Source: Zobellia barbeyronii
Lineage (GTDB): Bacteria > Bacteroidota > Bacteroidia > Flavobacteriales > Flavobacteriaceae
NCBI RefSeq assembly: GCF_018603515.1
Contig: NZ_JACATN010000005.1
Coordinates: 1 to 64,000 of the forward strand
Reading direction: 5' to 3'
Length of the DNA stretch: 64,000 bases
How positions within the stretch are numbered: the stretch's first letter is position 1; each line of letters opens with the position of its first letter. Positions 1 through 64,000 of the stretch are shown here, piece after piece. The notes below the pieces were generated by a model that did no database searches, was not told the origin of the DNA, and worked only from the letters and a program-made list of their open reading frames with translations. Both the position numbers and the translations under genes were made by a program.

Positions 1-5
1 GGACC

Positions 6-109
6 GTTGAGGGAAATGAGTGTTACGGGAGTCGTGAAAAAACAGCTATTTATGCAGTACGTGTTTTTTTGCAGCGTAGTAACACGGCCTTTAGGTCATT
101 TCCCTCAAC
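6..109. ncRNA. Candidate structured RNA or long imperfect hairpin
   Basis: Bases 6-19 and 96-109 are perfect 14-bp reverse complements. Inside them, 20-26 pairs with 79-85 (7 bp), and the A-run ending in CA at 37-44 pairs with the TG plus T-run at 62-69 (8 bp). The result is one extended hairpin of about 104 nt with a 10-nt bulge at 86-95, an internal loop (27-36 against 70-78) and a 17-nt apical loop. No credible ORF covers it. It does not look like tRNA, tmRNA, SRP RNA or RNase P RNA. The transcribed strand cannot be decided, and it could instead be a small non-autonomous repeat. The pairing is seen directly; calling it an RNA is inference. Confidence 0.4.
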
Positions 110-123
110 ACATATATATGTGT
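108..123. repeat. 16-bp perfect palindrome
   Basis: ACACATATATATGTGT reads the same on both strands and abuts the hairpin at 6-109. It could be a protein-binding site or chance in AT-rich DNA. The following 124-340 is AT-rich and shows nothing else I can support. Confidence 0.3.
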
Positions 124-340
124 AATTAATCCTCAAGATACAAAAAGAATCAAAAACCTCACTATCTACTGTAGATAAGGAAATGAGGGCTATTCTATAA
201 GGTAGGTATTCTGTATATCACTTTTAGCTTTCTTTAATTTTGATATACAAAATGAGGTATAGCCTCTTAAAAATTATAGTGTATGTAATATTTATTTTAA
301 GCTTATAGTTTAAATCAAGTCCTATAATTTTTACATTTAG

Positions 341-1126
341 TTATAGGCGTTCCTCAACTTTAACAAGATGTTCAATTGGAAAAACCGAAGGGCCAAATTG
401 ATTGAAAATAGCAACATCTGCAGCATCACGACCAAAACCCAGAACAACATAACCTCCTGGAGAATCTACTTGGGTGGCATCAAAAGTATACCATCGGTTA
501 CCAATATATGCTTCAAACCAGGCATGCATATCCATTGGTTCCAGATTGTGTAAATAACCAACAACAATACGGGCAGGGATGCTCAAACTTCGGCACAAGG
601 CTATTCCTAAATGAGCCAAGTCCCGGCATACACCAAATTGTCTATTATTAACCTGAATTGCAGATAAGGGCTCATTATTACTACCAGGTAGATACTCAAT
701 GTTCTCACGCAACCAATTTGTAATTGCAGAAACTTGATTATACCCCATTAATTGGCCTTCTGTAATAGCTGCGCCCATTTCGTTAAAACAATCAGACTCA
801 CAATATCTACTAGGCAATAAATAGCTTAATACGGCATCTGGTAAATTTTGAATTTCAACAAATGGTGAGTCAAAACCTTGGTCAATGAAATTAGAGGTTA
901 CAACATCTGAAGAAGTAGAAATTGAGAACATGCCTGGTTGGGCAATTAATCGTTGACAAAGATTGCCATAGTTGTCCGTAAATTCAACAACAGGAGTACT
1001 TGGTGTAATTTTATATTCCTCTCTTTCTACCCATTGCTGGCTGCCGCTACGCGGCCTTAACATAAGAATGAATGGGGTGGGCTCAAAAATTTCAAACTTT
1101 AAGTCACAGCTCGTACGTAAACGCAT
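341..1126 (-). CDS. Transglutaminase-like domain protein
   Basis: This is a 261-residue protein without signal peptide or membrane segment, so it is probably cytoplasmic. The C-terminal half carries the transglutaminase/papain-fold triad: Cys167 in GVCRDLAH, His201 in MHAWFEAY and Asp216 in TFDATQ. The N-terminal half resembles the beta-rich N-terminal domain of bacterial transglutaminase-like proteins, with an RPR motif near residue 24. Members of this family are usually cysteine peptidases or amidases rather than protein crosslinkers; the substrate here is unknown. It is related to the transglutaminase-like proteins of the ATP-grasp cluster at 17.1-29.4 kb but stands 16 kb away. A TAAATTTG -7-like box lies on the minus strand at 1203-1210. 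Confidence 0.85.
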   Translation of the reverse strand: MRLRTSCDLKFEIFEPTPFILMLRPRSGSQQWVEREEYKITPSTPVVEFTDNYGNLCQRLIAQPGMFSISTSSDVVTSNFIDQGFDSPFVEIQNLPDAVLSYLLPSRYCESDCFNEMGAAITEGQLMGYNQVSAITNWLRENIEYLPGSNNEPLSAIQVNNRQFGVCRDLAHLGIALCRSLSIPARIVVGYLHNLEPMDMHAWFEAYIGNRWYTFDATQVDSPGGYVVLGFGRDAADVAIFNQFGPSVFPIEHLVKVEERL

Positions 1127-1495
1127 ATATCAATTTTATCAAGATTTATTATACAATAAGTACTAGCCAATTTTAAGCAAGGTATGAAGTAATTAGCTAA
1201 AACAAATTTATGTTCGTATAAATTTGATGTTCGCTTTCAAGAAGGATTAAAGTAGTAATAAGTGCCTTATTTTACGCGTATTGATTGTGTATTTTTTGTG
1301 CTATTATAAAATGAGTAATTGAAGGGTTTTATTTTAACGAATAGCTACTAAAGACATTCTTTTATTACATAATCTAAAGTAGTAGAATGCACAAAACGAA
1401 TAATTTTATATAAGTAGTAATCAATAATCTATAAATGAGTCTGAAGCAGTATAATCAAATACTAAATAAGAAATGTCTGGCTTTGATGCTTTGAA
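1127..1495. other. Intergenic, AT-rich
   Basis: No coding signal is seen. A TAnnTTTG box (TAAATTTG) occurs on the minus strand at 1203-1210, suitably placed for the gene starting at 1126. The same motif occurs on the plus strand at 1219-1226 with no gene to serve. No terminator hairpin was found. Confidence 0.4.
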
Positions 1496-2275
1496 TTACA
1501 ATACTGAACCATCATCTAGCCAACGTTGTAAAAGAGTATCGTTATGGGAAATAGATACAATATGAAATTTATTAAAACGCTTAAAAACTCTTGATTCTTT
1601 CAAGCTTTCCATACAAACTGATACTGGAGAAAGATAGTTGGAATGAATTAAAAAAAGTTCGCCTTCACGTTTTAAGAGATAACCTACATGACCCTCGTCA
1701 AAACCTATGAAATAAAGTCCTTCCGTCGTTAAGTTATCAATCTCCTCAAAAGCCTTTTCTGGAGTATTTTGATGAACCTTATTAATGACAGATCCACAAC
1801 TAATCATTTTAGCCTCATCAATAGGTGATTTTTGAGCAAGCTTATACCGGTTAAGCTTTATACCCATATCACGCAAGGTGGTTGATATAAAATAACCACA
1901 TGCAATTTTACCTTTGTTAGGAACAGCTGTATGGCCTCCAAAACTCCAAGGAGTACCATACCAATGCGGTATAATTTTATCTACTAGTTGATTGGCGAAC
2001 GCTGTTTTAATGTTATCAAAAGAAATAGTGCCTAATCTAAGACCTTCCTTTAAACGCAAACGAAGTTGGTTTGCATCTACTTTAGAACTGGCATAAGAAA
2101 CCGCTACACTATCTAAATCTGTATGAAGTTCCAAAGTCGTCCCTTTTGCAAAACTGCTGTCTTCTGTTGCAGAAAAAAGCCTTTCAAAAGTGTAACTTAT
2201 GGATTCCACTTTGTCTATTTTAGGTGGTATCTCATTTGTAAACCCTAGTGAAAGCAGTAAAGAAAAAAATAACAT
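1496..2275 (-). CDS. Secreted NlpC/P60-like putative cysteine hydrolase
   Basis: This is a 259-residue protein with a hydrophobic N-terminal segment (residues 1-12) that looks like a signal peptide. The middle and C-terminal parts carry a papain-like arrangement: a Cys in the motif KIACGYF, a His in DEGHVGYLL about 75 residues later, and a further polar site in LIHSNY. This order fits the NlpC/P60 or amidase superfamily, which cleaves peptide bonds in peptidoglycan or small amide substrates, but I do not recognise a specific family. It is followed on the same strand by a transglutaminase-like gene and preceded by a lipoprotein with similar Cys/His spacing. A hydrolase function is inference from motifs. 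Confidence 0.6.
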   Translation of the reverse strand: MLFFSLLLSLGFTNEIPPKIDKVESISYTFERLFSATEDSSFAKGTTLELHTDLDSVAVSYASSKVDANQLRLRLKEGLRLGTISFDNIKTAFANQLVDKIIPHWYGTPWSFGGHTAVPNKGKIACGYFISTTLRDMGIKLNRYKLAQKSPIDEAKMISCGSVINKVHQNTPEKAFEEIDNLTTEGLYFIGFDEGHVGYLLKREGELFLIHSNYLSPVSVCMESLKESRVFKRFNKFHIVSISHNDTLLQRWLDDGSVL

Positions 2276-2379
2276 AGATTTTTGTAGAATTAGAAGTCGG
2301 ACTCTGATTTTGTAACGTATTCTTTAAGAGAAAATTACATTGAAAATGTTAAACTTTTGCTTAAGTATTTAGTAGCCCG

Positions 2380-3312
2380 TTAGATACTAAGATTAACAGC
2401 CCACCACACTTCATAATCTCTAGGAACTAAAGGTCTGTAACTTTGAAAACCTTGATCGGCAATTCTAAGTCCAATAATTGCATTTTTATCATCACGAACA
2501 TAACTTATGAAAACGAACGAATGTCCGTAAGGGTCAAGTTTTTTAACATCTACCCCCTGCACTACCTTTTCATAGTCTTCTTCGTATCTCCAAACTTGCA
2601 TGAGTGCTCCCGGTCTTAATTGGCCACTCCAAATCCCGGATGCATCCACCAAAGTACCCATTCCGGCATAAGCAATAGCGCCAGCATTACCCTTACCCCT
2701 ATATTCTTCTGGAAGGCTACGCCATTCTGGGTGTTCTTCTGAAGCAGAAACATAAAGCAAGTTAAAAACCTGTTTTGGTGTAAAGAATTTTGAAGCTATA
2801 CGATCCGGCAAATCTTCATAAGGCAAATGACCGTGAACCTCTTTATACGCTTGTTCAAAACGACCTTTACTTACTGAAAGACAATGACCTCCTGGCTCTT
2901 TATTTGTACTATTTGTATAGTTTTCTACTATCTTATCTGCTACCGGACTTTTTATATCCAAATAATTAGGGTCTACAAATTGTGGGATTGATATAGGTTT
3001 TATTAGAATTTGATTTCCTTCTATACCGGTGGCAACTTGTGTTAATGAATCTATGGCCTTAGGTAGAATGGGTATTTCTAGCTCAGACTTGTGGTGAATA
3101 TGGCCGTGATCATCAAAATCATAAGTATAAACAGCAGCTCCGGAATTATTATGACGAGTACTGTGAACTTCCTCAGTATTTACATCCGAACTTGAAAGAG
3201 TTGTTTCCTGATTATTTTGTTCGGTTGCTTTACAACCCAAGAGTATGAAACCTAGAAATACAGTGTAAGCAATAGATTTTTTTAATAATAATTTTAATAA
3301 GGTACTCCTCAT
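2380..3312 (-). CDS. Lipoprotein with possible papain-like fold
   Basis: This is a 310-residue protein. A hydrophobic segment ends in the lipobox LLGC (Cys27), so it should be lipid-anchored in the envelope. A low-complexity Ser/Thr/Asn/His linker of about 50 residues follows. The C-terminal half contains GGHCLSVS, then PYGHSFVFISY, then RIADQGFQ, an order of Cys, His, Asp that fits NlpC/P60 or CHAP-like amidases. No named family was recognised. It lies 104 bp upstream of another putative cysteine hydrolase on the same strand and may be co-transcribed with it. A TACCTTTG -7-type box lies on the minus strand at 3370-3377. Confidence 0.55.
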   Translation of the reverse strand: MRSTLLKLLLKKSIAYTVFLGFILLGCKATEQNNQETTLSSSDVNTEEVHSTRHNNSGAAVYTYDFDDHGHIHHKSELEIPILPKAIDSLTQVATGIEGNQILIKPISIPQFVDPNYLDIKSPVADKIVENYTNSTNKEPGGHCLSVSKGRFEQAYKEVHGHLPYEDLPDRIASKFFTPKQVFNLLYVSASEEHPEWRSLPEEYRGKGNAGAIAYAGMGTLVDASGIWSGQLRPGALMQVWRYEEDYEKVVQGVDVKKLDPYGHSFVFISYVRDDKNAIIGLRIADQGFQSYRPLVPRDYEVWWAVNLSI

Positions 3313-3767
3313 TTTTTAAGCTTGTATTCTCATTTTAAATCGGTTTGGCTAAACCTGATAGCGGAATTGCAAAGGTAAAACAATTACGGACTTATATTTT
3401 ATATGATGGTGGTTCAAAAACTAGAAAAAATTTGTGCACAAGTCCCTAAAATACAGTAATCTTAAATAAATTCCTGAGAAGGATTTACAGACTATAATTT
3501 ATGCTTTTGCAATTCATAATGATTTCTCCATTCTTTTCTTGTCTAGGACAAAACCAGATTATTAAGAAATTAACTTTTTTTAAGAATACCAGATGGATTT
3601 ATGTACTACTTTTGCCGCCTTAAAATCAGTATCAAGAATCTCAAAAAAGGAGATAGCAACCTGCAGTAACAAGCAAGGTGCTAAATAGATAAGCCAATTA
3701 ATTGGAACAAATGTTAAGTCATATTTCTTCTTATTTGCCGCTATTTTTTTGAAAACATTATAGTAAA
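3313..3767. other. Divergent intergenic region
   Basis: This lies between the divergent lipoprotein and antiporter genes. It holds the -7 box candidate at 3370-3377. A 64-codon leftward ORF (3580-3774) that could encode one hydrophobic helix overlaps the antiporter start and is not accepted as a gene. Nothing else is supported. Confidence 0.4.
3370..3377 (-). promoter_or_regulatory. Bacteroidota -7 box candidate
   Basis: TACCTTTG matches the TAnnTTTG consensus of Bacteroidota primary-sigma promoters. It lies 58 bp upstream of the lipoprotein start at 3312. No clear -33 TTTG partner is seen, so this is a weak call. Confidence 0.35.
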
Positions 3768-5066
3768 ATGGCAAGTATAAAAAACAGTATTCCCAAATTC
3801 TCAGCTTTAATACCCCTATTTGTATTCGTTTTTACTTTTTTAGGTGTTGGTATCTATCAAAATGATTTCTATGCCTTACCTGCTCCTATAGCAGTAATTG
3901 TAGGAATTGTTGTGGCATTTTTGATGTTCAAACAATCTATACATTCAAAAATAAGCACTTTATTAAAAGGCTGTGGTGATGATAAAATATTAACCATGTG
4001 CTTGATCTATTTACTAGCAGGGGCATTTGCTGCAATTACCAATGAAACCGGTAGTGTAGATTCTATAGTAAACTTAGGGTTAGATTATATTGCCATTCAA
4101 TATATTTATGTTGGTATTTTTATTATTGCAGGTTTTCTGTCTGTTTCAACAGGAACATCGGTAGGAGCTATTGTTGCATTAGCACCTATTGTTGTTGGAT
4201 TTGCTGATAAAAGTGGTGCTGATTTAGCTATTTTATGCGGTGCGCTTTTAGGTGGTAGTATGTTTGGGGATAATTTATCGGTTATTTCAGATACCACCAT
4301 TGCGGCCACACAATCTTTAGGTTGTAAAATGAGCGATAAGTTCAAACAGAATATTAAAATTGCGGTTCCCGCTGCCCTATTCACTATTGCCATATTAGTC
4401 TTTCAAGGTTTGGGCTTAGAGTCTAAAGAAACAGAAGCTGTTGTATATAGTTACTCTATTATAAAAATAATGCCCTATCTATTGGTCATCATACTTTCCA
4501 TAACGGGTGTAAATGTCTTTGTAACCTTACTGCTAGGTTCTATTTCTGCAGGTCTTTTAGGAATTGTTTATGGTGATTTCACTCTAATAGAATCGACTAA
4601 AATTGCTTATTCCGGCTTTACAAACATGACAGAAATTTTTCTTCTGTCTCTTCTTACCGGAGGATTGGCTGCTTTAGTTGAAAGAAATGGAGGTATAGAA
4701 TTTATACTGGTTAACATAAAAAAGCTCATTAAAAATCAAAAAACGGCGCAGTTTGGAATAGCAACATTAGTGAGTACAATTAATATGGCCATTGCAAATA
4801 ATACAGTGGCAATTATCATAGCTGGTCCTATTGCTAAAACTATAAATGATGAGTATAAATTGGATAATAAAAAAACAGCTTCTATTCTAGATATTTTTGC
4901 TTGTATTTCTCAGGGTTTGTTGCCTTACGGAGCACAAGTTTTAATGATTTTAAGTTTTTCAAAAGGAAGAATAGATTATTTAGATTTAATATCTAATACC
5001 TGGTATTTATTACTGTTATTCATTTACACGGTATTATTTATAAGTTTCAAACCTTTAAGAAAGTAA
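3768..5066 (+). CDS. NhaC-family Na+/H+ antiporter-type transporter
   Basis: This 432-residue protein has about eleven hydrophobic segments and is an inner-membrane transporter. Residues 162-179 carry GGSMFGDNLSVISDTT, the signature of the Na+/H+ antiporter domain (PF03553). A second conserved stretch rich in Asn (MAIANNTVAIII) lies in the C-terminal half. The family exchanges sodium for protons, and some members move amino acids or dicarboxylates instead, so the substrate is not fixed. Its length is in the usual range for compact members. It is transcribed alone, with genes on the other strand upstream and an outer-membrane protein gene 321 bp downstream. Confidence 0.88.
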   Translation: MASIKNSIPKFSALIPLFVFVFTFLGVGIYQNDFYALPAPIAVIVGIVVAFLMFKQSIHSKISTLLKGCGDDKILTMCLIYLLAGAFAAITNETGSVDSIVNLGLDYIAIQYIYVGIFIIAGFLSVSTGTSVGAIVALAPIVVGFADKSGADLAILCGALLGGSMFGDNLSVISDTTIAATQSLGCKMSDKFKQNIKIAVPAALFTIAILVFQGLGLESKETEAVVYSYSIIKIMPYLLVIILSITGVNVFVTLLLGSISAGLLGIVYGDFTLIESTKIAYSGFTNMTEIFLLSLLTGGLAALVERNGGIEFILVNIKKLIKNQKTAQFGIATLVSTINMAIANNTVAIIIAGPIAKTINDEYKLDNKKTASILDIFACISQGLLPYGAQVLMILSFSKGRIDYLDLISNTWYLLLLFIYTVLFISFKPLRK

Positions 5067-5387
5067 TAAAACTACTATGGTGTATTACCTTATGCCGCAA
5101 AGTGCACACTTCCCTCCTACTTTTTTGGTTTAAAAATGCTTAATTATCAGCATAAAAGAAGTTTTCATAGATGAAGCTCAACTTGGGTGTTAAAACTCCG
5201 TTGTAGTTGCAAGAATTTTCTTTTAAAAAGTATCTTTATATACCAAATTTGATTTGGTTGAACTATAAGCTAGGGAGCATGCTACTAATTAAGAAAAAAA
5301 AGCCTGGTCATAAGTAAATATTGCTTCTAAAAATTAGCTTTATAGGTCCGATTATTTAATAATTTTTAAAATTTCAAATTATCTATT
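5067..5387. other. Intergenic
   Basis: This is an AT-rich gap between two rightward genes. No convincing hairpin, RNA or ORF is seen. It should hold the promoter of the outer-membrane protein gene, but no TAnnTTTG box was found. Confidence 0.35.
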
Positions 5388-6248
5388 ATGAAGCATTTAA
5401 TTACAGTTTGTGCCGCTGTTTTAATAAGTACAATATCTTATGGGCAGTTACAAGTTTCAGTAAGTTCCGGATATGCTATAGGTAGCGCCACAATGAAGTT
5501 AGGAGAGAAAGTAAATACATCTGAAACGGAAAACACGTATGGCAGTTATGGAGAAGGCACCAATTTTCAAATAAGGGGGACTTATTTTTTTGATGATTCC
5601 TTTGGTGTGGACTTAGGTATTGGTTACTTACGAGGTACAGATCAAGAATTATCAATAGTAAATTTACCTAATACAGAAGTAGATGCTGTTGCTAGAGCTC
5701 GTGCTTTTGGATCTTCGGTTTCTGTAGTATATAAATTTACCAACAATATTTATGGTCGTTTTGGAGCTCTATTAAAGTTAGGCGGAAAAACTGAAGGCGT
5801 AATTTACCGTAAATCAGTCTTTTCTGCTGAAGAAGCTGCAGCTTTTGGTGTGCCAGAAGGATCGTATTCTGAAACCAATTATAAAGAAGATTTTCACGGA
5901 CATTTTCCTTTAGGTTTTGTTGGTGCTCTTGGTTATAAGTATGACATAAATCCTCATTTCAGCATTTTTGCCGAGGCAGAATATTATGGAATTAGTTTAA
6001 AAAGAAAAGATTCTGAAATCTCAGAATTTAATACAGATGTTATTTTACCTGATGGAACTGTGGCCGTTAGTGGTCTTTACACATTAGAGAATTTACCTGA
6101 TGGCATTGATCGTAAAACTACTTATGTAGACAATCTATCAAATACCAACACAGATACTTCAAAAGAATTATCTCAAAAAGTACCGTATTCTTCTTTCGGA
6201 ATTAATTTTGGTATAACGTATAAATTTCAACGTTTTAATAAAGAGTAA
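5388..6248 (+). CDS. Outer-membrane beta-barrel protein
   Basis: This 286-residue protein starts with a clear signal peptide (residues 1-19, ending SYGQ). The rest alternates amphipathic beta strands and loops, and ends with a strand FGINFGITYKFQRF that resembles a barrel-closing strand. Strand motifs such as RFGALLKLGGK and GALGYKYDI support a small monomeric barrel. The family is outer membrane protein of the Bacteroidota beta-barrel type; the ligand or role is unknown. A strong bidirectional terminator follows at 6278-6323. Confidence 0.75.
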   Translation: MKHLITVCAAVLISTISYGQLQVSVSSGYAIGSATMKLGEKVNTSETENTYGSYGEGTNFQIRGTYFFDDSFGVDLGIGYLRGTDQELSIVNLPNTEVDAVARARAFGSSVSVVYKFTNNIYGRFGALLKLGGKTEGVIYRKSVFSAEEAAAFGVPEGSYSETNYKEDFHGHFPLGFVGALGYKYDINPHFSIFAEAEYYGISLKRKDSEISEFNTDVILPDGTVAVSGLYTLENLPDGIDRKTTYVDNLSNTNTDTSKELSQKVPYSSFGINFGITYKFQRFNKE

Positions 6249-6277
6249 TTCTTCAAGCAATATATTCGCTTAGTCTT

Positions 6278-6323
6278 AAAAAAAGCACCCTACTAAAACT
6301 AGTTTTAATAGGGAGCTTTTTTT
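6278..6323. terminator. Bidirectional rho-independent terminator
   Basis: An A-run followed by GC and CCCTA at 6278-6292 pairs with TAGGG, GC and a T-run at 6309-6323. Its position between two convergent genes fits termination in both directions. Confidence 0.8.
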
Positions 6324-6359
6324 AGTATAGTAAACATATTGAATACGATACTTCCTATT

Positions 6360-8177
6360 TTATAGCTTCCTGATTTTTGGTAACATGGTCTCATTTTTCT
6401 CTTGAAAATCTTCCATATTAGAAAGAATAGTGTTTAAAAGTATAAGAACATCTTTCATATACGGCCCTTTATTAAGCATTACACATTCCGCTTTTAAAGA
6501 AGTGACCACATCTGTAATTTCTGATCGCGACGGAAGTCCGTTCTTTGCTAGGTTTTCTAACACTTGGGTAGCCCAGATTACGGGTATATGTGCCGCTCCG
6601 CATATAGATAATAGTTCATGTTGTACTTGGCCAATTTCTTGCCAACCGGTTTCAACGGCCAGATCGCCACGGGCTATCATAACGCCAATCTTCTTTACTT
6701 GCATGACTTCTAGAAGAATTTCCTCTAGATTATCAAAAGCAAACTTAGTTTCTATTTTTAATATGATTCCTAGCTTATCATATGCTTTTAACTTTTTCAA
6801 TTCAGAAAATAGTTTTTGTACATCTTTTTTAGAGTTCACAAATGAAAAGTTGACGATATCCGCATGCTTGGCTACAAAAGCTAAATCTTCTTTGTCTTTT
6901 GGTGTAAGTCCGCTAATTCCTAAATTGGTATTAGGAAAGTTCATGCCTTTCTCTGCTTTTAATTTAACTCCTTTTTCTGCGGCTCTTGTTATGAGGACTT
7001 CAAAACTATTCTTTGTTATGGACTGTATTATTCCTTCAATTTTACCATCATCAAACAATACTAAATCCCCTTTATTTACTTTTTCAAAAATTCCCGGAAA
7101 TTGACAAGGAATATGTGCTTTTTCTAAAACTTCACCATGCTCATTTACTACAGCAGAGCTTCCAGGAATACTTTCATCCGTTATAACTACCATATCATCT
7201 TTGTAAAGCCTTACAGCCTTCTGTATTTCAGGCAGAGAACCTATAGTTCCCTTTTTACCAAGAGTACTACTTTCAATAGCTGCACCAGTTTTAAAAGATA
7301 TGGCCTTGCTTGATTTTACAAGTACACTTTTCTCAAAAGACCCTATTACTTTAAGTTTCCTAGATTTATTGTTGGCATCTACTATGCTAATTTTATCATT
7401 TACGACAAGTTCACCTAACCAATCTGCATTTATAGGTACGGCATGAGCAGGCACAAGTTCTGCAGTGCTTGTAATCAACTCAATTTCTACTGGTTTTAAA
7501 ACAAATCCGTCATCATCTATTTTAGGTTTAAATTTGATGATTCTTGCGCCTGGCTCCACAGCTCCCGTTCGGATTTTGGGTCCCGCCAAATCCATGGCAA
7601 TTTTTACCGATGAACCCAATTCTTCTGAAGCATTTTTTACATTCTTAATTATTTTCTTCCAAACCTCTGGTGTATCATGAGCACAATTTATCCTGGCACA
7701 GTTCATTCCGTTTTTTACCATGTCATAAACAAGTGCATAATCTTTTGCCGCATGAGAAGGCATGGTAACCATAATACGCACCCTACGGCCTTCCGAAGGA
7801 TAACCAAAAAGAGCTTCTGTATTTGACTTTAAAAGTTTTTTACTCTTTTTAGTAGACAATTGGGCCTTTTCAAAATTTGTAGGAGCACCATCTGCCAGAC
7901 GATATAACAAGTATAAAACTTTTACCAAGCTATCTTCTACATGTCCTTGCGCATTGGCAAAGCGGGTCATACCCAGATTTCCAAGCTTTCTTTGACTTTC
8001 CCTAAAATCCGATTTTCTAAATTGATGGTAGTGCACAAGGTTTAATGCACTTTTTTTATGATGGGAATGTATCTTCTTCAAAATGGGTTTGGCTTTCTCC
8101 TCTCCTTTCCTGATTTTGCGCAAAATAGCTTCCATTTCTTTAATGAGGCTATTTATTTTTTTCGGGTTGATATTCAT
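6360..8177 (-). CDS. Atypical pyruvate kinase
   Basis: This 605-residue protein has pyruvate kinase motifs. With the start at MNINPKK they are ARINCAHD (161-168), MDLAGPKIRTG (195-205), the catalytic lysine K474 in LKIE, ARGDLAVE (502-509) and WATQVLEN (536-543). The family converts phosphoenolpyruvate and ADP to pyruvate and ATP. Three things are unusual. There is an N-terminal helical, Lys-rich extension of about 130 residues. The inserted B domain (roughly 206-410) is about twice the usual size. The protein ends just after the barrel, so the allosteric C domain is absent; the usual MLSGE is replaced by MLNKG. An upstream start at 8225 would add 16 residues and looks less likely. It could have an altered substrate. 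Confidence 0.85.
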   Translation of the reverse strand: MNINPKKINSLIKEMEAILRKIRKGEEKAKPILKKIHSHHKKSALNLVHYHQFRKSDFRESQRKLGNLGMTRFANAQGHVEDSLVKVLYLLYRLADGAPTNFEKAQLSTKKSKKLLKSNTEALFGYPSEGRRVRIMVTMPSHAAKDYALVYDMVKNGMNCARINCAHDTPEVWKKIIKNVKNASEELGSSVKIAMDLAGPKIRTGAVEPGARIIKFKPKIDDDGFVLKPVEIELITSTAELVPAHAVPINADWLGELVVNDKISIVDANNKSRKLKVIGSFEKSVLVKSSKAISFKTGAAIESSTLGKKGTIGSLPEIQKAVRLYKDDMVVITDESIPGSSAVVNEHGEVLEKAHIPCQFPGIFEKVNKGDLVLFDDGKIEGIIQSITKNSFEVLITRAAEKGVKLKAEKGMNFPNTNLGISGLTPKDKEDLAFVAKHADIVNFSFVNSKKDVQKLFSELKKLKAYDKLGIILKIETKFAFDNLEEILLEVMQVKKIGVMIARGDLAVETGWQEIGQVQHELLSICGAAHIPVIWATQVLENLAKNGLPSRSEITDVVTSLKAECVMLNKGPYMKDVLILLNTILSNMEDFQEKNETMLPKIRKL

Positions 8178-8303
8178 GGGTGATTTAATATATGTTGACC
8201 TTACCCGAAAGATATTAAAAATCACTTATTTATTTTATGACAACTGTCATTTGGAAGTTCATTTAACTATAGAAAACCCAATATTCTACTTTACTAAGAA
8301 ACT

Positions 8304-9557
8304 TTATTCATCATTAATTTTTCTTAAGACACGACCACTCAAAGCTTGTAAGTTAATTGAGCTTACCTTCTCCCCTTTTTCGTTTAAATGAGGAGCATCC
8401 AAATCTACTTCTAGAGAACCAGTTTCATTAGCATTTACTAGTACTACTGCATGAGAAAAGTTCCTGCGAAATACACCACTTTCAACTTGAAAATAGTTAC
8501 TATCGGCTTTCCCAAAATTCCATGTATATTCTTCTCTCCAAGGAGAAGGGTCTTTATAAGCGTCCGTAACTTCTTGTTCGGAAAAATAGGTGTTGCCGTT
8601 GTTTACCAACCAATAACTAGCAAAGGCATAATAGAAGCCTTGATCATCCGAAGTAGAACTATGGGGTTGTACTAAAGTAATCTTACCATCTGCTTCATTA
8701 GTGACCACTTCAGTAATTTGAGGGGTATAACCTTCGGCATAATCAGAAAGATAATTTCCATTACTAAAAACAAGCCACCACTCGTCCAAACCACCATCTA
8801 GATGTTGCAAATAACTTTCCCAAACTCCAGGGTATAATCTTGTATTGGTAATATTTGCGATTCCTATTTTATTATCCGCCTTAAGTCTTGTGCTTATAGT
8901 AGTTAACATTGATTTATACGCCAATTGAAACTCCGTATTAGTTTCGTAGTTTTTTGGAAATACATTTTCATGATAGGTGTCTAGCGTATAGATGGCATTG
9001 TCCATCAACACGCCGTCCCAGTCATTAGCAACAAGCTCCTCACCTACTTGATTTGCCCATAGTTGTTGGTATTCGGTATTGCCAATATCCATTTGCCAGT
9101 GGTCGGCATACCCCGCATATTCCAATCGATTATCATTGGTGTCCAATAAAAACCATTCAGGATGATTAGTGTCTGCGTATTGAAAACCGACTCCAGTGGG
9201 TAGGTATTGATTATCCGCTCCATTTTCAACGGCGTAGCTTCTTGTAGAAGTAAGGTCTTTATAGACTAATGTTTTTATATCAGGGTTTACCGCCTTAAAT
9301 TTTTGAACGTATTCATGAAACCAAGCATTCATAACGATTAAATCTCGTCTAGGAGCTTCGGTCTCTATCAATGTATCTGGAATTTCCTCATGGTGCAGAT
9401 ACAACCAAAAAAGCTTTGTTTTATTAACTAATGTATCGGTAATGATCTCGTCTATAATATCAGGTTTAACAATGTTATTTTCATTCTCGTCTTTACTACA
9501 GCTTATAGAGAAAAAAACAATCCCTAGGAATAACAACTTGATAAAGATTCTACTCAT
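8304..9557 (-). CDS. Lipoprotein resembling putative glycoside hydrolases (GHL15-like)
   Basis: This 417-residue protein has a lipobox FSISC (Cys20) and should be anchored in the outer or inner membrane. The body looks like a (beta/alpha)8-barrel hydrolase, with conserved acidic motifs such as DWDGVLMDNAIY and an aromatic-rich stretch LDEWWLVFSNGNY. These resemble the putative glycoside hydrolase families GHL15/DUF4434-like. The C-terminal beta-rich part (about 340-417) could be a small accessory domain. The substrate is unknown. It is not in a SusCD-type polysaccharide locus. It is leftward, 126 bp upstream of the pyruvate kinase start, with no terminator between them that I can see. Confidence 0.6.
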   Translation of the reverse strand: MSRIFIKLLFLGIVFFSISCSKDENENNIVKPDIIDEIITDTLVNKTKLFWLYLHHEEIPDTLIETEAPRRDLIVMNAWFHEYVQKFKAVNPDIKTLVYKDLTSTRSYAVENGADNQYLPTGVGFQYADTNHPEWFLLDTNDNRLEYAGYADHWQMDIGNTEYQQLWANQVGEELVANDWDGVLMDNAIYTLDTYHENVFPKNYETNTEFQLAYKSMLTTISTRLKADNKIGIANITNTRLYPGVWESYLQHLDGGLDEWWLVFSNGNYLSDYAEGYTPQITEVVTNEADGKITLVQPHSSTSDDQGFYYAFASYWLVNNGNTYFSEQEVTDAYKDPSPWREEYTWNFGKADSNYFQVESGVFRRNFSHAVVLVNANETGSLEVDLDAPHLNEKGEKVSSINLQALSGRVLRKINDE

Positions 9558-9738
9558 TTTAGTGTTTTTAAAACCACAGAGGTAATGATTTTGTATGTAT
9601 TTATTACCCGATACAGGAAATGAAAGATGAAAACACTTTAAATGTAATGATTTATGTAGAAAGGGGGATTTTTATATACTTACTGAAGAATCTGAACAAC
9701 AGGTATTGTTTTGATCTTAACAAAAAAATCTATTATTT

Positions 9739-10101
9739 TTAATTATTAAAGTCTTTCGGTCCTTCTCCAACACCTTCATCGCCAGTGCCAATACTAATAT
9801 GCCATACTTTGTTTACAGAAGCATCTGAATTCTCTACATAGTTTAATTTAACCGGCTTTTCATTTCTTAATATATCATACCAATATTGAAAATCACTATC
9901 ATCTAACATTCCTACAAAAAGTGAACCCGCAATATAACCAACCGTATCTGTTGGCCTTGATGGCCAGAAATAAATAATAGCACTATTTACTACTCCACGC
10001 TCACTTCTACCTTTTAGTGAAAGGAAAAAACGATGAGCATTTGTATTAGTTCTACTCCTATTGGTACCAACCCTATATTCTGTTACGTTCAGAACTCCCA
10101 T
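9739..10101 (-). CDS. Hypothetical protein
   Basis: This 120-residue protein is of no family I recognise. It has no signal peptide. Predicted beta-rich segments (RFFLSLKG, SAIIYFWP, YIAGSLFVGML) alternate with polar loops, and the C-terminus is Gly-rich (GTGDEGVGEGP). Composition and codon use look like the neighbours, which supports a real gene. The upstream gene on the same strand is separated by a strong terminator at 10216-10253, so this gene must have its own promoter. Confidence 0.6.
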   Translation of the reverse strand: MGVLNVTEYRVGTNRSRTNTNAHRFFLSLKGRSERGVVNSAIIYFWPSRPTDTVGYIAGSLFVGMLDDSDFQYWYDILRNEKPVKLNYVENSDASVNKVWHISIGTGDEGVGEGPKDFNN

Positions 10102-10215
10102 ATCTTCTATTTTTTAATTAATTACTTTCTATACCGAAATTAGCGATAGAGTGTAAGTAAAAAATAGATGTTTGTATGAATGGTTGAATTCTTTGTGTAA
10201 ATATCAACTACATAC

Positions 10216-10253
10216 AAAAAAGGGTAATAACCATAATTGGTTATTACCCTTTT
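10216..10253 (-). terminator. Rho-independent terminator
   Basis: A perfect 12-bp stem (10222-10233 with 10238-10249) with a 4-nt loop is flanked by an A-run and a T-run. On the minus strand it terminates the HPF-like gene. Confidence 0.85.
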
Positions 10254-10308
10254 AATGAGATGATCTTATAGATGAATTCTTGTTTTTAAATGCAGCTTTC
10301 AAGAAAAC

Positions 10309-10632
10309 CTAAGCAGGTTTATGATTTTGCATCTTTCCAATAATTGTTTCTAAAGATGCTGTAAGTTTATCAATAGCTCCAGATACAGCAAGTTCAACAG
10401 TATCATCTTGACATGAAACGGCTATAGGTTGTTTACCAGCAATTCTGGTTTCCAACAAACATCGCATGTCCTTAATTCCTTCTTTTTTTCCATTTTCATC
10501 AGAGACATGGGCTTCTACTCTAGTAATATGGGATTCATAGTTTCTTAACCCCTCTTCTATCATGGAGGTGAAATAAGATTGGCCTCTTTCATTGCCGTTT
10601 ATTGTTTTATCAGTATTAAATAATATTGTCAT
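10309..10632 (-). CDS. HPF/RaiA-like ribosome-associated protein
   Basis: This 107-residue protein has the layout of the short HPF/RaiA domain. A helix with conserved ITRVEAHVSDENG is followed by a strand pair, then DDTVELAVSGAIDKLTASLETI, matching the second helix of the fold. The family binds the 30S subunit near the decoding centre and dimerises or silences ribosomes under stress. The protein lacks the C-terminal extension of long HPF. Sequence similarity to characterised members is modest, so a divergent paralogue is possible. A monocistronic gene is indicated by the terminator downstream at 10216-10253. Confidence 0.7.
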   Translation of the reverse strand: MTILFNTDKTINGNERGQSYFTSMIEEGLRNYESHITRVEAHVSDENGKKEGIKDMRCLLETRIAGKQPIAVSCQDDTVELAVSGAIDKLTASLETIIGKMQNHKPA

Positions 10633-11021
10633 AATTATATTTTTTTAGTTTAAGGAATCGTTTTTTAAGCTTTACTTTCTTTGGAACTGTTTACTGTTAT
10701 TTCAAATATGATTTGAAGTATTTCTGGGGAATATCTTAAATATTCTTATAAAACACTGAGCTATACTTGCTGTTTCTTATGATGTAAATCTATTAACTTG
10801 AAGCCTTAAAAAAGATGACAATTATCAGTTATAGAGCTTATCTTTTAATTTCAAACTTAGTGATATACACCTATTCACGAGAAATAGCTAACTATTAAGT
10901 ACATACAAGTATAGAAGGTAATGGATATATTATTCAAAAAAGATTATTCAGAAACATTTATGATTGATTTATAGTTTACAACCCAAAATTGAAGTGTTCT
11001 AATTATCATTTTTAGTACAAT
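10633..11021. other. Intergenic
   Basis: This is AT-rich sequence with no ORF or hairpin I can support. It separates the HPF-like gene from the terminator of the tRNA-like gene. Confidence 0.35.
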
Positions 11022-11055
11022 AAAAAAACAGGAGATCCTTTAGATCTCCTGTTTT
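11022..11055 (-). terminator. Rho-independent terminator of tRNA-like gene
   Basis: An 11-bp stem (11027-11037 with 11043-11053) is followed on the minus strand by a T-run. It lies 22 bp beyond the 3' end of the first tRNA-like gene and gives it a discrete transcript end. Confidence 0.8.
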
Positions 11056-11076
11056 ACAGTATTAAAATCCTCTTTG

Positions 11077-11147
11077 AGGCATCGAATGGATTCGAACCAT
11101 TATAAAGACTCTTGCGGAGTCTTGCCTAGCCATTCAGCCACAATGCC
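11077..11147 (-). tRNA. tRNA-Cys(GCA)-like, copy 1
   Basis: The 71-nt minus-strand sequence folds as a cloverleaf. The acceptor stem is GGCATTG/CGATGCC, the D stem is 3 bp, and the anticodon stem is AGACT/AGTCT. The loop CCGCAAG places GCA at 34-36, the variable loop is 4 nt, and the T arm AATGG/CCATT carries TTCGAAT. The discriminator base is U, as required for cysteine charging. CCA is not encoded. Oddities: position 33 is C instead of the near-universal U, and 32-38 can pair as C-G, which would shrink the loop to five bases. An identical copy lies at 13478-13548. Confidence 0.75.
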
Positions 11148-11203
11148 ATAAAATTTGAATTCAATCTTTTCTAACTTTCAAAACTAATGTACTCACTCAG
11201 TTT

Positions 11204-12391
11204 CTAATTGCTAGGGACTTCTATAGGTAAAAGAATACTAAATTTAGAACCTCCATTTTTTTCTGGTTTAATAGAAATACGCCCTTTATGTAATTCTACT
11301 ATCTTTTTACAAAATGCTAATCCCAATCCTTTGCCATAACTATTATCAGAATTTTGTAAAGGTCTAAAAATATCATCTCCGCTGTAGCTCTGAAACCCAA
11401 GAGTATTATCTCTAAAAGTAATACGTATATATTCTATATAACGATAGGCTCCTTTTAACGCCTGATGATAGTTTTCTGTTACCTTACTGGTTGAAATATG
11501 AATAGAACTTGATTTCTCGGAAGACCTGTATTGATAGGAGTTTTTTAATAGCTCGCTAAACAGAATGGTCAACTTTGGGATATCACCATACACCTCTTTC
11601 ATTTCCATTTCACCATATATTATCTCTAACGGCAGGTTACCTGTTTTTATTATGGCATCCTCTAATATAGTCTCAAAACTGGCTTTTAGATAATGTAGTT
11701 TTTTATAGTCCAGTGCATGATAGACTTGTAAACGTTTAACAAGGGCATGGCTGTTTTCTGAAATTTGTAAAACTCGTTTTAAATAATGTCGAGATTTCTC
11801 CTCTTGAGATTTCAAATCAGAAAAATCTTCTAACCGGCTCGCAAAAATTGAAATTTTATGCAATGGTTCCTGTAAATCGTGCGCTAATATTTTGTTGAAC
11901 TCAATCTGTTCTTTGTTTATCCGTGACTGATTTTGTAATTGATCTTCTAAAAGTGTTCGGCTAATTTCTAACTGGGCTTTGGTCTTAATTAAAAGCTCAT
12001 TTTCCTGAAGTGCTTTTTCCGCATCGCGCCTAGCGTCCAAAATCCTTTTCTCAAAATCATTACGTTTAGACATCTTAAGACCTGCTCCGGTTACATACTC
12101 TACGCCGTTCTTTTTGATAAAAGACATGTTAATGAGCACGGGTATTTCCTCCCCCTTTTTTGAGCGGAGAGAAATAAAAATCTCCTTAATATCATTTTGA
12201 ATGAGAAGCATGGGAAAGAAATGCGTCTTATATAAAATACGACTACCTCCGGATAATAAATCCTCAAACCTTAAGGTATTTAGAATCTCATGGTCTTCAT
12301 AACCTAAAGCTTCCATCATTAAATCATTGACATAATTTATATGATGGTCAACCAGAAAGGAGAACAGAAAGCAGGGTGCATTTTCGTTCAA
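11204..12391 (-). CDS. PAS-domain sensor histidine kinase
   Basis: This 395-residue protein has no membrane segment and should be cytosolic. An N-terminal PAS domain (about 1-110) is followed by a coiled coil (about 112-160). The HisKA domain has the phospho-acceptor His171 in LAHDLQEP. An HATPase domain follows, with LFSELLKN (N box), a degenerate DNTLGF and KGLGLAFC (G2 box). It autophosphorylates in response to a PAS ligand; no response regulator is adjacent. Its start lies 5 bp after the stop of the upstream RsbQ-like hydrolase, so the two are an operon. This mirrors the RsbQ-RsbP pair of Bacillus, where the PAS protein is a phosphatase instead. Confidence 0.88.
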   Translation of the reverse strand: MNENAPCFLFSFLVDHHINYVNDLMMEALGYEDHEILNTLRFEDLLSGGSRILYKTHFFPMLLIQNDIKEIFISLRSKKGEEIPVLINMSFIKKNGVEYVTGAGLKMSKRNDFEKRILDARRDAEKALQENELLIKTKAQLEISRTLLEDQLQNQSRINKEQIEFNKILAHDLQEPLHKISIFASRLEDFSDLKSQEEKSRHYLKRVLQISENSHALVKRLQVYHALDYKKLHYLKASFETILEDAIIKTGNLPLEIIYGEMEMKEVYGDIPKLTILFSELLKNSYQYRSSEKSSSIHISTSKVTENYHQALKGAYRYIEYIRITFRDNTLGFQSYSGDDIFRPLQNSDNSYGKGLGLAFCKKIVELHKGRISIKPEKNGGSKFSILLPIEVPSN

Positions 12392-12396
12392 AATTT

Positions 12397-13218
12397 TTAT
12401 AGCTGATTAGGTTCAAGTTCTTTTGAAATAAAATTTTGAATACACTCAATAGTCTCTTCTGGGTGACTCATGTGTGGACAATGGCCTGTAGCTTGCATAA
12501 ACACCATTCTACTATCTTCTAATCTTTCGTGAATATATTTACCTACCTGTTCCGGAGCTATATCATCTTGTGCACATTGTAGAATTAGGCTGGGAACCTG
12601 TACTTTTTTAAGATCTTCCCGGTTGTCCGAGAAAAAAGTAACTCGCGCAAAACTTCTCGTAATTTTATTATCCATGGAGCAGAAACTACTTGCGAGTTCT
12701 TCTGTGAGTTCTGGCTTATCTGAATTTTTCATTACTATAGGCGCCAAATAATTTGACCACTCTACATAATTATTTTCCATTACGTCAAGCAACTCCTCCA
12801 AATCCCTTTGTTCAAAACCACCAACATAATCTTCTTTGTTGATATAACAGCTAGATGGGCAAACGAATACCATGGAATTAAACAATTCAGGATGTTGAAT
12901 AGAAGCAAGTACTCCAATCATTGAGCTTACCGAATGCCCAATAAATACAACATCTTTCAATTGGAGTTCCGTACAAATTTCAATTATATCTGATGCATAC
13001 CCTTGAAGGGAAGCATACTTGCTTTCGTTATAGGAAGCCATTTCGGATTTACCGCAACCTACATAATCAAAAAGTACAATTTTATAATCTTGTTCAAATG
13101 CAGGGGTAATGTAACGCCACATGACTTGATCACAACCAAATCCGTGGGCGAACATGAGCGCCTTTTTACCGTTTCCAAAAACTTTTACGTTGTTTCGTTT
13201 CAGTACATTCATAAACAC
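12397..13218 (-). CDS. RsbQ-like alpha/beta hydrolase
   Basis: This 273-residue protein (or 271 if it starts at Met3) carries the alpha/beta-hydrolase oxyanion motif AHGFGCDQ, the nucleophile Ser96 in IGHSVSSM, an Asp at 218 or 219 and His246 in GHCPHMSHP. These motifs and their spacing match RsbQ of Bacillus subtilis and the plant receptors D14 and KAI2. In Bacillus, RsbQ is needed to activate the PAS-containing phosphatase RsbP under energy stress, probably by making or delivering a small ligand. Here the next gene, 5 bp downstream, encodes a PAS histidine kinase. A ligand-supply role for that PAS domain is inference. Confidence 0.88.
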   Translation of the reverse strand: MFMNVLKRNNVKVFGNGKKALMFAHGFGCDQVMWRYITPAFEQDYKIVLFDYVGCGKSEMASYNESKYASLQGYASDIIEICTELQLKDVVFIGHSVSSMIGVLASIQHPELFNSMVFVCPSSCYINKEDYVGGFEQRDLEELLDVMENNYVEWSNYLAPIVMKNSDKPELTEELASSFCSMDNKITRSFARVTFFSDNREDLKKVQVPSLILQCAQDDIAPEQVGKYIHERLEDSRMVFMQATGHCPHMSHPEETIECIQNFISKELEPNQL

Positions 13219-13288
13219 AAGAATACTAATTGATTTTAATTGATAAAACAGTTAATACTTCAGTAATAAAAAGAGTTTATACCTCGTT

Positions 13289-13387
13289 CTATTTAGCTTT
13301 TTTCAATCTTTTTTCTTCTTTCTTTTCTTTTGCAGTTTTTGCAGGTTCTTTCTTTACGTTCTTCTTGGAGTCTTGACCTTTTGCCAT
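13289..13387 (-). CDS. Lys-rich conserved microprotein
   Basis: This ORF of 32 codons starts MAKGQDSKKNVKKEP and continues with KTAKEKKEEK, ending in a TAG codon. Almost half of the residues are Lys and the rest are small or acidic, so it is probably unstructured and could bind nucleic acid. I recall similar Lys-rich microproteins in Bacteroidota, which supports a real gene, but I know of no function. It is leftward between the second tRNA-like gene and the RsbQ-like gene. Confidence 0.65.
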   Translation of the reverse strand: MAKGQDSKKNVKKEPAKTAKEKKEEKRLKKAK

Positions 13388-13477
13388 GATTATAGTTTTT
13401 GTTTGTTTATACTTTATTCTTACTTCAATTCAAAATAAATCCTTTCTCAGATCATTTAATCTCTTAAATTTATTTTG

Positions 13478-13548
13478 AGGCATCGAATGGATTCGAACCA
13501 TTATAAAGACTCTTGCGGAGTCTTGCCTAGCCATTCAGCCACAATGCC
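13478..13548 (-). tRNA. tRNA-Cys(GCA)-like, copy 2
   Basis: This is identical over all 71 nt to the copy at 11077-11147, including the C33 anticodon loop CCGCAAG and the U73 discriminator. Similarity stops within a few bases of both ends, so only the tRNA itself is duplicated. No terminator hairpin follows this copy, unlike copy 1. It lies 12 bp downstream of the next leftward gene. Confidence 0.75.
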
Positions 13549-13560
13549 TTAACTACTCTT

Positions 13561-13953
13561 CTATTCTTCGTTTGTGATCTCCTCTTCGGCTTGAGCTGCA
13601 CTTTCATTTGCAATATCAGCAGCACTTTTTCTATTCAATAGTCTTTCTGATACTTTATAGCTTGCTGAATACTTGAGATTAGCTTGTTGTTTTTTAAAAT
13701 CAGAAAAAGCCCTTTTGTACCATTTAGGATCAGTTGCTTTTTTTCTGTAATCTTCATTTACTTTTACATCCAAGAAATCCTCATCTAGCCGAGGTTTCAT
13801 TTCATATATTCCAATTCCAAATTGCTCAATACGTTCTAAAACTGTTTCAAAATCTGCTTCAGAGAAATACTGTATTGAATCAGAATCAAAACCGTCATTA
13901 AGGTTATTTAAATTCTGAAAGATATTTTGTTCAAGAAATTCTGTTTTTTCCAT
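13561..13953 (-). CDS. Hypothetical acidic protein
   Basis: This is a 130-residue protein if it starts at MEKTEF; an in-frame Met at 14001 would add 16 residues. No family was recognised. It is helical and acidic, with a run of alternating charged residues (RLDEDFLDVKVNEDYRKK) and an acidic tail ending in EEEITNEE. There is no signal peptide or membrane segment. It is followed on the same strand by a tRNA-like gene only 12 bp after the stop, so both might be on one transcript. Confidence 0.55.
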   Translation of the reverse strand: MEKTEFLEQNIFQNLNNLNDGFDSDSIQYFSEADFETVLERIEQFGIGIYEMKPRLDEDFLDVKVNEDYRKKATDPKWYKRAFSDFKKQQANLKYSASYKVSERLLNRKSAADIANESAAQAEEEITNEE

Positions 13954-14129
13954 AGTATACATTCGTGTCAATTGGATTTTATCATAACTGATAAACTCCA
14001 TATATAGCTAAGATAATACTCTTTTATTTAATTTTTGAAATTCTCTTACTTATCAATTTTGGCTTTTGTAGGAATCTGGTAAACCTTCTATTTTTCCGTA
14101 CTCATCGTTTTACCTTGAAAATTAACTAT

Positions 14130-14162
14130 AAAAAACCTCCTAAATCAATCTGATAAGGAGGT
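14130..14162 (-). terminator. Probable terminator
   Basis: ACCTCCT at 14135-14141 pairs with AGGAGGT at 14156-14162, followed on the minus strand by a T-run. It suits the leftward gene ending at 14241. The loop of 14 nt is large, so confidence is moderate. Confidence 0.5.
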
Positions 14163-14240
14163 AAATAAACTAATGAAATAATAAAAAATAGTACTCAATC
14201 AACTATAAACAAATAGTTTACGTTCCGGACGTGAACTAAA

Positions 14241-15023
14241 CTACTCCATAAAATTTGGATTAAACCAAAAATCTATAGTTACCGCTTCTGGTCCTTTATC
14301 TTGTTTTGGAGGACCACTGGGTCTGGAGCCACTTCCGCCTCCTCTAGGACCACCACCTTGTCCTCCACCTCCTCTAGGGCCTCCGCCAGAACCGCCTCCT
14401 TGGCCTCCACTGCCAAAGCTTAAACTGGAATCTTTATCCTTCGTATCCTTTTTTATTTTTGGGGTTACGACACCTATAGAAAATTTAGAAAAATCAATTT
14501 CATTATCAGCTATGTATTGTTTAGGCATCTTTAGTTCATAGCGTAAAAGCTTTTCTTCTACCTCATAATTATAAGTTATGGAGATACCCAAATTGTTAAG
14601 GTCCAAATGAAAATCTTCTTCAAAATCTAGGTTGTTGTATTTTGCCATTTTTGGCATTTCTTCTATCACTTCTAAGATATCTGGCCCTTGCTTCTCATCC
14701 TCTTCAAATTCGTCACTATTACCTTCTTTTCCATCGCGTCCTCGTTGGGGTAGTTTTACTTCGGAAGGGTATTGAACGGATACGTTCTTTTTTTTCTTCC
14801 CCTTTACATCAAAATAAACAAAGAGTCCGCGGTGTAACATAGAAAGCATGGTTGGGCGATCAGCGGTACTAAGTTCTACATAAATGTTATCGGTATCCAT
14901 AGAACTATTATAGGTTATATGGTCTTCAATTTTTTCTTCTAGTTCTTGAGCATAGGTTTCTACAAATGCAAACAAAATTATTACACTGAGCGATAATCTA
15001 ACTTTATTTAAGGTAATCCTCAT
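14241..15023 (-). CDS. Secreted protein with Gly-rich C-terminal region
   Basis: This 260-residue protein has a signal peptide (about 1-25, ending ETYAQ). The middle part has beta-strand-like segments and acidic linkers (GNSDEFEEDEKQ). Residues 204-246 are a low-complexity stretch built from GGG, GQGGG, PRGGG and SGSRPSGPP units, then a short ordered tail ending FNPNFME. No family was recognised. The Gly/Pro-rich run may be a flexible linker to a C-terminal patch. It is presumably periplasmic or surface-exposed. Confidence 0.65.
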   Translation of the reverse strand: MRITLNKVRLSLSVIILFAFVETYAQELEEKIEDHITYNSSMDTDNIYVELSTADRPTMLSMLHRGLFVYFDVKGKKKKNVSVQYPSEVKLPQRGRDGKEGNSDEFEEDEKQGPDILEVIEEMPKMAKYNNLDFEEDFHLDLNNLGISITYNYEVEEKLLRYELKMPKQYIADNEIDFSKFSIGVVTPKIKKDTKDKDSSLSFGSGGQGGGSGGGPRGGGGQGGGPRGGGSGSRPSGPPKQDKGPEAVTIDFWFNPNFME

Positions 15024-15340
15024 TCTTCTGTATTTCAGTTTCTTACGATTAGAAGCAAACCTAATGAATACCCAGAAGCTATTTCAGTACTATCAGCGAA
15101 TTGGCCTTTGTTTATAGCCAATGAGAGCTTATTCTAAGTGAAGGATTTTAAATTATTTTTTATTGAGGTTGAAGTACAACTCATTACTTCTGTCAAATAA
15201 AAAGGGAATCTATTTTTTCTCTAACTTACTCACGCTAAAAGCTATATGAAAATCGTCTAGAAATTGTGAATATCTATTCGTTATTTTGGATTTTTGAGCT
15301 AAAGCTTAACCTTATATTTGATACCCATAAACAAAGAGAT
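15024..15340. other. Divergent intergenic region
   Basis: This lies between divergent genes and should hold both promoters. No exact TAnnTTTG box, hairpin or further ORF was found. Confidence 0.3.
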
Positions 15341-15901
15341 ATGAGTGCAACGTGGTATGAATGTAAGGTAAAATATAGAAAACTTGATGAAACATCAGGT
15401 ACACAAAAGGTAAAGACAGAACCTTTTTTGGTAGATGCAATTTCATATACCGAAGCAGAAAGTAGAATTACGGAAGAAATGTCTGTTTACTTGAGTGACA
15501 CTGAAGAAATTAAGATTACGAATATTAAAGTAGCTAACTACGCAGAAATACATCCGTTTGAGAATTCTGACAGATGGTTTAAGTCTAGAGTGTCTTTAAT
15601 TGCTTTTGACGAAGAGAGCGGTAAAGAGCGTAAAACAAATATGTATTTGTTGATACAGGCTAATGACGTAAAGGAAGCGTATGATAACACTATTGGTGTA
15701 ATGAAAGATACCATGGGTGAATATACTATACCTGCAATTTCTGAATCTCCTATTGTTGACGTTTTCCCATACTTTTCTGGTGAAGAAGACGATATGAAGC
15801 GATTGGAGAAATTTACAATGTTAAAGAATTCTGTTCCTGTAGACAATAGCATGGACGAAGAATTAGAAATGGCAGATGCCCTTGTTACCGAGGAAGAGTA
15901 A
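15341..15901 (+). CDS. DUF4494 domain protein
   Basis: This 186-residue protein starts at MSATWYECKVKY, which matches the usual N-terminus of the Bacteroidota DUF4494 family. The in-frame start at 15266 would add 25 atypical residues. Typical features are the FLVDAISYTEAE stretch near residue 30 and the DRWFKSRV segment. The function of the family is unknown. The tail is acidic (DEELEMADALVTEEE). A strong terminator follows at 15924-15957, so the gene ends its transcript. Confidence 0.85.
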   Translation: MSATWYECKVKYRKLDETSGTQKVKTEPFLVDAISYTEAESRITEEMSVYLSDTEEIKITNIKVANYAEIHPFENSDRWFKSRVSLIAFDEESGKERKTNMYLLIQANDVKEAYDNTIGVMKDTMGEYTIPAISESPIVDVFPYFSGEEDDMKRLEKFTMLKNSVPVDNSMDEELEMADALVTEEE

Positions 15902-15923
15902 CAAGTAAATTTTAATATTATAG

Positions 15924-15957
15924 AAGTCCATCTAAAATTATTTAGATGGACTTTTTT
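15924..15957 (+). terminator. Rho-independent terminator
   Basis: A perfect 13-bp stem (15924-15936 with 15941-15953) with a 4-nt loop runs into a T-run. It terminates the DUF4494 gene. Confidence 0.85.
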
Positions 15958-16182
15958 ATTTTATACATGTATGATTTTTTAAGAAACAAGATAGCTAGAT
16001 TTCATTAGTATAGGTGTTCCATGGATTTTTCAAATCTATCCAGAGTTTCACCATTAACATAGGATTAAGCCACAAATCCTTTAGAGTTCAAAAAAAACTC
16101 TAGACATTCAAACTTATAGTTATATACTAGCTACTTTTAACTTTCAAATACTAACAATAGCTATTTTAGAAACGCCATCTGC

Positions 16183-16524
16183 ATGCTAACTATTTTTACT
16201 TTTTTCTCCGCTTTTTCATTCCTGTTTTTTGGTTTTGGATGTTTCTTTATACCTCAAATGAAAAATGAATTCATAAGATATGGTTTAGCTAAATTTAGAA
16301 AAGTAGTTGGAGTATTACAGCTTGTTGGAGGTTTAGGGTTACTGCTTGGGTATTTTTATTCCCCAATAGTACAAGCCGCAGCCGCGTTAAGTCTTTCTAT
16401 TCTTATGGTTTTGGGCTTCGCTGTTCGCTTAAAAATCAGGGATGGTATTTTCCAATCTGCACCTTCCCTATTATATGCTATATTAAATGGTTATATCTAT
16501 TACAAGCTAATTATAGCAATCTAA
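16183..16524 (+). CDS. DoxX-like small membrane protein A
   Basis: This 113-residue protein has four hydrophobic segments in the arrangement of DoxX-like proteins (PF13564). GVLQLVGGLGLLLGYF forms the second helix and VRLKIRDG the conserved loop before the last helix. The family is of uncertain function, with links to thiosulfate oxidation and redox stress in other groups. It is convergent with a second DoxX-like gene only 6 bp away, whose loop LKIKDPIKKSLPA matches its own LKIRDGIFQSAPS. Confidence 0.7.
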   Translation: MLTIFTFFSAFSFLFFGFGCFFIPQMKNEFIRYGLAKFRKVVGVLQLVGGLGLLLGYFYSPIVQAAAALSLSILMVLGFAVRLKIRDGIFQSAPSLLYAILNGYIYYKLIIAI

Positions 16525-16530
16525 CACGAA

Positions 16531-16899
16531 CTACAATATTGGAAAAGCAATATACAGACACATTGTTAAAAAGATGAAAGCTGGGAGTGATTTTTTTATG
16601 GGGTCTTTTATTTTTAAGTGCATTGCTATAGAGCCCAAAAGTAGTGCCGCAAGACCCAAAGCAGAAGGTTCTCTAAAACTAGGATACCAGATGGCGGCCA
16701 ATAAACCTATAGCAAATAGTATTTTTAAAGTACCCACAACAAAGCACATCCAAACAGGAAGACCATATACTTTAAACTCTTCAATAATAGTTGTTGCATT
16801 ACCGCCACGCCATTGTGTAGGTTTTTTATTCTGTACAAGCCATACATTTAGGATGCTTAATGCTACAATAACTTGTAATGCAATTAGTAAATAGTTCAT
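16531..16899 (-). CDS. DoxX-like small membrane protein B
   Basis: This 122-residue protein has four hydrophobic segments, the Gly-rich second helix of the DoxX-like fold (FVVGTLKILFAIGLLAA) and the loop MHLKIKDPIKKSLPA. It is a paralogue of the rightward protein ending at 16524; the two genes meet tail to tail with 6 bp between stops. No function can be assigned. Confidence 0.7.
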   Translation of the reverse strand: MNYLLIALQVIVALSILNVWLVQNKKPTQWRGGNATTIIEEFKVYGLPVWMCFVVGTLKILFAIGLLAAIWYPSFREPSALGLAALLLGSIAMHLKIKDPIKKSLPAFIFLTMCLYIAFPIL

Positions 16900-17099
16900 C
16901 TTCTTAGTTTAAATTTTGCAAAATTGATATATAGTCGTAAAAATAGTCTGCATCTGAATATTACTATTGCCGATTCAAATTGATTATTAACTGAAAAAAG
17001 TTGCAGCAGAGAATTTAAAGTAGTTTAGAAATTTTATAGATAAGAAAACGGACTTTAATTATAACGAATTCACCCTTGCGCATACTTGAAGGTTTGTAT

Positions 17100-17942
17100 T
17101 TATATTTTTTCTATTTGTAGTTCTGTTATTAATTTAGAACTGGCACTACCTCTAATGCCTCCAGAAACAGGCATTGTATTTTCATAATGAGAACTTGTAG
17201 CAATCGGGAAATGTGTGTTCCCGGTCAAAATACCGTGACTAGGGTCTAAACCCAACCAACCAATACCGGGTAAAAAAACGTCTACCCAAGCATGTAGTTC
17301 AAATGCAGGTACAATCATATCAAAATAATAATAACCGCTTACAAAGCGTGCTGCAATACCTTGTTGTCGTAATAGGTTAATTAACATCCACGACAAATCC
17401 CTACAGGAACCTCTTTTTATTTCAAAAGTATGCTCAGGCAGAAATGGCGCTCCATCTTCTCTATATTCTACAGTAAAATCTTTATGTAATTGGTTGGTGA
17501 GCTGTGTTAAAAAGTGAATGGTATTAAATTCTGCTTTTTCGATTATAGCGGTTCCGTAGTCTATTAATTCTTGTGCAATTGGTAAACCATCTAAGTAAGG
17601 AAATAATAGTTTTTTCTTTGATTCGTCATATTCAAAAGGAATCTGATTATAGCTTTGAGGTTCTAGAATAAAATCAAAAGGATTAAATGGTTTTGTTTCT
17701 AAAATACTCTCAACGGTTATGCTTAGGTTACTTGTAACTCCATCGAACCAACAAAAATCTACAACATTGTTTTCTTCATCTTGAATTATTTTATGTCCGC
17801 TAGGTTCTGGAACAATAGAGATTGAAAACTCATTTATATCAACATATGCAGTCTGCCTTGGTCGAAATCTTAAATAATGAGGCTCTAAAAACACCTCCGA
17901 ATTAAACGCATAGGTTGTAGTATGAGTTATTTTCAATTTCAT
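17100..17942 (-). CDS. Transglutaminase-like protein, operon A
   Basis: This 280-residue protein has the typical N-terminal beta domain (RFRPRQ near residue 25) and a transglutaminase core: Cys180 in RGSCRDLSW, His217 in ELHAWVDV and Asp233 in GLDPSHG. It has no signal peptide. Proteins of this type are encoded beside circularly permuted ATP-grasp and alpha-E proteins in many bacteria and are thought to be cysteine peptidases that trim or transfer peptides. It is the last gene of operon A, 51 bp after the alpha-E gene. Confidence 0.9.
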   Translation of the reverse strand: MKLKITHTTTYAFNSEVFLEPHYLRFRPRQTAYVDINEFSISIVPEPSGHKIIQDEENNVVDFCWFDGVTSNLSITVESILETKPFNPFDFILEPQSYNQIPFEYDESKKKLLFPYLDGLPIAQELIDYGTAIIEKAEFNTIHFLTQLTNQLHKDFTVEYREDGAPFLPEHTFEIKRGSCRDLSWMLINLLRQQGIAARFVSGYYYFDMIVPAFELHAWVDVFLPGIGWLGLDPSHGILTGNTHFPIATSSHYENTMPVSGGIRGSASSKLITELQIEKI

Positions 17943-17993
17943 ATAAAGATTCCAGTTTTTGAAAAGAAATAGAATACATGCATAGATTGTTTT

Positions 17994-18947
17994 TTACACA
18001 TGAATTTCTATGTCAAAGAATGAATTGTAAATAGAAGAAGAAATCTCATTTAACCTAAGCTGAATATCATTAAGATATTCGTGCATTCCTTGGCTTATGA
18101 TATCATTTATATCATCATATTCCAATTGAGATTTTAAAGCCCCTAATTGTTTTTGAGCAATGTTGCTAAAGCCAACAGAGCTACCACATAGGGTGATAAG
18201 AGATTTCTCGGCATTTATTAAACATGCCAAAATTGATCTTGGAAATTGCGTGTCTAAAATTAAAAATTCTGCTATGCTTGAAGGTGTTAGTTTTCCATAT
18301 TTTTTTCGATACATATCATACGCACTAACAGACTTTAGAAGGGCTGCCCATTGTATTAAATCTAGTGAAGACCCAACCTTTGCCGGAGAATGTAGTAACA
18401 AATGATACTTGGCATCTAAAACTCTAGAGGTCTTATCTGCACGTTCTATTACTTGGCCTAATTTACCAAAATCCCAACCTTCATTTCTTGATATGGTAGA
18501 ATCGTACATGCCATAAACCAGTTGACATCCGTTTTTAATTTCTGTCAAAAAACCTCTTAACTCCTTATCATCAAGACGTTTTTGTTCTAAACCCTGTTTG
18601 ACCAAAAAGTAAAGTGAATTTATTTGCTCCCAAATCTCTTTTGTAATTTCAGGTCTTACGGCGCGCGCATTTTCTCTTGCGAGTGAGATGCAATTGTAAA
18701 TAGAGTTGGGATTGTTTTCATCAAAAGCCAAAAAATAGTTGACTTTACTTTTTTCTACCTTAGAATTAAGTGATTCATATAATTCCCAGTCTCCTGTTAT
18801 AACCACAAGCGGCTTCCATTGCTGCTCTTCGTTAGGAGGCAATTCTAGTGATAAATTATAATTTACATCCATAAAACGTGCGTAATTCTCTGCACGTTCA
18901 AGATATCTGTTCATCCAATATATAGTGTTTGCGACTCTGCCTAGCAT
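17994..18947 (-). CDS. Alpha-E domain protein (DUF403)
   Basis: This 317-residue all-helical protein starts with MLGRVANTIYWMNRYLERAEN, the N-terminal signature of the alpha-E domain. Further motifs are DNPNSIYNC-like FDENNPNSIYNC, RENARAVRPEI and GKLGQVIERADKTSR. The family has no known activity. It is defined by its neighbourhood with circularly permuted ATP-grasp ligases and was proposed to take part in a peptide-tagging pathway. It starts 10 bp after the ATP-grasp gene. The same domain is fused to the ATP-grasp protein in operon B. Confidence 0.92.
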   Translation of the reverse strand: MLGRVANTIYWMNRYLERAENYARFMDVNYNLSLELPPNEEQQWKPLVVITGDWELYESLNSKVEKSKVNYFLAFDENNPNSIYNCISLARENARAVRPEITKEIWEQINSLYFLVKQGLEQKRLDDKELRGFLTEIKNGCQLVYGMYDSTISRNEGWDFGKLGQVIERADKTSRVLDAKYHLLLHSPAKVGSSLDLIQWAALLKSVSAYDMYRKKYGKLTPSSIAEFLILDTQFPRSILACLINAEKSLITLCGSSVGFSNIAQKQLGALKSQLEYDDINDIISQGMHEYLNDIQLRLNEISSSIYNSFFDIEIHV

Positions 18948-18957
18948 AGTTTTTCTT

Positions 18958-20394
18958 TTATCTGTTTAATACCCAAGTGTCTTTACTTCCACCACCTTGG
19001 GAAGAGTTCACAACTATTGATCCTTTTGTTAGTGCCACGCGCGTTAAAGCACCTGGTATAATTTTTATATCATCTCCATATAAAGCATACGGCCTTAAAT
19101 CTACATGACGACCTTCAATAGTGTCATCTGTTATTGTTGGCACTCTAGAAAGATTGATCATAGGTTGCGCTATATAGTTTCTAGGTTTATTTTTAATTTT
19201 TGTGATGAACTCTTGTTGCTCTTTTTTTGTTGATTTTGGACCAATTAACATGCCGTAGCCACCGGAAGCATCTGTTTGTTTTACAACCAAATTATGAATA
19301 TTATCTATAACGTATTTCCTGTCTTGTTCTTCATCACAGATATAGGTTTTTACGTTAGGTAAAATCATGTCCTCACCCAAATAATATTTTATGATTCTTG
19401 GAATATAGGCGTAAACCGCTTTATCATCTACTACACCAGTTCCTGGCGCATTAACTAAAGCTACATTTCCTTTTATGTAGGCATTAAATAATCCCGGAGT
19501 ACCTAATAAGGATTGTTTGTTGAATACTAATGGATCTATATACTCATCATCTAAACGACGGTAAATAACATCTACACGCTGTAGACCATTGGTGGTGATC
19601 ATGTAGACGATATCATTTTTTACGATTAAATCTTTACCTTCTACCAATTCTGCACCCATTTGCTGTGCTAAATAAGAATGCTCAAAATAAGCCGCATTGT
19701 AAACACCTGGTGTTAAAACTACTACAACTGGCTTTTCTTTGTCTGAAAGATATTCTAAAGTATCTCTTAAAGTATGTGTATAATCATAAACAGGTTTTAC
19801 CCCTAGTTGTTCAAATAATTCTGGAAATGTTCTTTTAAGTATTTCCCGGTTTTCCAACATATAGGATACCCCAGAAGGACATCTTAGATTATCTTCTAAT
19901 ACATAGTATTGCCCATCACCGCCTTTTATTAAATCAGACCCGGTAATATGACACCAGATATCCTTTGGAGGTTTAAAGCCTTCTAACTGCTTCAGATATG
20001 AGACGCTAGATAGAATCATTTCCTTCGGTATAATTTTATCTTTAAACACCTTTTGATCATTATAAATATCCTGAATGAACAAGTTAAGTGCCTTTATGCG
20101 CTGCTGTAAACCCCTTTCTAGTAATGTCCATTCAGAATTACCAATGATTCTAGGAATAATATCTAAATGAAGAATACGCTCTACCCCTTGGTTATCTGCA
20201 TAGACATTAAAAGTCATTCCTAAAGATAGTTGAGCCCTATCTGTAGCATATTGTAGACTTTTAAGCTTTTTATGACTGAGTTTTTCGAGTCGCTCTAAAA
20301 ACATTTTATAATTAGGCCTGACATTGTTGTTTTCATCAAACATTTCGTCATAAAAATCTTTGGTGTCGTAAGCTGTAAAATCAATTTTTGACAT
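18958..20394 (-). CDS. Circularly permuted type 2 ATP-grasp protein, operon A
   Basis: This 478-residue protein is counted from MSKIDFTAYD; an upstream Met at 20436 would add 14 residues. It is a DUF404/DUF407-type circularly permuted ATP-grasp ligase. Motifs include RRLDDEYIDPL, NAPGTGVVDD, VVKQTDASGGYGM with the glycine-rich ATP loop, and DLRPYAL. Such ligases join a carboxylate to an amine through an acyl phosphate. The acceptor and donor of this family are unknown. It opens operon A, followed by alpha-E and transglutaminase-like genes. The fused paralogue in operon B lacks the SGGYGM loop, so this copy is the better candidate for catalysis. Confidence 0.92.
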   Translation of the reverse strand: MSKIDFTAYDTKDFYDEMFDENNNVRPNYKMFLERLEKLSHKKLKSLQYATDRAQLSLGMTFNVYADNQGVERILHLDIIPRIIGNSEWTLLERGLQQRIKALNLFIQDIYNDQKVFKDKIIPKEMILSSVSYLKQLEGFKPPKDIWCHITGSDLIKGGDGQYYVLEDNLRCPSGVSYMLENREILKRTFPELFEQLGVKPVYDYTHTLRDTLEYLSDKEKPVVVVLTPGVYNAAYFEHSYLAQQMGAELVEGKDLIVKNDIVYMITTNGLQRVDVIYRRLDDEYIDPLVFNKQSLLGTPGLFNAYIKGNVALVNAPGTGVVDDKAVYAYIPRIIKYYLGEDMILPNVKTYICDEEQDRKYVIDNIHNLVVKQTDASGGYGMLIGPKSTKKEQQEFITKIKNKPRNYIAQPMINLSRVPTITDDTIEGRHVDLRPYALYGDDIKIIPGALTRVALTKGSIVVNSSQGGGSKDTWVLNR

Positions 20395-20844
20395 AAAAAA
20401 TGGCGCATTTTCTCCAGTTGAAAAACTATTTTTCACTTTATAATCAGCTAATAAATAAGAATTAGAAAGGATTAATTGTTATTAGAAAGTCTTGTAAGTA
20501 CACCCTGTAGTACTATGCCTATTAAATTACGAAAAATAAAGTGGATAATCCTTAAGTCTTTGAATAAAATAAACTTTAAGCAAGCAGATTATTTATTTAT
20601 CAATATATAAAGGATTAAAATGAAAGATTCAGAATAGATGATACTTTAGATTCTTATTTATTAAATATATCTCCTTTATCTCTTTACTGATTAAGCCTCA
20701 GTATATAAAGAGTATTAAAACATGTATCTATGGTTTCTTTGGTGAAATATTCATTGAACAATAATCAAAGAATATTGAATTTTATTAGGATTAACGCAAT
20801 AAAAGTTGTATAATATAGATACGAACTAAAAATAAAATAAATAC
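20395..20844. other. Divergent region between operon A and sigma gene
   Basis: This is strongly AT-rich. It should carry the promoters of the ATP-grasp operon and the sigma-factor gene. No exact TAnnTTTG box, palindrome or ORF was identified, so these promoters may be of another class. Confidence 0.35.
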
Positions 20845-21705
20845 ATGAGGCAACTAAAGATCACTAAACAAATTACAAACAGAGACACTAAATCCTTAGA
20901 AAAGTACTTTCAAGAAATATCAAAAATTGATTTAATTACCGCAGAGGAGGAAGTAGAACTGACTAGAAGAATACGTGAAGGAGATCAGATTGCCCTTAAT
21001 AAATTAGTAAATGCCAATTTACGTTTTGTAGTTTCTACAGCAAAACAATACCAAGGAAGTGGTTTACGACTTTCAGATTTAATCAACGAAGGAAATATTG
21101 GATTGGTCAAAGCAGCAAAACGTTTTGACGAAACTCGTGGATTTAAATTTATTTCCTATGCTGTATGGTGGATTAGACAAGCAATAATGTCTGCAATTTC
21201 ACAGCATTCACGAATGGTACGATTACCACTGAATAAGATAGGTGAAATTAGTAAAATTAATCAGGTATACTCTTCTTTAGAACAATCTTACCAACGCCCT
21301 CCTAGTGCAATTGAAATTGCTAAGGATTTAGATATGAGTACTGCGCAAGTTAAAATTGCTATGAAAAATTCAGGTAAGCATCTATCTATGGACGCACCTT
21401 TTAAAGAAGGAGAGGGTTCTAATTTATATGATGTTGTAAAATCAAACGACGCGATTAGTCCTGATGCCGGTATGATGATGGATTCCCTTAGAACAGATAT
21501 TGATTCAATTCTAAACACACTTCCAAATAGAGAGAGTGAAATTATAAAGCTTTATTATGGTATTGGAGAACGTGCCCCAATAAGCTTAAGCGAGATTGGT
21601 GAGCTTTTTGACATTACTCGTGAGCGTGTAAGACAAATTAGAGAAAAAGCTATTCGTCTTCTAAGAAACAAATCCCAGAAGGAAGTTTTAAAAGCTTATC
21701 TATAA
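20845..21705 (+). CDS. RpoD-like sigma-70 factor, paralogue
   Basis: This 286-residue group 1/2 sigma-70 factor begins MRQLKITKQITNR, as the Bacteroidota primary sigma factor does. It has region 1.2 (LEKYFQEIS), region 2 (DLINEGNIGLVKAA, GFKFISYAVWWIRQAI), region 3 (RPPSAIEIAKDL) and region 4.2 (LSEIGELFDITRERVRQI). Changes from the usual housekeeping sequence, such as AIMSAISQHSRMVRLP, suggest a paralogue, but I cannot show that the primary rpoD is elsewhere. It sits between two leftward ATP-grasp operons and could direct them; that is inference. A strong terminator follows at 21726-21760. Confidence 0.9.
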   Translation: MRQLKITKQITNRDTKSLEKYFQEISKIDLITAEEEVELTRRIREGDQIALNKLVNANLRFVVSTAKQYQGSGLRLSDLINEGNIGLVKAAKRFDETRGFKFISYAVWWIRQAIMSAISQHSRMVRLPLNKIGEISKINQVYSSLEQSYQRPPSAIEIAKDLDMSTAQVKIAMKNSGKHLSMDAPFKEGEGSNLYDVVKSNDAISPDAGMMMDSLRTDIDSILNTLPNRESEIIKLYYGIGERAPISLSEIGELFDITRERVRQIREKAIRLLRNKSQKEVLKAYL

Positions 21706-21725
21706 GATTTCATATTGATATATAC

Positions 21726-21760
21726 AAAAAGCCGACTCACTAAGAGTCGGCTTTTTTTTT
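21726..21760. terminator. Bidirectional rho-independent terminator
   Basis: AAAAAGCCGACTC at 21726-21738 pairs with GAGTCGGCTTTTT at 21744-21756, followed by more T. It lies between the sigma gene and the convergent amidotransferase gene and fits both. Confidence 0.9.
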
Positions 21761-21798
21761 GTTTAGAACCTCATTTTCTGAATAATACAGAAGTTTTA

Positions 21799-22509
21799 TT
21801 AAGCATTTTCTGTTATCTGTTTGAAGCGTTTCAACAGTTTGGAACCATAGGCCACATCAACAACCTCGTTGCTTAATTTTAAAACATCTCGTCCTTCACT
21901 GGCAAGTTCCTCAGGCAGTTCATTAATATATGCTTTAGTAATATTTTGGTCAAATTCAGGGTGGAATTGAACGCCCCAAGTACTTTCGTTAAATCTAAAG
22001 GCATCAATCACTCCAGATTCATTAACAGAAAGAATCTCGGCAGATTTGGGTAGATGATACACACTTTGTTTATGTGCCTTATAAACTTTGAAATTAGATG
22101 GCAATTCTCCAAGGAGTTTATCTTTTTTGCCTTCTGCAGTTAACAAAGTATTTTCGGAACCTATAACTATTCCCATACCATTGTAAGATACAGTCCCTCC
22201 AAAAATAAAACTCAATAATTGGTGTCCATAACAAATACCCAATATTGGTATTCCATTGTCGTGAGCATTTACCAACCAGCTACACATTCTATTCTCTAAA
22301 GGTTCAATATCTGTTACCATAGAATGGGAGCCCGTAATTACGATTCCCGTGTAGTTGTTATTTGGTGGTAATGTTTGAAAATTTTCAGTTTTATGAATTA
22401 GGTATTCACCTTCTTTTAAACTCATTTTTCCTATGATCCAATCTTCAAAATCTCCGTACTGAGACTTAATGGACTTATAGGTAGTTCCTGTTTTTAGTAT
22501 AAGAATCAT
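21799..22509 (-). CDS. Class I glutamine amidotransferase
   Basis: This 236-residue protein has the class I triad: the nucleophile Cys in GICYGHQL (near residue 93), and His and Glu in QFHPEFD (near 182). The oxyanion strand is GIVITGSHSM. The family releases ammonia from glutamine for a partner, or hydrolyses gamma-glutamyl bonds when it stands alone, as in PuuD-like enzymes. It is 48 bp downstream of a transglutaminase-like gene and ends operon B. Its place there suggests handling of glutamine or gamma-glutamyl products of the ligases; this is inference. Confidence 0.88.
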   Translation of the reverse strand: MILILKTGTTYKSIKSQYGDFEDWIIGKMSLKEGEYLIHKTENFQTLPPNNNYTGIVITGSHSMVTDIEPLENRMCSWLVNAHDNGIPILGICYGHQLLSFIFGGTVSYNGMGIVIGSENTLLTAEGKKDKLLGELPSNFKVYKAHKQSVYHLPKSAEILSVNESGVIDAFRFNESTWGVQFHPEFDQNITKAYINELPEELASEGRDVLKLSNEVVDVAYGSKLLKRFKQITENA

Positions 22510-22557
22510 TGTAACAGATTGACTGAATTAGAAGGTAAAATGGACAAGTAAATTTCC

Positions 22558-23451
22558 CTATTCCTTTGCAGCGGCTATATCTACAGCAACTTTAAGCTTG
22601 CTTTTACCGCTACCGAACACAACACCTTTTAGCGGAGGAACATCATAATAATCCCTACCCCACCCTACAACAATATGCTGATTTAAAGGGATTTGGTTGT
22701 TCGTTGGGTCAAAGTCTACCCATCCAAAAGTTGGTATGTAAATAGCGAACCAAGCATGCGAGGCATCAGAACCAACTAGTTTTTCTTTTCCTTCAGGAGG
22801 TAATGTTTCTATATAACCACTTATGTAACGAGCTGGTAACCCAATTGATCTGATACATGCAATCGCTATTTGAGCAAAATCTTGACAAACCCCCTTTTTT
22901 TCTCTCATAACCTCGTCTATAGGTGTAGAAATACTGGTAAATCCGGAATCAAAATCAAAATCTGTATAAATGCGCTGCATTAACTCATAAGCAGCTTCAA
23001 AAACGGACCTGTTTGCTTTAAAAGATAATTCGGCATAATCCTTAATTGCTTTATCTGTTTTGCGGATAAAAATAGATTCTAATATATACTGCTTAGCCTC
23101 TATAATTTCAGGGTCATTACTATTTAAAGCACTCAGGGCATCAGTTAAAGTCACCCCCTTACAAGCATCAGAAAAGAAAGACTCATGGTATTGCGTATAG
23201 TCCCGCAACACTTTACTTTGGGTAATTACTTTTAATACGGTATGCTGTGTTTGAATAGAAAAACGAGTTAAGTAGTTTCCAAAAAAATCTACTCGTTCAG
23301 ATATTTCCGCTGGCTCCGGAACAACATCAATCTTATAAGACAACAATTGCTGTCCATTAGATTCACGAGGCCTTAGGGTTGCTATATTATGACAATAGCT
23401 AACCGGAGCGTTATATTCATATTTCGTAATATGGGTAATATTGAATATCAT
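22558..23451 (-). CDS. Transglutaminase-like protein, operon B
   Basis: This 297-residue protein has an N-terminal beta domain (ATLRPRES near 25-31) and a core with Cys189 in KGVCQDFAQ, His232 in ASHAWFAIY and Asp248 in DFDPTNN. It has no signal peptide. The GVCQDFAH-type motif is the most common form in transglutaminase-like cysteine peptidases. It starts 2 bp after the ATP-grasp/alpha-E gene stop and is therefore translationally coupled or nearly so. Confidence 0.92.
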   Translation of the reverse strand: MIFNITHITKYEYNAPVSYCHNIATLRPRESNGQQLLSYKIDVVPEPAEISERVDFFGNYLTRFSIQTQHTVLKVITQSKVLRDYTQYHESFFSDACKGVTLTDALSALNSNDPEIIEAKQYILESIFIRKTDKAIKDYAELSFKANRSVFEAAYELMQRIYTDFDFDSGFTSISTPIDEVMREKKGVCQDFAQIAIACIRSIGLPARYISGYIETLPPEGKEKLVGSDASHAWFAIYIPTFGWVDFDPTNNQIPLNQHIVVGWGRDYYDVPPLKGVVFGSGKSKLKVAVDIAAAKE

Positions 23452-23453
23452 AA

Positions 23454-26009
23454 CTAAATAGGAAAAGACTGTCTAACTAATTGATTTTGCTTGGTCGTGT
23501 GATCAAAATAAGTTTTTGATATGGATTGGGACGTTTCATAAAGTAAGTCGGATAGTTCTTCTAGTAAATTATCTAAATCTTTGCGTACAACATCCTCTTT
23601 TGATTCGGATTTTACAAGATCTATTGAATTTGCCAGACGTAATTTTGAAAAACCTTCAAATATGTATTTCTGATAATCCACCAAATGATGCATTGTATCT
23701 GAGTGAGGTAATTTTGATATATCTTTTTGAATTCTATTAAACATATAGGTTAGTGATCTTGAGTATTCTAAGTCAAGCATCACCAAATCAATAACATGCT
23801 CTATTTGAATATACGAACGGTAACTATGTCTATAAATATTTAAACTTTCATGACTAACCAATAAGTACTCTAATAATTCATACTCTACTTGCTCATCATA
23901 TTTTATAGACAACAAAGACCTGCATTTTGTAATTGTTAGCGTACTCTGTTCTAGCTGCAACCCAATAAAATAAAGCAACAAACCTTGTTGCACCATTATG
24001 CTTTCTTCTATTAAACCCATAAATGCAATTAAGCGGGTTATTAATTGATTAAGCACTTTTATTATTTTGTTGATGGATCTGTCAGAGTCTTCTTCAAAAC
24101 TTCTCCATATTTTTTGAATATTTTCAAAAACACGCCACATATCGGAAGACCAAAGGTTTCTTATGGAATAGTATGAATTACTGAACATACTAATGGTATG
24201 GGCTAAACTACCCGACCTGTTTTTATCCAGAATAACAGATAGCATTTCTTTATAAGGATCATCCATTGCAAATTCTCCTTTTTTATTTTTCTCGGAGAAT
24301 CCCGGAAAGGTTCCGGTTAACTGTGTTACTGCGTTAAAAAGCACCTGTAACTTAACGCTATCTGGTTTTTCACTACTATTCTGAACAAGAACCATCTGTT
24401 TCAGCACCATTCTTAAAAAACGGGCATTAACTAAGGTTCGACCTACATAACGACCGGCCCAATATAGATTTTCAGCGGTAAGACTGGGTAAATCGTTTAA
24501 ACCCGTAGCACCAATAGATGGTTTTGGTTGCCAGTAGTGTGCTTTGGTCTCCTTACTTGCGGCATCTTCTAGTATCCAAAAATCTTTACTGGTACCACCA
24601 CGCTGATTGGATACACGAACGGTATCCCTATCTGGAGCAACACGTACTAAACCACCTGGCATTACGGAATACCCATCTTCTGTTCCTATAGAAAAAGTTC
24701 TAGCCACCAAATTTCGTGGTTCAATTTTTCCGTCTGTAAGATTTGGAGCTGTAGAAAAATTAATTTTCTCTTGAGCTACAAACCTGTATGGTCTAAGATT
24801 AATTTCTGCTTTTAGCTTTTCAATTTCATCTTTACTTAGAAATTCCCCAAAATGAATGCTCTCGCGGTTGGTACGATCTATTCTTTTAATTACAAGGTTA
24901 GAAATATTGTTTAAAACATAATTCCGTTCCTTTTCCTGACCACACCACCATGAAGCTATTTGTGGTAAAATAAGTTCCTCTTTGAGAAAATACCTTGCTA
25001 TGGCAGGCATAAAAGGTATTAGCCCAGGGTTTTCTAGAACGGCACTACCAACAGGATTTATAATTGCCACGTTACCTCTGCGTACCACATCTAGTAATCC
25101 CGCAACACCAAGACGTGAATCTTCTCTAAGTTCTAAAGGGTCTATATATGCATCATCTACTCTTCTAAGAACAACATCTACTTGTTTTAATCCCTTTAGC
25201 GATTTCATCCACAAAAATCCGTTACGAACAACTAAATCGTTGCCCTGGACCAATGGATAACCTAAAAAAGAGGCTAAAAAGGCATGCTCAAAATAAGTTT
25301 CGTTATGCGAACCCGGAGTTAAAATTACGATGTTCGGATTTTCTTTGTTTTCAGGAGAAGCATCAACCAACATTTGGTTGAACTCTTGGAAGAAACCAGA
25401 AAGTCCCTTTACATTCATTTTAGAAAACATCTCAGGCAGCATTCTACTTGTAGTAGATCTATTCTCTAAGGCGTATCCCATACCAGAAGGAGCTTCTGCA
25501 CGATCATTTACGACCCACAAACGCCCATCCGTACCACGAGCAATATCTGCAGCGTACATGGATAGTAATTTTTCAGTAGAATATTTTATTCCTGTACATT
25601 GACGCAAAAAACCGCGATGCCCGTAAATAATTTCACTAGGTACGATTCCGTTTTTAATGAGATTACGCTCGCCATAAACATCTTTCAAAACCAAGTTTAA
25701 TAACTCAGCTCTTTGCTTTAACCCTGCTTCAACAAGTTTCCATTCGCTTTCATGCAATAAAAAAGGAACCGCGTTTAGATTCCATGGTCTATGCAATCCT
25801 TTGGGGTCATTGTAAACATTATAGGTGACACCATTCTCTGCCAAAAGCCAGTCAATATCTCTTTGACGTGCATTTAAACCTTCTTCACCTAACTCACCTA
25901 GACCTTTAAAAAGTTTTGTCCAATGCGGTTTTACATCCATTTTTGGAGTAAACATTTCATCGGACTTATAATCTGTAAAATAATTACTTAACCACGTTGT
26001 ATTTATCAC
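23454..26009 (-). CDS. Circularly permuted ATP-grasp fused to alpha-E domain
   Basis: This 851-residue fusion has two parts. Residues 1 to about 490 are a circularly permuted type 2 ATP-grasp domain (RRVDDAYIDPL, NPVGSAVLEN, RGGTSKDFW). Residues from about 505 are an alpha-E domain starting at LTAENLYWAGRYVGRTL. Compared with the free ATP-grasp protein of operon A, the loop KQTDASGGYGM is replaced by KRIDRTNRESIHFG. The conserved Lys is kept, but the Gly-rich ATP loop is gone and DLRPY has become VARTF. This copy may be inactive or use a different nucleotide geometry. It lies 18 bp after the gene upstream and 2 bp before the next. Confidence 0.92.
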   Translation of the reverse strand: MINTTWLSNYFTDYKSDEMFTPKMDVKPHWTKLFKGLGELGEEGLNARQRDIDWLLAENGVTYNVYNDPKGLHRPWNLNAVPFLLHESEWKLVEAGLKQRAELLNLVLKDVYGERNLIKNGIVPSEIIYGHRGFLRQCTGIKYSTEKLLSMYAADIARGTDGRLWVVNDRAEAPSGMGYALENRSTTSRMLPEMFSKMNVKGLSGFFQEFNQMLVDASPENKENPNIVILTPGSHNETYFEHAFLASFLGYPLVQGNDLVVRNGFLWMKSLKGLKQVDVVLRRVDDAYIDPLELREDSRLGVAGLLDVVRRGNVAIINPVGSAVLENPGLIPFMPAIARYFLKEELILPQIASWWCGQEKERNYVLNNISNLVIKRIDRTNRESIHFGEFLSKDEIEKLKAEINLRPYRFVAQEKINFSTAPNLTDGKIEPRNLVARTFSIGTEDGYSVMPGGLVRVAPDRDTVRVSNQRGGTSKDFWILEDAASKETKAHYWQPKPSIGATGLNDLPSLTAENLYWAGRYVGRTLVNARFLRMVLKQMVLVQNSSEKPDSVKLQVLFNAVTQLTGTFPGFSEKNKKGEFAMDDPYKEMLSVILDKNRSGSLAHTISMFSNSYYSIRNLWSSDMWRVFENIQKIWRSFEEDSDRSINKIIKVLNQLITRLIAFMGLIEESIMVQQGLLLYFIGLQLEQSTLTITKCRSLLSIKYDEQVEYELLEYLLVSHESLNIYRHSYRSYIQIEHVIDLVMLDLEYSRSLTYMFNRIQKDISKLPHSDTMHHLVDYQKYIFEGFSKLRLANSIDLVKSESKEDVVRKDLDNLLEELSDLLYETSQSISKTYFDHTTKQNQLVRQSFPI

Positions 26010-26027
26010 TTATGTTGAAAGTTTTCT

Positions 26028-29000
26028 TTATTTCTTTTTCCGTAAATCAAGTACATGAGGGTATTCTGGACTTACTGGAATCTCTGAATAGTCAAAAGTA
26101 GTAGAAGCAGCTTTACGTTCTACCATTCTACCAACAAAATTTGTTGCTGCAACCATTTCTGTAGGCGCTATCTCTCCTTGCGTATGACCAAAGTCCCAAA
26201 AGCGATTAATTCTTCGTGATTCGGCCTCATAACTATTCACCGGATAACTATCATAAGATAGCCCGCCAGGATGAGCAACAAAATAGGTGCAACCACCTAT
26301 AGACTTATTATTCCAAGTATCTACCACATCAAAAACCAACGGCGTATCTACACCTAATGTAGGGTGTAAAGCAGACCAAGGTTCCCAAGCTTTAAAACGC
26401 ACACCAGCAACATACTCACCTTTTACTCCTGTACTACTTAATTGTACTTTTACACCGTTACAGGTTAAAACATAGCGTTCTTCTGTAAAATTATTGATTT
26501 TTATCTGTACCCTTTCTAGTGAAGAATCTACGTATCTGGCTGTTCCTCCGCCCGTCATCTCCTCTCCAAGTACATTCCAAGGTTCTATAGCCATGCGCAA
26601 TTCTATCTGCATGGCATTAATTTCGACCATACCATAAAGTGGAAATCTAAACTCGAAGAAAGGATCAAACCAATCTAATTTAAATGGAAAGCCTGCATCA
26701 TTAAGTTGGGTAACTATGTCCTTTATATCTTCTTTTACATAATGCTCCAATAAGAATTTATCGTGCAGTTCCGTTCCCCATCGCACTAAATTGTGCTTAT
26801 AAGGTTTTTTCCAGAACCAAGCTACCAGCGTTCGTACCAATAACATTTGCATTAGACTCATCTGTGCATGTGGCGGCATATCAAAAGCCCGAAGCTCAAG
26901 AATACCTAAACGCCCAGATGAACTATCTGGAGAATATAATTTATCTATACAAAACTCCGCTCTATGAGTGTTTCCTGTAATATCCGTCAATAAATGTCTA
27001 AAAAGCCTATCGGTCAGCCAAAAAGGAACCTCTTCGTCATCAGGAATTTGAGAAAAAGCAATTTCTAATTCGTATAAATTTTCTAACCTAGCTTCATCTA
27101 CACGTGGAGCTTGACTTGTTGGCCCAATAAAGGCTCCTGAAAATAAATATGAAAGACCAGGATGGTGTTGCCAAAAAGTAAGTAAACTACGAAGCAATTG
27201 AGGATTTCTAAGCAATGGACTATCTGCAGGAGTTACGCCACCTAAAGTAACGTGGTTTCCACCACCAGTACCTGTATGCTTCCCATCCAGCATAAATTTC
27301 TCTGTGCCCAACCTACACTTTTTGGCTTCGGCATATAATAAAAGTGTATTGTCCGTAAGCTCCTTCCAGTTTTTTGCTGGATGCACATTCACTTCAATTA
27401 CCCCAGGATCCGGTGTAACTTTAAGCACTTCCAAACGATTGTCCCTTGGTGGCTCATAACCTTCCAAAATCACGGGAACATCTAATTCTTTGGCCGAGGC
27501 TTCTATACTGGCTACTAAATCTAAAAAGTCTTCTGCGCTATCTAACGGAGGTAGAAAAAGATATAATTTTTCTTCCCTAACCTCGGCACAAATTGCTGTA
27601 CGCACGTAAGGCTGCTTTTCTAGCTTTGGCTTTACCTTTGCGGACTTTATTCTTTGTTTTAGCTCAAAACCATAAGGTTTCAATTTTGGCTTTGTTTCAA
27701 ACATTTCTGGCTCTGCCGTAGGTTCTGAAGGTACCTCAGGGTCTTTTGGCAATGATTCTAGTGGTAAACGCAAACCTACTGGCGAATTCCCCGGTGTTAA
27801 GTATAAATGTTTACCACGAAACTCCCAAGGGTTAGTAATCCACTGAGCATCTTTTTTGGCCAACGGAAAAACATAACCTATAGTTTCTCCAAGACCTTGC
27901 TCCAAAATCTCGCCCAACTTACGTCTTAGGCTGGTATCTTTTTTATTATATTTTTTAGGGTCAACATCAACCGGTAATTTCCCTTCTTCCCAAAGAAAAT
28001 AAAAGGCATCTTCATAAGCAGGCATAATGCTGGTTTCAGAAGCACCTAATTTACTAGCTAGGTTCTTTAGAAAAGTATTACTAATATTTTCAGGTAATTT
28101 ATAGGTCTCAGAAAATGAAGCTAGCAATTTAGGCTCATCCCAAACCTTTTCACCATCTTTTCGCCAATGTATTCCTATTAACCAACGTGGTAATGGCTCG
28201 CCAGGGTACCATTTTCCTTGTGCGTGATGCAATAGACCACCTTTGCTAAATGCATTCTTTAAGCTCACAGAAAGTTCGCTCGCTAGTTTTCTTTTATGTT
28301 CTCCATCAGCAGCCGTGTTCCATTCTTTAGATTCCATATCATCTATAGAAACAAAAGTTGGCTCTCCTCCCATGGTCAATCGTACATCATTGGCCTGTAA
28401 TTGCTCCTCTACTTCAAAACCTAGATTGTAAATAGCATTCCACTGATCTTCTGTATAGGGTTTTGTTACTCTTGGAGATTCAAAAATTCTAGTAACGGAA
28501 TTATTAAATATGAATTCAGTTTCACACGGATCTGTCATTCCAGATACTGGGGCAGCACTTTCAAAAGAAGGTGTACATGCTAGCGGTATATGGCCCTCAC
28601 CTGCCAAAAGTCCTGAAGTGGAATCCAATCCAATCCAACCTGCACCAGGTAGATATACTTCGGTCCATGCATGTAAATCCGTAAAATCTTCTTCTGGACC
28701 AGAAGGACCATCCAATGATTTTTCATCAGATTTTAATTGCACCAAATATCCAGAAACAAAACGTGCTGCAAGACCTAGATGTCTTAAGGTCTGTACTAAA
28801 AGCCATGCAAAATCTCTACAGGAACCAAGCTTTTTATCTAAGGTTTCTTCACAAGACTGCACGCCAGGCTCCATACGGACCGTATAATTAAGATAATTAT
28901 ACAGGCTGCTGTTCAGCTCTATCAAAAAGTCAATACTTCTTTTAGGAGTTAAATCAATTTTTTTTACCCAATCTTTCAATAGTGGGCCCTTCTCAGTTAT

Positions 29001-29357
29001 TTCTAAATAAGGTAAAAGTTCTTTTTTCAATTCCTCCGAATAGACAAAAGGATAATTTTCCACCCCTTTTTCAACAAAAAAATCAAAAGGATTAATTGTT
29101 TTCAAATCGGCAATAATCTCAATATCTACTGATAGGAAATCTGTTTTCTCAGGAAAAACAATACGTGCTAGATAGTTGCCAAAAGGATCCTGTTGCCAAT
29201 TAAAAAAATGATTGTCTGGCTTTATTTTAATAGAATACGCTTCAATAGGTGTGCGACTATGTGGTGCTGGTCTTAGTCTAAAAATATGTGGAGAAAGATT
29301 AATTCTCCTATCATATTTATAAGTCGTCTTATGTGAGATTGATACTTTCAGTGCCAT
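26028..29357 (-). CDS. Transglutaminase-DUF2126 (GS-like ligase) fusion
   Basis: This 1109-residue protein opens operon B. Residues 1-290 are a transglutaminase-like domain with Cys180 in LGSCRDFAW, His229 in DLHAWTEVY and Asp245 in GLDSTSG. From about 310 (NDVRLTMGGEPTF) to the end is DUF2126, which comparative genomics has described as a circularly permuted glutamine-synthetase-like COOH-NH2 ligase. The motif GTGGGNHVTLGG (696-707) and the later HRAEFCID and LELRAFDMPPH segments agree with this. A Pro/Lys-rich linker (about 540-582) splits the region. The joint presence of a predicted peptidase and a ligase in one chain suggests coupled cleavage and ligation. Confidence 0.92.
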   Translation of the reverse strand: MALKVSISHKTTYKYDRRINLSPHIFRLRPAPHSRTPIEAYSIKIKPDNHFFNWQQDPFGNYLARIVFPEKTDFLSVDIEIIADLKTINPFDFFVEKGVENYPFVYSEELKKELLPYLEITEKGPLLKDWVKKIDLTPKRSIDFLIELNSSLYNYLNYTVRMEPGVQSCEETLDKKLGSCRDFAWLLVQTLRHLGLAARFVSGYLVQLKSDEKSLDGPSGPEEDFTDLHAWTEVYLPGAGWIGLDSTSGLLAGEGHIPLACTPSFESAAPVSGMTDPCETEFIFNNSVTRIFESPRVTKPYTEDQWNAIYNLGFEVEEQLQANDVRLTMGGEPTFVSIDDMESKEWNTAADGEHKRKLASELSVSLKNAFSKGGLLHHAQGKWYPGEPLPRWLIGIHWRKDGEKVWDEPKLLASFSETYKLPENISNTFLKNLASKLGASETSIMPAYEDAFYFLWEEGKLPVDVDPKKYNKKDTSLRRKLGEILEQGLGETIGYVFPLAKKDAQWITNPWEFRGKHLYLTPGNSPVGLRLPLESLPKDPEVPSEPTAEPEMFETKPKLKPYGFELKQRIKSAKVKPKLEKQPYVRTAICAEVREEKLYLFLPPLDSAEDFLDLVASIEASAKELDVPVILEGYEPPRDNRLEVLKVTPDPGVIEVNVHPAKNWKELTDNTLLLYAEAKKCRLGTEKFMLDGKHTGTGGGNHVTLGGVTPADSPLLRNPQLLRSLLTFWQHHPGLSYLFSGAFIGPTSQAPRVDEARLENLYELEIAFSQIPDDEEVPFWLTDRLFRHLLTDITGNTHRAEFCIDKLYSPDSSSGRLGILELRAFDMPPHAQMSLMQMLLVRTLVAWFWKKPYKHNLVRWGTELHDKFLLEHYVKEDIKDIVTQLNDAGFPFKLDWFDPFFEFRFPLYGMVEINAMQIELRMAIEPWNVLGEEMTGGGTARYVDSSLERVQIKINNFTEERYVLTCNGVKVQLSSTGVKGEYVAGVRFKAWEPWSALHPTLGVDTPLVFDVVDTWNNKSIGGCTYFVAHPGGLSYDSYPVNSYEAESRRINRFWDFGHTQGEIAPTEMVAATNFVGRMVERKAASTTFDYSEIPVSPEYPHVLDLRKKK

Positions 29358-29578
29358 CTAGTAAAATTAAATTCGTTACATCCTAATATAGCGACTAATT
29401 TGAGGTTCCACCTACTTCGTTTAAATTTTTATGTAAAAATAACTAACAACCTAAATTAAGACCACGATTGCTAATTTTTGATATTTTAATTGCTCTATTG
29501 GTATTTTATTAAAAACCAGTGAAATTAAAAATAGGTCTTACAGGTTATTAGTAAGCGTTTTTTATTTCAATTTTTCGC

Positions 29579-29606
29579 AAAAAAAAGCCCAATCTTAGAT
29601 TGGACT
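29579..29606 (-). terminator. Rho-independent terminator
   Basis: CCAATCT at 29589-29595 pairs with AGATTGG at 29597-29603. A T-run follows on the minus strand, directly after the secreted protein gene. Confidence 0.65.
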
Positions 29607-29629
29607 CTTATAAATTATGATGTTGAATT

Positions 29630-30430
29630 CTAGTTTAAAAGAAAATCTTCTTTCTTAAAACCATTATTAAATTTTATGTCGCTCATCGTATAAACACCTG
29701 TTTCTACAAAACCACCTTTTTTATCTGGCATATAACTTTTACGTACAGTAGATAACAAAAGACCATCAACGGTTTCGTAAGTCAATGTCATTTTTAAAAT
29801 TGGCTTGTTTACACCCATGGCTGGTAAAGAAAAGAAGAACTGATCCACCAAATGTGTGTTAGGGTTGAAATACAAAATAAACTCATCGTTCTGTTCCTTT
29901 TTAGTAACATCGGCGCTGTAGGTTAAACTCACTTTGTCATAATTAATATCTCCTACTTTTTCAGTACCAAGGTATTTGTAGTTAGTGCCTGGATTCTTCA
30001 ATTTATACATCATTGCGAACCAATAAATATTTACTTTACGTAAGAACACGGTTCCGCCTATAGCTTTAGGATCAGTAATATTCTTACCTTCTAAAGTTAA
30101 CGCAGGTTTGTTATCCACTAAAGATTGAACGGCTGTTCCTTTTTGACCAGGAAGTAAATTAATATCATGTTGCTCGTAAGAACCCCATGATTGTTCCCCA
30201 TTAAAAATATAACGCTCTATAGACACATCTTTGCCTTTAGCAAAATTGTCATATACATAATGATATTGAATATCTTTTTTGGCATCTAAGGCAGTATAAC
30301 CTCCATTTACCGCTTCTAAGGCATCTAATAATTCAGCTGATTTAGTATCTGTGTTTTGTGCATTAACTGTGGTAGCAACTACCATTGTCAATAAAAATGA
30401 CGCTAAGGTGCTTTTAAGTTTTTTATTCAT
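29630..30430 (-). CDS. Secreted protein of DUF6503 type
   Basis: This 266-residue protein has a signal peptide (about 1-24, ending TVNAQ). The body alternates strands such as YIFNGEQSWG, NIYWFAMMYKL and DEFILYFNPNTHLVDQFFF, a pattern like the LolA/outer-membrane lipoprotein-sorting fold. I assign it tentatively to the DUF6503 family, whose role is unknown. It is divergent from the TetR export operon, whose promoter lies 170 bp upstream, and has its own terminator. Confidence 0.6.
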   Translation of the reverse strand: MNKKLKSTLASFLLTMVVATTVNAQNTDTKSAELLDALEAVNGGYTALDAKKDIQYHYVYDNFAKGKDVSIERYIFNGEQSWGSYEQHDINLLPGQKGTAVQSLVDNKPALTLEGKNITDPKAIGGTVFLRKVNIYWFAMMYKLKNPGTNYKYLGTEKVGDINYDKVSLTYSADVTKKEQNDEFILYFNPNTHLVDQFFFSLPAMGVNKPILKMTLTYETVDGLLLSTVRKSYMPDKKGGFVETGVYTMSDIKFNNGFKKEDFLLN

Positions 30431-30591
30431 AACTACTTTATTCTGATTTTAAATTCATGGGTTAGTCTACCTCTATTTTAAAACTTACAAAGACTTGATT
30501 TATAAACCCTGACATTACCCCAATAAGCTTGCTTTAAACTTGGAAACCAAAGTTTTATGTGATTAATCTGTTGGTCAAAACTATTTTTACG

Positions 30592-30599
30592 TAATTTTG
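30592..30599 (+). promoter_or_regulatory. -7 box of the TetR operon promoter
   Basis: TAATTTTG matches the Bacteroidota TAnnTTTG consensus and ends 31 bp before the TetR start. A weak upstream TTGG at 30571-30574 could act as the -33 element. It abuts the operator at 30600-30615. Confidence 0.55.
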
Positions 30600-30615
30600 T
30601 TAACCAAATGGTTAA
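30600..30615 (+). promoter_or_regulatory. Probable TetR operator
   Basis: TTAACCA-AA-TGGTTAA is a perfect palindrome with a 2-bp spacer. It lies just downstream of the -7 box and 15 bp before the TetR start codon. Binding there would block transcription of the regulator and the export operon behind it. The palindrome is seen directly; the autorepression is inference from TetR-family practice. Confidence 0.65.
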
Positions 30616-30630
30616 ACCGTATAGTTAGGA

Positions 30631-31245
30631 ATGAAAAAAGGCAAAGACGAAAATACCGAAGAGCAAATACTTGAAGCAGCAAAGAATGTTTTCCAGACCA
30701 AAGGAATGGATGGTGCACGAATGCAAGAAATAGCCGATAAAGCAGGGATTAATAAAGCTATGCTTCATTATTACTATAGAAGTAAACAACTACTTTTTGA
30801 AGCCGTTTTTAAAAATGTCTTTTCCTTACTGGCGCCTCAATTAAACGCAATTTTAAATGACGATTCTTCTATTGAAGAGAAAGTGAAAAACTTCACTTTT
30901 AACTATATATCTTTTATTAGTAAGCATCCTTATTTACCCAATTTTATAATTCAAGAATTGAATAGAAATCCGGAGTTTATTCTACAAATGAAGGATAGCA
31001 AAGGATTTCCTAACCTAGCTAAATTTAAGAAGCAAGTAGATAGAGAGGTAGAAAAAGGCAGTATAAAGCCTATAAGTGCGGAGCAGTTGTTCATCAATAT
31101 TCTAGCGCTCAATATTTTTCCTTTTGTAGCTAAACCTTTGATTATGGCTTTCTCTAATGTAGATAGTAAGGTATATAAACAACTCATGGAAGACCGTAAA
31201 ACTGAAGTTGCCGATTTCATTATCAACTCCATAAAGAACACCTAG
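30631..31245 (+). CDS. TetR-family transcriptional regulator
   Basis: This 204-residue protein has an N-terminal HTH of the TetR type: ILEAAKNVFQTKG, the recognition helix region MQEIADKAGINKAMLHYYYRSK, then a helical ligand domain. It is the first gene of an export operon and its own promoter carries a palindrome, so it probably represses the operon until a toxic ligand binds. The gene order resembles that of E. coli CecR with YbhGFSR. It is separated from the TolC gene by 1 bp. Confidence 0.9.
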   Translation: MKKGKDENTEEQILEAAKNVFQTKGMDGARMQEIADKAGINKAMLHYYYRSKQLLFEAVFKNVFSLLAPQLNAILNDDSSIEEKVKNFTFNYISFISKHPYLPNFIIQELNRNPEFILQMKDSKGFPNLAKFKKQVDREVEKGSIKPISAEQLFINILALNIFPFVAKPLIMAFSNVDSKVYKQLMEDRKTEVADFIINSIKNT

Positions 31246-31246
31246 T

Positions 31247-32494
31247 ATGAAACGTATACTACTATTTCTTGTAATACTAACAGCGTTTCCTGCTATTGCT
31301 CAGCAAAGTATTACGCTGGAAGAGTGTTATAATTCTGTGACTCAAAATTACCCTTTGGCAAAACAGTCATCACTCTTGGAAACACAAAATACTTTAGAAG
31401 CCGCTGTAATTTCTACTGCAAAACTGCCTCAATTAAGTCTGGATGCGCAAGCTACTTATCAATCTGATGTAATTGAAATTCCTATTGCCAGCGCTAATAT
31501 TGACCCATTAAATAAAGATCAGTATCGTGCTACGTTTTCGGTAAATCAATTGATTTATAACGGAGGGGCAACGGCCGCTTCATTAGCCATTAAATCTGCT
31601 GAGCTAAAATCGAAACAAAAACAGGTTGAAGTCAGTCTATATCAATTAAGACAACAGATTAATCAACTCTATTTTTCTATCCTATTAGCACAGGAAAGCA
31701 ATCTATTATTAAAATCGAAACAAACACAGTTAGAGGCTAAACTAAAAGAGGTTAGTTCTGGTGTAAAAAACGGTATACTACTACCCTCTTCAGATAAAGT
31801 ATTGGAAGCTGAATTATTAAAAATAGGTCAACAGTTTAAGGAAATAGAAAGCAATAAATTAACGCTAATAGAAACGCTCTCTAGTTTAATAAAACAGCCT
31901 ATAGATGCTAGCACAGAATTTAAAAATTCGCTAATAAAAATTCATGTACAGAAAGAGTTAATTAGACCTGAACTGGAATTATTTCAGTATAAAAAAGACG
32001 AAATCGAGAATTCAGAAAATTTGATTTCTAAACAGAACGTACCCAAATTACTAGGCTTTGCTACAGGTGGTTATGGAAATCCAGGATTGAATATGCTAGA
32101 TAATTCATTTCAACCTTTTTATATAGCAGGCGTGAAATTACATTGGAATGTTTTTGATTGGAACGCTAATCAAAAACAACGGCAATCATTAGCTATCAAT
32201 AAAGATATTGTAGATAATGAAACAGAAGTTTTTAAACTCAACACTACTATTGAGCTAAATAAACAGCAAAGGGAAATAGAGAAAATAGAAGCTATTATAA
32301 CATCTGATGAAGCTATAATCAACCTTAGAAAAGAAGTGTTGCAAATGGCAGATTCACAACTAAAAAATGGGGTGATTACATCTTCAGCATATATCACGGA
32401 ACTTACCAATTTATATGAAGACCAAAACACCTTAGTACGGCATGAGATACAGTTACAACTCGCAAAAGCAAACTACAATGTCATTAAAGGGTAA
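31247..32494 (+). CDS. TolC-family outer-membrane efflux protein
   Basis: This 415-residue protein has a signal peptide (1-18, ending AIAQ) and two long helical hairpin repeats typical of the outer-membrane efflux protein fold. Motifs include LEECYNSVTQNYPLAKQ at the start of the first repeat and FQPFYIAGVKLHWNVFDW before the second beta pair. It forms the trimeric outer-membrane duct of a tripartite pump. It is the second gene of the operon. Confidence 0.9.
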   Translation: MKRILLFLVILTAFPAIAQQSITLEECYNSVTQNYPLAKQSSLLETQNTLEAAVISTAKLPQLSLDAQATYQSDVIEIPIASANIDPLNKDQYRATFSVNQLIYNGGATAASLAIKSAELKSKQKQVEVSLYQLRQQINQLYFSILLAQESNLLLKSKQTQLEAKLKEVSSGVKNGILLPSSDKVLEAELLKIGQQFKEIESNKLTLIETLSSLIKQPIDASTEFKNSLIKIHVQKELIRPELELFQYKKDEIENSENLISKQNVPKLLGFATGGYGNPGLNMLDNSFQPFYIAGVKLHWNVFDWNANQKQRQSLAINKDIVDNETEVFKLNTTIELNKQQREIEKIEAIITSDEAIINLRKEVLQMADSQLKNGVITSSAYITELTNLYEDQNTLVRHEIQLQLAKANYNVIKG

Positions 32495-32507
32495 TACATA
32501 TAGAAAA

Positions 32508-33401
32508 ATGAAAAGGTACAACTATATATTAGGCTTAAGTATTATTGCTACCACCCTCTTTTCCTGTGGTGATTCTAATGGAAAAGCAGACGGTTACGGT
32601 AATTTTGAAGCTACTGAAATCACTATTTCAGCAGAAAATAGTGGAAAGCTAATGCAGTTTGATGTTAATGAGGGAGATGTTCTTAAGAAACAGCAATTTA
32701 TAGGATATATAGATACCATTCCGCTAGCCTTAAAACGAGAACAATTAGAAGTTTCTAAGGCTGTTGTCAGTTCAAAATCTAGAGGTGTACTGTCACAAAT
32801 TAATGTGTTCAATTCCAAATTGAAAAATGGAAATATCAACAAAGATAGAATTGAGAATTTAATAAAGGATAATGCCGGTACACAGAAACAATTAGATGAT
32901 ATTGAAGGTGATATAGATGTTTTAAAAAGTCAAATTAGAAGTGTTGAAATACAGAATGCTCCTGTGGTAAACGAATTAAAATCTATTGATGTGCAGCTTA
33001 GGCAAATTGATGATCAGATTCAAAAAAGTAAAATCATTAACCCTTTAGCGGGAACGGTTTTAACCAAGTATGCAGAACCTAATGAGATTACAACTTTTGG
33101 GAAACCGCTTTATAAAATTGCAGATTTAAAAACCATGCAGTTACGCGTGTATATTAGTGAAACTCAATTAGCCAATTTAAAAATTGGTCAGGAAGTCACC
33201 GTAAAAATTGATGATGACACATCTATGAAGTCTTATAAAGGGACCATCAGCTGGATTGCCTCCGAAGCTGAATTCACACCTAAAATTATTCAAACAAAAG
33301 AAGAACGTGTTGCTTTGGTTTATGCTCTAAAAATAGATGTTGCCAATGATGGAAGCCTTAAGATTGGTATGCCTGCAGAACTATGGTTAACTCAAGAATA
33401 A
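32508..33401 (+). CDS. HlyD-family periplasmic adaptor lipoprotein
   Basis: This is a 297-residue protein if it starts at MKRYNYILG; the in-frame Met at 32442 lies inside the TolC gene. A lipobox LFSC follows the signal segment. A biotinyl/lipoyl-like half (ENSGKLMQFDVNEGD), a helical hairpin (about 75-170) and a second lipoyl half (SKIINPLAGTVLTKY) follow, then a beta-barrel domain with LKIGQEVTVKID. It links the ABC transporter to the TolC duct. Its stop overlaps the next start in TAATG. Confidence 0.9.
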   Translation: MKRYNYILGLSIIATTLFSCGDSNGKADGYGNFEATEITISAENSGKLMQFDVNEGDVLKKQQFIGYIDTIPLALKREQLEVSKAVVSSKSRGVLSQINVFNSKLKNGNINKDRIENLIKDNAGTQKQLDDIEGDIDVLKSQIRSVEIQNAPVVNELKSIDVQLRQIDDQIQKSKIINPLAGTVLTKYAEPNEITTFGKPLYKIADLKTMQLRVYISETQLANLKIGQEVTVKIDDDTSMKSYKGTISWIASEAEFTPKIIQTKEERVALVYALKIDVANDGSLKIGMPAELWLTQE

Positions 33402-34303
33402 TGAGCATATCCGTTTCTAACATATCAAAATCTTATGACGCCGTTAAGGCCTTACAGGACATTTCTTTTGAGGTAAAATCTGGCGAGCTCTTCGGTCTAA
33501 TTGGTCCGGATGGCGCTGGTAAAACAAGCTTGTTCCGGATTTTAACTACACTTTTATTGGCTAATGAAGGTACGGCAACCGTTGCTGGCTTTGATGTGGT
33601 TAAGGATTATAAAAAGATAAGGAACAGTGTTGGGTACATGCCGGGAAAATTTTCACTTTATCAAGATTTGACCGTAGAGGAAAACCTGACTTTTTTCGCA
33701 ACTACTTTTGGTACGACTATTCAAGAAAACTACGATTTAATACAAGAGATCTACGTTCAGATAGAACCTTTTAAAAACCGTAGAGCCGGTAAACTTTCTG
33801 GCGGAATGAAACAAAAGTTAGCGTTGTGCTGTGCCCTCATTCACAAACCAAAAGTATTGTTCTTAGATGAGCCCACTACGGGTGTTGATCCTGTCTCTAG
33901 AAAAGAATTTTGGGAGATGCTTAAACGATTGCAACAAAAAGGTATTACCATTTTAGTATCAACACCGTATATGGACGAGGCTGCTTTGTGCGATAGAATA
34001 GCATTGATACAAGACGGTAAAATTTTACAGATAGACACACCACAAGCCATTGTAAAGCATTACCCAAAACAGATTTACAATGTTAGCGCCACTAATACAT
34101 ATGAGCTTACAAACGCTTTAAAGGCCTATGAGTATAGTCATAGTGTTTACCCTTTTGGTGAATTTGTTCATTACACGGATCAAAGGTCAGATTTTAATCC
34201 AACAGAATTAAAAGCGTATTTAGAATCTAAAAACCTATCTGATCTTGTAATAGAAAAAACAAAGGTTACCATTGAGGATACCTTTATGGAACTGGCAAAA
34301 TAA
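33401..34303 (+). CDS. ABC exporter ATPase 1
   Basis: This 300-residue ATPase has Walker A GPDGAGKTS, signature LSGGMKQKL and Walker B LFLDEPTTGVD. A C-terminal extension of about 80 residues follows the ATPase core. It starts in the TAATG overlap with the adaptor gene and its stop overlaps the next start. It corresponds to the first ATPase half of YbhF-type exporters. Confidence 0.92.
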   Translation: MSISVSNISKSYDAVKALQDISFEVKSGELFGLIGPDGAGKTSLFRILTTLLLANEGTATVAGFDVVKDYKKIRNSVGYMPGKFSLYQDLTVEENLTFFATTFGTTIQENYDLIQEIYVQIEPFKNRRAGKLSGGMKQKLALCCALIHKPKVLFLDEPTTGVDPVSRKEFWEMLKRLQQKGITILVSTPYMDEAALCDRIALIQDGKILQIDTPQAIVKHYPKQIYNVSATNTYELTNALKAYEYSHSVYPFGEFVHYTDQRSDFNPTELKAYLESKNLSDLVIEKTKVTIEDTFMELAK

Positions 34304-35031
34304 TGGATAACGATAAAGTCATACAAGTAGAAGGGTTAACCAAAATGTTTGGTGATTTTACGGCGGTAGATGCCATAACTTTTGACGTTAAAAAAGGGGA
34401 AATATTTGGTTTTCTAGGAGCTAATGGAGCAGGTAAAACTACAGCAATGAAAATGCTAATTGGTATTTCTATTCCAACTGCTGGAACAGCCAATGTAGCC
34501 GGTTTTGATGTATTCAAACAGGCCGAAGACATTAAGAAGAACATTGGTTATATGAGCCAAAAGTTTGCACTATATGATGATTTGACGGTTAAAGAGAACA
34601 TCACTTTTTTTGGAGGTATTTATGGCTTGTCTAGAAATGTGATAAAAGAAAAGTCAGATGTATTAATTACGGAATTAGGACTCCAAAAAGTAGCCAACCA
34701 ATTAGTAGCTTCCTTGCCCTTGGGTTGGAAACAAAAACTATCTTTTTCCGTGGCTTTAATCCATGATCCAAAAATTGTCTTTTTAGATGAACCCACAGGA
34801 GGTGTTGACCCTATTACGAGACGCCAGTTTTGGGAGATGATTTATAAAGCTGCAAATGAAGGAACCACGGTTTTTGTTACTACACACTATATGGATGAAG
34901 CAGAATATTGTGATCGTGTATCTATTATGGTCAATGGAAAAATAGAGGCTTTAGATACTCCCAAAAAACTTAAAAAACAGTTTAACGCTGCTACTATGAA
35001 CGACGTATTTCTAAAACTGGCAAGAGGATGA
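34303..35031 (+). CDS. ABC exporter ATPase 2
   Basis: This 242-residue ATPase has Walker A GANGAGKTT and Walker B VFLDEPTGGVD. Its signature reads LPLGWKQKL instead of LSGGxxQ, the form I recall from the second ATPase half of YbhF-like exporters, so the pair probably has one standard and one altered ATP site. It overlaps both neighbours by 1 to 4 bp. Confidence 0.92.
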   Translation: MDNDKVIQVEGLTKMFGDFTAVDAITFDVKKGEIFGFLGANGAGKTTAMKMLIGISIPTAGTANVAGFDVFKQAEDIKKNIGYMSQKFALYDDLTVKENITFFGGIYGLSRNVIKEKSDVLITELGLQKVANQLVASLPLGWKQKLSFSVALIHDPKIVFLDEPTGGVDPITRRQFWEMIYKAANEGTTVFVTTHYMDEAEYCDRVSIMVNGKIEALDTPKKLKKQFNAATMNDVFLKLARG

Positions 35032-36134
35032 AAAGGTTCATAGGCTTTGTAAAAAAAGAATTCTACCACATCTTTAGAGATAGACGCTCATTGTTTATAC
35101 TTTTTGGAATGCCTATTGCCCAAATTTTGCTTTTTGGTTTCGCTATTACCAATGAAATAAATAATGTAGATATTGCTGTTTTAGACCATTCAAAAGATGC
35201 TACTACAAAGGAAATTATCTATAAAATATCGGCATCAAAATACTTCAGTATTAAGCAGATGATAACTCACGAAGCGGACATTGCTTCTGTTTTTGAAAAA
35301 GGACAGGTTAAGGCCGTTTTGAATTTTGAAAATGACTTCAGTAAAAATCTGATTAACGACCACAAAGCCACGATACAAATTGTTACGGATGCCACAGATC
35401 CCAATACGGCAAATACCATAAGTAATTATGTAAATGCCATTTTACAGCAGTATCAATTAGAATTAAATAAAGGTACCACTACCCCATATCAAATTGTCTC
35501 TCAGACGCGTATGGTGTACAATCCAGAGTTAAAAAGCGTCTATATGTTCGTGCCAGGTGTAATGACAATTATTCTCATGTTGGTTTCGGCAATGATGACT
35601 TCTATTTCTATTACAAAAGAAAAAGAATTGGGTACTATGGAGATACTTTTGGTATCGCCAATTAACCCCTTTCAAGTGATTATAGGAAAGGTGGTTCCTT
35701 ATATTTTTCTATCTGTTATTAACGCTATAGTTATAGTGTTGTTAAGTATTTTTATCTTTCATATGCCAGTGCAAGGCAGCCTATTTCTGCTTGGTTTAGA
35801 GAGTGTATTATTTATAGTAAGTGCTTTGGCATTGGGCATTTTAATCTCCACTATTTCTAAAACGCAACAAACCGCTATGATGATTTCTTTAATGGGACTC
35901 ATGCTACCAGTAATTCTACTGTCTGGCTTTATTTTTCCTATTTCCAGTATGCCGGTGCCGCTTCAAATTATCAGCAATATCATTCCAGCAAAATGGTTTA
36001 TCATCATCATTAAAGGCATCATGCTCAAAGGTGTAGGCATACAATACATATGGAAAGAAACACTAATTCTTTTGGGAATGACCGTATTCTTTATAGCATT
36101 GAGTGTAAAGAAATATAAAATAAGATTGGAGTAA
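35028..36134 (+). CDS. ABC-2 type permease 1
   Basis: This 368-residue protein has one N-terminal membrane segment, a periplasmic loop of about 140 residues and five C-terminal membrane segments, the ABC-2 layout. A conserved KEKELGTMEILLVSP stretch follows the second segment. It overlaps the ATPase gene by 4 bp and the next permease by 1 bp and is the YbhS/YbhR counterpart. Confidence 0.92.
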   Translation: MKRFIGFVKKEFYHIFRDRRSLFILFGMPIAQILLFGFAITNEINNVDIAVLDHSKDATTKEIIYKISASKYFSIKQMITHEADIASVFEKGQVKAVLNFENDFSKNLINDHKATIQIVTDATDPNTANTISNYVNAILQQYQLELNKGTTTPYQIVSQTRMVYNPELKSVYMFVPGVMTIILMLVSAMMTSISITKEKELGTMEILLVSPINPFQVIIGKVVPYIFLSVINAIVIVLLSIFIFHMPVQGSLFLLGLESVLFIVSALALGILISTISKTQQTAMMISLMGLMLPVILLSGFIFPISSMPVPLQIISNIIPAKWFIIIIKGIMLKGVGIQYIWKETLILLGMTVFFIALSVKKYKIRLE

Positions 36135-37255
36135 TGAAAACCATTCTATACATCATACAAAAAGAGTTCAAGCAAATCTTTAGAAATAAAGGAATGCTAC
36201 CTATCATTTTTGTTTTGCCGGTTCTACAACTTATCATTCTATCCAACGCGGCTACTTTTGAAGTAAAGAATATCAAATTTGGCTACATTGATAATGACCA
36301 TACTTCTACTTCTAGAGCTTTAGTTGAGAAATTTAATGCTTCTGATTATTTTAATGTATTGACAGATTTTCCATCGGAAGCAAAGGCAAGCGCAGAAATG
36401 TTATTAGGTAATGTAGATGTGGTATTAGACATTCCGCAATATTTTGAACGGGATTTACAAAAGGAAAAATATATTAATTTAGGAGTTACCATTAATGCTA
36501 TTGATGGTGCGGCTGCAGGAGTTGAAAATGTATACATTACCCAGATTGTAAAACGTTATAATCAACACTTAAAAATTGATTTACTACAAGTTTCTGACAA
36601 CCAAATACAACCTGTTAATATAGAAACCATACCCTTGTTTTGGTATAATGAAACCTTAAATTACAAAACGTTTATGGTTCCAGGCATATTGGTATTACTG
36701 GTCACCATGATTACGCTGTTCCTTTCCGGAATGAACATCGTACGCGAAAAAGAGATTGGAACTCTAGAGCAAATAAACGTGACACCCATTAAAAAGAGTC
36801 AGTTTATTATTGGGAAACTATTTCCGTTTTGGGTCATAGGAATGGGATTGTTGACCATAGGGCTATTACTAGCAAAGATAATATTCCAAGTCCCGATGGT
36901 GGGGAGTTTGGCTCTCTTGTATTTGTACACCTCCATTTATATTTTGGTAATTTTAGGAATAGGATTGTTCATCTCAAATTTTACGGATACGCAGCAACAA
37001 GCCATGTTTATTGCTTGGTTTTTTACGGTGATTTTCATTTTAATGAGTGGTTTATTTACACCTATTGAAAGCATGCCCAAATGGGCCCAAATCGTTACTG
37101 AGTTCAACCCTGTAAAATATTTTGTTGAAGTCATGCGCATGGTAATGCTTAAGGGTTCTGGTTTTATAGATATTCTCCCTCACCTACTAAAAACATTGCT
37201 TTATGCCTTTGTCATGAACGGATTGGCAGTTTGGAGGTATAAAAAAACAACGTAA
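36134..37255 (+). CDS. ABC-2 type permease 2
   Basis: This 373-residue ABC-2 permease has the same topology as permease 1 and the motif REKEIGTLEQINVTP. It is a paralogue of the preceding gene and presumably forms a heterodimer with it. It is the last gene of the seven-gene operon. No terminator hairpin was seen behind it; the next gene is convergent. Confidence 0.92.
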   Translation: MKTILYIIQKEFKQIFRNKGMLPIIFVLPVLQLIILSNAATFEVKNIKFGYIDNDHTSTSRALVEKFNASDYFNVLTDFPSEAKASAEMLLGNVDVVLDIPQYFERDLQKEKYINLGVTINAIDGAAAGVENVYITQIVKRYNQHLKIDLLQVSDNQIQPVNIETIPLFWYNETLNYKTFMVPGILVLLVTMITLFLSGMNIVREKEIGTLEQINVTPIKKSQFIIGKLFPFWVIGMGLLTIGLLLAKIIFQVPMVGSLALLYLYTSIYILVILGIGLFISNFTDTQQQAMFIAWFFTVIFILMSGLFTPIESMPKWAQIVTEFNPVKYFVEVMRMVMLKGSGFIDILPHLLKTLLYAFVMNGLAVWRYKKTT

Positions 37256-37333
37256 ATTTTTCATCATCAAAATTTTGTATAATCTCCAAATGAAATCTTT
37301 TTTAAAGTAGAGCGGCAACAATAAAACTTTTTC

Positions 37334-38515
37334 TTAGTCTTCAAGTAAGGCCTTCAAATTCAATGTTTTCAATTGCTCCCAAAGCTCTTCTGGCGTAAGG
37401 CTTGTTGCTTCTGCTTTTACTGTAAACCGCTGGTTAGAATTATAGGTAATAAGTGTCTTTGCCTCCTTTTGGTCATAATCAGTTATCACGCGCTTATCAT
37501 CCATTTTAGAAGCACTTTTATACCCTGTTTTTGTTTTATCCTTCCATTCCCGGCTTGCCATCCCTTCCATTAACGTATACATACTTGCTGCTTTTTTATG
37601 ATCTGCACAATCAACAATGGTCACCTCTATCTTTTTATCTCCTTTTTCAAAAAGGAGGTAAACATTATTCTTCGTAGGCATTCGCTCTATTGTTTTGCCA
37701 ATTTCATAGTTTGTTCTTTTTAAGTTCCCTAACTTTTTTGGTATCCAACTTTCGTATTGTTGACTTGTAATGGGCTTAGTTTTAATCAGTCTTTGTTCAA
37801 TTTCCAAATATTCGTCATTGGCGTTATATTTCATATACCAATTTATATTTGCTGGCACTTTATCTACGGATTCAACTATTCTTGTTTTTGGCAGACTTCC
37901 TTTTTCGGTTCCATTATCCCAATCTTCCATTTCCGTTAAGCTGTCGGATACAAGATTCCAGCCCTTTTTTAGTTGAAGATTATAAGAGGTCTTTTCATCA
38001 AAACTATACGCGCCTTCCCATTGTTTCTTCTCACTACAATTAGCTTTAGCATTGGTCTCCACATCGCTATATACCAAATACATTGTACTGCCCAATTGGT
38101 CTTTTCTATGTTCTGGTCCTTTCTGTGTGGTGGGTATAATAAAGCCTACCCGCTGATCATATTTATATACATAAATATATTCCACTTTCAAAGGTTGTGC
38201 ATTTTCATTGGTAATCACAGCATCTGGATCTTTACAAAAAGAGCCTCCTACTAAACGTGAAACCTGAGTTCTGTACATGTCACTACCTTCAATGGTATCC
38301 AAATCTAATTCTGGCCATTCAAAATGGATAGTTCCGTCTGGGGTAACCATACCTATGGTTATGGGGTTTTTCCCACCAAAAGGATCTGCTTTAATCACTA
38401 ATTCTCCTTTCTTATAATTTTCAATTTTAGGTAAATCCGTTTGTAATTGTTGTGCAGTAGAGAACTGAAATAATACAAATACAAACAGAAATAATACAGG
38501 TGTTTTAGTTTTCAT
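37334..38515 (-). CDS. Secreted hypothetical protein
   Basis: This 393-residue protein has a signal peptide (about 1-21, ending STAQ). The N-terminal part is beta-rich and has an immunoglobulin-like look (GELVIKADPFGG). The C-terminal part (about 250-393) contains alternating strands and helices with two Cys. No family was recognised. It is leftward, convergent with the export operon, and followed upstream by an AT-rich gap. Confidence 0.65.
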   Translation of the reverse strand: MKTKTPVLFLFVFVLFQFSTAQQLQTDLPKIENYKKGELVIKADPFGGKNPITIGMVTPDGTIHFEWPELDLDTIEGSDMYRTQVSRLVGGSFCKDPDAVITNENAQPLKVEYIYVYKYDQRVGFIIPTTQKGPEHRKDQLGSTMYLVYSDVETNAKANCSEKKQWEGAYSFDEKTSYNLQLKKGWNLVSDSLTEMEDWDNGTEKGSLPKTRIVESVDKVPANINWYMKYNANDEYLEIEQRLIKTKPITSQQYESWIPKKLGNLKRTNYEIGKTIERMPTKNNVYLLFEKGDKKIEVTIVDCADHKKAASMYTLMEGMASREWKDKTKTGYKSASKMDDKRVITDYDQKEAKTLITYNSNQRFTVKAEATSLTPEELWEQLKTLNLKALLED

Positions 38516-38880
38516 TTTCTTTAGTTTATGTAGTTAGCGGGCCAATTATAAACTCTAAAATTGTCTCCCTTTCCTCTTTAGTGTCCTTTTTTGGGTTTGG
38601 TTAACATAAGTGGACTATTTATACCAATATGTATTCTTAAACCAATAACTAAGCTTAAAAACCGAATTGAAGAAAATGTAGGTTTGGTTACACTCTGGAG
38701 TTAATATAAGAAAATAAGAAGCTGAGTTTAAAAATTGAGAAGAAATTATATTTATAAAACACTAATTAACAGATAAATAATGCAATAAATTTTTTGTTTT
38801 TAGCATCCTAAACATTCAGGTGTGACCTATATTTCGGGCGGTAGTTATATAACTAAAACTCTTTTTAAAATAAGAAGATT
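38516..38880. other. Intergenic
   Basis: This is an AT-rich gap between two leftward genes. A 14-bp perfect palindrome, TAGTTATATAACTA, lies at 38842-38855 behind the large surface-protein gene. It has no T-run and is not called a terminator. No TAnnTTTG box suited to the gene starting at 38515 was found. Confidence 0.35.
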
Positions 38881-41800
38881 TTACTGCTTTTTAACCCTAT
38901 GGGTTATTCTCCTATTGGTAATAACACTAGGTAAACGTACAGCTAATAGAACTGTGTCCGAGGCCGTAGCAGCACATAAGGGTGTATTTGTATTGGACGC
39001 CATTAAACGGTATTGATAGTTGTTTTTATCCATACCTGGCTTTACAACAGTTAATGTGGTGGTTTGTGTTCCGGAATACGCAGCACCGTCCGTGATAGTA
39101 TTAAATGTTGTTCCGTTGTCTGTACTCAATTCCCATTGATACGTATTTGCATTCTGTACGTTTGCAAAGAATATGGCATCTTGTCCAACTAGTACAATTT
39201 CGTTTGTTGGTTGCGTGGTATAATTAACTTCTGCAATGACATTTATTGTGTAATTGCCTAAGTCTACAGGACACGAATTATCTCCCCATCGAGCCCATAA
39301 ATCGTATGTTCCCGATGATAGTCCGGTATACCTAATACTTCCCATAGCGTCTGATATTTGAGACCTATAAGTACTTCCGTTATCTAAACTAAACTCTATC
39401 CAAGTTTCTTGAGGGTAGTCTCTAAATACAAATTCTATACTACCGTTATTCAACCCACAACTAGTATCTGTGGTGTTCACAGCTGCTTGAGGTGACGGAT
39501 TTACAGTTACCGTCATCGTATCCGTACTCCTACATCCGTTGGGCCGGGTTACGGTTACCGTATAAATAAGGTCTACCGGAGTTGAGATTTTTGGTCCATT
39601 ATAAGTAAACACAGGACTTGCCGATAGCGTATTATCTAAATAAGCGGTCTCTACAGGAGATATACCTGCCCATTGATAGGTATAAGCAGCTAGTGGATTA
39701 CCCAAAGTAACACTACTGGTTATTTCACAAACTTCTTTGTCCGTACCCGCTGCTCCATTTAATGATGCAGGTGTCACCATAGGCGTATAGGCATCTGCAC
39801 AAAAGCATCGGTTTTCACTAGTTCTTACGGCTATAACTACATTACAAACTTGTGAGGTTGGAATAGTAAAACTAAGGGATTCAGATATGGTATTCCCTGC
39901 TGTGATGCCTACGGCGAGTATTTTATCATCTAAAATAATTTCCGAAGCATCATAAACACCATTCTGGTTGGCATCATAAAAAGCCTCTATTATAGTTCCT
40001 GAAGCAATATCAAAAGTTGATGTATTTTCAATACTAAAGGCGGTAGCAATTAGTTCATTAGTACCCGATAATTTTGCTTTAGTAGCTGTAGAAGTGATTA
40101 CCAAACTTGCGCGATCTACATTAAAAATATAATCGTATTCACCGGTTTGGACAGAAAGTATAGGGCAGAATCCGTCAGACTCTGTAGAACAGGATATATT
40201 TTCGGTCTCATCTAAAGAAGTAATAGTTATGGTCTTATTACCGCAACTTATAAAACCAGTTGCGTCTTCTGTAACCTCGTATGTATAGCTAAAGACGTCT
40301 CCGTTTACCATTCCAGACGAAATGGTAAGTTTTATCACTTCATTACCGTTGGTACTGGTTTCCAGACTATCAAAAGAGGCACATAAAGTAGAGGTACACG
40401 TATAGGAATTGGCCGTATAGGAATATCCTATTGGCAATTCAATATCTATAAAACCATTGGCGCCAACAGGTTCAGAGGTAATAATGGTATGCGTATTTTC
40501 CAATACAACAGGCGTACTGCAATTATCAAAACTACCGGATACCAAATCTACATCTGTTACAACAGAATAATCTGCGGCTACACCAGATACGTTTGTTGAT
40601 ACGGTTTGAGATTCTAAACTGTTCCCCAATGCGGGTGTTCCACATATATTATTTGCCGATGCCGAAACCTGAAAGTTAGACCCTGCAACAAAATTACAAT
40701 TAGAGGTCATTTTAAAGCGTGTGGCCATTAATCTACTATTGGCATCACCTCCATCGTTTAACGTTCCCGGTAGACCCAAAGCAGGAAATACGGTATGCTG
40801 GGTTAGGTTATAAACATAATTAGAACCTGTATTTGAGCTAACGGCTATGGCTTCCCAATTACCTGAACCTACAGGATATTCCGCTTCAAAACTACCGGAA
40901 ACCGGATTCATACCTTGTGGTGCAATAATAGTGAACATAACATCCTTAATATTACCGGATTGAACGGAATTAATATTAAAAGCATAGTCCAATGGGGTAC
41001 AGATGTCAATGGCACTACTGGGTTCTTCTACTGAGATAATTTCTACCTCGCCACTTGCTGGAGTAAAAATAAGGTCTAGTTCTTCTTTACTACAAGTTTC
41101 AACATTGGGATCGGTTGGATATTCATTACAGTTCCAACCACCAAAAACCTTTAAGGTGGTCTCCACACAACTGGTATAGGAGAAGTCTACCCTATAATCT
41201 TTAAAACTACTAGTAGTAAGTCCTGTAGTTCCTAAAAGATATAAATTACCCCCAGGATATGGCGTTGGGGCCACCTCAAGACCTGTAGCAATATCCACTA
41301 CTCTTTCAATTTGTACGTTAGGCACATCATCTATGGAAATCCAATTGTAAGGTGCCGTTTTAGAACCGGTATTCGCCATTTGAACCACCCAACTTTCAAT
41401 TGGTTCGGAGGCCTGTATAGCACCCGTTTGGTTTGTTAGCGAAATCTCTGGATGCTCGTAATGGGTAATATTACGAGCATTTGTTTTTATAACTTCCTGT
41501 TCCGTGCTTGTTGGATTATCATCTGCATAGTGGTAATAGTAATCCTTTATTTTGAAGTTAAATACTATAGGCTCGGTTGTTTCTGTTTCACAAGTGGCCC
41601 TTACTTTAAAAGGATAAAGTCTTCCATAGGCATTCGTTACCGTTAAGCCTACACCAGGCCAATCTCCCGGATTATTAAACGTATACGTATTCCCGGAAAC
41701 TGCATCGGCGGTTAAAGTGCCTCCGCCACTTATACTGGCTTCTATAAGTTCATATCCTGGCGGAATAACTGCTTCAATAGACTCCACATACATAACCGGT

Positions 41801-44340
41801 CTATATTCATTTTGGTAATAAAAACCAGCGGTGTCAAACCTTCGTGCTAAGTAGTTGGTGCTTCCTCCTAATTGTACAATATCACATCCGTAATTAGAAT
41901 AGGTATTGGTGCCAATAACATCTCTGGTACCTACTAAATACATTTCTGGAGTAAAGAAGTTACAATATACTTGGTCTCCGGTTACGGCATCCGTGTTATA
42001 AAAATACCATTGTCCGCCAGACTGCACATCGTGTTGCGTCATGCTATTAGAGGTCACTTGGTAACGAGAAACAGTTTCTATTTCATCGCCATTTAACAAA
42101 CCTCCATTGGGAATAAGAGCACTTAAATTCCAATCGATTATTTGGTCTGTAGTAGTGGAATTGGCCATAGAAAAACTGGTAAGTGTTCCACTGGCAACAG
42201 TAACACCACTTCGTATGATAGTAACATCTACTTTTAAAGGGGTTATTTTATTGGTTGATGCATTAATTTTATCCAATACCAAACGAGCTCCTAAGGTTGC
42301 TGATGCTCCATTTTGGGTAGCATTGCCGTGTATTTCTATTTCATCTAAATACAACGCTTTAGATAAATCATAGGCACTAATATTAGCGGCAACTTGTTTG
42401 GTAGACATGGAACTATCTGTCCAACCCAAAGAATTATCCGCACGGCGCACAATAGGTATACCACTGCTTGGACCAATAAGACAGCTACCTGGGCAACTGG
42501 CATTGGTGGTTAAACTACCACAAGTAAGCTCCCCTTGACAAGAACACCCTGTAGCCGGATTATTTATTTTTCTAAACGCATAATTCAAAGACAATTCGGA
42601 GCCGGAACTACAATCATACACTAAATCGATTAAGGCATAGCCGATGTTGTTATTTGGTGATGTTATGGTCACTACATTTCCTGTTTGGGTATATCCTACA
42701 GAAACGGGATTTCCAGAACCCGGAAATTCACCATACCGCCATTCTACATTTCCTGTTCCCGAAACCGATACACCTGCTGGAAGGGTAAGTTCATACACAT
42801 AACGAGAGCTTGCGCTATCAAAATCATCTTTCTGTCTATAGTATCCTATACTTAAACGAGTTCTAAAAGGAACATTGTCATCAATATTTGCGGGAATGTA
42901 GCCTGTAGTTACAAATGCCGATTGTGTATAAGCCAATGAAGAGCCTTGAGCATAAAGCCGCTGTGAAGACACCTCCGTAGCATCACACATGGTGGTATAT
43001 TTTACCGATCCAGCAAAATTATCCATCACACTACTAGCGCCACAAGTACTTGCACAATTTATGGCCACATCTACAACAATGGCAACTGTTGAATTTTTTG
43101 GTAAATCATCATAAAACCCATCACCATCAATATCATCAAGGCCTACTCCCGCTCCATCTGGATCAGAAGTGAAATAATCTTCAAGATCTACGGTTAATTT
43201 TCTACCTACATATACCCATGGTACACTTTGTGAGTTTAAGGTTGCATTAGAAATGGAGTAGATGGTACTCATAGCCGTCAATGATTGACTACCTGTTCCC
43301 CTACCCTTTAGCAACTTCAGATTATACATGGTAGCAGCATTTGTATCTCCCGTACCCTCATTTACAAATTCCGCTTCTACTTTAAACGGGGTACACATAT
43401 CTACATACCCTATTCTGGTGTTCCTGTTGGATTTGAAATCAGGATTTCCGGTAGCCATGTTAATACCACCCGTACCGGTTACCATTGTACACCAATCTAC
43501 AGGGTCAGAATTACAGCCCCATCCTATTTGATAATCCGTAACTGGGCTGCATGTTTTTATTTCTATAGTTTCCGTAAAAGTCAAGGTCTCGCCATTACAC
43601 AATTGCGAATCGGCAGTAAGGTCCGTACCTGAAATGCTGTAATAATATACCGGTCCCACAACAGATGTTGGATTTATGGTAACACCATCTAAAGTAAGAC
43701 TTTGCTGCGCAATACCGGTTCCGTTATAATCTATGGCAAAATGTACCGCATTGGCACAACCGTCCGCTCCATTGGTTATACTGAAGGTTCTGCTCTTAAT
43801 GTCACCAATTAAGGCATCATTTAAAGTAGCGGGTTGTACAAAACTTAATGAAGGATAATTAATAGAATACGGTGTGGTTTCCTCATCGGATAAAGATCCA
43901 TTAATATCACCAATAACTTTATCCACAAAGATACCTCCGGCAAGAACGTTGCTATACGCGTCACAATATGCTTTTCTAAGAATAGTAAATTCAATAAAAC
44001 TACCAACGGTAAGGTTAGTTGGTCCTAAAGTGAAGATAGGTTGGTTTGGGGTGCCTCCATTTTCTGTTATGGTTAGAGAACTTGTACCGCCCGTTTTTAC
44101 AATGGAACCTACTTCATACTGCATTCCATCTGCTAGATCAATAGTAATTGTGGCGCCAGTTGTTGAGGCTTCAATTACATTCATTTTTACTTTCAGTAAG
44201 GTTGCATCATTACATACCGTAGCATTTTCTGGTGCTTCTGGAAACGTAATTAAGAAAGACTGGGAGTAACTCAAAAATGAACATAGAAAAGCAACCAGAA
44301 AACCTGCCTTCTTAAGGATTTTTTTGAAATTAGAACTCAT
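38881..44340 (-). CDS. Giant surface protein, 1819 residues
   Basis: This is a large secreted protein with a signal peptide (about 1-27, ending SYSQ). It is almost all beta and rich in Thr, Asn, Gly, Ser and paired Cys. It contains repeated DUF11/SprB-like segments (for example PATLNDALIGDIKSRTF), EF-like DGDGFYDDLP and DANQNGVYD calcium-type loops, and an Ig/PKD-like segment before the end (NPSPQAAVNTTDTSCG). It ends in a short basic tail, VITNRRITHRVKKQ, with no classical T9SS sorting domain. It is probably exported to the cell surface, perhaps as an adhesin. No partner gene is adjacent. Confidence 0.7.
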   Translation of the reverse strand: MSSNFKKILKKAGFLVAFLCSFLSYSQSFLITFPEAPENATVCNDATLLKVKMNVIEASTTGATITIDLADGMQYEVGSIVKTGGTSSLTITENGGTPNQPIFTLGPTNLTVGSFIEFTILRKAYCDAYSNVLAGGIFVDKVIGDINGSLSDEETTPYSINYPSLSFVQPATLNDALIGDIKSRTFSITNGADGCANAVHFAIDYNGTGIAQQSLTLDGVTINPTSVVGPVYYYSISGTDLTADSQLCNGETLTFTETIEIKTCSPVTDYQIGWGCNSDPVDWCTMVTGTGGINMATGNPDFKSNRNTRIGYVDMCTPFKVEAEFVNEGTGDTNAATMYNLKLLKGRGTGSQSLTAMSTIYSISNATLNSQSVPWVYVGRKLTVDLEDYFTSDPDGAGVGLDDIDGDGFYDDLPKNSTVAIVVDVAINCASTCGASSVMDNFAGSVKYTTMCDATEVSSQRLYAQGSSLAYTQSAFVTTGYIPANIDDNVPFRTRLSIGYYRQKDDFDSASSRYVYELTLPAGVSVSGTGNVEWRYGEFPGSGNPVSVGYTQTGNVVTITSPNNNIGYALIDLVYDCSSGSELSLNYAFRKINNPATGCSCQGELTCGSLTTNASCPGSCLIGPSSGIPIVRRADNSLGWTDSSMSTKQVAANISAYDLSKALYLDEIEIHGNATQNGASATLGARLVLDKINASTNKITPLKVDVTIIRSGVTVASGTLTSFSMANSTTTDQIIDWNLSALIPNGGLLNGDEIETVSRYQVTSNSMTQHDVQSGGQWYFYNTDAVTGDQVYCNFFTPEMYLVGTRDVIGTNTYSNYGCDIVQLGGSTNYLARRFDTAGFYYQNEYRPVMYVESIEAVIPPGYELIEASISGGGTLTADAVSGNTYTFNNPGDWPGVGLTVTNAYGRLYPFKVRATCETETTEPIVFNFKIKDYYYHYADDNPTSTEQEVIKTNARNITHYEHPEISLTNQTGAIQASEPIESWVVQMANTGSKTAPYNWISIDDVPNVQIERVVDIATGLEVAPTPYPGGNLYLLGTTGLTTSSFKDYRVDFSYTSCVETTLKVFGGWNCNEYPTDPNVETCSKEELDLIFTPASGEVEIISVEEPSSAIDICTPLDYAFNINSVQSGNIKDVMFTIIAPQGMNPVSGSFEAEYPVGSGNWEAIAVSSNTGSNYVYNLTQHTVFPALGLPGTLNDGGDANSRLMATRFKMTSNCNFVAGSNFQVSASANNICGTPALGNSLESQTVSTNVSGVAADYSVVTDVDLVSGSFDNCSTPVVLENTHTIITSEPVGANGFIDIELPIGYSYTANSYTCTSTLCASFDSLETSTNGNEVIKLTISSGMVNGDVFSYTYEVTEDATGFISCGNKTITITSLDETENISCSTESDGFCPILSVQTGEYDYIFNVDRASLVITSTATKAKLSGTNELIATAFSIENTSTFDIASGTIIEAFYDANQNGVYDASEIILDDKILAVGITAGNTISESLSFTIPTSQVCNVVIAVRTSENRCFCADAYTPMVTPASLNGAAGTDKEVCEITSSVTLGNPLAAYTYQWAGISPVETAYLDNTLSASPVFTYNGPKISTPVDLIYTVTVTRPNGCRSTDTMTVTVNPSPQAAVNTTDTSCGLNNGSIEFVFRDYPQETWIEFSLDNGSTYRSQISDAMGSIRYTGLSSGTYDLWARWGDNSCPVDLGNYTINVIAEVNYTTQPTNEIVLVGQDAIFFANVQNANTYQWELSTDNGTTFNTITDGAAYSGTQTTTLTVVKPGMDKNNYQYRLMASNTNTPLCAATASDTVLLAVRLPSVITNRRITHRVKKQ

Positions 44341-44403
44341 ACTGTAGGTTGTAAACTCCTATTTTGTTACTAACGGTTGAGATTTAGCATAGGTAGTCGG
44401 CAC

Positions 44404-44411
44404 CAAATTTA
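44404..44411 (-). promoter_or_regulatory. -7 box candidate of the surface-protein gene
   Basis: TAAATTTG on the minus strand fits TAnnTTTG and lies 64-71 bp before the start at 44340. No -33 partner was found. Confidence 0.35.
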
Positions 44412-44628
44412 ACAGTTAAGACTAGACTGCCATAGTCTATGTTGAGTAGCTAGCTATTTTTGTTGTAAACAGTCAGTTATCGAACATTTGATACCGTTCA
44501 TCCGATATAAAACGGCACCTGTTTTGCGCAATAAAAACTAAACCGCTAAAAACGATAAGCTCATTAGTCTCCAAATATTCTTCCCGGCAAGTCGGTTTAT
44601 CTATTTAGATTGATATTATTTCACACCA

Positions 44629-44662
44629 AAAAAAGACCGGAAATCAATTGATTTTCGGACCA
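44629..44662 (-). terminator. Hairpin with T-run, minus strand
   Basis: Bases 44637-44647 pair with 44648-44658 (11 bp with one G-T), and a T-run follows on the minus strand. In a divergent region no gene ends here, so it could be an attenuator or an upstream stop. Confidence 0.4.
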
Positions 44663-44674
44663 CTAAAAAAACAA

Positions 44675-44682
44675 TAACTTTG
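44675..44682 (+). promoter_or_regulatory. -7 box candidate of the deiodinase-like gene
   Basis: TAACTTTG matches TAnnTTTG, 33 bp before the start at 44716. The -33 region holds only a partial TTG, so the call is moderate. Confidence 0.5.
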
Positions 44683-44715
44683 TGTAGATATTCGTATTAA
44701 AACAGCACTATTAAA

Positions 44716-45408
44716 ATGTCATCTAAATCTCATATTTTAGTTAACGGTCATTCTCATGTGATCTACCAAGCCAATGCCTTATCTCAAGAAGAATTGGTAA
44801 AACAAAGTGAAGTTTTTTACAGCTATTTAAATCAAAGAAGATCGGTTCGGGAGTATGCAGATACGCCTGTTCCTAAAGAAGTGATTGAAACCTTGATAAA
44901 AACGGCCGCTACTGCCCCATCTGGAGCGCATAAACAACCGTGGACATTTTGTGCGGTTTCTAATCCTGCACTCAAAACTAAAATTAGAGAAGCTGCAGAA
45001 GCGGAAGAAAAGGAAAGCTACGAAAGTAGAATGAGCGACCGATGGAAGAAAGATTTAGAACCTCTGGGGACGGATATGCACAAGCCTTTTTTAGAGATTG
45101 CTCCGTGGCTAATTATCGTATTTAAAAAAGTACATGACCTTGGTGACGAAGGTGAAAAACTAAATAATTACTACGTAAATGAATCTGTGGGTATTGCCTG
45201 CGGTATGCTCATAACGGCTATACATAATGCTGGTTTGGTTACTTTGACCCACACGCCTAGCCCTATGAATTTTCTGGCTAAGTTATTGAACCGACCCAGT
45301 AATGAAAGGGCTTTTTTATTATTGCCTGTAGGATATCCTAAATCCCCAACTTATGTTCCAGATATTGAAAGGAAGCCTTTAGATGAGGTTTCGGAATTTT
45401 ATGAGTAA
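44716..45408 (+). CDS. Iodotyrosine deiodinase-like flavin dehalogenase
   Basis: This 230-residue nitroreductase-fold protein has FMN-binding motifs RRSVREY and TAPSGAHKQPW. It has the lid typical of iodotyrosine deiodinase: Glu98, Tyr102 and Lys123 lie at the spacing of human E157, Y161 and K182, which bind the amino-acid part of the substrate. Other shared stretches are GIACGMLITAIHNAGL and LLPVGYP. The family removes halogen from iodo-, bromo- or chlorotyrosine using reduced FMN. No N-terminal membrane anchor is present, as in bacterial homologues. It is monocistronic with a -7 box at 44675-44682. Activity on halotyrosines is strongly suggested but not shown. Confidence 0.88.
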   Translation: MSSKSHILVNGHSHVIYQANALSQEELVKQSEVFYSYLNQRRSVREYADTPVPKEVIETLIKTAATAPSGAHKQPWTFCAVSNPALKTKIREAAEAEEKESYESRMSDRWKKDLEPLGTDMHKPFLEIAPWLIIVFKKVHDLGDEGEKLNNYYVNESVGIACGMLITAIHNAGLVTLTHTPSPMNFLAKLLNRPSNERAFLLLPVGYPKSPTYVPDIERKPLDEVSEFYE

Positions 45409-45813
45409 TGAATAATTATTTATTTTCATATACGACTGTATATCAATAATTTAATTTTTGAATTAGTCTATTTTACTTTAAATATATCCCCTTAGTTCGT
45501 GTTTAGCTTTGAGGATAAATTTTGTGATGAAAATTATCGTCTAATATTTCTACAGCGTAGATTGCAAATATAGTTCCCTAATTCTTAGTCATTTTACTGA
45601 ATGGCTGAGCTATAATGACTTAAAATCAACTTATATAATCATCTGTTTTATTTCCTACCCTGTGAATTTAACATCATATATATAATTAGACTGAGTGCAC
45701 GGTTTTTCTTGCAAACCATACATATTTTAAATCAATCTTCTGATTTTCAATATAGTTTTACACCAAATAATCTTCCCTCATTAGATATTTCTTAACCATA
45801 AAATGAAACTATT
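45409..45813. other. Intergenic
   Basis: This is an AT-rich gap of about 400 bp before the protease gene. No terminator, RNA or ORF is convincing. It should hold the promoter of the two-gene unit that follows. Confidence 0.3.
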
Positions 45814-46407
45814 ATGAGAAAACAAGCAGTAAAACTAGTCTTTGGAGCTATTTTGATGATGCTATATCAAAGTTGCTGTACACCAAGCGCTACGATTGGT
45901 AGTGTAAATAACATCTTAAGACCTCAAGAAACCAATAATTGGTGCTGGGCCGGGGTAACTCAAATGATTGCGCAAAACGAAGGTCAAATAGTAAGTCAGT
46001 GCGATTTAGCTAATCATAGATTTACTAAAACCAATTGTTGTGATTTTCAGAATACTGGTGAAAGTTGTCCTAAAACAAGTGATTGCAATACTCCGGGCTG
46101 GCTAGAACTTACCTTTGCAGGTGTTAGTTTTAAGGAGGACACCAGTGCCTTAACATGGTCTAACCTTAAGAAAAATATTTATTGCAAAAAGAATGTTTTA
46201 GGTTATGCTTATGGTACTCCTGGGGTAACAGGACACGTAGTTGTCATAAAAGGATATGTTACCGTTGGCGGCACACAATATGTCGTACTCAATGACCCTT
46301 GGTCACCTTGTAATGGTTCTGAGCGATTAATTACATATGATGAATATGTTAACCCTGCAGGTGCTAGAACACACTGGAGAACTTGGTATGATACAACTAA
46401 AATTTAA
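45814..46407 (+). CDS. Papain-like cysteine protease lipoprotein
   Basis: This 197-residue protein has a signal segment and a lipobox YQSC (Cys21). The catalytic pattern is papain-like: Cys44 in NNWCWAGV, His141 in TGHVVVIKGY and Asn160 in VVLNDPW, as in the AvrRpt2/C70 and C39-like families. Eight or more further Cys suggest disulfides in the periplasm or outside. The family cleaves peptide bonds; the substrate is unknown. It is followed 18 bp downstream by a second secreted protein, possibly its substrate or inhibitor. Confidence 0.8.
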   Translation: MRKQAVKLVFGAILMMLYQSCCTPSATIGSVNNILRPQETNNWCWAGVTQMIAQNEGQIVSQCDLANHRFTKTNCCDFQNTGESCPKTSDCNTPGWLELTFAGVSFKEDTSALTWSNLKKNIYCKKNVLGYAYGTPGVTGHVVVIKGYVTVGGTQYVVLNDPWSPCNGSERLITYDEYVNPAGARTHWRTWYDTTKI

Positions 46408-46425
46408 AAACCTAAAAAAATAAAG

Positions 46426-47055
46426 ATGAAAGCATTAAGAACAATTATGAGCTTAGCAATACTCTTTTGCATTATTGATGCAGAAGCACAGAAAGATGAC
46501 AATTTTCAAGCAGTTGTGGAAAAAGGGAAAGCGGACTTAATCGAAGTTTTAGCAACAGGCGAACAATTTAATTTTGATATTGAAGCCGATGCAGTTAAAA
46601 GCGCTAAAGCAGATACTGGGCTACCATTTCATGAAATGAATTTTGATCAGTTGTTAAAATACGACGAAAAGGGAATTCAAAGCACGCTTCAACCAGAAAG
46701 TAAGAAAATCATTCCATTAGTTTCAAATGAATCTGTAGTTACCACTATTTCGATTTCCAATGTAGAGGGTAAATATCGAGTAACTGATTTAATTAACCAT
46801 CAATATGGTTATGAACTGAATCAGCTTCCTCGTGAGGCAAAAAAAAACAACTTCAAAAGCCTCAGGATTATTTATGTTCCGAACTTAAATACTACCATAT
46901 ACACCTTCAACGAGAAAAGCTATACCAGCTATGGAAATCGTAGTCTAAAAGAAGGAATGGATACGGAAGAACTCATGAAAATTTTAAAGACGGACGCTAT
47001 TAAATTTGAAAAGGAATTAGGACTTCAAGCTAAAAAAGGTAAACTATTAAATTAA
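46426..47055 (+). CDS. Secreted partner of the papain-like protease, unknown
   Basis: This 209-residue protein has a signal peptide (about 1-21, ending AEAQ). No family was recognised. The mature part has a helical N-terminal half and strands such as VVTTISISNVEGKY, followed by a tail rich in Lys. It is co-transcribed with the protease 18 bp upstream, and a terminator follows at 47080-47118. A role as substrate, inhibitor or cofactor of the protease is inference from position only. Confidence 0.65.
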   Translation: MKALRTIMSLAILFCIIDAEAQKDDNFQAVVEKGKADLIEVLATGEQFNFDIEADAVKSAKADTGLPFHEMNFDQLLKYDEKGIQSTLQPESKKIIPLVSNESVVTTISISNVEGKYRVTDLINHQYGYELNQLPREAKKNNFKSLRIIYVPNLNTTIYTFNEKSYTSYGNRSLKEGMDTEELMKILKTDAIKFEKELGLQAKKGKLLN

Positions 47056-47079
47056 ATAAACACTACATTTAATAGCACT

Positions 47080-47118
47080 AAAAAGCCTATTTAACAGATG
47101 TTTATATAGGCTTTTTTT
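47080..47118 (+). terminator. Rho-independent terminator
   Basis: GCCTAT at 47085-47090 pairs with ATAGGC at 47106-47111 and is flanked by an A-run and a T-run. It lies between convergent genes and may act in both directions. Confidence 0.6.
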
Positions 47119-47156
47119 ATGCACATGTAGGTAGCAATATTATAGATAAATCTCTT

Positions 47157-48548
47157 CTACGAAGAAGGTTTAATATTCTGGTTTACACGGAATAAATTCT
47201 CAGGATCATAGGTCTTTTTGATATTTGCTAACCGCTCATAATTGTGTTTATAACTGGCTTTGATTCGCTCCTGACCTTCATCCATCATAAAGTTTGAATA
47301 CGCACCTCCTGCCGAAAACGGATGCAAGGCTTCTTGATACGCTTTACACCATTCGGTGATTTTTTCTGCATCATCGGGGTCTGCCGATACACCAATATAG
47401 ACGCCGGCATATTTAGCGTCTCTATACGCCCAAGGTGTTTCTTCGGCACCTACGCTACTGGCAGCTCCGGTAATGGGGTACAAATGCATTTGTGATAAGG
47501 GCGTAGGAATTGTAGAACCGTATTTTAAATGTTCTGCGCGTATTTCTGGGGTAAGGTCATTAAAAAAGTCCGCGCGCCAGTACCATTGCAATCCTGTAGG
47601 TAAAAGTCCATCAAACATACCCTGTAGGCTGGGATAAGGCATTTCGCCTACATGGGCAAAAACAGGATTCAAAGCTAAAACCGGTTTGAATAACGCTGTG
47701 AATTTATCAGGGTCTCCAGTATAACACCAGACGATAGCACAGAATTTTTTATGGTGTAATTCCTCTGGAAATGGGGACTCCGGTATGATCATCGTTGCAA
47801 TAAATCCACTTAAGTCTTCGGAAGCCTCATGAATAAAGGTGTCGTACCATTCCATAATTTCCTCTACCCTTTCAATAGGCCATAAGGTAGGTCCGCCAGT
47901 TATCATTTTTACGGGTCGTCCTTGAAATTTGAAAGAAGTCACTACGCCAAAATTACCACCGCCTCCGCGTATGGCCCAAAACAGGTCTGTATTTTCTTTG
48001 GCGTTTACGGTAACAAAAGAACCATCTGCCAATACCATTTCCGCTTCAAGGAGATTATCTATAGTAAGTCCGTATTTACGGGATAAATATCCCACTCCAC
48101 CTCCTAGTGTTAATCCACCAACTCCAGTGCTGGAAACCATTCCTGATGGAATAGCCAACCCATACTCATGCGTAGCACTATCTACTTCGCTCCAAAGATT
48201 ACCACCACCCACTTTTACAGTGTTATCAGTGGTGTCTACATCCACAAATTTGATTCCCGACAAATCTATCACCAAACCATCATCACAAAGTCCCAGGCCG
48301 CCACCGTTATGGCCTCCGCCAAGTACGGCTACCAACAAATTGTTCTCTCTACCAAAGTTTACGGCAGCTATAACATCATCCGCATTTTTACACATGGCAA
48401 ACAAACCTGGGCGTTTATCGATCATGGCGTTGTACACTTTTCTGGTCTCGTCATAACTGGCATCCGAAGGTAAAACAAGCCCTCCTTTTAACTGTGACTT
48501 AAAGGATTTCAAAGTATCTGAAGGAATGTTTTTTGCTAGGTTTTTCAT
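47157..48548 (-). CDS. BBE-type FAD-linked oxidoreductase
   Basis: This 463-residue protein has a PCMH-type FAD domain with LGGGHNGGGLGL, where His80 is the likely covalent flavin site. It also has GGLTLGGGVGYLSRKYGLT and the C-terminal berberine-bridge segment (NYERLANIKKTYDPENLFRVNQN). The family oxidises alcohols, sugars or amines with oxygen as acceptor. No signal peptide is seen. It is upstream-divergent from nothing and leftward, with the NTF2-like gene behind it on the same strand. Confidence 0.88.
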   Translation of the reverse strand: MKNLAKNIPSDTLKSFKSQLKGGLVLPSDASYDETRKVYNAMIDKRPGLFAMCKNADDVIAAVNFGRENNLLVAVLGGGHNGGGLGLCDDGLVIDLSGIKFVDVDTTDNTVKVGGGNLWSEVDSATHEYGLAIPSGMVSSTGVGGLTLGGGVGYLSRKYGLTIDNLLEAEMVLADGSFVTVNAKENTDLFWAIRGGGGNFGVVTSFKFQGRPVKMITGGPTLWPIERVEEIMEWYDTFIHEASEDLSGFIATMIIPESPFPEELHHKKFCAIVWCYTGDPDKFTALFKPVLALNPVFAHVGEMPYPSLQGMFDGLLPTGLQWYWRADFFNDLTPEIRAEHLKYGSTIPTPLSQMHLYPITGAASSVGAEETPWAYRDAKYAGVYIGVSADPDDAEKITEWCKAYQEALHPFSAGGAYSNFMMDEGQERIKASYKHNYERLANIKKTYDPENLFRVNQNIKPSS

Positions 48549-48674
48549 TTTAATGGTGATTAAATGTATTATTTAGATAAAATTATTAATCAGCTTAATG
48601 TCAATTGATACTGAAAATTTAAAATAGTCCTAAAAACTGTTTTGTCAATATAAAGGACTAGCATATCATTCTTA

Positions 48675-49184
48675 TTATAGCGGCTTAGGTGTTAAAGGCG
48701 AATGATGCTCATGAACCATTTTCCAACCCTTGCCAGTGTCTACAAACAAGAGGGTGATTTGGTCGTTTACAACAACTAAATCTTCACCGAATTTCAATTG
48801 AAAATCTGAGTGAAATGTCAGGTTGGCTACATCACCATACACCGCGATTTTTAAGTCCTGCGCATCAAACTTCACGACTTCGGTTACGGAACCAAAAACA
48901 TTACGTTCATGTTCCTCATTGGCAACATCTCCATTTCTAGGTGCACCGTTTTTAAATTCGGTGAATTTAGGACCATAGGCATGAAAGGAAATCAGCTTAT
49001 CCATATCACCATCTTTAATACTTTGGGCAATGGCTCCAAAAGTTTCTAGTACTTCTTGTTGCTTCTCAGGAAACTCATCATTTACGATGTCAATTCCTGG
49101 TTCCTGAGCATTGGCCGATTTTACACAATTTGCGAAAAACACCCCTAATGCTACGATTGCTACTACTGTTAATTTTGCTTTCAT
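48675..49184 (-). CDS. Secreted NTF2-like protein (DUF4440/SnoaL type)
   Basis: This 169-residue protein has a signal peptide (about 1-26, ending ANAQ). The mature part is an NTF2-like cone fold: the helix EVLETFGAIAQSIKDGDMDKLISF, the FGSVTEVVKFDAQDLKIAVYGDVA strand set and the end GKGWKMVHEHHSP, which is typical of the DUF4440/SnoaL class. A substrate cannot be named. It lies 126 bp from the FAD oxidase start, same strand, and may be co-expressed with it. Confidence 0.78.
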   Translation of the reverse strand: MKAKLTVVAIVALGVFFANCVKSANAQEPGIDIVNDEFPEKQQEVLETFGAIAQSIKDGDMDKLISFHAYGPKFTEFKNGAPRNGDVANEEHERNVFGSVTEVVKFDAQDLKIAVYGDVANLTFHSDFQLKFGEDLVVVNDQITLLFVDTGKGWKMVHEHHSPLTPKPL

Positions 49185-49315
49185 AATTTCTATATGTATT
49201 TGATTTGTAACAAATGTAGATTGGAATATTTCTCCCCAATTCTACATTTAGACCAAATAAATACACTTTTGGATCAAGAGAAATTAAACAAGTCAACTAA
49301 CTACATTACAAATAC

Positions 49316-50410
49316 TTACACGTTCCACTTAAAGTTAGAAGGCAATATCCCATACTTTTTATGGAAACATTTTGAGAAATAGGCAGGACTGCTGAAACCC
49401 GTGCTGTAGGCAACTTCAGAAATATTAGAACGCTCCTTTTTAAGCAATTCCAACGCCTTTTTTAAACGGAAATCCCGCAAGAAAATATTGGGTGATTTTC
49501 CTACCAAATTCATCATCGTACGGTACAATTTTGATTTGCTATACCCCAGATTATTTTCAAAATCGCTGACTGTAATGGTGGTTTTGGACCATATTTTTTC
49601 TGTGTAGGTCATTAAAACCGTCATAAATTCTTCATCTATGGTATTCAAAACAGCGATTGTATACTCTTTAGAAAGCGGTTTATTCTGATTTTCACTCTCA
49701 AAAAGGTCTTTTACCGCCGTAGAAACCGAAAATCCACTCTTGGCCACATCACTCAGGTATTCCGCAATTTGTATGGTATCTTCAAAAATACCATCCTTCT
49801 CCGTTACTGGAGTCCCGGCGCTAATTCCTATGGCAAACTCCAAATCTGGGGTTACCATGGCATTATACGCACGCTGAATCTGTATACCACTATGTATGGC
49901 ATTAGTGACGGAATCAAAAGAAATCAAAAATGTATCACCTTCATGGCGCACCACACGACCTTTATGCTCGGCAACCAAAGCTTTAATGGCCGTAGTATAG
50001 CCTCTAAGCGCAGCTTTGATTGTAGAAATTTCATTTGCTTTAAAAGTGGTATGCCGTATTTTAACCACCATAAGGGTTCTAAAAGCAGGATCATTGATAA
50101 TGTTGAGCGAAACGTCTTTAGACTTCTCAGGGTCTTCTATACGCCCTAAAAACGACTCTACAATGGTATCGTTCACCTCAATAATACGCGTGGGTACGGC
50201 ACCATGTGCATTTTCATGTAATTCAATAAGGGCTTCCTTGCTGGGCGCTTCTATGAGACAAAAGGCGGTTTTACGCTTCTCATCGCACCAATAGGTAAGG
50301 CCGCGACAACCGTATTCATGTTCAATGTCTAAATCTGCTTGGTGCATTTCTGCTACATGTGCGGATGTTACCCCGTCCGGTAGATTGTGTAAATCTAAAA
50401 ATAAAGGCAT
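49316..50410 (-). CDS. DUF4242-cyclase-like-AraC fusion regulator
   Basis: This is a 364-residue protein if it starts at MPLFLDLH; an in-frame Met at 50452 would add 14. Three domains follow one another. Residues 1 to about 85 resemble DUF4242 (a nickel-binding family). About 115-250 resembles a class III nucleotide cyclase (HEGDTFLISF, FAIGISAGTPV). The C-terminus (about 270-364) is an AraC HTH ending in a SEVAYSTGFSSPAYFSKCF motif. In the cyclase part the first metal Asp of the FADIVG-type motif is Lys (VVKIRHTT), so it is probably a degenerate sensory domain. The protein likely acts as a DNA-binding regulator; the ligand is unknown. Confidence 0.8.
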   Translation of the reverse strand: MPLFLDLHNLPDGVTSAHVAEMHQADLDIEHEYGCRGLTYWCDEKRKTAFCLIEAPSKEALIELHENAHGAVPTRIIEVNDTIVESFLGRIEDPEKSKDVSLNIINDPAFRTLMVVKIRHTTFKANEISTIKAALRGYTTAIKALVAEHKGRVVRHEGDTFLISFDSVTNAIHSGIQIQRAYNAMVTPDLEFAIGISAGTPVTEKDGIFEDTIQIAEYLSDVAKSGFSVSTAVKDLFESENQNKPLSKEYTIAVLNTIDEEFMTVLMTYTEKIWSKTTITVSDFENNLGYSKSKLYRTMMNLVGKSPNIFLRDFRLKKALELLKKERSNISEVAYSTGFSSPAYFSKCFHKKYGILPSNFKWNV

Positions 50411-50554
50411 AGGCGTGCTTTTTAGTATACATACCGCATAACTAGAAGTCAAAAAAAAGCATGTCTTTTTTGATTCTTGCGCATGTATTTAATATTAAGC
50501 GGGGGAAGAACTTAAATGTACTCAATTGCGGTGGAAGATAAAATGCGTGAACGC

Positions 50555-50585
50555 AAAAAAACCTTAATATTTCTATTAAGGTTTT
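50555..50585 (-). terminator. Rho-independent terminator
   Basis: A 12-bp stem (50558-50569 with 50574-50585) with a 4-nt loop runs into T residues on the minus strand. It terminates the DUF2130 gene. Confidence 0.8.
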
Positions 50586-50664
50586 GTATTGTACTAGTAA
50601 ACATTTTAGAAGCTTTTACGCAGTGTTCGAACTCTATATAAAATAAGACGCTGCTTTTCTACGG

Positions 50665-51933
50665 CTAGAACAATTGATCATCGTCATCATCTCCTTCTGG
50701 TAATTCCAAAGCTTTAACGGACTGTATAGCATTTCCTGCAATCCCTTTTATGGAGCCATACATATCAATTGTATTGGTTACCACCTTATCAATTTGTTTT
50801 TCGCGCTGCTTCCAGATGCGCTGCATGGAGCGTTTCTCACTTTCTAAATCAGACTTCATCTGTGTAAAGCCCTCCACTATAGCTTCTACTTGCATTCTAA
50901 AAGTGTTACCCGTTAGAAATGTGTAAAGCATGTCCATTTTATCTCCTTTGTTTTCTTGAGAACTAATGGCTGTATCTAGTTTAACAATGGTTTCTCTCAA
51001 AACGGAACAAAGACCTTTAAACTCTTCGTAATTACAAATCCATATGCCATCTTTTAGTCCCATTCTGTCCATGCCTGAAGGCATAACCTCAGTAACCAAA
51101 ACGCCAATATTGGCACCTCTATCTCTAATATCCGCTTTAAATTTTTCTATCCAAGTAGGCTGAAAATCTTTGGTACGTTTACTTTCGTAATATATAGAAC
51201 CGCAATTTTGGGCAGCACGGGTATTTACAATCTGAATACAATCTCCGCCTCTAGCACCTTTCTTAATTTCTTCAATTGAATCTAGTGGAAATTGAGACGC
51301 CAACCATTCTTCAATAGCCAGTTCTTGAACTTCACCTTGCAATTGCATAGAACCCTGCTCCTGCTTACGTTTCATTTCTTCGGTAAGCTTCTTTTGGTCT
51401 TCTAATTGCTTTTGCATTTCTTTAAAACGCAATTCGTTTTTGTCCTCTTCAGACTTTTTGATCTTCTCCTTTTCTGCAATAAGAATCTCGTTCAATTTCT
51501 TTTGAGATTCTGCTTCTGCAATCTCTTTTAGCTCAGACTTCTCGCGTTTCAGTTTTTCAATTTCAGCCTTGGTTCTATTGAGCTCTTTTATTTGCTCAGA
51601 CTTCTCATTCAGCTCTTTTTGTAATGCATCAAACTGTTCAGATTGTTCTTCTTTTAATTTGAGTTTAAGTTTGGACTCTATTTCTTTCTTACCCTCTTTT
51701 AACTGATTTTCTAAACGCTCTTGAAAAAGCTCGTTCTCTTGCTTTTTCTTTTCTAGAAACTCTGCTTTTTCACGTCTGAGTTTTTCTTGCTCATATTCAT
51801 AACGTTTCTTTTCTACTGCTATTTGAGACTGATATTTTTGTTTAATTTCTTCTTCAAGTTGATGCGCCAAAATATCTTGGACATCTATTGATGTGCCACA
51901 GTTTGGGCATTTTATTTGAGTATCTTCTTTCAT
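50665..51933 (-). CDS. DUF2130 domain protein
   Basis: This 422-residue protein starts with a single CPNC zinc-ribbon-like half (Cys9, Cys12). A long coiled coil follows, rich in Glu, Lys and Gln (about 30-200). The DUF2130 domain then contains GARGGDCIQIVNT, YESKRTKDFQPTW and the VTEVMPSGMD segment, which resemble restriction-endonuclease-fold nucleases. Its function is unknown; a DNA-processing role is inference. It has a strong terminator of its own at 50555-50585. Confidence 0.85.
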   Translation of the reverse strand: MKEDTQIKCPNCGTSIDVQDILAHQLEEEIKQKYQSQIAVEKKRYEYEQEKLRREKAEFLEKKKQENELFQERLENQLKEGKKEIESKLKLKLKEEQSEQFDALQKELNEKSEQIKELNRTKAEIEKLKREKSELKEIAEAESQKKLNEILIAEKEKIKKSEEDKNELRFKEMQKQLEDQKKLTEEMKRKQEQGSMQLQGEVQELAIEEWLASQFPLDSIEEIKKGARGGDCIQIVNTRAAQNCGSIYYESKRTKDFQPTWIEKFKADIRDRGANIGVLVTEVMPSGMDRMGLKDGIWICNYEEFKGLCSVLRETIVKLDTAISSQENKGDKMDMLYTFLTGNTFRMQVEAIVEGFTQMKSDLESEKRSMQRIWKQREKQIDKVVTNTIDMYGSIKGIAGNAIQSVKALELPEGDDDDDQLF

Positions 51934-52090
51934 AATTTTCTTTTTAATTCCTGTACATCTTCACAGGAACTTGTCTCTAATAAAATTTCAATAATACTAA
52001 TGAGTAAAGCTCGGAATTAATCAGCATTTGCTTCAAAATTAATTCATCAGTATTTGGGCTTTCAATCCCTTTATTTTACAAAATACACTA

Positions 52091-53305
52091 CTATTCTCCA
52101 ATTTCCCAATCAACCCATCTATCCATCCCATCCTGATACCATCTATCACCAGAAATAAATAACAAATCATTGTTTCTTTCCACTTCAAATTCTACAGGTT
52201 GGTTGTAAATTTTTCCGGATTTCCATGCATCAAAACATTGTAAGAGCAAGTCTATCTGTGCGTCTTTGGTCAGATCCATATCTAACGCATACAGTTGTTT
52301 TATGAGCGGTACAGCTTCAACAGACAGCTTATCATCAAAATGAATAAGTGGCGATAACCGTATGATGCTTTCGTTCAAATCTTTGCCTGTTGTGGCCTTA
52401 AAGAACATCATGGCCATATAATTGGCGGTATCTGGCGGTTGGTATAAAATGGTCTTGGCTTGGTTAAAAACGGTTTCCATAAAGAAGCTTACCTGAGGTT
52501 TGAATTTATGAAAAGCCCATTTCTTTCTTCGGTGTTGCTGGGTGTCTAGCTTCCAGTTCCAAAACGTCTCTTTACTATCCGAAGACATTAACGAGTTACT
52601 GGTACCAAGGGAAACAATTTGTATGTCCTTTAGGTCCACTTTTAATTTATAGGCCTCAATAATACCCGCAAGAATAGGATTATTGAAACCACCAAGGGCG
52701 CCATCCCAAAGTTCAAAAAACACACCACTCTCTTGTGCTTTAAAGCGAGCAGGGAAATCAAAATACTGCACGGGAGCATTAGAAGAACCGTTAATGGCCT
52801 GCGTAAGCCGCACGGAATCATAGCGCGATGGTGTTAACGCATAGGATTTAAAAAACTTAGCGCGGTTGTTTAACGCATCATAGGTGCAGACCACAATTTT
52901 AAGGGACTCTTTACCAATAATTTTTGGTAATTCTGACATTTGCACCTTATCTACTTCGGGAAACAGATATTCAAAAGCTTCCATTTTCTTTGTAGCACTA
53001 TATTTTGGTCCAAACCCAATACCAACAAACCGCAAATAATCTACCGGAAAAAAGCGGTCCCAAAAGGCATTCTTATGAAAAATACGTTCCCGGTTCTCTT
53101 TATCCTTGAATAAGGAAATTGCTTTGTCAATAGAATAATTTTCGGCAAGGGCTGCTAGAACAATACTACCACCAGAATTTGCAATTACTAAGTCAAACTT
53201 GCGGAGTACCTCATGACCATTGATATTTCCATACCTGTCCTTTAGTGTCAGTAACTGGATAATTGCCCAACTTCCGCCGCCGTCTAACGATAAAATTTTA
53301 TACAT
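52091..53305 (-). CDS. Patatin-like phospholipase
   Basis: This 404-residue protein has the patatin oxyanion loop DGGGSWA (8-14), the nucleophile Ser44 in ANSGGS and the Asp201 of the dyad in DGALGG. The nucleophile elbow reads ANSGG instead of the usual GxSxG. The family hydrolyses acyl esters of phospholipids. There is no signal peptide, so it acts in the cytosol or on the inner leaflet. Patatin proteins are also effectors of CBASS-type defence, but no cyclase or other CBASS gene is adjacent, so a lipid-metabolism role is equally likely. Confidence 0.85.
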   Translation of the reverse strand: MYKILSLDGGGSWAIIQLLTLKDRYGNINGHEVLRKFDLVIANSGGSIVLAALAENYSIDKAISLFKDKENRERIFHKNAFWDRFFPVDYLRFVGIGFGPKYSATKKMEAFEYLFPEVDKVQMSELPKIIGKESLKIVVCTYDALNNRAKFFKSYALTPSRYDSVRLTQAINGSSNAPVQYFDFPARFKAQESGVFFELWDGALGGFNNPILAGIIEAYKLKVDLKDIQIVSLGTSNSLMSSDSKETFWNWKLDTQQHRRKKWAFHKFKPQVSFFMETVFNQAKTILYQPPDTANYMAMMFFKATTGKDLNESIIRLSPLIHFDDKLSVEAVPLIKQLYALDMDLTKDAQIDLLLQCFDAWKSGKIYNQPVEFEVERNNDLLFISGDRWYQDGMDRWVDWEIGE

Positions 53306-53579
53306 TTTGGTCTACACGTAGTATTGAATAGCGAACAGCTGATATTCAATATTTTAATATTAGAAATACAGGAAATACTGCTTTGTAGTGAATAAATATA
53401 TTAAAATTTAACAAGTTATCAGTTACAGATATGTGTAATAAAAATCAAAAACTATACACTATACTACAGCACCTGACTTGCATCTCCTTATCCCAAATAC
53501 ATATTAACTAATTGTATGGTAACATCCTTGTAATTCCATAGCTCCCAAACCCTAAAAAACTAATATCTTCGCGCGCTAT

Positions 53580-54479
53580 ATGTGGATGTATCTTGGGCTT
53601 TTGGCCGCTTTATTTTTAGGATTACACAACCTGTGTAAAAAACATGCCGTTCAGGGCAACGAGGTTTTTCCGGTGCTTTTGGGTACAGTTTCTTCGGGTT
53701 TCTTATTGTTGCTTCCTTTTTATATGGGTTCTGCTTGGTTTCCGGAGTTTATGCAGGAAATTCAATTTTACATCACGGACATCCCCTGGAAAACTCATGG
53801 CTTTATTTTTATAAAGTCCGCTATCATGGCCGCTTCATGGATTTTGGCATATCAGGCGTTGAAACATTTGCCTATTACTATTGTTACGCCCATACGGTCC
53901 GCAGGTCCGTTTTTTACCTTTATTGGAGCGATTACTATTTACCAAGAGGAGCCCAACTTGTACCAATGGATTGGTTTCTTTCTAATTATATTTTCGGTAT
54001 TGCTGTATTCTAGAATCGGCAAGAAAGAAGGTATTCATTTTAAAAGAAACAAATGGATATTCGCTATTATTGGAGCTACTTTTTTAGGAGCTTCCAGCGG
54101 ATTGTACGATAAGTTTCTCATCCAGAGTTTAACCTTGAATCCGCAAACCCTTCAATTTTGGTTTAGCTTTTATACCATTCTAATTCTATTGATTGTTCTA
54201 AGTATTACTTGGTTTCCGAATGCGGAGAAGCGCAAAGCCTTTAAATGGCGTTGGTCCATTCCGCTTGTAGGTATTCTATTGGTCATAGCAGATTATTTCT
54301 ACTTTAGGGCGCTACAGGACCCAGAAGCTTTAATTATGCTATTATCGGCCATTAAACGCAGCCAGATACTTATTGCAGTAGTTGTTGGTGGGCTGGTATT
54401 TAAAGAACAGAACAAACGCAAGAAATTAGTGCCGTTAGCTGGTATTATGGCAGGTGTTTTCTTGATTTTGTATTCGTAG
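53580..54479 (+). CDS. EamA/DMT-family transporter
   Basis: This 299-residue protein has about ten hydrophobic segments in two repeats of the EamA fold, with KSAIMAASWILAYQALKH in the first half and YFRALQDPEALIMLLSA in the second. The family exports or imports small metabolites; the substrate is unknown. A truncated copy of the last 64 codons lies 1.4 kb downstream at 55858-56052, with a two-gene module between them. Confidence 0.88.
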   Translation: MWMYLGLLAALFLGLHNLCKKHAVQGNEVFPVLLGTVSSGFLLLLPFYMGSAWFPEFMQEIQFYITDIPWKTHGFIFIKSAIMAASWILAYQALKHLPITIVTPIRSAGPFFTFIGAITIYQEEPNLYQWIGFFLIIFSVLLYSRIGKKEGIHFKRNKWIFAIIGATFLGASSGLYDKFLIQSLTLNPQTLQFWFSFYTILILLIVLSITWFPNAEKRKAFKWRWSIPLVGILLVIADYFYFRALQDPEALIMLLSAIKRSQILIAVVVGGLVFKEQNKRKKLVPLAGIMAGVFLILYS

Positions 54480-54530
54480 AGGTTGGCTGAGACTACCTTA
54501 CCGAAGTTTTAAAAAAAGTTTAATCGCTAT

Positions 54531-54752
54531 TTAGTACAAATATACTTTACGATTTTTGCCTCTAAATCCTTTCATCGTTCTGTAATTACATCTACCATTT
54601 TCATAGTATTCTATTTTATGTTCGGATATGAGTTGTGCAATGAGGTTCATTGTCACCTCTTCTTCAAATCCTAGTGTTTCCCCTAGGTCGAGTTCATTAA
54701 AACGACCTTTGTTTTCGCTTAATGCCAAGTAATATCTTTCTTTATTTTCCAT
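54531..54752 (-). CDS. Small winged-helix-like protein
   Basis: This 73-residue protein could be a winged-helix or HTH domain: LGETLGFEEEVTMNLIAQLI suggests two helices, followed by a wing NGRCNYRTMKG. It is convergent with the EamA gene 51 bp away. It starts 4 bp after the stop of the leftward methyltransferase gene and forms an operon with it. No named family was recognised. Confidence 0.65.
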   Translation of the reverse strand: MENKERYYLALSENKGRFNELDLGETLGFEEEVTMNLIAQLISEHKIEYYENGRCNYRTMKGFRGKNRKVYLY

Positions 54753-54756
54753 GTTA

Positions 54757-55578
54757 TTATTTTTTAACCGCTATCATCATATGCGGACTAAAGGTTAAAA
54801 GGTTACTATCGTTTTCTGTAATTCTGACAAGTTCCATCAAGGTCTTTTTCTTTTTCTCGTTGGCCATACTACCAAAAAAATCTTTATCAAGCCAAATCAT
54901 ACCTTCAACGGCATAGGTGTTTAAGTAGGTGCACCCTTGTTCTACAAATTCTGCTTTTAGCTCGTTTGGTTTATGGTAATAAGCTTCTGCAAGTAACCAA
55001 GGAAAATCAACAGGCGGATTATGTACCCCTGACTTTAATTCTTCTTTGCACATACCAAAGAAACTAGGCTTATGAATTAGTCCATTCAAAAGACCCACTA
55101 AAGTTGTAGCCGAATAATTAATGGCAAAGCCTAAAATAACACCGTCTTTTTTTAAAACTCTTTTAGCTTCACGAATGGCCGCTTCCCTGTCCTTCTTTTC
55201 TTGCAGATGATAAAGAGGTCCGTGCAAAATTAGTACATCTGCAAAATTGTCCGGTAAGCTCAATTTTCTAGCTTCTCCCAAATGAACCGAGAATTTATTT
55301 TTTAGTTTACGAGCTCTATTTTCTGCTAATGTTACGTGCTTGTTTACCGGCTCAATTAAATGCACAGTGTGCCCTTTTTTTGCCAGCCATTCCGAATATT
55401 TTCCAGTACCACCACCTACATCTATGATGGTAGATTTGGGGCTTTCTATATACTTACTAATCAATGACTTTATTCGTTCAAATTCAAATATCCCCATCCC
55501 TTTTTCCAGTCTGGTTTCTTCGGATACGTTAGTATAAAAAATCTCTATATCTCTGCTTATTAACTGTTTACCATACAT
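54757..55578 (-). CDS. Class I SAM-dependent methyltransferase
   Basis: This 273-residue protein has motif I IDVGGGTGKYSEW, an acidic loop with VHLIEP (motif II) and LILHGPLYHL (motif IV). The core fold is class I methyltransferase of the UbiE/small-molecule type, and the C-terminal part includes a lid-like insertion. The substrate is unknown. With the 73-residue gene it forms a two-gene unit located between the EamA gene and an EamA remnant. Confidence 0.88.
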   Translation of the reverse strand: MYGKQLISRDIEIFYTNVSEETRLEKGMGIFEFERIKSLISKYIESPKSTIIDVGGGTGKYSEWLAKKGHTVHLIEPVNKHVTLAENRARKLKNKFSVHLGEARKLSLPDNFADVLILHGPLYHLQEKKDREAAIREAKRVLKKDGVILGFAINYSATTLVGLLNGLIHKPSFFGMCKEELKSGVHNPPVDFPWLLAEAYYHKPNELKAEFVEQGCTYLNTYAVEGMIWLDKDFFGSMANEKKKKTLMELVRITENDSNLLTFSPHMMIAVKK

Positions 55579-55857
55579 TTTATTACATGCTTATTTAAGC
55601 TTATCCTCCAATATGTATTGAAGGGACATGCCAAATCAATTGGCTTAAAACCAGTTGATTTTTGAATTAAAATTGTGATTAAAAATCTTGAATTGAAATA
55701 TTCGCACATTGAAAATTAGGCATTTCAATGCATTACTCCTGCGGAGCGTAGTCTTTGATTAAGACGCGAATTTATATGTAGTATTAGTAAAACAGATTCC
55801 AAAGATATTAATTTTAATTATATGAGTTGAAGAAATTAGGATTTATACCTTTTTCAA

Positions 55858-56052
55858 ATAGCGGATTACTTCTATTTTAAGGCGCTCCAAGACCCAGAAG
55901 TACTAATCATGTTTTTATCGGCCATTAAATGCAGCCAGATACTTATTGCGGTGGTCGTTGGTGAGTTGGTGTTAAAAGAACAGAACAAACGCAAGAAATT
56001 AGTACCGTTAGCTGGTATCATGGCAGGTGTTTTCTTGATTTTGTATTCGTAG
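55858..56052 (+). pseudogene. EamA C-terminal remnant
   Basis: The 195 bp align without gaps to the last 195 bp of the EamA gene (54285-54479), including the stop codon. By eye there are 20 to 25 differences, mostly in third codon positions. The last 75 bp are nearly identical. The upstream 235 codons are missing and no start is usable. The pattern fits an old paralogue that lost its front part, with late gene conversion at the end possible. The intervening 54531-55578 holds the small protein and methyltransferase genes. Confidence 0.85.
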
Positions 56053-56150
56053 GGAGTTAGGTTTCTGTTTATTACATACTGAATAGGGAAATAAGACTAT
56101 TATAATGAATAAATAGTATATAAAAATTGATGTAATTTTAAAACTTAAAC

Positions 56151-56180
56151 AAAAAAAAACCGCCCAGAAGGCGGTTTTTA
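56151..56180 (-). terminator. Rho-independent terminator
   Basis: AAAAACCGCC at 56155-56164 pairs with GGCGGTTTTT at 56170-56179, with a 5-nt loop. It ends the leftward SDR gene. Confidence 0.9.
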
Positions 56181-56206
56181 GTATCTATAAAATAGGTTGT
56201 AATACC

Positions 56207-57046
56207 TTAATCGAAATCACAATCTTTACCTAAGCTTTCAAACTTAGCTAACTCTTCTATTAAGCCGTTGTTTACTTTTCCGAAAACTTCGTAAGCAATT
56301 TTACCTAAAGGTAAATGTACTGGAGCTTCTTCTAGCTGTGCTAGTTTGTAAATAGCATCTGCTGCTTTTTCTGGGTTACCAGGTTGGTTTCCACTTAAAC
56401 CTTGCAAACCTCTAATACGCTCACCTACCGTACTTTCGTAATCTTCGATTTTTGTATTGTCGTAAGCTGCTGAACTTCCTGCCCACTCTGTTCTGAACGG
56501 TCCAGGCTCAACGTTAGTTACTTTAATGTTTAGCGGCTTTAATTCTGCTGCCAAAGCTTCACCAATACCTTCTAATGCAAATTTAGAACCGTTGTAGATT
56601 CCTAAACCTTGAGAACCTATACGTCCTGCAATAGAAGTTATGTTTATGATATGACCAGAACGTTGCTTACGCATGTGTGGCAATATCTCTCTTATTGTAG
56701 TTAAAACGCCAAAAACGTTTACTTCAAATTGTCTTCTAACTTCTTCATCAGAAATCTCTTCAATACTTCCCATAATACCATAACCGGCATTATTAACAAC
56801 TACATCTATCTTTCCGAACTTGTCATAAATAGTTTTAATACCATCAATGATCATTTGTGTAGAAGCAACATCTATAAGTACACCAAAAGAATTCCCTGGG
56901 TTTTCATTGTTGAACGCCTCTACTTGGGCTTGTTTTCTAAAAGTCCCTACCACAATTTGACCTTGCGATAATACCTCTTTAGCTAACTGTTTACCTAAAC
57001 CTGATGATACACCAGTAATAAACCATACTTTTTTTTCTGTACTCAT
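56207..57046 (-). CDS. Short-chain dehydrogenase/reductase
   Basis: This 279-residue classical SDR has TGVSSGLGKQL (cofactor loop), NNAGYG, the catalytic Ser in NITSIAGR and YNGSKFA (Tyr-x3-Lys). The C-terminal half includes the EPGPFRTEW stretch of the extended SDR-type family. It acts as an NAD(P)-dependent oxidoreductase on an unknown alcohol or carbonyl. A strong terminator follows. Confidence 0.9.
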   Translation of the reverse strand: MSTEKKVWFITGVSSGLGKQLAKEVLSQGQIVVGTFRKQAQVEAFNNENPGNSFGVLIDVASTQMIIDGIKTIYDKFGKIDVVVNNAGYGIMGSIEEISDEEVRRQFEVNVFGVLTTIREILPHMRKQRSGHIINITSIAGRIGSQGLGIYNGSKFALEGIGEALAAELKPLNIKVTNVEPGPFRTEWAGSSAAYDNTKIEDYESTVGERIRGLQGLSGNQPGNPEKAADAIYKLAQLEEAPVHLPLGKIAYEVFGKVNNGLIEELAKFESLGKDCDFD

Positions 57047-57429
57047 TTTTATTTTATTGAAATCGTGTAAAAGGACTTAACTATTTTTTTTGCTAAATTA
57101 CTAAAAGATTTGCTGGTATTATAGTCCTTTGGGGATGTTAAGTCTATTTAAAATAATAGCTTTAGCTAATTTGGTTGTTTTATAAAATTGAAACTGTACC
57201 TAAGCTGGTGTATAGTAAATAGGGTTAGCTAGGCTTTAACCTAAAGGTAATTGTATACTTGAAAAACCGCTAACTCCTGTACTTTACTAAGGAAAGTGAG
57301 GAATTAGAACAGCAAAAATCAACTTTTGCAATTAGTTACCGCTCATTCTTTACTTTCCCCGATCGTTGTCAGTATATTTGCCTTTTCAAAAGAGTTAGAT
57401 TTAGAACTGCAATTCATTACATAAAAGGT
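57047..57429. other. Divergent region
   Basis: It holds a TATATTTG box (57373-57380) suited to the rightward gene starting at 57430. No matching box was found for the leftward SDR. No other structure was seen. Confidence 0.4.
57373..57380 (+). promoter_or_regulatory. -7 box candidate of the DEAD-box-like gene
   Basis: TATATTTG matches TAnnTTTG, 49 bp before the start at 57430. A TTT-rich stretch lies 20-25 bp upstream. Confidence 0.45.
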
Positions 57430-58041
57430 ATGCCATTTAAAAAATTACACCCACACTTACTTGATTGTTTAGAGCGTCTTGAGATAGATACGCCTACGCC
57501 ATTTCAAAAAAGTAGTATTCCCGTTATAAAAAGTGGTGCTAATGTTTTTTGTTTTGCTGAAAAAGGAAGCGGAAAAACAACAGCCTTAATTCTAACCACT
57601 TTGCAGAAACTTAAATGTGAAGAAGTTGGAGACGCGCCTAGAGCAGTCGTTATGGTTGAAAACAAGGAGAAAGCCTTAGAATTAGAAGAAGCCTTTCTAG
57701 AATACACTAAATACACTTCCTTAAGGGTCTATACCGGTTACGAGCAACTGCATATAGACGTTCAGAAGTCTGAAATATACTTGGGTGTAGATATTCTGAT
57801 AACTACGCCTAAAACGCTTCACAACCTGTTTTTGACCAATGGCGTGAGCATCTCGGAACTAAAAATAATTAGTGTGGATGATGCTGAGTTCTTAATGAGC
57901 AAAAAAGACACAACCTGCTTGATCGCTATTGCGGCCAGCATTAAAAAATGCCAGTATGTTATTTATTCCACAAAACAACACCCACAATTAAAACGCCTAG
58001 AAGACCATTTCATGGAGCATTCTAGAATAATCCAAGCCTAA
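57430..58041 (+). CDS. Truncated, degenerate DEAD-box-like protein
   Basis: This 203-residue protein contains only the first RecA-like domain of DEAD-box helicases. The Q-motif region (TPFQKSSIPV), Walker A-like AEKGSGKTT and a TTPKTL motif are kept. The DEAD box reads VDDAEF and the SAT motif reads YSTKQ, and the second helicase domain is absent. ATP binding may persist, but helicase activity is unlikely. It is intact, not frameshifted, so it may be a standing family rather than debris. It is convergent with the zinc-ribbon SDR. Confidence 0.75.
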   Translation: MPFKKLHPHLLDCLERLEIDTPTPFQKSSIPVIKSGANVFCFAEKGSGKTTALILTTLQKLKCEEVGDAPRAVVMVENKEKALELEEAFLEYTKYTSLRVYTGYEQLHIDVQKSEIYLGVDILITTPKTLHNLFLTNGVSISELKIISVDDAEFLMSKKDTTCLIAIAASIKKCQYVIYSTKQHPQLKRLEDHFMEHSRIIQA

Positions 58042-58059
58042 AACTAGCGCCGTTTTATT

Positions 58060-59610
58060 TTACCAAGAAATAGGGAAGTAATCTTTTAGGAATTTACCAC
58101 ACCAGTGTTTTCCGGTATTGATACCATCAAACAAGGGGTCCACTACTCTAGCGGCACCATCAACAATATCTAATGGTGGCTGAAAATCATGTACTTCTTG
58201 TTTCTTTTTGGCTAGTTCCGCAGGGTCTTCATCCGTTACCCAACCGGTATCTACCGCATTCATAAAAATGCCATATTTAGCAAGGTCGCCAGAAGCCGTA
58301 TGCGTTAGCATATTCAAGGCCGCTTTGGCCATGTTGGTATGAGGATGACGGGATTCTTTAAAGAACCTATGGAATTTACCTTCCATTGCCGTTACATTAA
58401 TGATATGTTTTTGGCCCGTATTTTCTTTTTTCATGAGTTCTGATAGTCGGTTGCACAACACAAAAGGCGCAACGGAATTTACCAGCTGTACTTCTACCAT
58501 TTCTGTGGTTTCAATAGCACCTAGTTTCAGTCTCCAGCTATTGGTTTTACGTAAATCTACTTGTTGTAAATCGGCATCCAATTCGCTTTCTGGGAAAACT
58601 TCTTGAGTAACCAGACTGGCATCAAAACTATACGGAATCTGAGATAACTTAGCAGAAGACCGTAACCCGATACCTGGTTCTGGGCCATGCCAAGAAACTG
58701 GCATGTTTTTATTGGATGAAGCAGCAGTTGTTAAGGTCGTCAACTCATCTAAACACGCCATATGGTCCGCCAATACGCCTCTTGCATATTCTGGTAAAGA
58801 CTCAAAAGGTATTTCTTCATTCTGCATTAAATGCGCATAGAAACCTGCAGGACGGCGAACCGTTTGTGCAGCGTTATTGATAAGAATATCTAGCTTCTCA
58901 TAATTCTGCTCAATGTAGTTACAGAAAATCTCTACACTAGGAATGTGTCTTAAATCTAATCCGTGTATTTTAAGTCGGTGTCCCCATTCTGTGAAATCTT
59001 CCTCTTTGGAAAAGCGTAAAGCAGAATCTACCGGGAAACGTGTGGTAGCAATAACGGTTGCACCACCGCGTAATAACATAAGGGATATATGATATCCGAT
59101 TTTTAAACGAGAGCCTGTAATAATAGCTACTTGTCCTTTTACATCGGCTGTTTGGAAACGTTTGGCGTAATTGAGGTCACCACATTCCGTACACATGGTA
59201 TCGTAAAAATGGTGTAGCTTGGTGAACTTGGTTTTACAGACATAGCAATCGCGAGGCGATTCTAATTCACCGGTATCTTTGGCAGCCAAATCTGCCGCAG
59301 CTAATAATTTAGGAGCTACAAATACAGAAGCTTCACGAGCATAACGAATACCGGTTTCGTTACGGGCACTTTTGTCCTTTGCTGCTTGCTTGCGTTTTGC
59401 TGCTTTTTTAGCATCTTTTTTTCTTCGGGAGAATTCTTCCCTACTAGGTCTTGATAATTGACCGGATACCTTTATTAATGCAGTTCTCTGTTCTTTGGGG
59501 ATTTCAAATATCTGATTGGTATCACCAACCAATCGCTCTAGAACAGCAATTGTTTTTTTTACTTCCTCTAAAGTTATTTCTTGAGAATCATCCAATTCTT
59601 CACTCTTCAT
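58060..59610 (-). CDS. SDR-like protein with zinc ribbon, catalytic Tyr missing
   Basis: This is a 516-residue protein if it starts at MKSEELDD; an in-frame Met at 59631 would add 7. The N-terminal 120 residues are charged and helical. A zinc ribbon follows (Cys122, Cys125, Cys140, Cys143). The rest is an SDR fold with the loop TGSRLKIGY (165-173), NNAAQ (245-249) and INVTAMEG (404-411). At the usual Tyr-x3-Lys place it has Thr425 and Lys429 in HTNMAKAA. The usual Tyr is absent, so normal SDR catalysis is doubtful. The role is unknown; a non-catalytic or altered oxidoreductase is inference. Confidence 0.8.
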
Positions 59611-59815
59611 TCCTACAATTTTTATCAGCATAGTGCCCTATTCAAACACTATTTTACGCCGCGCGAAATTACATCTTTATTCGCTGTACTTTATGTAAAT
59701 ACGGTGTTTTATTTTCATTAGAAGTGGCTTCAAGAAGCTCCTTTTACAACAAATTAAAATTGTAATCACCTATTTATCAGTTTCTCAGCTACATCTTTTG
59801 TCCATACAAACCAAA

Positions 59816-59850
59816 AGAGCGCCTACAGTAAAAACTGTTGGCGCTCTCCA
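59816..59850 (-). terminator. Rho-independent terminator
   Basis: GAGCGCC and ACAGT on the left pair with ACTGT and GGCGCTC on the right, with one T-T mismatch and a short A loop. On the minus strand T residues follow. It ends the DUF6515-like gene. Confidence 0.75.
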
Positions 59851-59873
59851 ATTAAACAGGGGAATGTTTTTAC

Positions 59874-60461
59874 TTATTCCATATCAATAACACCCACTAC
59901 TTCATAAGCTCTTGTGCCATCTACCTGTACTTTTTCATAAAGAATATTGGCATACTCGTAATAGGTCTGTCCATCTATAACTACCTTTTCATAATCGTTG
60001 GGAAGTTCATAAACAATAGTTCCTACTTCTGGTTCAACCACTTCATATTCATTACCAACCTCATTATAAAAGGTACCACCAATTGTAAAGTAGAGATGGT
60101 TGTTATACTGAACTCTGGCGTAACCTTGAGGTAAAGTGTTTATTCTAAACCCAATTTTTGGAGCTATAGGAATATACCGACCTCTAGAAGAAGTGTAATA
60201 TCTGTTATTTGCATAATAATAGTTCTGACCTTGATACTTAACTACTCTCTTATTAGGTACGGTACGTACGGAAACCACTTTCTTTTTTGGGGTTTTATAT
60301 TCCACTCTTCTACTAGACACCCTATTAGGTGTTTTTTTGACCACCGTTCTGGTCGTCTCCGTTTTAGTGGTTGTCCGCTTGCGGGTTTGAGCTGTACTTG
60401 TAAAGGCAAATGCGACTAGAAATAATGATGAGATTACATATGTTTTAATAGATGCTTTCAT
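59874..60461 (-). CDS. Secreted DUF6515-like protein
   Basis: This 195-residue protein has a signal peptide (about 1-24, ending STAQ). A basic Thr/Arg/Lys-rich linker (about 25-70) is followed by repeated Tyr-rich strand motifs (YYYANNRYYTSSRGRYIPI, LYFTIGGTFYNEV, TYYEYANILYEKV), the DUF6515 pattern. The role is unknown; the repeats suggest a cell-envelope or surface-binding protein. Monocistronic, with a terminator behind it. Confidence 0.75.
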   Translation of the reverse strand: MKASIKTYVISSLFLVAFAFTSTAQTRKRTTTKTETTRTVVKKTPNRVSSRRVEYKTPKKKVVSVRTVPNKRVVKYQGQNYYYANNRYYTSSRGRYIPIAPKIGFRINTLPQGYARVQYNNHLYFTIGGTFYNEVGNEYEVVEPEVGTIVYELPNDYEKVVIDGQTYYEYANILYEKVQVDGTRAYEVVGVIDME

Positions 60462-60645
60462 AATTCAGTAGGATTTAAAAGATTAAACTTAAATTTTACT
60501 ATCACTACTTTGACATGAATAATTAACCTTGGTTTAATCGCTTAGCGCTGTTTCTCATCAAAACTAGACCAGCGCTCATTTTCTATCTACGAACTCGTAA
60601 ATTCTATAGATGTAAATAAGCTGTTATTTGGAGTTTTATAAGCAT

Positions 60646-60680
60646 AAAAAAAGGTGTATTCATGAGAATACACCTTTTTT
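60646..60680 (-). terminator. Rho-independent terminator
   Basis: GGTGTATTC (60653-60661) pairs with GAATACACC (60666-60674), with A- and T-runs at the sides. It ends the EF-hand lipoprotein gene. Confidence 0.85.
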
Positions 60681-60702
60681 ACAATTCAAAATTATCTGTT
60701 TC

Positions 60703-61002
60703 TTACTTCAATAAAGCAAGAATACCTTGTAATTCCGTAACGTTAAGACTTGAATTACCATCTGTATCCAATGTGCTAAAATTCTCTGAAACCGAACCAA
60801 TGGCTTCTGTAGAACTAATAGCTTCATTTTTATCCGTATCCAATAAGCTAAATAAGCTTGCTACTTGTTGTACAGTTGAATTTGAACTTAATGAACCTAA
60901 TAACGAAGCAGCATCTGAAACATTAGAAGTGTTTACGTTTTTTACACCGTTACAACTAGATAATGCAGCTACAAGAATAAATGAGGCTAATACTTTTTTC
61001 AT
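60703..61002 (-). CDS. EF-hand lipoprotein
   Basis: This 99-residue protein has a lipobox LSSC (Cys17). Two EF-hand loops are visible: DTDKNEAISSTE and DTDGNSSLNVTE, with Asp at 1 and 3 and Asn at 5, and a hydrophobic residue at 8. Calcium binding is likely. It is a small envelope protein with no named function. A TACTTTTG -7 box lies on the minus strand at 61034-61041. Confidence 0.75.
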   Translation of the reverse strand: MKKVLASFILVAALSSCNGVKNVNTSNVSDAASLLGSLSSNSTVQQVASLFSLLDTDKNEAISSTEAIGSVSENFSTLDTDGNSSLNVTELQGILALLK

Positions 61003-61033
61003 GATTTTGTGTTTAGTTAATGTTTATATGATG

Positions 61034-61041
61034 CAAAAGTA
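61034..61041 (-). promoter_or_regulatory. -7 box candidate of the EF-hand gene
   Basis: TACTTTTG fits TAnnTTTG and lies 32 bp before the start at 61002. No clear -33 element. Confidence 0.45.
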
Positions 61042-61251
61042 ATCTTACAAGTTGAATAAGAAGAAGTTTATATACCAATACTGCAATTATATCTATACAT
61101 CAATTGAAGTTATAGACGAATAAGGTCATAACCCTGCCTAAATTAGCTTTTGGAAAGCTATTGCCGTACCGTGTTCAAGAGTAAAATGACAGAAAGCTGA
61201 TACTTGCATTTCAAATCTTATGAAAAGGAACGCTACTGAAAATTTTGGGCA

Positions 61252-61284
61252 CAAAAAAAGCCCATCAATTAAGATGGGCTTTTC
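61252..61284 (-). terminator. Rho-independent terminator
   Basis: GCCCATC pairs with GATGGGC across a short AATTAA loop, with A- and T-runs. It ends the cold-shock gene. Confidence 0.85.
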
Positions 61285-61304
61285 TAAAACTTAAAGTATA
61301 TGTA

Positions 61305-61496
61305 TTAGATAACTTTTACGTTCACTGCGTTCAATCCTTTGTTACCTTCTTGTAAGTCGAATTCAACTTCATCGCCTTCGCGAATTTCGTCAACTAAACC
61401 TGATACGTGTACAAAGTGATCTTTTTCTACGCCTTCTTCAGTGATAAAACCAAAACCTTTAGTATCATTGAAAAACTTTACTGTTCCTTTACTCAT
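61305..61496 (-). CDS. Cold-shock domain protein
   Basis: This 63-residue protein is a single CSD: KGTVKFFNDTKGFGFI with RNP1 KGFGFI and RNP2 HFVHVS. It acts as an RNA chaperone that keeps transcripts single-stranded, and the DEAD-box helicase upstream on the same strand fits an RNA-remodelling set. A near-consensus box CATCTTTG at 61535-61542 (minus strand) may be its promoter. Confidence 0.93.
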   Translation of the reverse strand: MSKGTVKFFNDTKGFGFITEEGVEKDHFVHVSGLVDEIREGDEVEFDLQEGNKGLNAVNVKVI

Positions 61497-61690
61497 TGTA
61501 ATGTAATTAAAAATTTATAATCTTTATTGAGCTGCAAAGATGGTTCCATTTTTCTGACAAACAATATTTTAATTCACTTATTTTCAACTAAATATCATTT
61601 TATTTTTTGCGTAGTGCCCTAATTTAAAGAGCAATAGCCTAGTAACGTAGTGTTTGGCGATGATTAGGAGTACCGTTAGTTGACAAAATA

Positions 61691-63007
61691 TTATTCCAAA
61701 ATCGTCACGCGAACCTTCTTATTCTTCAAACGAGAGTTGTTTAGCTTATCTACTAGCTCTTTTGCAATTGATAATGGAACGGCTACAAATGCGCAATCTT
61801 GCTTTAATTCAATAACACCCAATTGGTCTTTGTTAATTTTTCCTTGCTTAAAGAACAGACCTGCAATATCCCCTTTAGAGATTTTATCTTTTCTACCTCC
61901 TGAAATAAATAGCGTTTCCCAGAATTGGGCTTTGGTAGGTGCTTTCTTGGAAATATTCACTTTTTCCGCATCTTTAATAAAATCCGGAACATATTCTTTT
62001 GACCATTGCAATACATAAGCGGTTCCTTTAGAATTTACACGTGCCGTTCTACCATTACGGTGTGTAAACTCTTCAACAGCTCTAGGAAGTTCATAATGAA
62101 TAATATATTTCATCTCTGGAATATCTATCCCCCTAGCAGCTAAATCTGTTGCAATCAATACTTGACAAGTACCGTTTCTAAATTTAATTAAAGAACGTTC
62201 TCTATCTTTTTGCTCCATTCCACCGGAGAAACAAGCATAATTGATTCCGTTTCTATCCAAATACGAACTTACCTTCTCAATACTATCCTTGTAATTACAA
62301 AAGATAATACCCGGCTGATTACCAATATGGCGAAGCAATTCCATAAGGGTTTTCAACTTTTCCTTGTCAGTGGCAATTACCGTTTTAATCGTCAGTTTAG
62401 ATTCCTTTTTGGTATCTAGGTAATTAATAATCGTAGGCTTATCTAACCGTACAAAACCAGGAATCTCAACACCCTGTGTAGCCGAGGTAAGTATACGTTT
62501 ATTAATATGTGGTAATTGCTGAATGATATCAATCATTTCACCTTCAAAACCAGTTTCCAACGACTTATCAAATTCATCTAAAACCAACGTTTTGATATTC
62601 GTTCTTGAAAAACGGTCACTACTAAAGTGATCCGCGATTCTACCTGGTGTACCTATTAAAATAGCAGGTGTATGCTTTAATTCAATTTTATCCTTAGACA
62701 TGGATCTACCGCCGTACACGGCATTCACTTTAAAACCAGAGCCCATATCACGAACTACTTGTTCTATTTGTATAGCCAGTTCCCGGGAAGGCACTAAAAT
62801 CAATGCTTGCACTTCTGCACATTCTGGATCTAGAGTATCTATAAGTGGTAACAGAAAAGCCAAAGTTTTACCTGTACCCGTAGGAGAAAGAAGAACCGTG
62901 TTGGTTGTTTTTGGAATAACCTCCAAGGCTTCTTCTTGCATTGGGTTCAATGCAAAAATCTTTAATTTATCTAAAATATCTTGCTGATTACGTATCGTGT
63001 TAGCCAT
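61691..63007 (-). CDS. DEAD-box RNA helicase, DbpA-like
   Basis: This 438-residue helicase has SPTGTGKT (motif I), DEFD in place of DEAD, SAT (motif III) and HRNGRTAR (motif VI). The C-terminal 75 residues (TLFISGGRKDKISKGDIAGL and the end RLKNKKVRVTILE) match the DbpA RNA-binding domain, which targets 23S rRNA in E. coli. A role in ribosome assembly is inferred. It is 3 bp downstream of the next helicase gene. Confidence 0.9.
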   Translation of the reverse strand: MANTIRNQQDILDKLKIFALNPMQEEALEVIPKTTNTVLLSPTGTGKTLAFLLPLIDTLDPECAEVQALILVPSRELAIQIEQVVRDMGSGFKVNAVYGGRSMSKDKIELKHTPAILIGTPGRIADHFSSDRFSRTNIKTLVLDEFDKSLETGFEGEMIDIIQQLPHINKRILTSATQGVEIPGFVRLDKPTIINYLDTKKESKLTIKTVIATDKEKLKTLMELLRHIGNQPGIIFCNYKDSIEKVSSYLDRNGINYACFSGGMEQKDRERSLIKFRNGTCQVLIATDLAARGIDIPEMKYIIHYELPRAVEEFTHRNGRTARVNSKGTAYVLQWSKEYVPDFIKDAEKVNISKKAPTKAQFWETLFISGGRKDKISKGDIAGLFFKQGKINKDQLGVIELKQDCAFVAVPLSIAKELVDKLNNSRLKNKKVRVTILE

Positions 63008-63010
63008 GGC

Positions 63011-64000
63011 TTAGTTCTTTTGAGGTACGTCTATTTTTGGAGTAGCCGCAGTGTTGTGCATCAAATGATCGGCCAGTACTTTTTCTATCAATTCTTCTTT
63101 CGTTAAATGATGGAAAATAGTTTTAATTTTTTCTTTTGTTTCGTCAGAAACGGTACGATTAGGTTTGGTCTTGAATATTTTCTTTGCCCAAAGCACCAAA
63201 TTAGTTTCTTCCCTATCTTGGGCATCTTGCTTTTTAACCTCATGGAAAACCAATCCCAATTCTTTTTCAAACTCAGGAATATCTGCACGTTCATCTTCTT
63301 GAATGATAGTCAAAGATAGTCCCTTTGCTCCTGCCCTAGCCGTACGACCACTACGGTGTACATAGGCTTCATAGGTGTCTGGAAGGTGATAGTTAACGAC
63401 ATAGGAAATCTCCTTTACGTCAATACCACGAGCTGCTAAATCCGTAGCCACAAGAATATCTATAAACCCTTCTCTAAATTGCCCCATGATACGATCACGA
63501 ATACCTTGTGATAAACTACCGTGAATAGAACCTGAAGAGAATTTATTGATGGCTAATTTCTTCGCCAATTTATTAACTGCTGCTTTGGTCTTACAGAAAA
63601 TAATACCGCGTTCTCCTTCTTTTGTATTTAAAAAGTGAAGTAAAACTTCTAGCTTTTCAATAGGATCAACAACAATGTATTTATGGTCAATACCTTGGTG
63701 TCCCATTTGGGCCATATCTGCCTCTATATGCACCACATGCTTGGACATGTAATTCTGTACAAGTTGCTTTACAGTTCCCGGCATAGTAGCCGTAAACAAT
63801 AAAGTCCGTCTAGATTTTGGCATCTCATCTGCTAACGTATCTAAATCGGTTTTTAAAGCCGTTACCATCTCATCTGCCTCATCCAACACCAAAAACTTCA
63901 ATTTTTTAATGCTGACAGCCTTACGCTGAATCAAATCTATTAAACGTCCTGGTGTAGCTACCATAATATGTGTAGGCTCTTTTAAACGTTCTATTTGAGG
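63011..64000 (-). CDS. DEAD-box RNA helicase, N-terminus cut by window edge
   Basis: The frame runs to the window end without a stop; the internal Met at 63964 is not the start. The visible 329 residues hold ATPGRLIDL, DEAD, SAT-like TAT, IFCKTK, ATDLAARGID and HRSGRTAR. The C-terminal extension lacks a DbpA domain. The gene is followed 3 bp later by a second helicase, so both are probably co-transcribed. Confidence 0.9.
   Translation of the reverse strand, partial: PQIERLKEPTHIMVATPGRLIDLIQRKAVSIKKLKFLVLDEADEMVTALKTDLDTLADEMPKSRRTLLFTATMPGTVKQLVQNYMSKHVVHIEADMAQMGHQGIDHKYIVVDPIEKLEVLLHFLNTKEGERGIIFCKTKAAVNKLAKKLAINKFSSGSIHGSLSQGIRDRIMGQFREGFIDILVATDLAARGIDVKEISYVVNYHLPDTYEAYVHRSGRTARAGAKGLSLTIIQEDERADIPEFEKELGLVFHEVKKQDAQDREETNLVLWAKKIFKTKPNRTVSDETKEKIKTIFHHLTKEELIEKVLADHLMHNTAATPKIDVPQKN

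Follow-up and report, generated by a model that had tools for sequence, protein, structure and literature searches.

Zobellia barbeyronii carries a fused ATP-grasp/alpha-E protein that is maintained under purifying selection despite degenerate signature positions, next to an operon encoding a stand-alone ATP-grasp and a stand-alone alpha-E protein in which the corresponding residues are present. Both gene sets lie in the 64,000-nucleotide stretch of genomic DNA analyzed here, which we call the window. We propose that they belong to an ATP-driven system that forms amide bonds (peptide or isopeptide), with a division of labor between paralogs, a setting in nitrogen economy and trimming by a peptidase, and we give this combined reading a probability of about 45%. 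The division of labor between paralogs, taken alone, is probable; the nitrogen setting and a peptide product are offered tentatively.

Gene content of the locus

Domain searches placed an ATP-grasp, an alpha-E and a transglutaminase gene in operon A (17100-20436), and a transglutaminase-DUF2126 gene, an ATP-grasp/alpha-E fusion and a transglutaminase gene in module B (22558-29357). The features of the window are as follows.

341..1126, minus strand: further transglutaminase-like gene, a candidate accessory
17100..17942, minus strand: transglutaminase-like protein of operon A (Bact_transglu_N and Transglut_core; Cys/His/Asp present)
17994..18947, minus strand: stand-alone alpha-E of operon A (both ER motifs present; all-helical model)
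18958..20436, minus strand: stand-alone circularly permuted ATP-grasp of operon A (ExNxR and GGYG present; relative of PDB 3n6x)
20845..21705, plus strand: primary-type sigma-70 factor, a neighbor (sigma-70 regions 1.2-4)
21799..22509, minus strand: class-I glutamine amidotransferase (GATase), a neighbor (GATase 1.6e-21; NCBIfam PRK09065 above cut-off)
22558..23451, minus strand: transglutaminase-like protein of module B (Cys/His/Asp present)
23454..26009, minus strand: fused ATP-grasp and alpha-E of module B (signature positions degenerate; purifying selection)
about 23490-24491, minus strand: alpha-E domain of the fused protein
about 24564-26009, minus strand: ATP-grasp domain of the fused protein (hallmark residues lost)
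26028..29357, minus strand: transglutaminase and DUF2126 protein of module B
about 26034-28532, minus strand: predicted DUF2126 GS-like carboxylate-amine ligase domain
about 28533-29357, minus strand: N-terminal transglutaminase domain of the DUF2126 protein

All domains named in a preliminary description of this DNA were found where it had placed them, with very strong scores: CP_ATPgrasp_2 in two proteins (6.6e-164 and 1.3e-149), Alpha-E in two (3.3e-96 and 1e-50), Transglut_core with Bact_transglu_N in three, and DUF2126 (E=0). The Cys/His/Asp of the transglutaminase fold occur in all three transglutaminase proteins of operon A and module B. That inventory held for these genes and missed a third set of circularly permuted ATP-grasp, alpha-E and transglutaminase genes outside the window (C22, locus L004), the transglutaminase-like gene at 341-1126, whose homologs directly adjoin the transglutaminase-DUF2126 gene in two other genomes (L202, L048), and a zinc peptidase gene, Peptidase_Mx, encoded in trans outside the window. 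Operon A has the three features that define the family, namely a circularly permuted type 2 ATP-grasp, an adjoining alpha-E and a Bact_transglu_N transglutaminase in the operon, and its gene order of ATP-grasp, alpha-E and transglutaminase is the usual one, seen also in the C22 set.

This kind of system is already known. Such sets were predicted to direct peptide synthesis (Iyer et al. 2009, via PMC5666114, PMC6376114 and PMC3597751), and the domain families found here match that prediction, in agreement with the earlier assignment to an amidoligase or peptide-synthesis system. The portions of this literature available to us likewise report no product for any member, as the preliminary description had said. 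In those same portions the core families are the ones found here, with operon A and C22 in the usual order and with DUF2126 and fusion forms as in module B; Z. barbeyronii differs from the system they describe in having no Anbu, three sets, a degenerate fused copy and Peptidase_Mx in trans. We do not claim that the degenerate fused copy and the metallopeptidase link are previously unpublished.

Hallmark residues of the stand-alone and fused ATP-grasps

The motif ExNxRxPSG is present in 46/46 stand-alone ATP-grasps and in 0/68 fused ones, and the same counts hold for the glycine loop K..GGYG; pieces shorter than 400 aa were dropped before counting, and the 68 fused sequences include one exact duplicate. 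We take ExNxR and the glycine loop to be ATP and metal ligands, as elsewhere in the superfamily. In a hold-out drawn from 13 additional genomes, both motifs occurred in every stand-alone protein (13/13) and in none of the seven fused copies fetched; six fused copies picked from 117 plasmid records likewise lacked both (6/6). Compared with ATP-grasp ligases, the fused copy lacks ExNxR and the glycine loop in every sample (0/68, 0/7, 0/6). Judged by motif only, the stand-alone ATP-grasp appears to be competent.

The fused gene is nonetheless conserved. Between the window and Zobellia uliginosa its dN/dS is about 0.03, and 0.025 for the ATP-grasp part, with dS saturated. The altered site is itself kept as xDRx[E/Q]xPSG in 62/68 fused ATP-grasps, with the R in 67/68, and the lysine ahead of the glycine loop is mostly retained (59/68). 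These features could indicate that the fused ATP-grasp is still catalytic with changed residues, using for instance another nucleotide or metal-free chemistry; we consider this improbable, given that the ExN and glycine-loop motifs are lost in 68/68 and that such a loss fits poorly with ATP-grasp chemistry. A conserved fused ligase that lacks the expected catalytic residues suggests a helper role.

The stand-alone and fused ATP-grasps of the window are 35% identical, and the two types split at 100/100 on a tree that carries a long-branch warning and from which five loci were omitted as repeats or near-repeats. On this tree the DUF2126-linked label requires at least 7 changes. The solved ATP-grasp closest to the operon A copy is PDB 3n6x, labeled by its depositor as a putative glutathionylspermidine synthase. 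Glutathionylspermidine synthetase is a circularly permuted ATP-grasp. The likeness to that enzyme lies in the 3n6x name and in the circular permutation; a profile comparison (hhalign) with E. coli GspS found no relation (probability 0.14%).

Residues of the alpha-E domain

The alpha-E domains show a parallel pattern. Once pieces shorter than 260 aa and three repeats (L207, L208 and L212, of L113, L156 and L124) were removed, E17 and R169 were invariant in 62/62 stand-alone proteins, and in fused proteins E17 was kept in 19/75 and R169 in 10/75. W11, R14, R18, G164 and E168 stay invariant in the fused proteins too. The preliminary description had treated the two ATP-grasps as equals. This does not hold for a fused protein without the ATP-grasp hallmark residues, whose alpha-E mostly lacks the ER residues. 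Under the more specific reading set out with the proposed mechanism, the joint loss of both sets of residues in the fused copy would give alpha-E a direct part in the ATP-grasp reaction and make it more than a bystander. Fold comparison of the alpha-E model gave no match in the PDB (best E 0.48) or among viral structures (best 0.58), and a search of its sequence against solved structures returned only 4n4p (E 0.17), which we take as chance.

Alpha-E was found in 78 of 198 sampled Bacteroidota genomes, in 77 of them above the family cut-off, and the ATP-grasp tree also holds relatives from Pseudomonadota and Thermodesulfobacteriota. The mycobacterial homologs are presumably Rv2566-Rv2569c. An ATP-grasp was absent nearby in 3/65 loci with a stand-alone alpha-E (L054, L072, L073) and was encoded elsewhere in those genomes. 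To see whether a stand-alone alpha-E might lack an active ATP-grasp, these three genomes (two with DUF2126) and ten other DUF2126 genomes were searched whole, and 13/13 encode a stand-alone ATP-grasp that is full-length and carries both motifs.

DUF2126 occurs with the stand-alone pair

In the Flavobacteriaceae sample, stand-alone alpha-E was present in 52/52 genomes with DUF2126 vs 52/345 others, and in the Bacteroidota sample in 9/9 DUF2126 genomes, both counts uncorrected for kinship. The 52/52 rests on the alpha-E search; for the ATP-grasp, all 12 DUF2126 genomes searched whole encode a full-length stand-alone copy. A fused copy is missing from three DUF2126 genomes (G064, G158, G162), which shows that not every genome needs the degenerate partner.

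The modules are also recurrently linked. In 18/52 DUF2126 genomes of the Flavobacteriaceae sample, DUF2126 has a stand-alone alpha-E no more than 12 kb away, the stand-alone ATP-grasp and alpha-E share a stretch with module B in 13/71 named loci and in 3/6 chosen plasmid loci, and paired modules recur across several phyla. The duplication is therefore not specific to this copy, as had been supposed. Z. uliginosa lacks operon A and has module B together with the other stand-alone set (L214), so module B can exist without operon A there. This absence, and the fact that operon A and module B carry the same domain names, would suit the plain reading of a duplication, in which the two are independent, redundant copies of one pathway. 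That reading is disfavored and very improbable: the hallmark residues of the fused copy are degenerate, DUF2126 came with a stand-alone alpha-E in 52/52 genomes of the Flavobacteriaceae sample, Z. uliginosa itself has the other stand-alone set, and the two ATP-grasps split at 100/100, subject to the long-branch warning, and are 35% identical.

The sigma factor and the glutamine amidotransferase, described earlier as features of this system, are neighbors and not conserved parts of it; they were ruled out as parts by their rarity beside module B (4/80 and 2/80 loci). The sigma gene, one of three close paralogs in the genome, lies near module B in the window, L052, L093 (the same genome as L193) and L103, with some flanks short, and is kept at module B in Z. 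uliginosa, which lacks operon A. A search of 9 + 71 DUF2126 loci, not all with full flanks, by a model derived from just the window protein placed a GATase near module B in two cases, the window and Z. uliginosa. The two GATases are 61% identical, with a dN/dS of about 0.11 vs about 0.03 for module B. An anti-phage defense system was also rejected, as PADLOC models matched 0/8 proteins.

The DUF2126 protein sequence matched no solved structure below E 0.05, its model matched no PDB fold at E<=0.001, and our literature search for the term 'DUF2126' found no mention. The best folds for the model (pLDDT 73.5) in Foldseek were YbdK, gamma-glutamylmethylamide synthetase (GmaS) and glutamine synthetases, a weak match (E 0.016, prob 0.94). 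Compared with GS-fold carboxylate-amine ligases the protein is much longer and has a transglutaminase domain in front. These folds, and the name given to 3n6x, leave some room for a small-molecule amide metabolism in which a gamma-glutamyl or polyamine-type amide, and not a peptide, is made or broken and DUF2126 works in the manner of YbdK or GmaS. We regard this as unlikely, as the 3n6x label is the depositor's, profile comparison found no relation to E. coli GspS, and the linked Anbu and Peptidase_Mx point to peptide bonds.

Anbu and Peptidase_Mx

As the preliminary description had noted, Anbu is absent from the window; the search of the rest of the genome that it proposed found none with PF00227 at E<=10 or with an Anbu profile (A1) at E<=0.001. 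Anbu was present in 15/198 Bacteroidota genomes, all 15 with alpha-E, and missing from 63 of the 78 alpha-E genomes of that sample. Anbu operons are known from Yersinia bercovieri, Pseudomonas and Hyphomicrobium. The operon A ATP-grasp belongs to a tree group of 19 rows, 11 of them with an adjoining Anbu (98/92 support, midpoint root). We do not file operon A as an Anbu operon, since no Anbu gene was found in it or in the Z. barbeyronii genome.

All 29 genomes of the Flavobacteriaceae sample with Peptidase_Mx over the cut-off have alpha-E, and 23/29 have DUF2126, uncorrected for kinship; outside the 29 are four sub-cut-off matches (20-23 bits; G373, G088, G465, G219), none with alpha-E. The Bacteroidota sample gave matches in 7/198 genomes, four over the cut-off: G000, G064 and G158 are strong and all have DUF2126, and G039 is weak (28.7 bits) and has neither alpha-E nor DUF2126. 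Simple replacement of Anbu by Peptidase_Mx is not a rule, as G446 (L204), G064 and G158 carry both. Clustering of the flanks also yielded groups as frequent as Peptidase_Mx, which were set aside: an outer-membrane receptor type cluster (12 loci), Maribacter-only neighbors and a release-factor synteny of the C-type set.

The Pup ligase has a GS fold. By analogy with the Pup-proteasome pathway, the ligases might tag proteins with a peptide or an amino acid, and Anbu or Peptidase_Mx would degrade or untag these proteins under starvation. The weak resemblance of DUF2126 to GS-fold ligases and the confinement of Anbu, a proteasome relative, to alpha-E genomes speak for such protein tagging and turnover, which was proposed earlier for the system (PMC6376114, in part), as does nitrogen-related expression in Proteobacteria (PMC5491218, PMC8050072, in part). 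We nevertheless hold it to be unlikely: no proteasome-type protease was found in the Z. barbeyronii genome with PF00227 or the Anbu profile, most alpha-E genomes of the Bacteroidota sample lack Anbu, and the available portion of PMC6376114 reports no detectable Anbu peptidase activity. That portion also describes release of phosphate from ATP by a relative of the ATP-grasp, and it reports that an Anbu bait revealed no specific interaction between proteins of the operon.

The expression data, as far as the available text of these sources goes, are as follows. Dependence on NtrC/sigma54 is described for Burkholderia genes whose products have DUF404/407, DUF403 and transglutaminase-like domains (PMC5491218). 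In P. putida on nitrate vs ammonium, the Anbu gene was up about 22-fold and the ATP-grasp gene about 16-fold; in promoter-reporter assays the Anbu promoter showed no nitrogen response and the ATP-grasp promoter was only 3.7-fold up (PMC8050072). Expression of the operon was elsewhere unchanged across conditions, and the operon was dispensable for unstressed growth (cited in PMC5666114). All nitrogen data in these texts concern Proteobacteria, and they are mixed.

Proposed mechanism

The sequences themselves show the gene content, which motifs are lost or retained, the purifying selection, the co-occurrence and the recurrent linkage. Under the division of labor that we prefer, we infer from them what reactions the enzymes catalyze, whether they form a complex, what alpha-E does, what is made and how Z. 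barbeyronii would use it in nitrogen economy, as follows. The stand-alone ATP-grasp would convert a carboxylate to an acyl phosphate and, with the stand-alone alpha-E, pass the activated carboxylate to an amine. The fused protein would be a degenerate paralog of the whole stand-alone pair that has lost its own catalysis of this step and may be retained as a partner in module B, as a scaffold, acceptor site or regulator. The GS-like DUF2126, tethered to a transglutaminase-like domain, would carry out a second ligation, and transglutaminase-like enzymes would transfer or hydrolyze amides. A peptidase, Peptidase_Mx in trans here and Anbu in other genomes, would trim the product. The most likely setting would be nitrogen economy, in which short amide-rich peptides are made and recycled. 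A more specific form, plausible though somewhat short of an even chance, is a two-part peptide ligase in which the pair was copied, fused and silenced to become a partner that lets DUF2126 work with the active pair, with Peptidase_Mx trimming in place of Anbu or beside it.

These gene families are widespread, with alpha-E in 78/198 Bacteroidota genomes and relatives in other phyla, and the available literature on the system reports no product for them. Our results indicate which proteins to mix in enzymology: the motif-bearing ATP-grasp, its degenerate fused partner, DUF2126 with the stand-alone pair, and the metallopeptidase. If the proposed reading is true, an assay of one purified ATP-grasp alone would miss the product of the composite system.

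Unequal gene sets in the window

Pfam bore out every domain named in the preliminary description, and its placement of these genes in a known, uncharacterised amidoligase system is upheld. The genome comprises 4.98 Mb in 37 contigs, and the window lies on contig C33, where the relevant features are:

17100-17942, leftward, transglutaminase, operon A (Pfam)
17994-18947, leftward, alpha-E, operon A (Pfam)
18958-20436, leftward, ATP-grasp, operon A (Pfam)
20845-21705, strand opposite to operon A and module B, sigma-70 factor between them
21799-22509, glutamine amidotransferase (GATase) between operon A and module B
22558-23451, leftward, transglutaminase, module B (Pfam)
23454-26009, leftward, ATP-grasp/alpha-E fusion, module B (Pfam)
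26028-29357, leftward, TG-DUF2126, module B (Pfam)

The description of these genes as a pair of equal copies accompanied by a sigma factor and an amidotransferase is replaced here by a putative active pair, a fused partner that is degenerate and conserved, a predicted GS-like ligase, and a metallopeptidase linked to them. The transglutaminase-fold Cys, His and Asp were invariant in all 84 TG-DUF2126 proteins and all 127 separate transglutaminases examined. A third ATP-grasp/alpha-E/transglutaminase set is on contig C22 (locus L004, 6333-9789). Close to sets of this C type, a gene for a peptide chain release factor, with PCRF/RF-1 domains, was seen at 10 loci (8 when two repeats are removed) in stable synteny. 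The sigma-70 gene is primary-type and has two close paralogues in the same genome (66% and 63% identical). An additional transglutaminase-like gene lies at the contig edge (window 341-1126); its homologues directly adjoin TG-DUF2126 at loci L202 and L048.

The fused ATP-grasp/alpha-E protein

The fused ATP-grasps deviate at many positions that are invariant in the stand-alone proteins, including the expected active site. The motifs ExNxRxPSG and K..GGYG were each present in 46 of 46 stand-alone ATP-grasps and in 0 of 68 fused sequences (67 distinct), 62 of which carry xDRx[E/Q]xPSG in place of ExNxRxPSG. As in ATP-grasp enzymes generally, ExNxR and the glycine loop would serve metal and ATP binding. 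In 13 further genomes held out from this comparison, both motifs occurred in 13/13 stand-alone copies and in none of the seven fused copies fetched. Both were likewise lost in all six fused copies chosen from plasmids of Azospirillum, Sinorhizobium, Halomonas, Sphingomonas, Caballeronia, and Enterobacter, out of 117 plasmid records that matched, and both were kept in the stand-alone ATP-grasp adjoining the fused copy in Halomonas (in two pieces), Caballeronia, and Enterobacter. The alpha-E half of the fusion is altered in parallel with the ATP-grasp half: E17 was found in 62 of 62 stand-alone versus 19 of 75 fused domains and R169 in 62 of 62 versus 10 of 75. W11, R14, R18, G164, and E168 are invariant in both forms.

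Comparison of the fused gene with that of Zobellia uliginosa gave a dN/dS of approximately 0.03 (0.025 for the ATP-grasp part) with dS saturated, indicating that the gene is not dying. Judged from these sequences, the fused protein appears to be a conserved degenerate partner of a putatively active stand-alone pair.

In Enterobacter roggenkampii (L227) a five-gene composite set is located on an IncFII-type plasmid, with IS26 nearby; this set is therefore plasmid-borne.

DUF2126 occurs with the stand-alone pair

DUF2126 was detected in 52 of 397 genomes of the family, spread over 41 of 237 genera, and alpha-E in 104. At least one stand-alone alpha-E was present in 52/52 DUF2126 genomes versus 52/345 others (Fisher p = 3e-36, relatedness ignored), and in 9 of 9 DUF2126 genomes in a sample of 198 Bacteroidota genomes that overlaps the family sample, the window's genome being in both. 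An ATP-grasp was on the same stretch at 62 of 65 stand-alone alpha-E loci (repeats of the same genome included); at L054, L072, and L073, where none adjoins alpha-E, a stand-alone ATP-grasp is on another contig. All 12 DUF2126 genomes searched whole contained a full-length stand-alone ATP-grasp, located away from alpha-E in two of them (G190 and G137).

The stand-alone alpha-E was within 12 kb of DUF2126 in 18 of 52 genomes, with 0.3 expected by chance on a crude estimate. Stand-alone ATP-grasp and alpha-E shared the module B stretch at 13 of 71 named loci, including those from Marinomonas, Desulfuromonas, a Desulfobacteraceae genome, Aquincola, Mangrovibacterium, and Polaribacter. Being DUF2126-linked changed at least seven times on the ATP-grasp tree, so that linkage was gained or lost repeatedly. 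Three genomes (G064, G158, and G162) lack the fused copy and yet contain DUF2126, along with Anbu and the stand-alone ATP-grasp and alpha-E, which speaks against full dependence of DUF2126 on that copy. DUF2126, a predicted GS-like ligase, was never encountered without a stand-alone alpha-E. At L140, L142, L153, and L224 the DUF2126, ATP-grasp or transglutaminase genes appear fragmented, by frameshifts or sequencing errors.

The predicted structure of DUF2126 (pLDDT 73.5) was weaker than the high-confidence one of alpha-E (pLDDT 93, all-helical). Nothing in the PDB matched the DUF2126 model at E ≤ 0.001; the best hits, weak and from E 0.016 upward, were YbdK, gamma-glutamylmethylamide synthetase, and glutamine synthetases, in line with a predicted GS-like ligase. 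Alpha-E had no PDB match reaching E ≤ 0.001 (0.48 at best) and none among viral models. The one solved structure matching the stand-alone ATP-grasp, 3n6x, carries the label putative glutathionylspermidine synthase, an unreliable guide given that E. coli GspS gave nothing when the profiles were compared.

Peptidases associated with the system

Anbu, noted earlier as missing from the window, was not found elsewhere in its genome: no gene matched PF00227 at E ≤ 10 or a profile of eight Anbu sequences, the one tested of which matches solved Anbu structures. This profile matched 15 of 198 Bacteroidota genomes, all 15 with alpha-E, which occurs in 78 of the 198 (77 above the family cut-off). When the genes flanking 129 loci were clustered (1,233 in all), the most frequent cluster was Anbu (15 loci). 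Another, found at 10 loci, encodes a zinc-ribbon and Peptidase_Mx protein (PF10005 and PF15887 in the one member tested, HExxH in 10/10). Equally frequent clusters were judged to reflect synteny among close relatives or of C-type sets, or a broad receptor family.

At six same-family loci Peptidase_Mx is within approximately 1.4 kb of an operon-A-type set, and at four Chitinophagaceae-type loci it is close to DUF2126 or to the fused gene; it sits between alpha-E and TG-DUF2126 in Caballeronia, and a partial match adjoins the set in Halomonas. The window's genome encodes one such zinc-ribbon and Peptidase_Mx protein in trans (contig C31, L219 5806-6840). Among the family sample, 29 genomes had Peptidase_Mx above the family cut-off; all 29 contained alpha-E (p = 5e-19) and 23 contained DUF2126 (p = 9e-18; within alpha-E genomes, p = 1.8e-4), relatedness being ignored throughout. 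Within Zobellia it was present in both genomes with DUF2126 and in neither of two without. The phylum sample gave three strong matches, each in a genome with DUF2126; a fourth, weak match was in a genome without alpha-E or DUF2126 (G039). Peptidase_Mx is a metallopeptidase linked to the system. Simple replacement of Anbu by Peptidase_Mx is not supported, since G446, G064, and G158 have both.

At 11 Maribacter-type loci, including L126 (16969-17634), a response-regulator-like gene was observed at a median of about 200 bp from a core gene and could be a regulator.

History of operon A

The closest named relative of the window's DUF2126 gene is from Z. uliginosa (92% identical), one of three other same-genus genomes compared (G574, its own, G182, and G424). 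DNA comparison with its module B locus (L093) showed that module B, the GATase, sigma, and DUF4494 genes are collinear in both, and that window 15901-20760, which contains operon A and two DoxX-like genes, is unmatched there. The window's genome has three alpha-E genes, Z. uliginosa just two (the fused and the C22-type one), and G182 and G424 one each. C22-type sets are present by gene order in G182 (L053) and Z. uliginosa (L214), and in G424 probably so from alpha-E score alone. The same operon A and module B content also occurs side by side in G556 (L202) and G347 (L205). From this patchy distribution we read operon A as acquired by transfer; alternatively, it may have been lost in Z. uliginosa. 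By its place on the ATP-grasp tree, operon A, which has no Anbu, belongs to the Anbu-type lineage: it clusters with four other same-family genomes (support 100/99) within a 19-row group (98/92, midpoint root) in which Anbu adjoins 11 of 19. The C22 ATP-grasp was placed apart, joined to the G182 copy (100/100). The DoxX-like genes, small and convergent (16183-16899), lie within the stretch absent from Z. uliginosa.

Published evidence and possible role

PMC5666114 and PMC6376114 describe an Anbu/ATP-grasp/alpha-E/transglutaminase operon and credit the idea of peptide synthesis or tagging to Iyer 2009. In the latter, one ATP-grasp releases phosphate, Anbu shows no peptidase activity and no specific interaction as bait, and the hypotheses are called unconfirmed. 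Operon expression, as cited in the former, was flat under several conditions and up under nitrogen limitation. PMC5491218 reports NtrC regulation of DUF404/407, DUF403, and two transglutaminase-like genes in Burkholderia cenocepacia; its "large protein containing transglutaminase-like domain" is, from the description, probably TG-DUF2126. PMC8050072 gives log2 changes of 4.4 for Anbu and 4.0 for ATP-grasp in P. putida on nitrate versus ammonium; in reporter strains the Anbu promoter was unresponsive and the ATP-grasp promoter rose 3.7-fold. Marine metagenomes show an association of the system's domains with those of urea metabolism (PMC3597751). Our preferred reading is that the system would make short amide-rich peptides in a setting of nitrogen economy.
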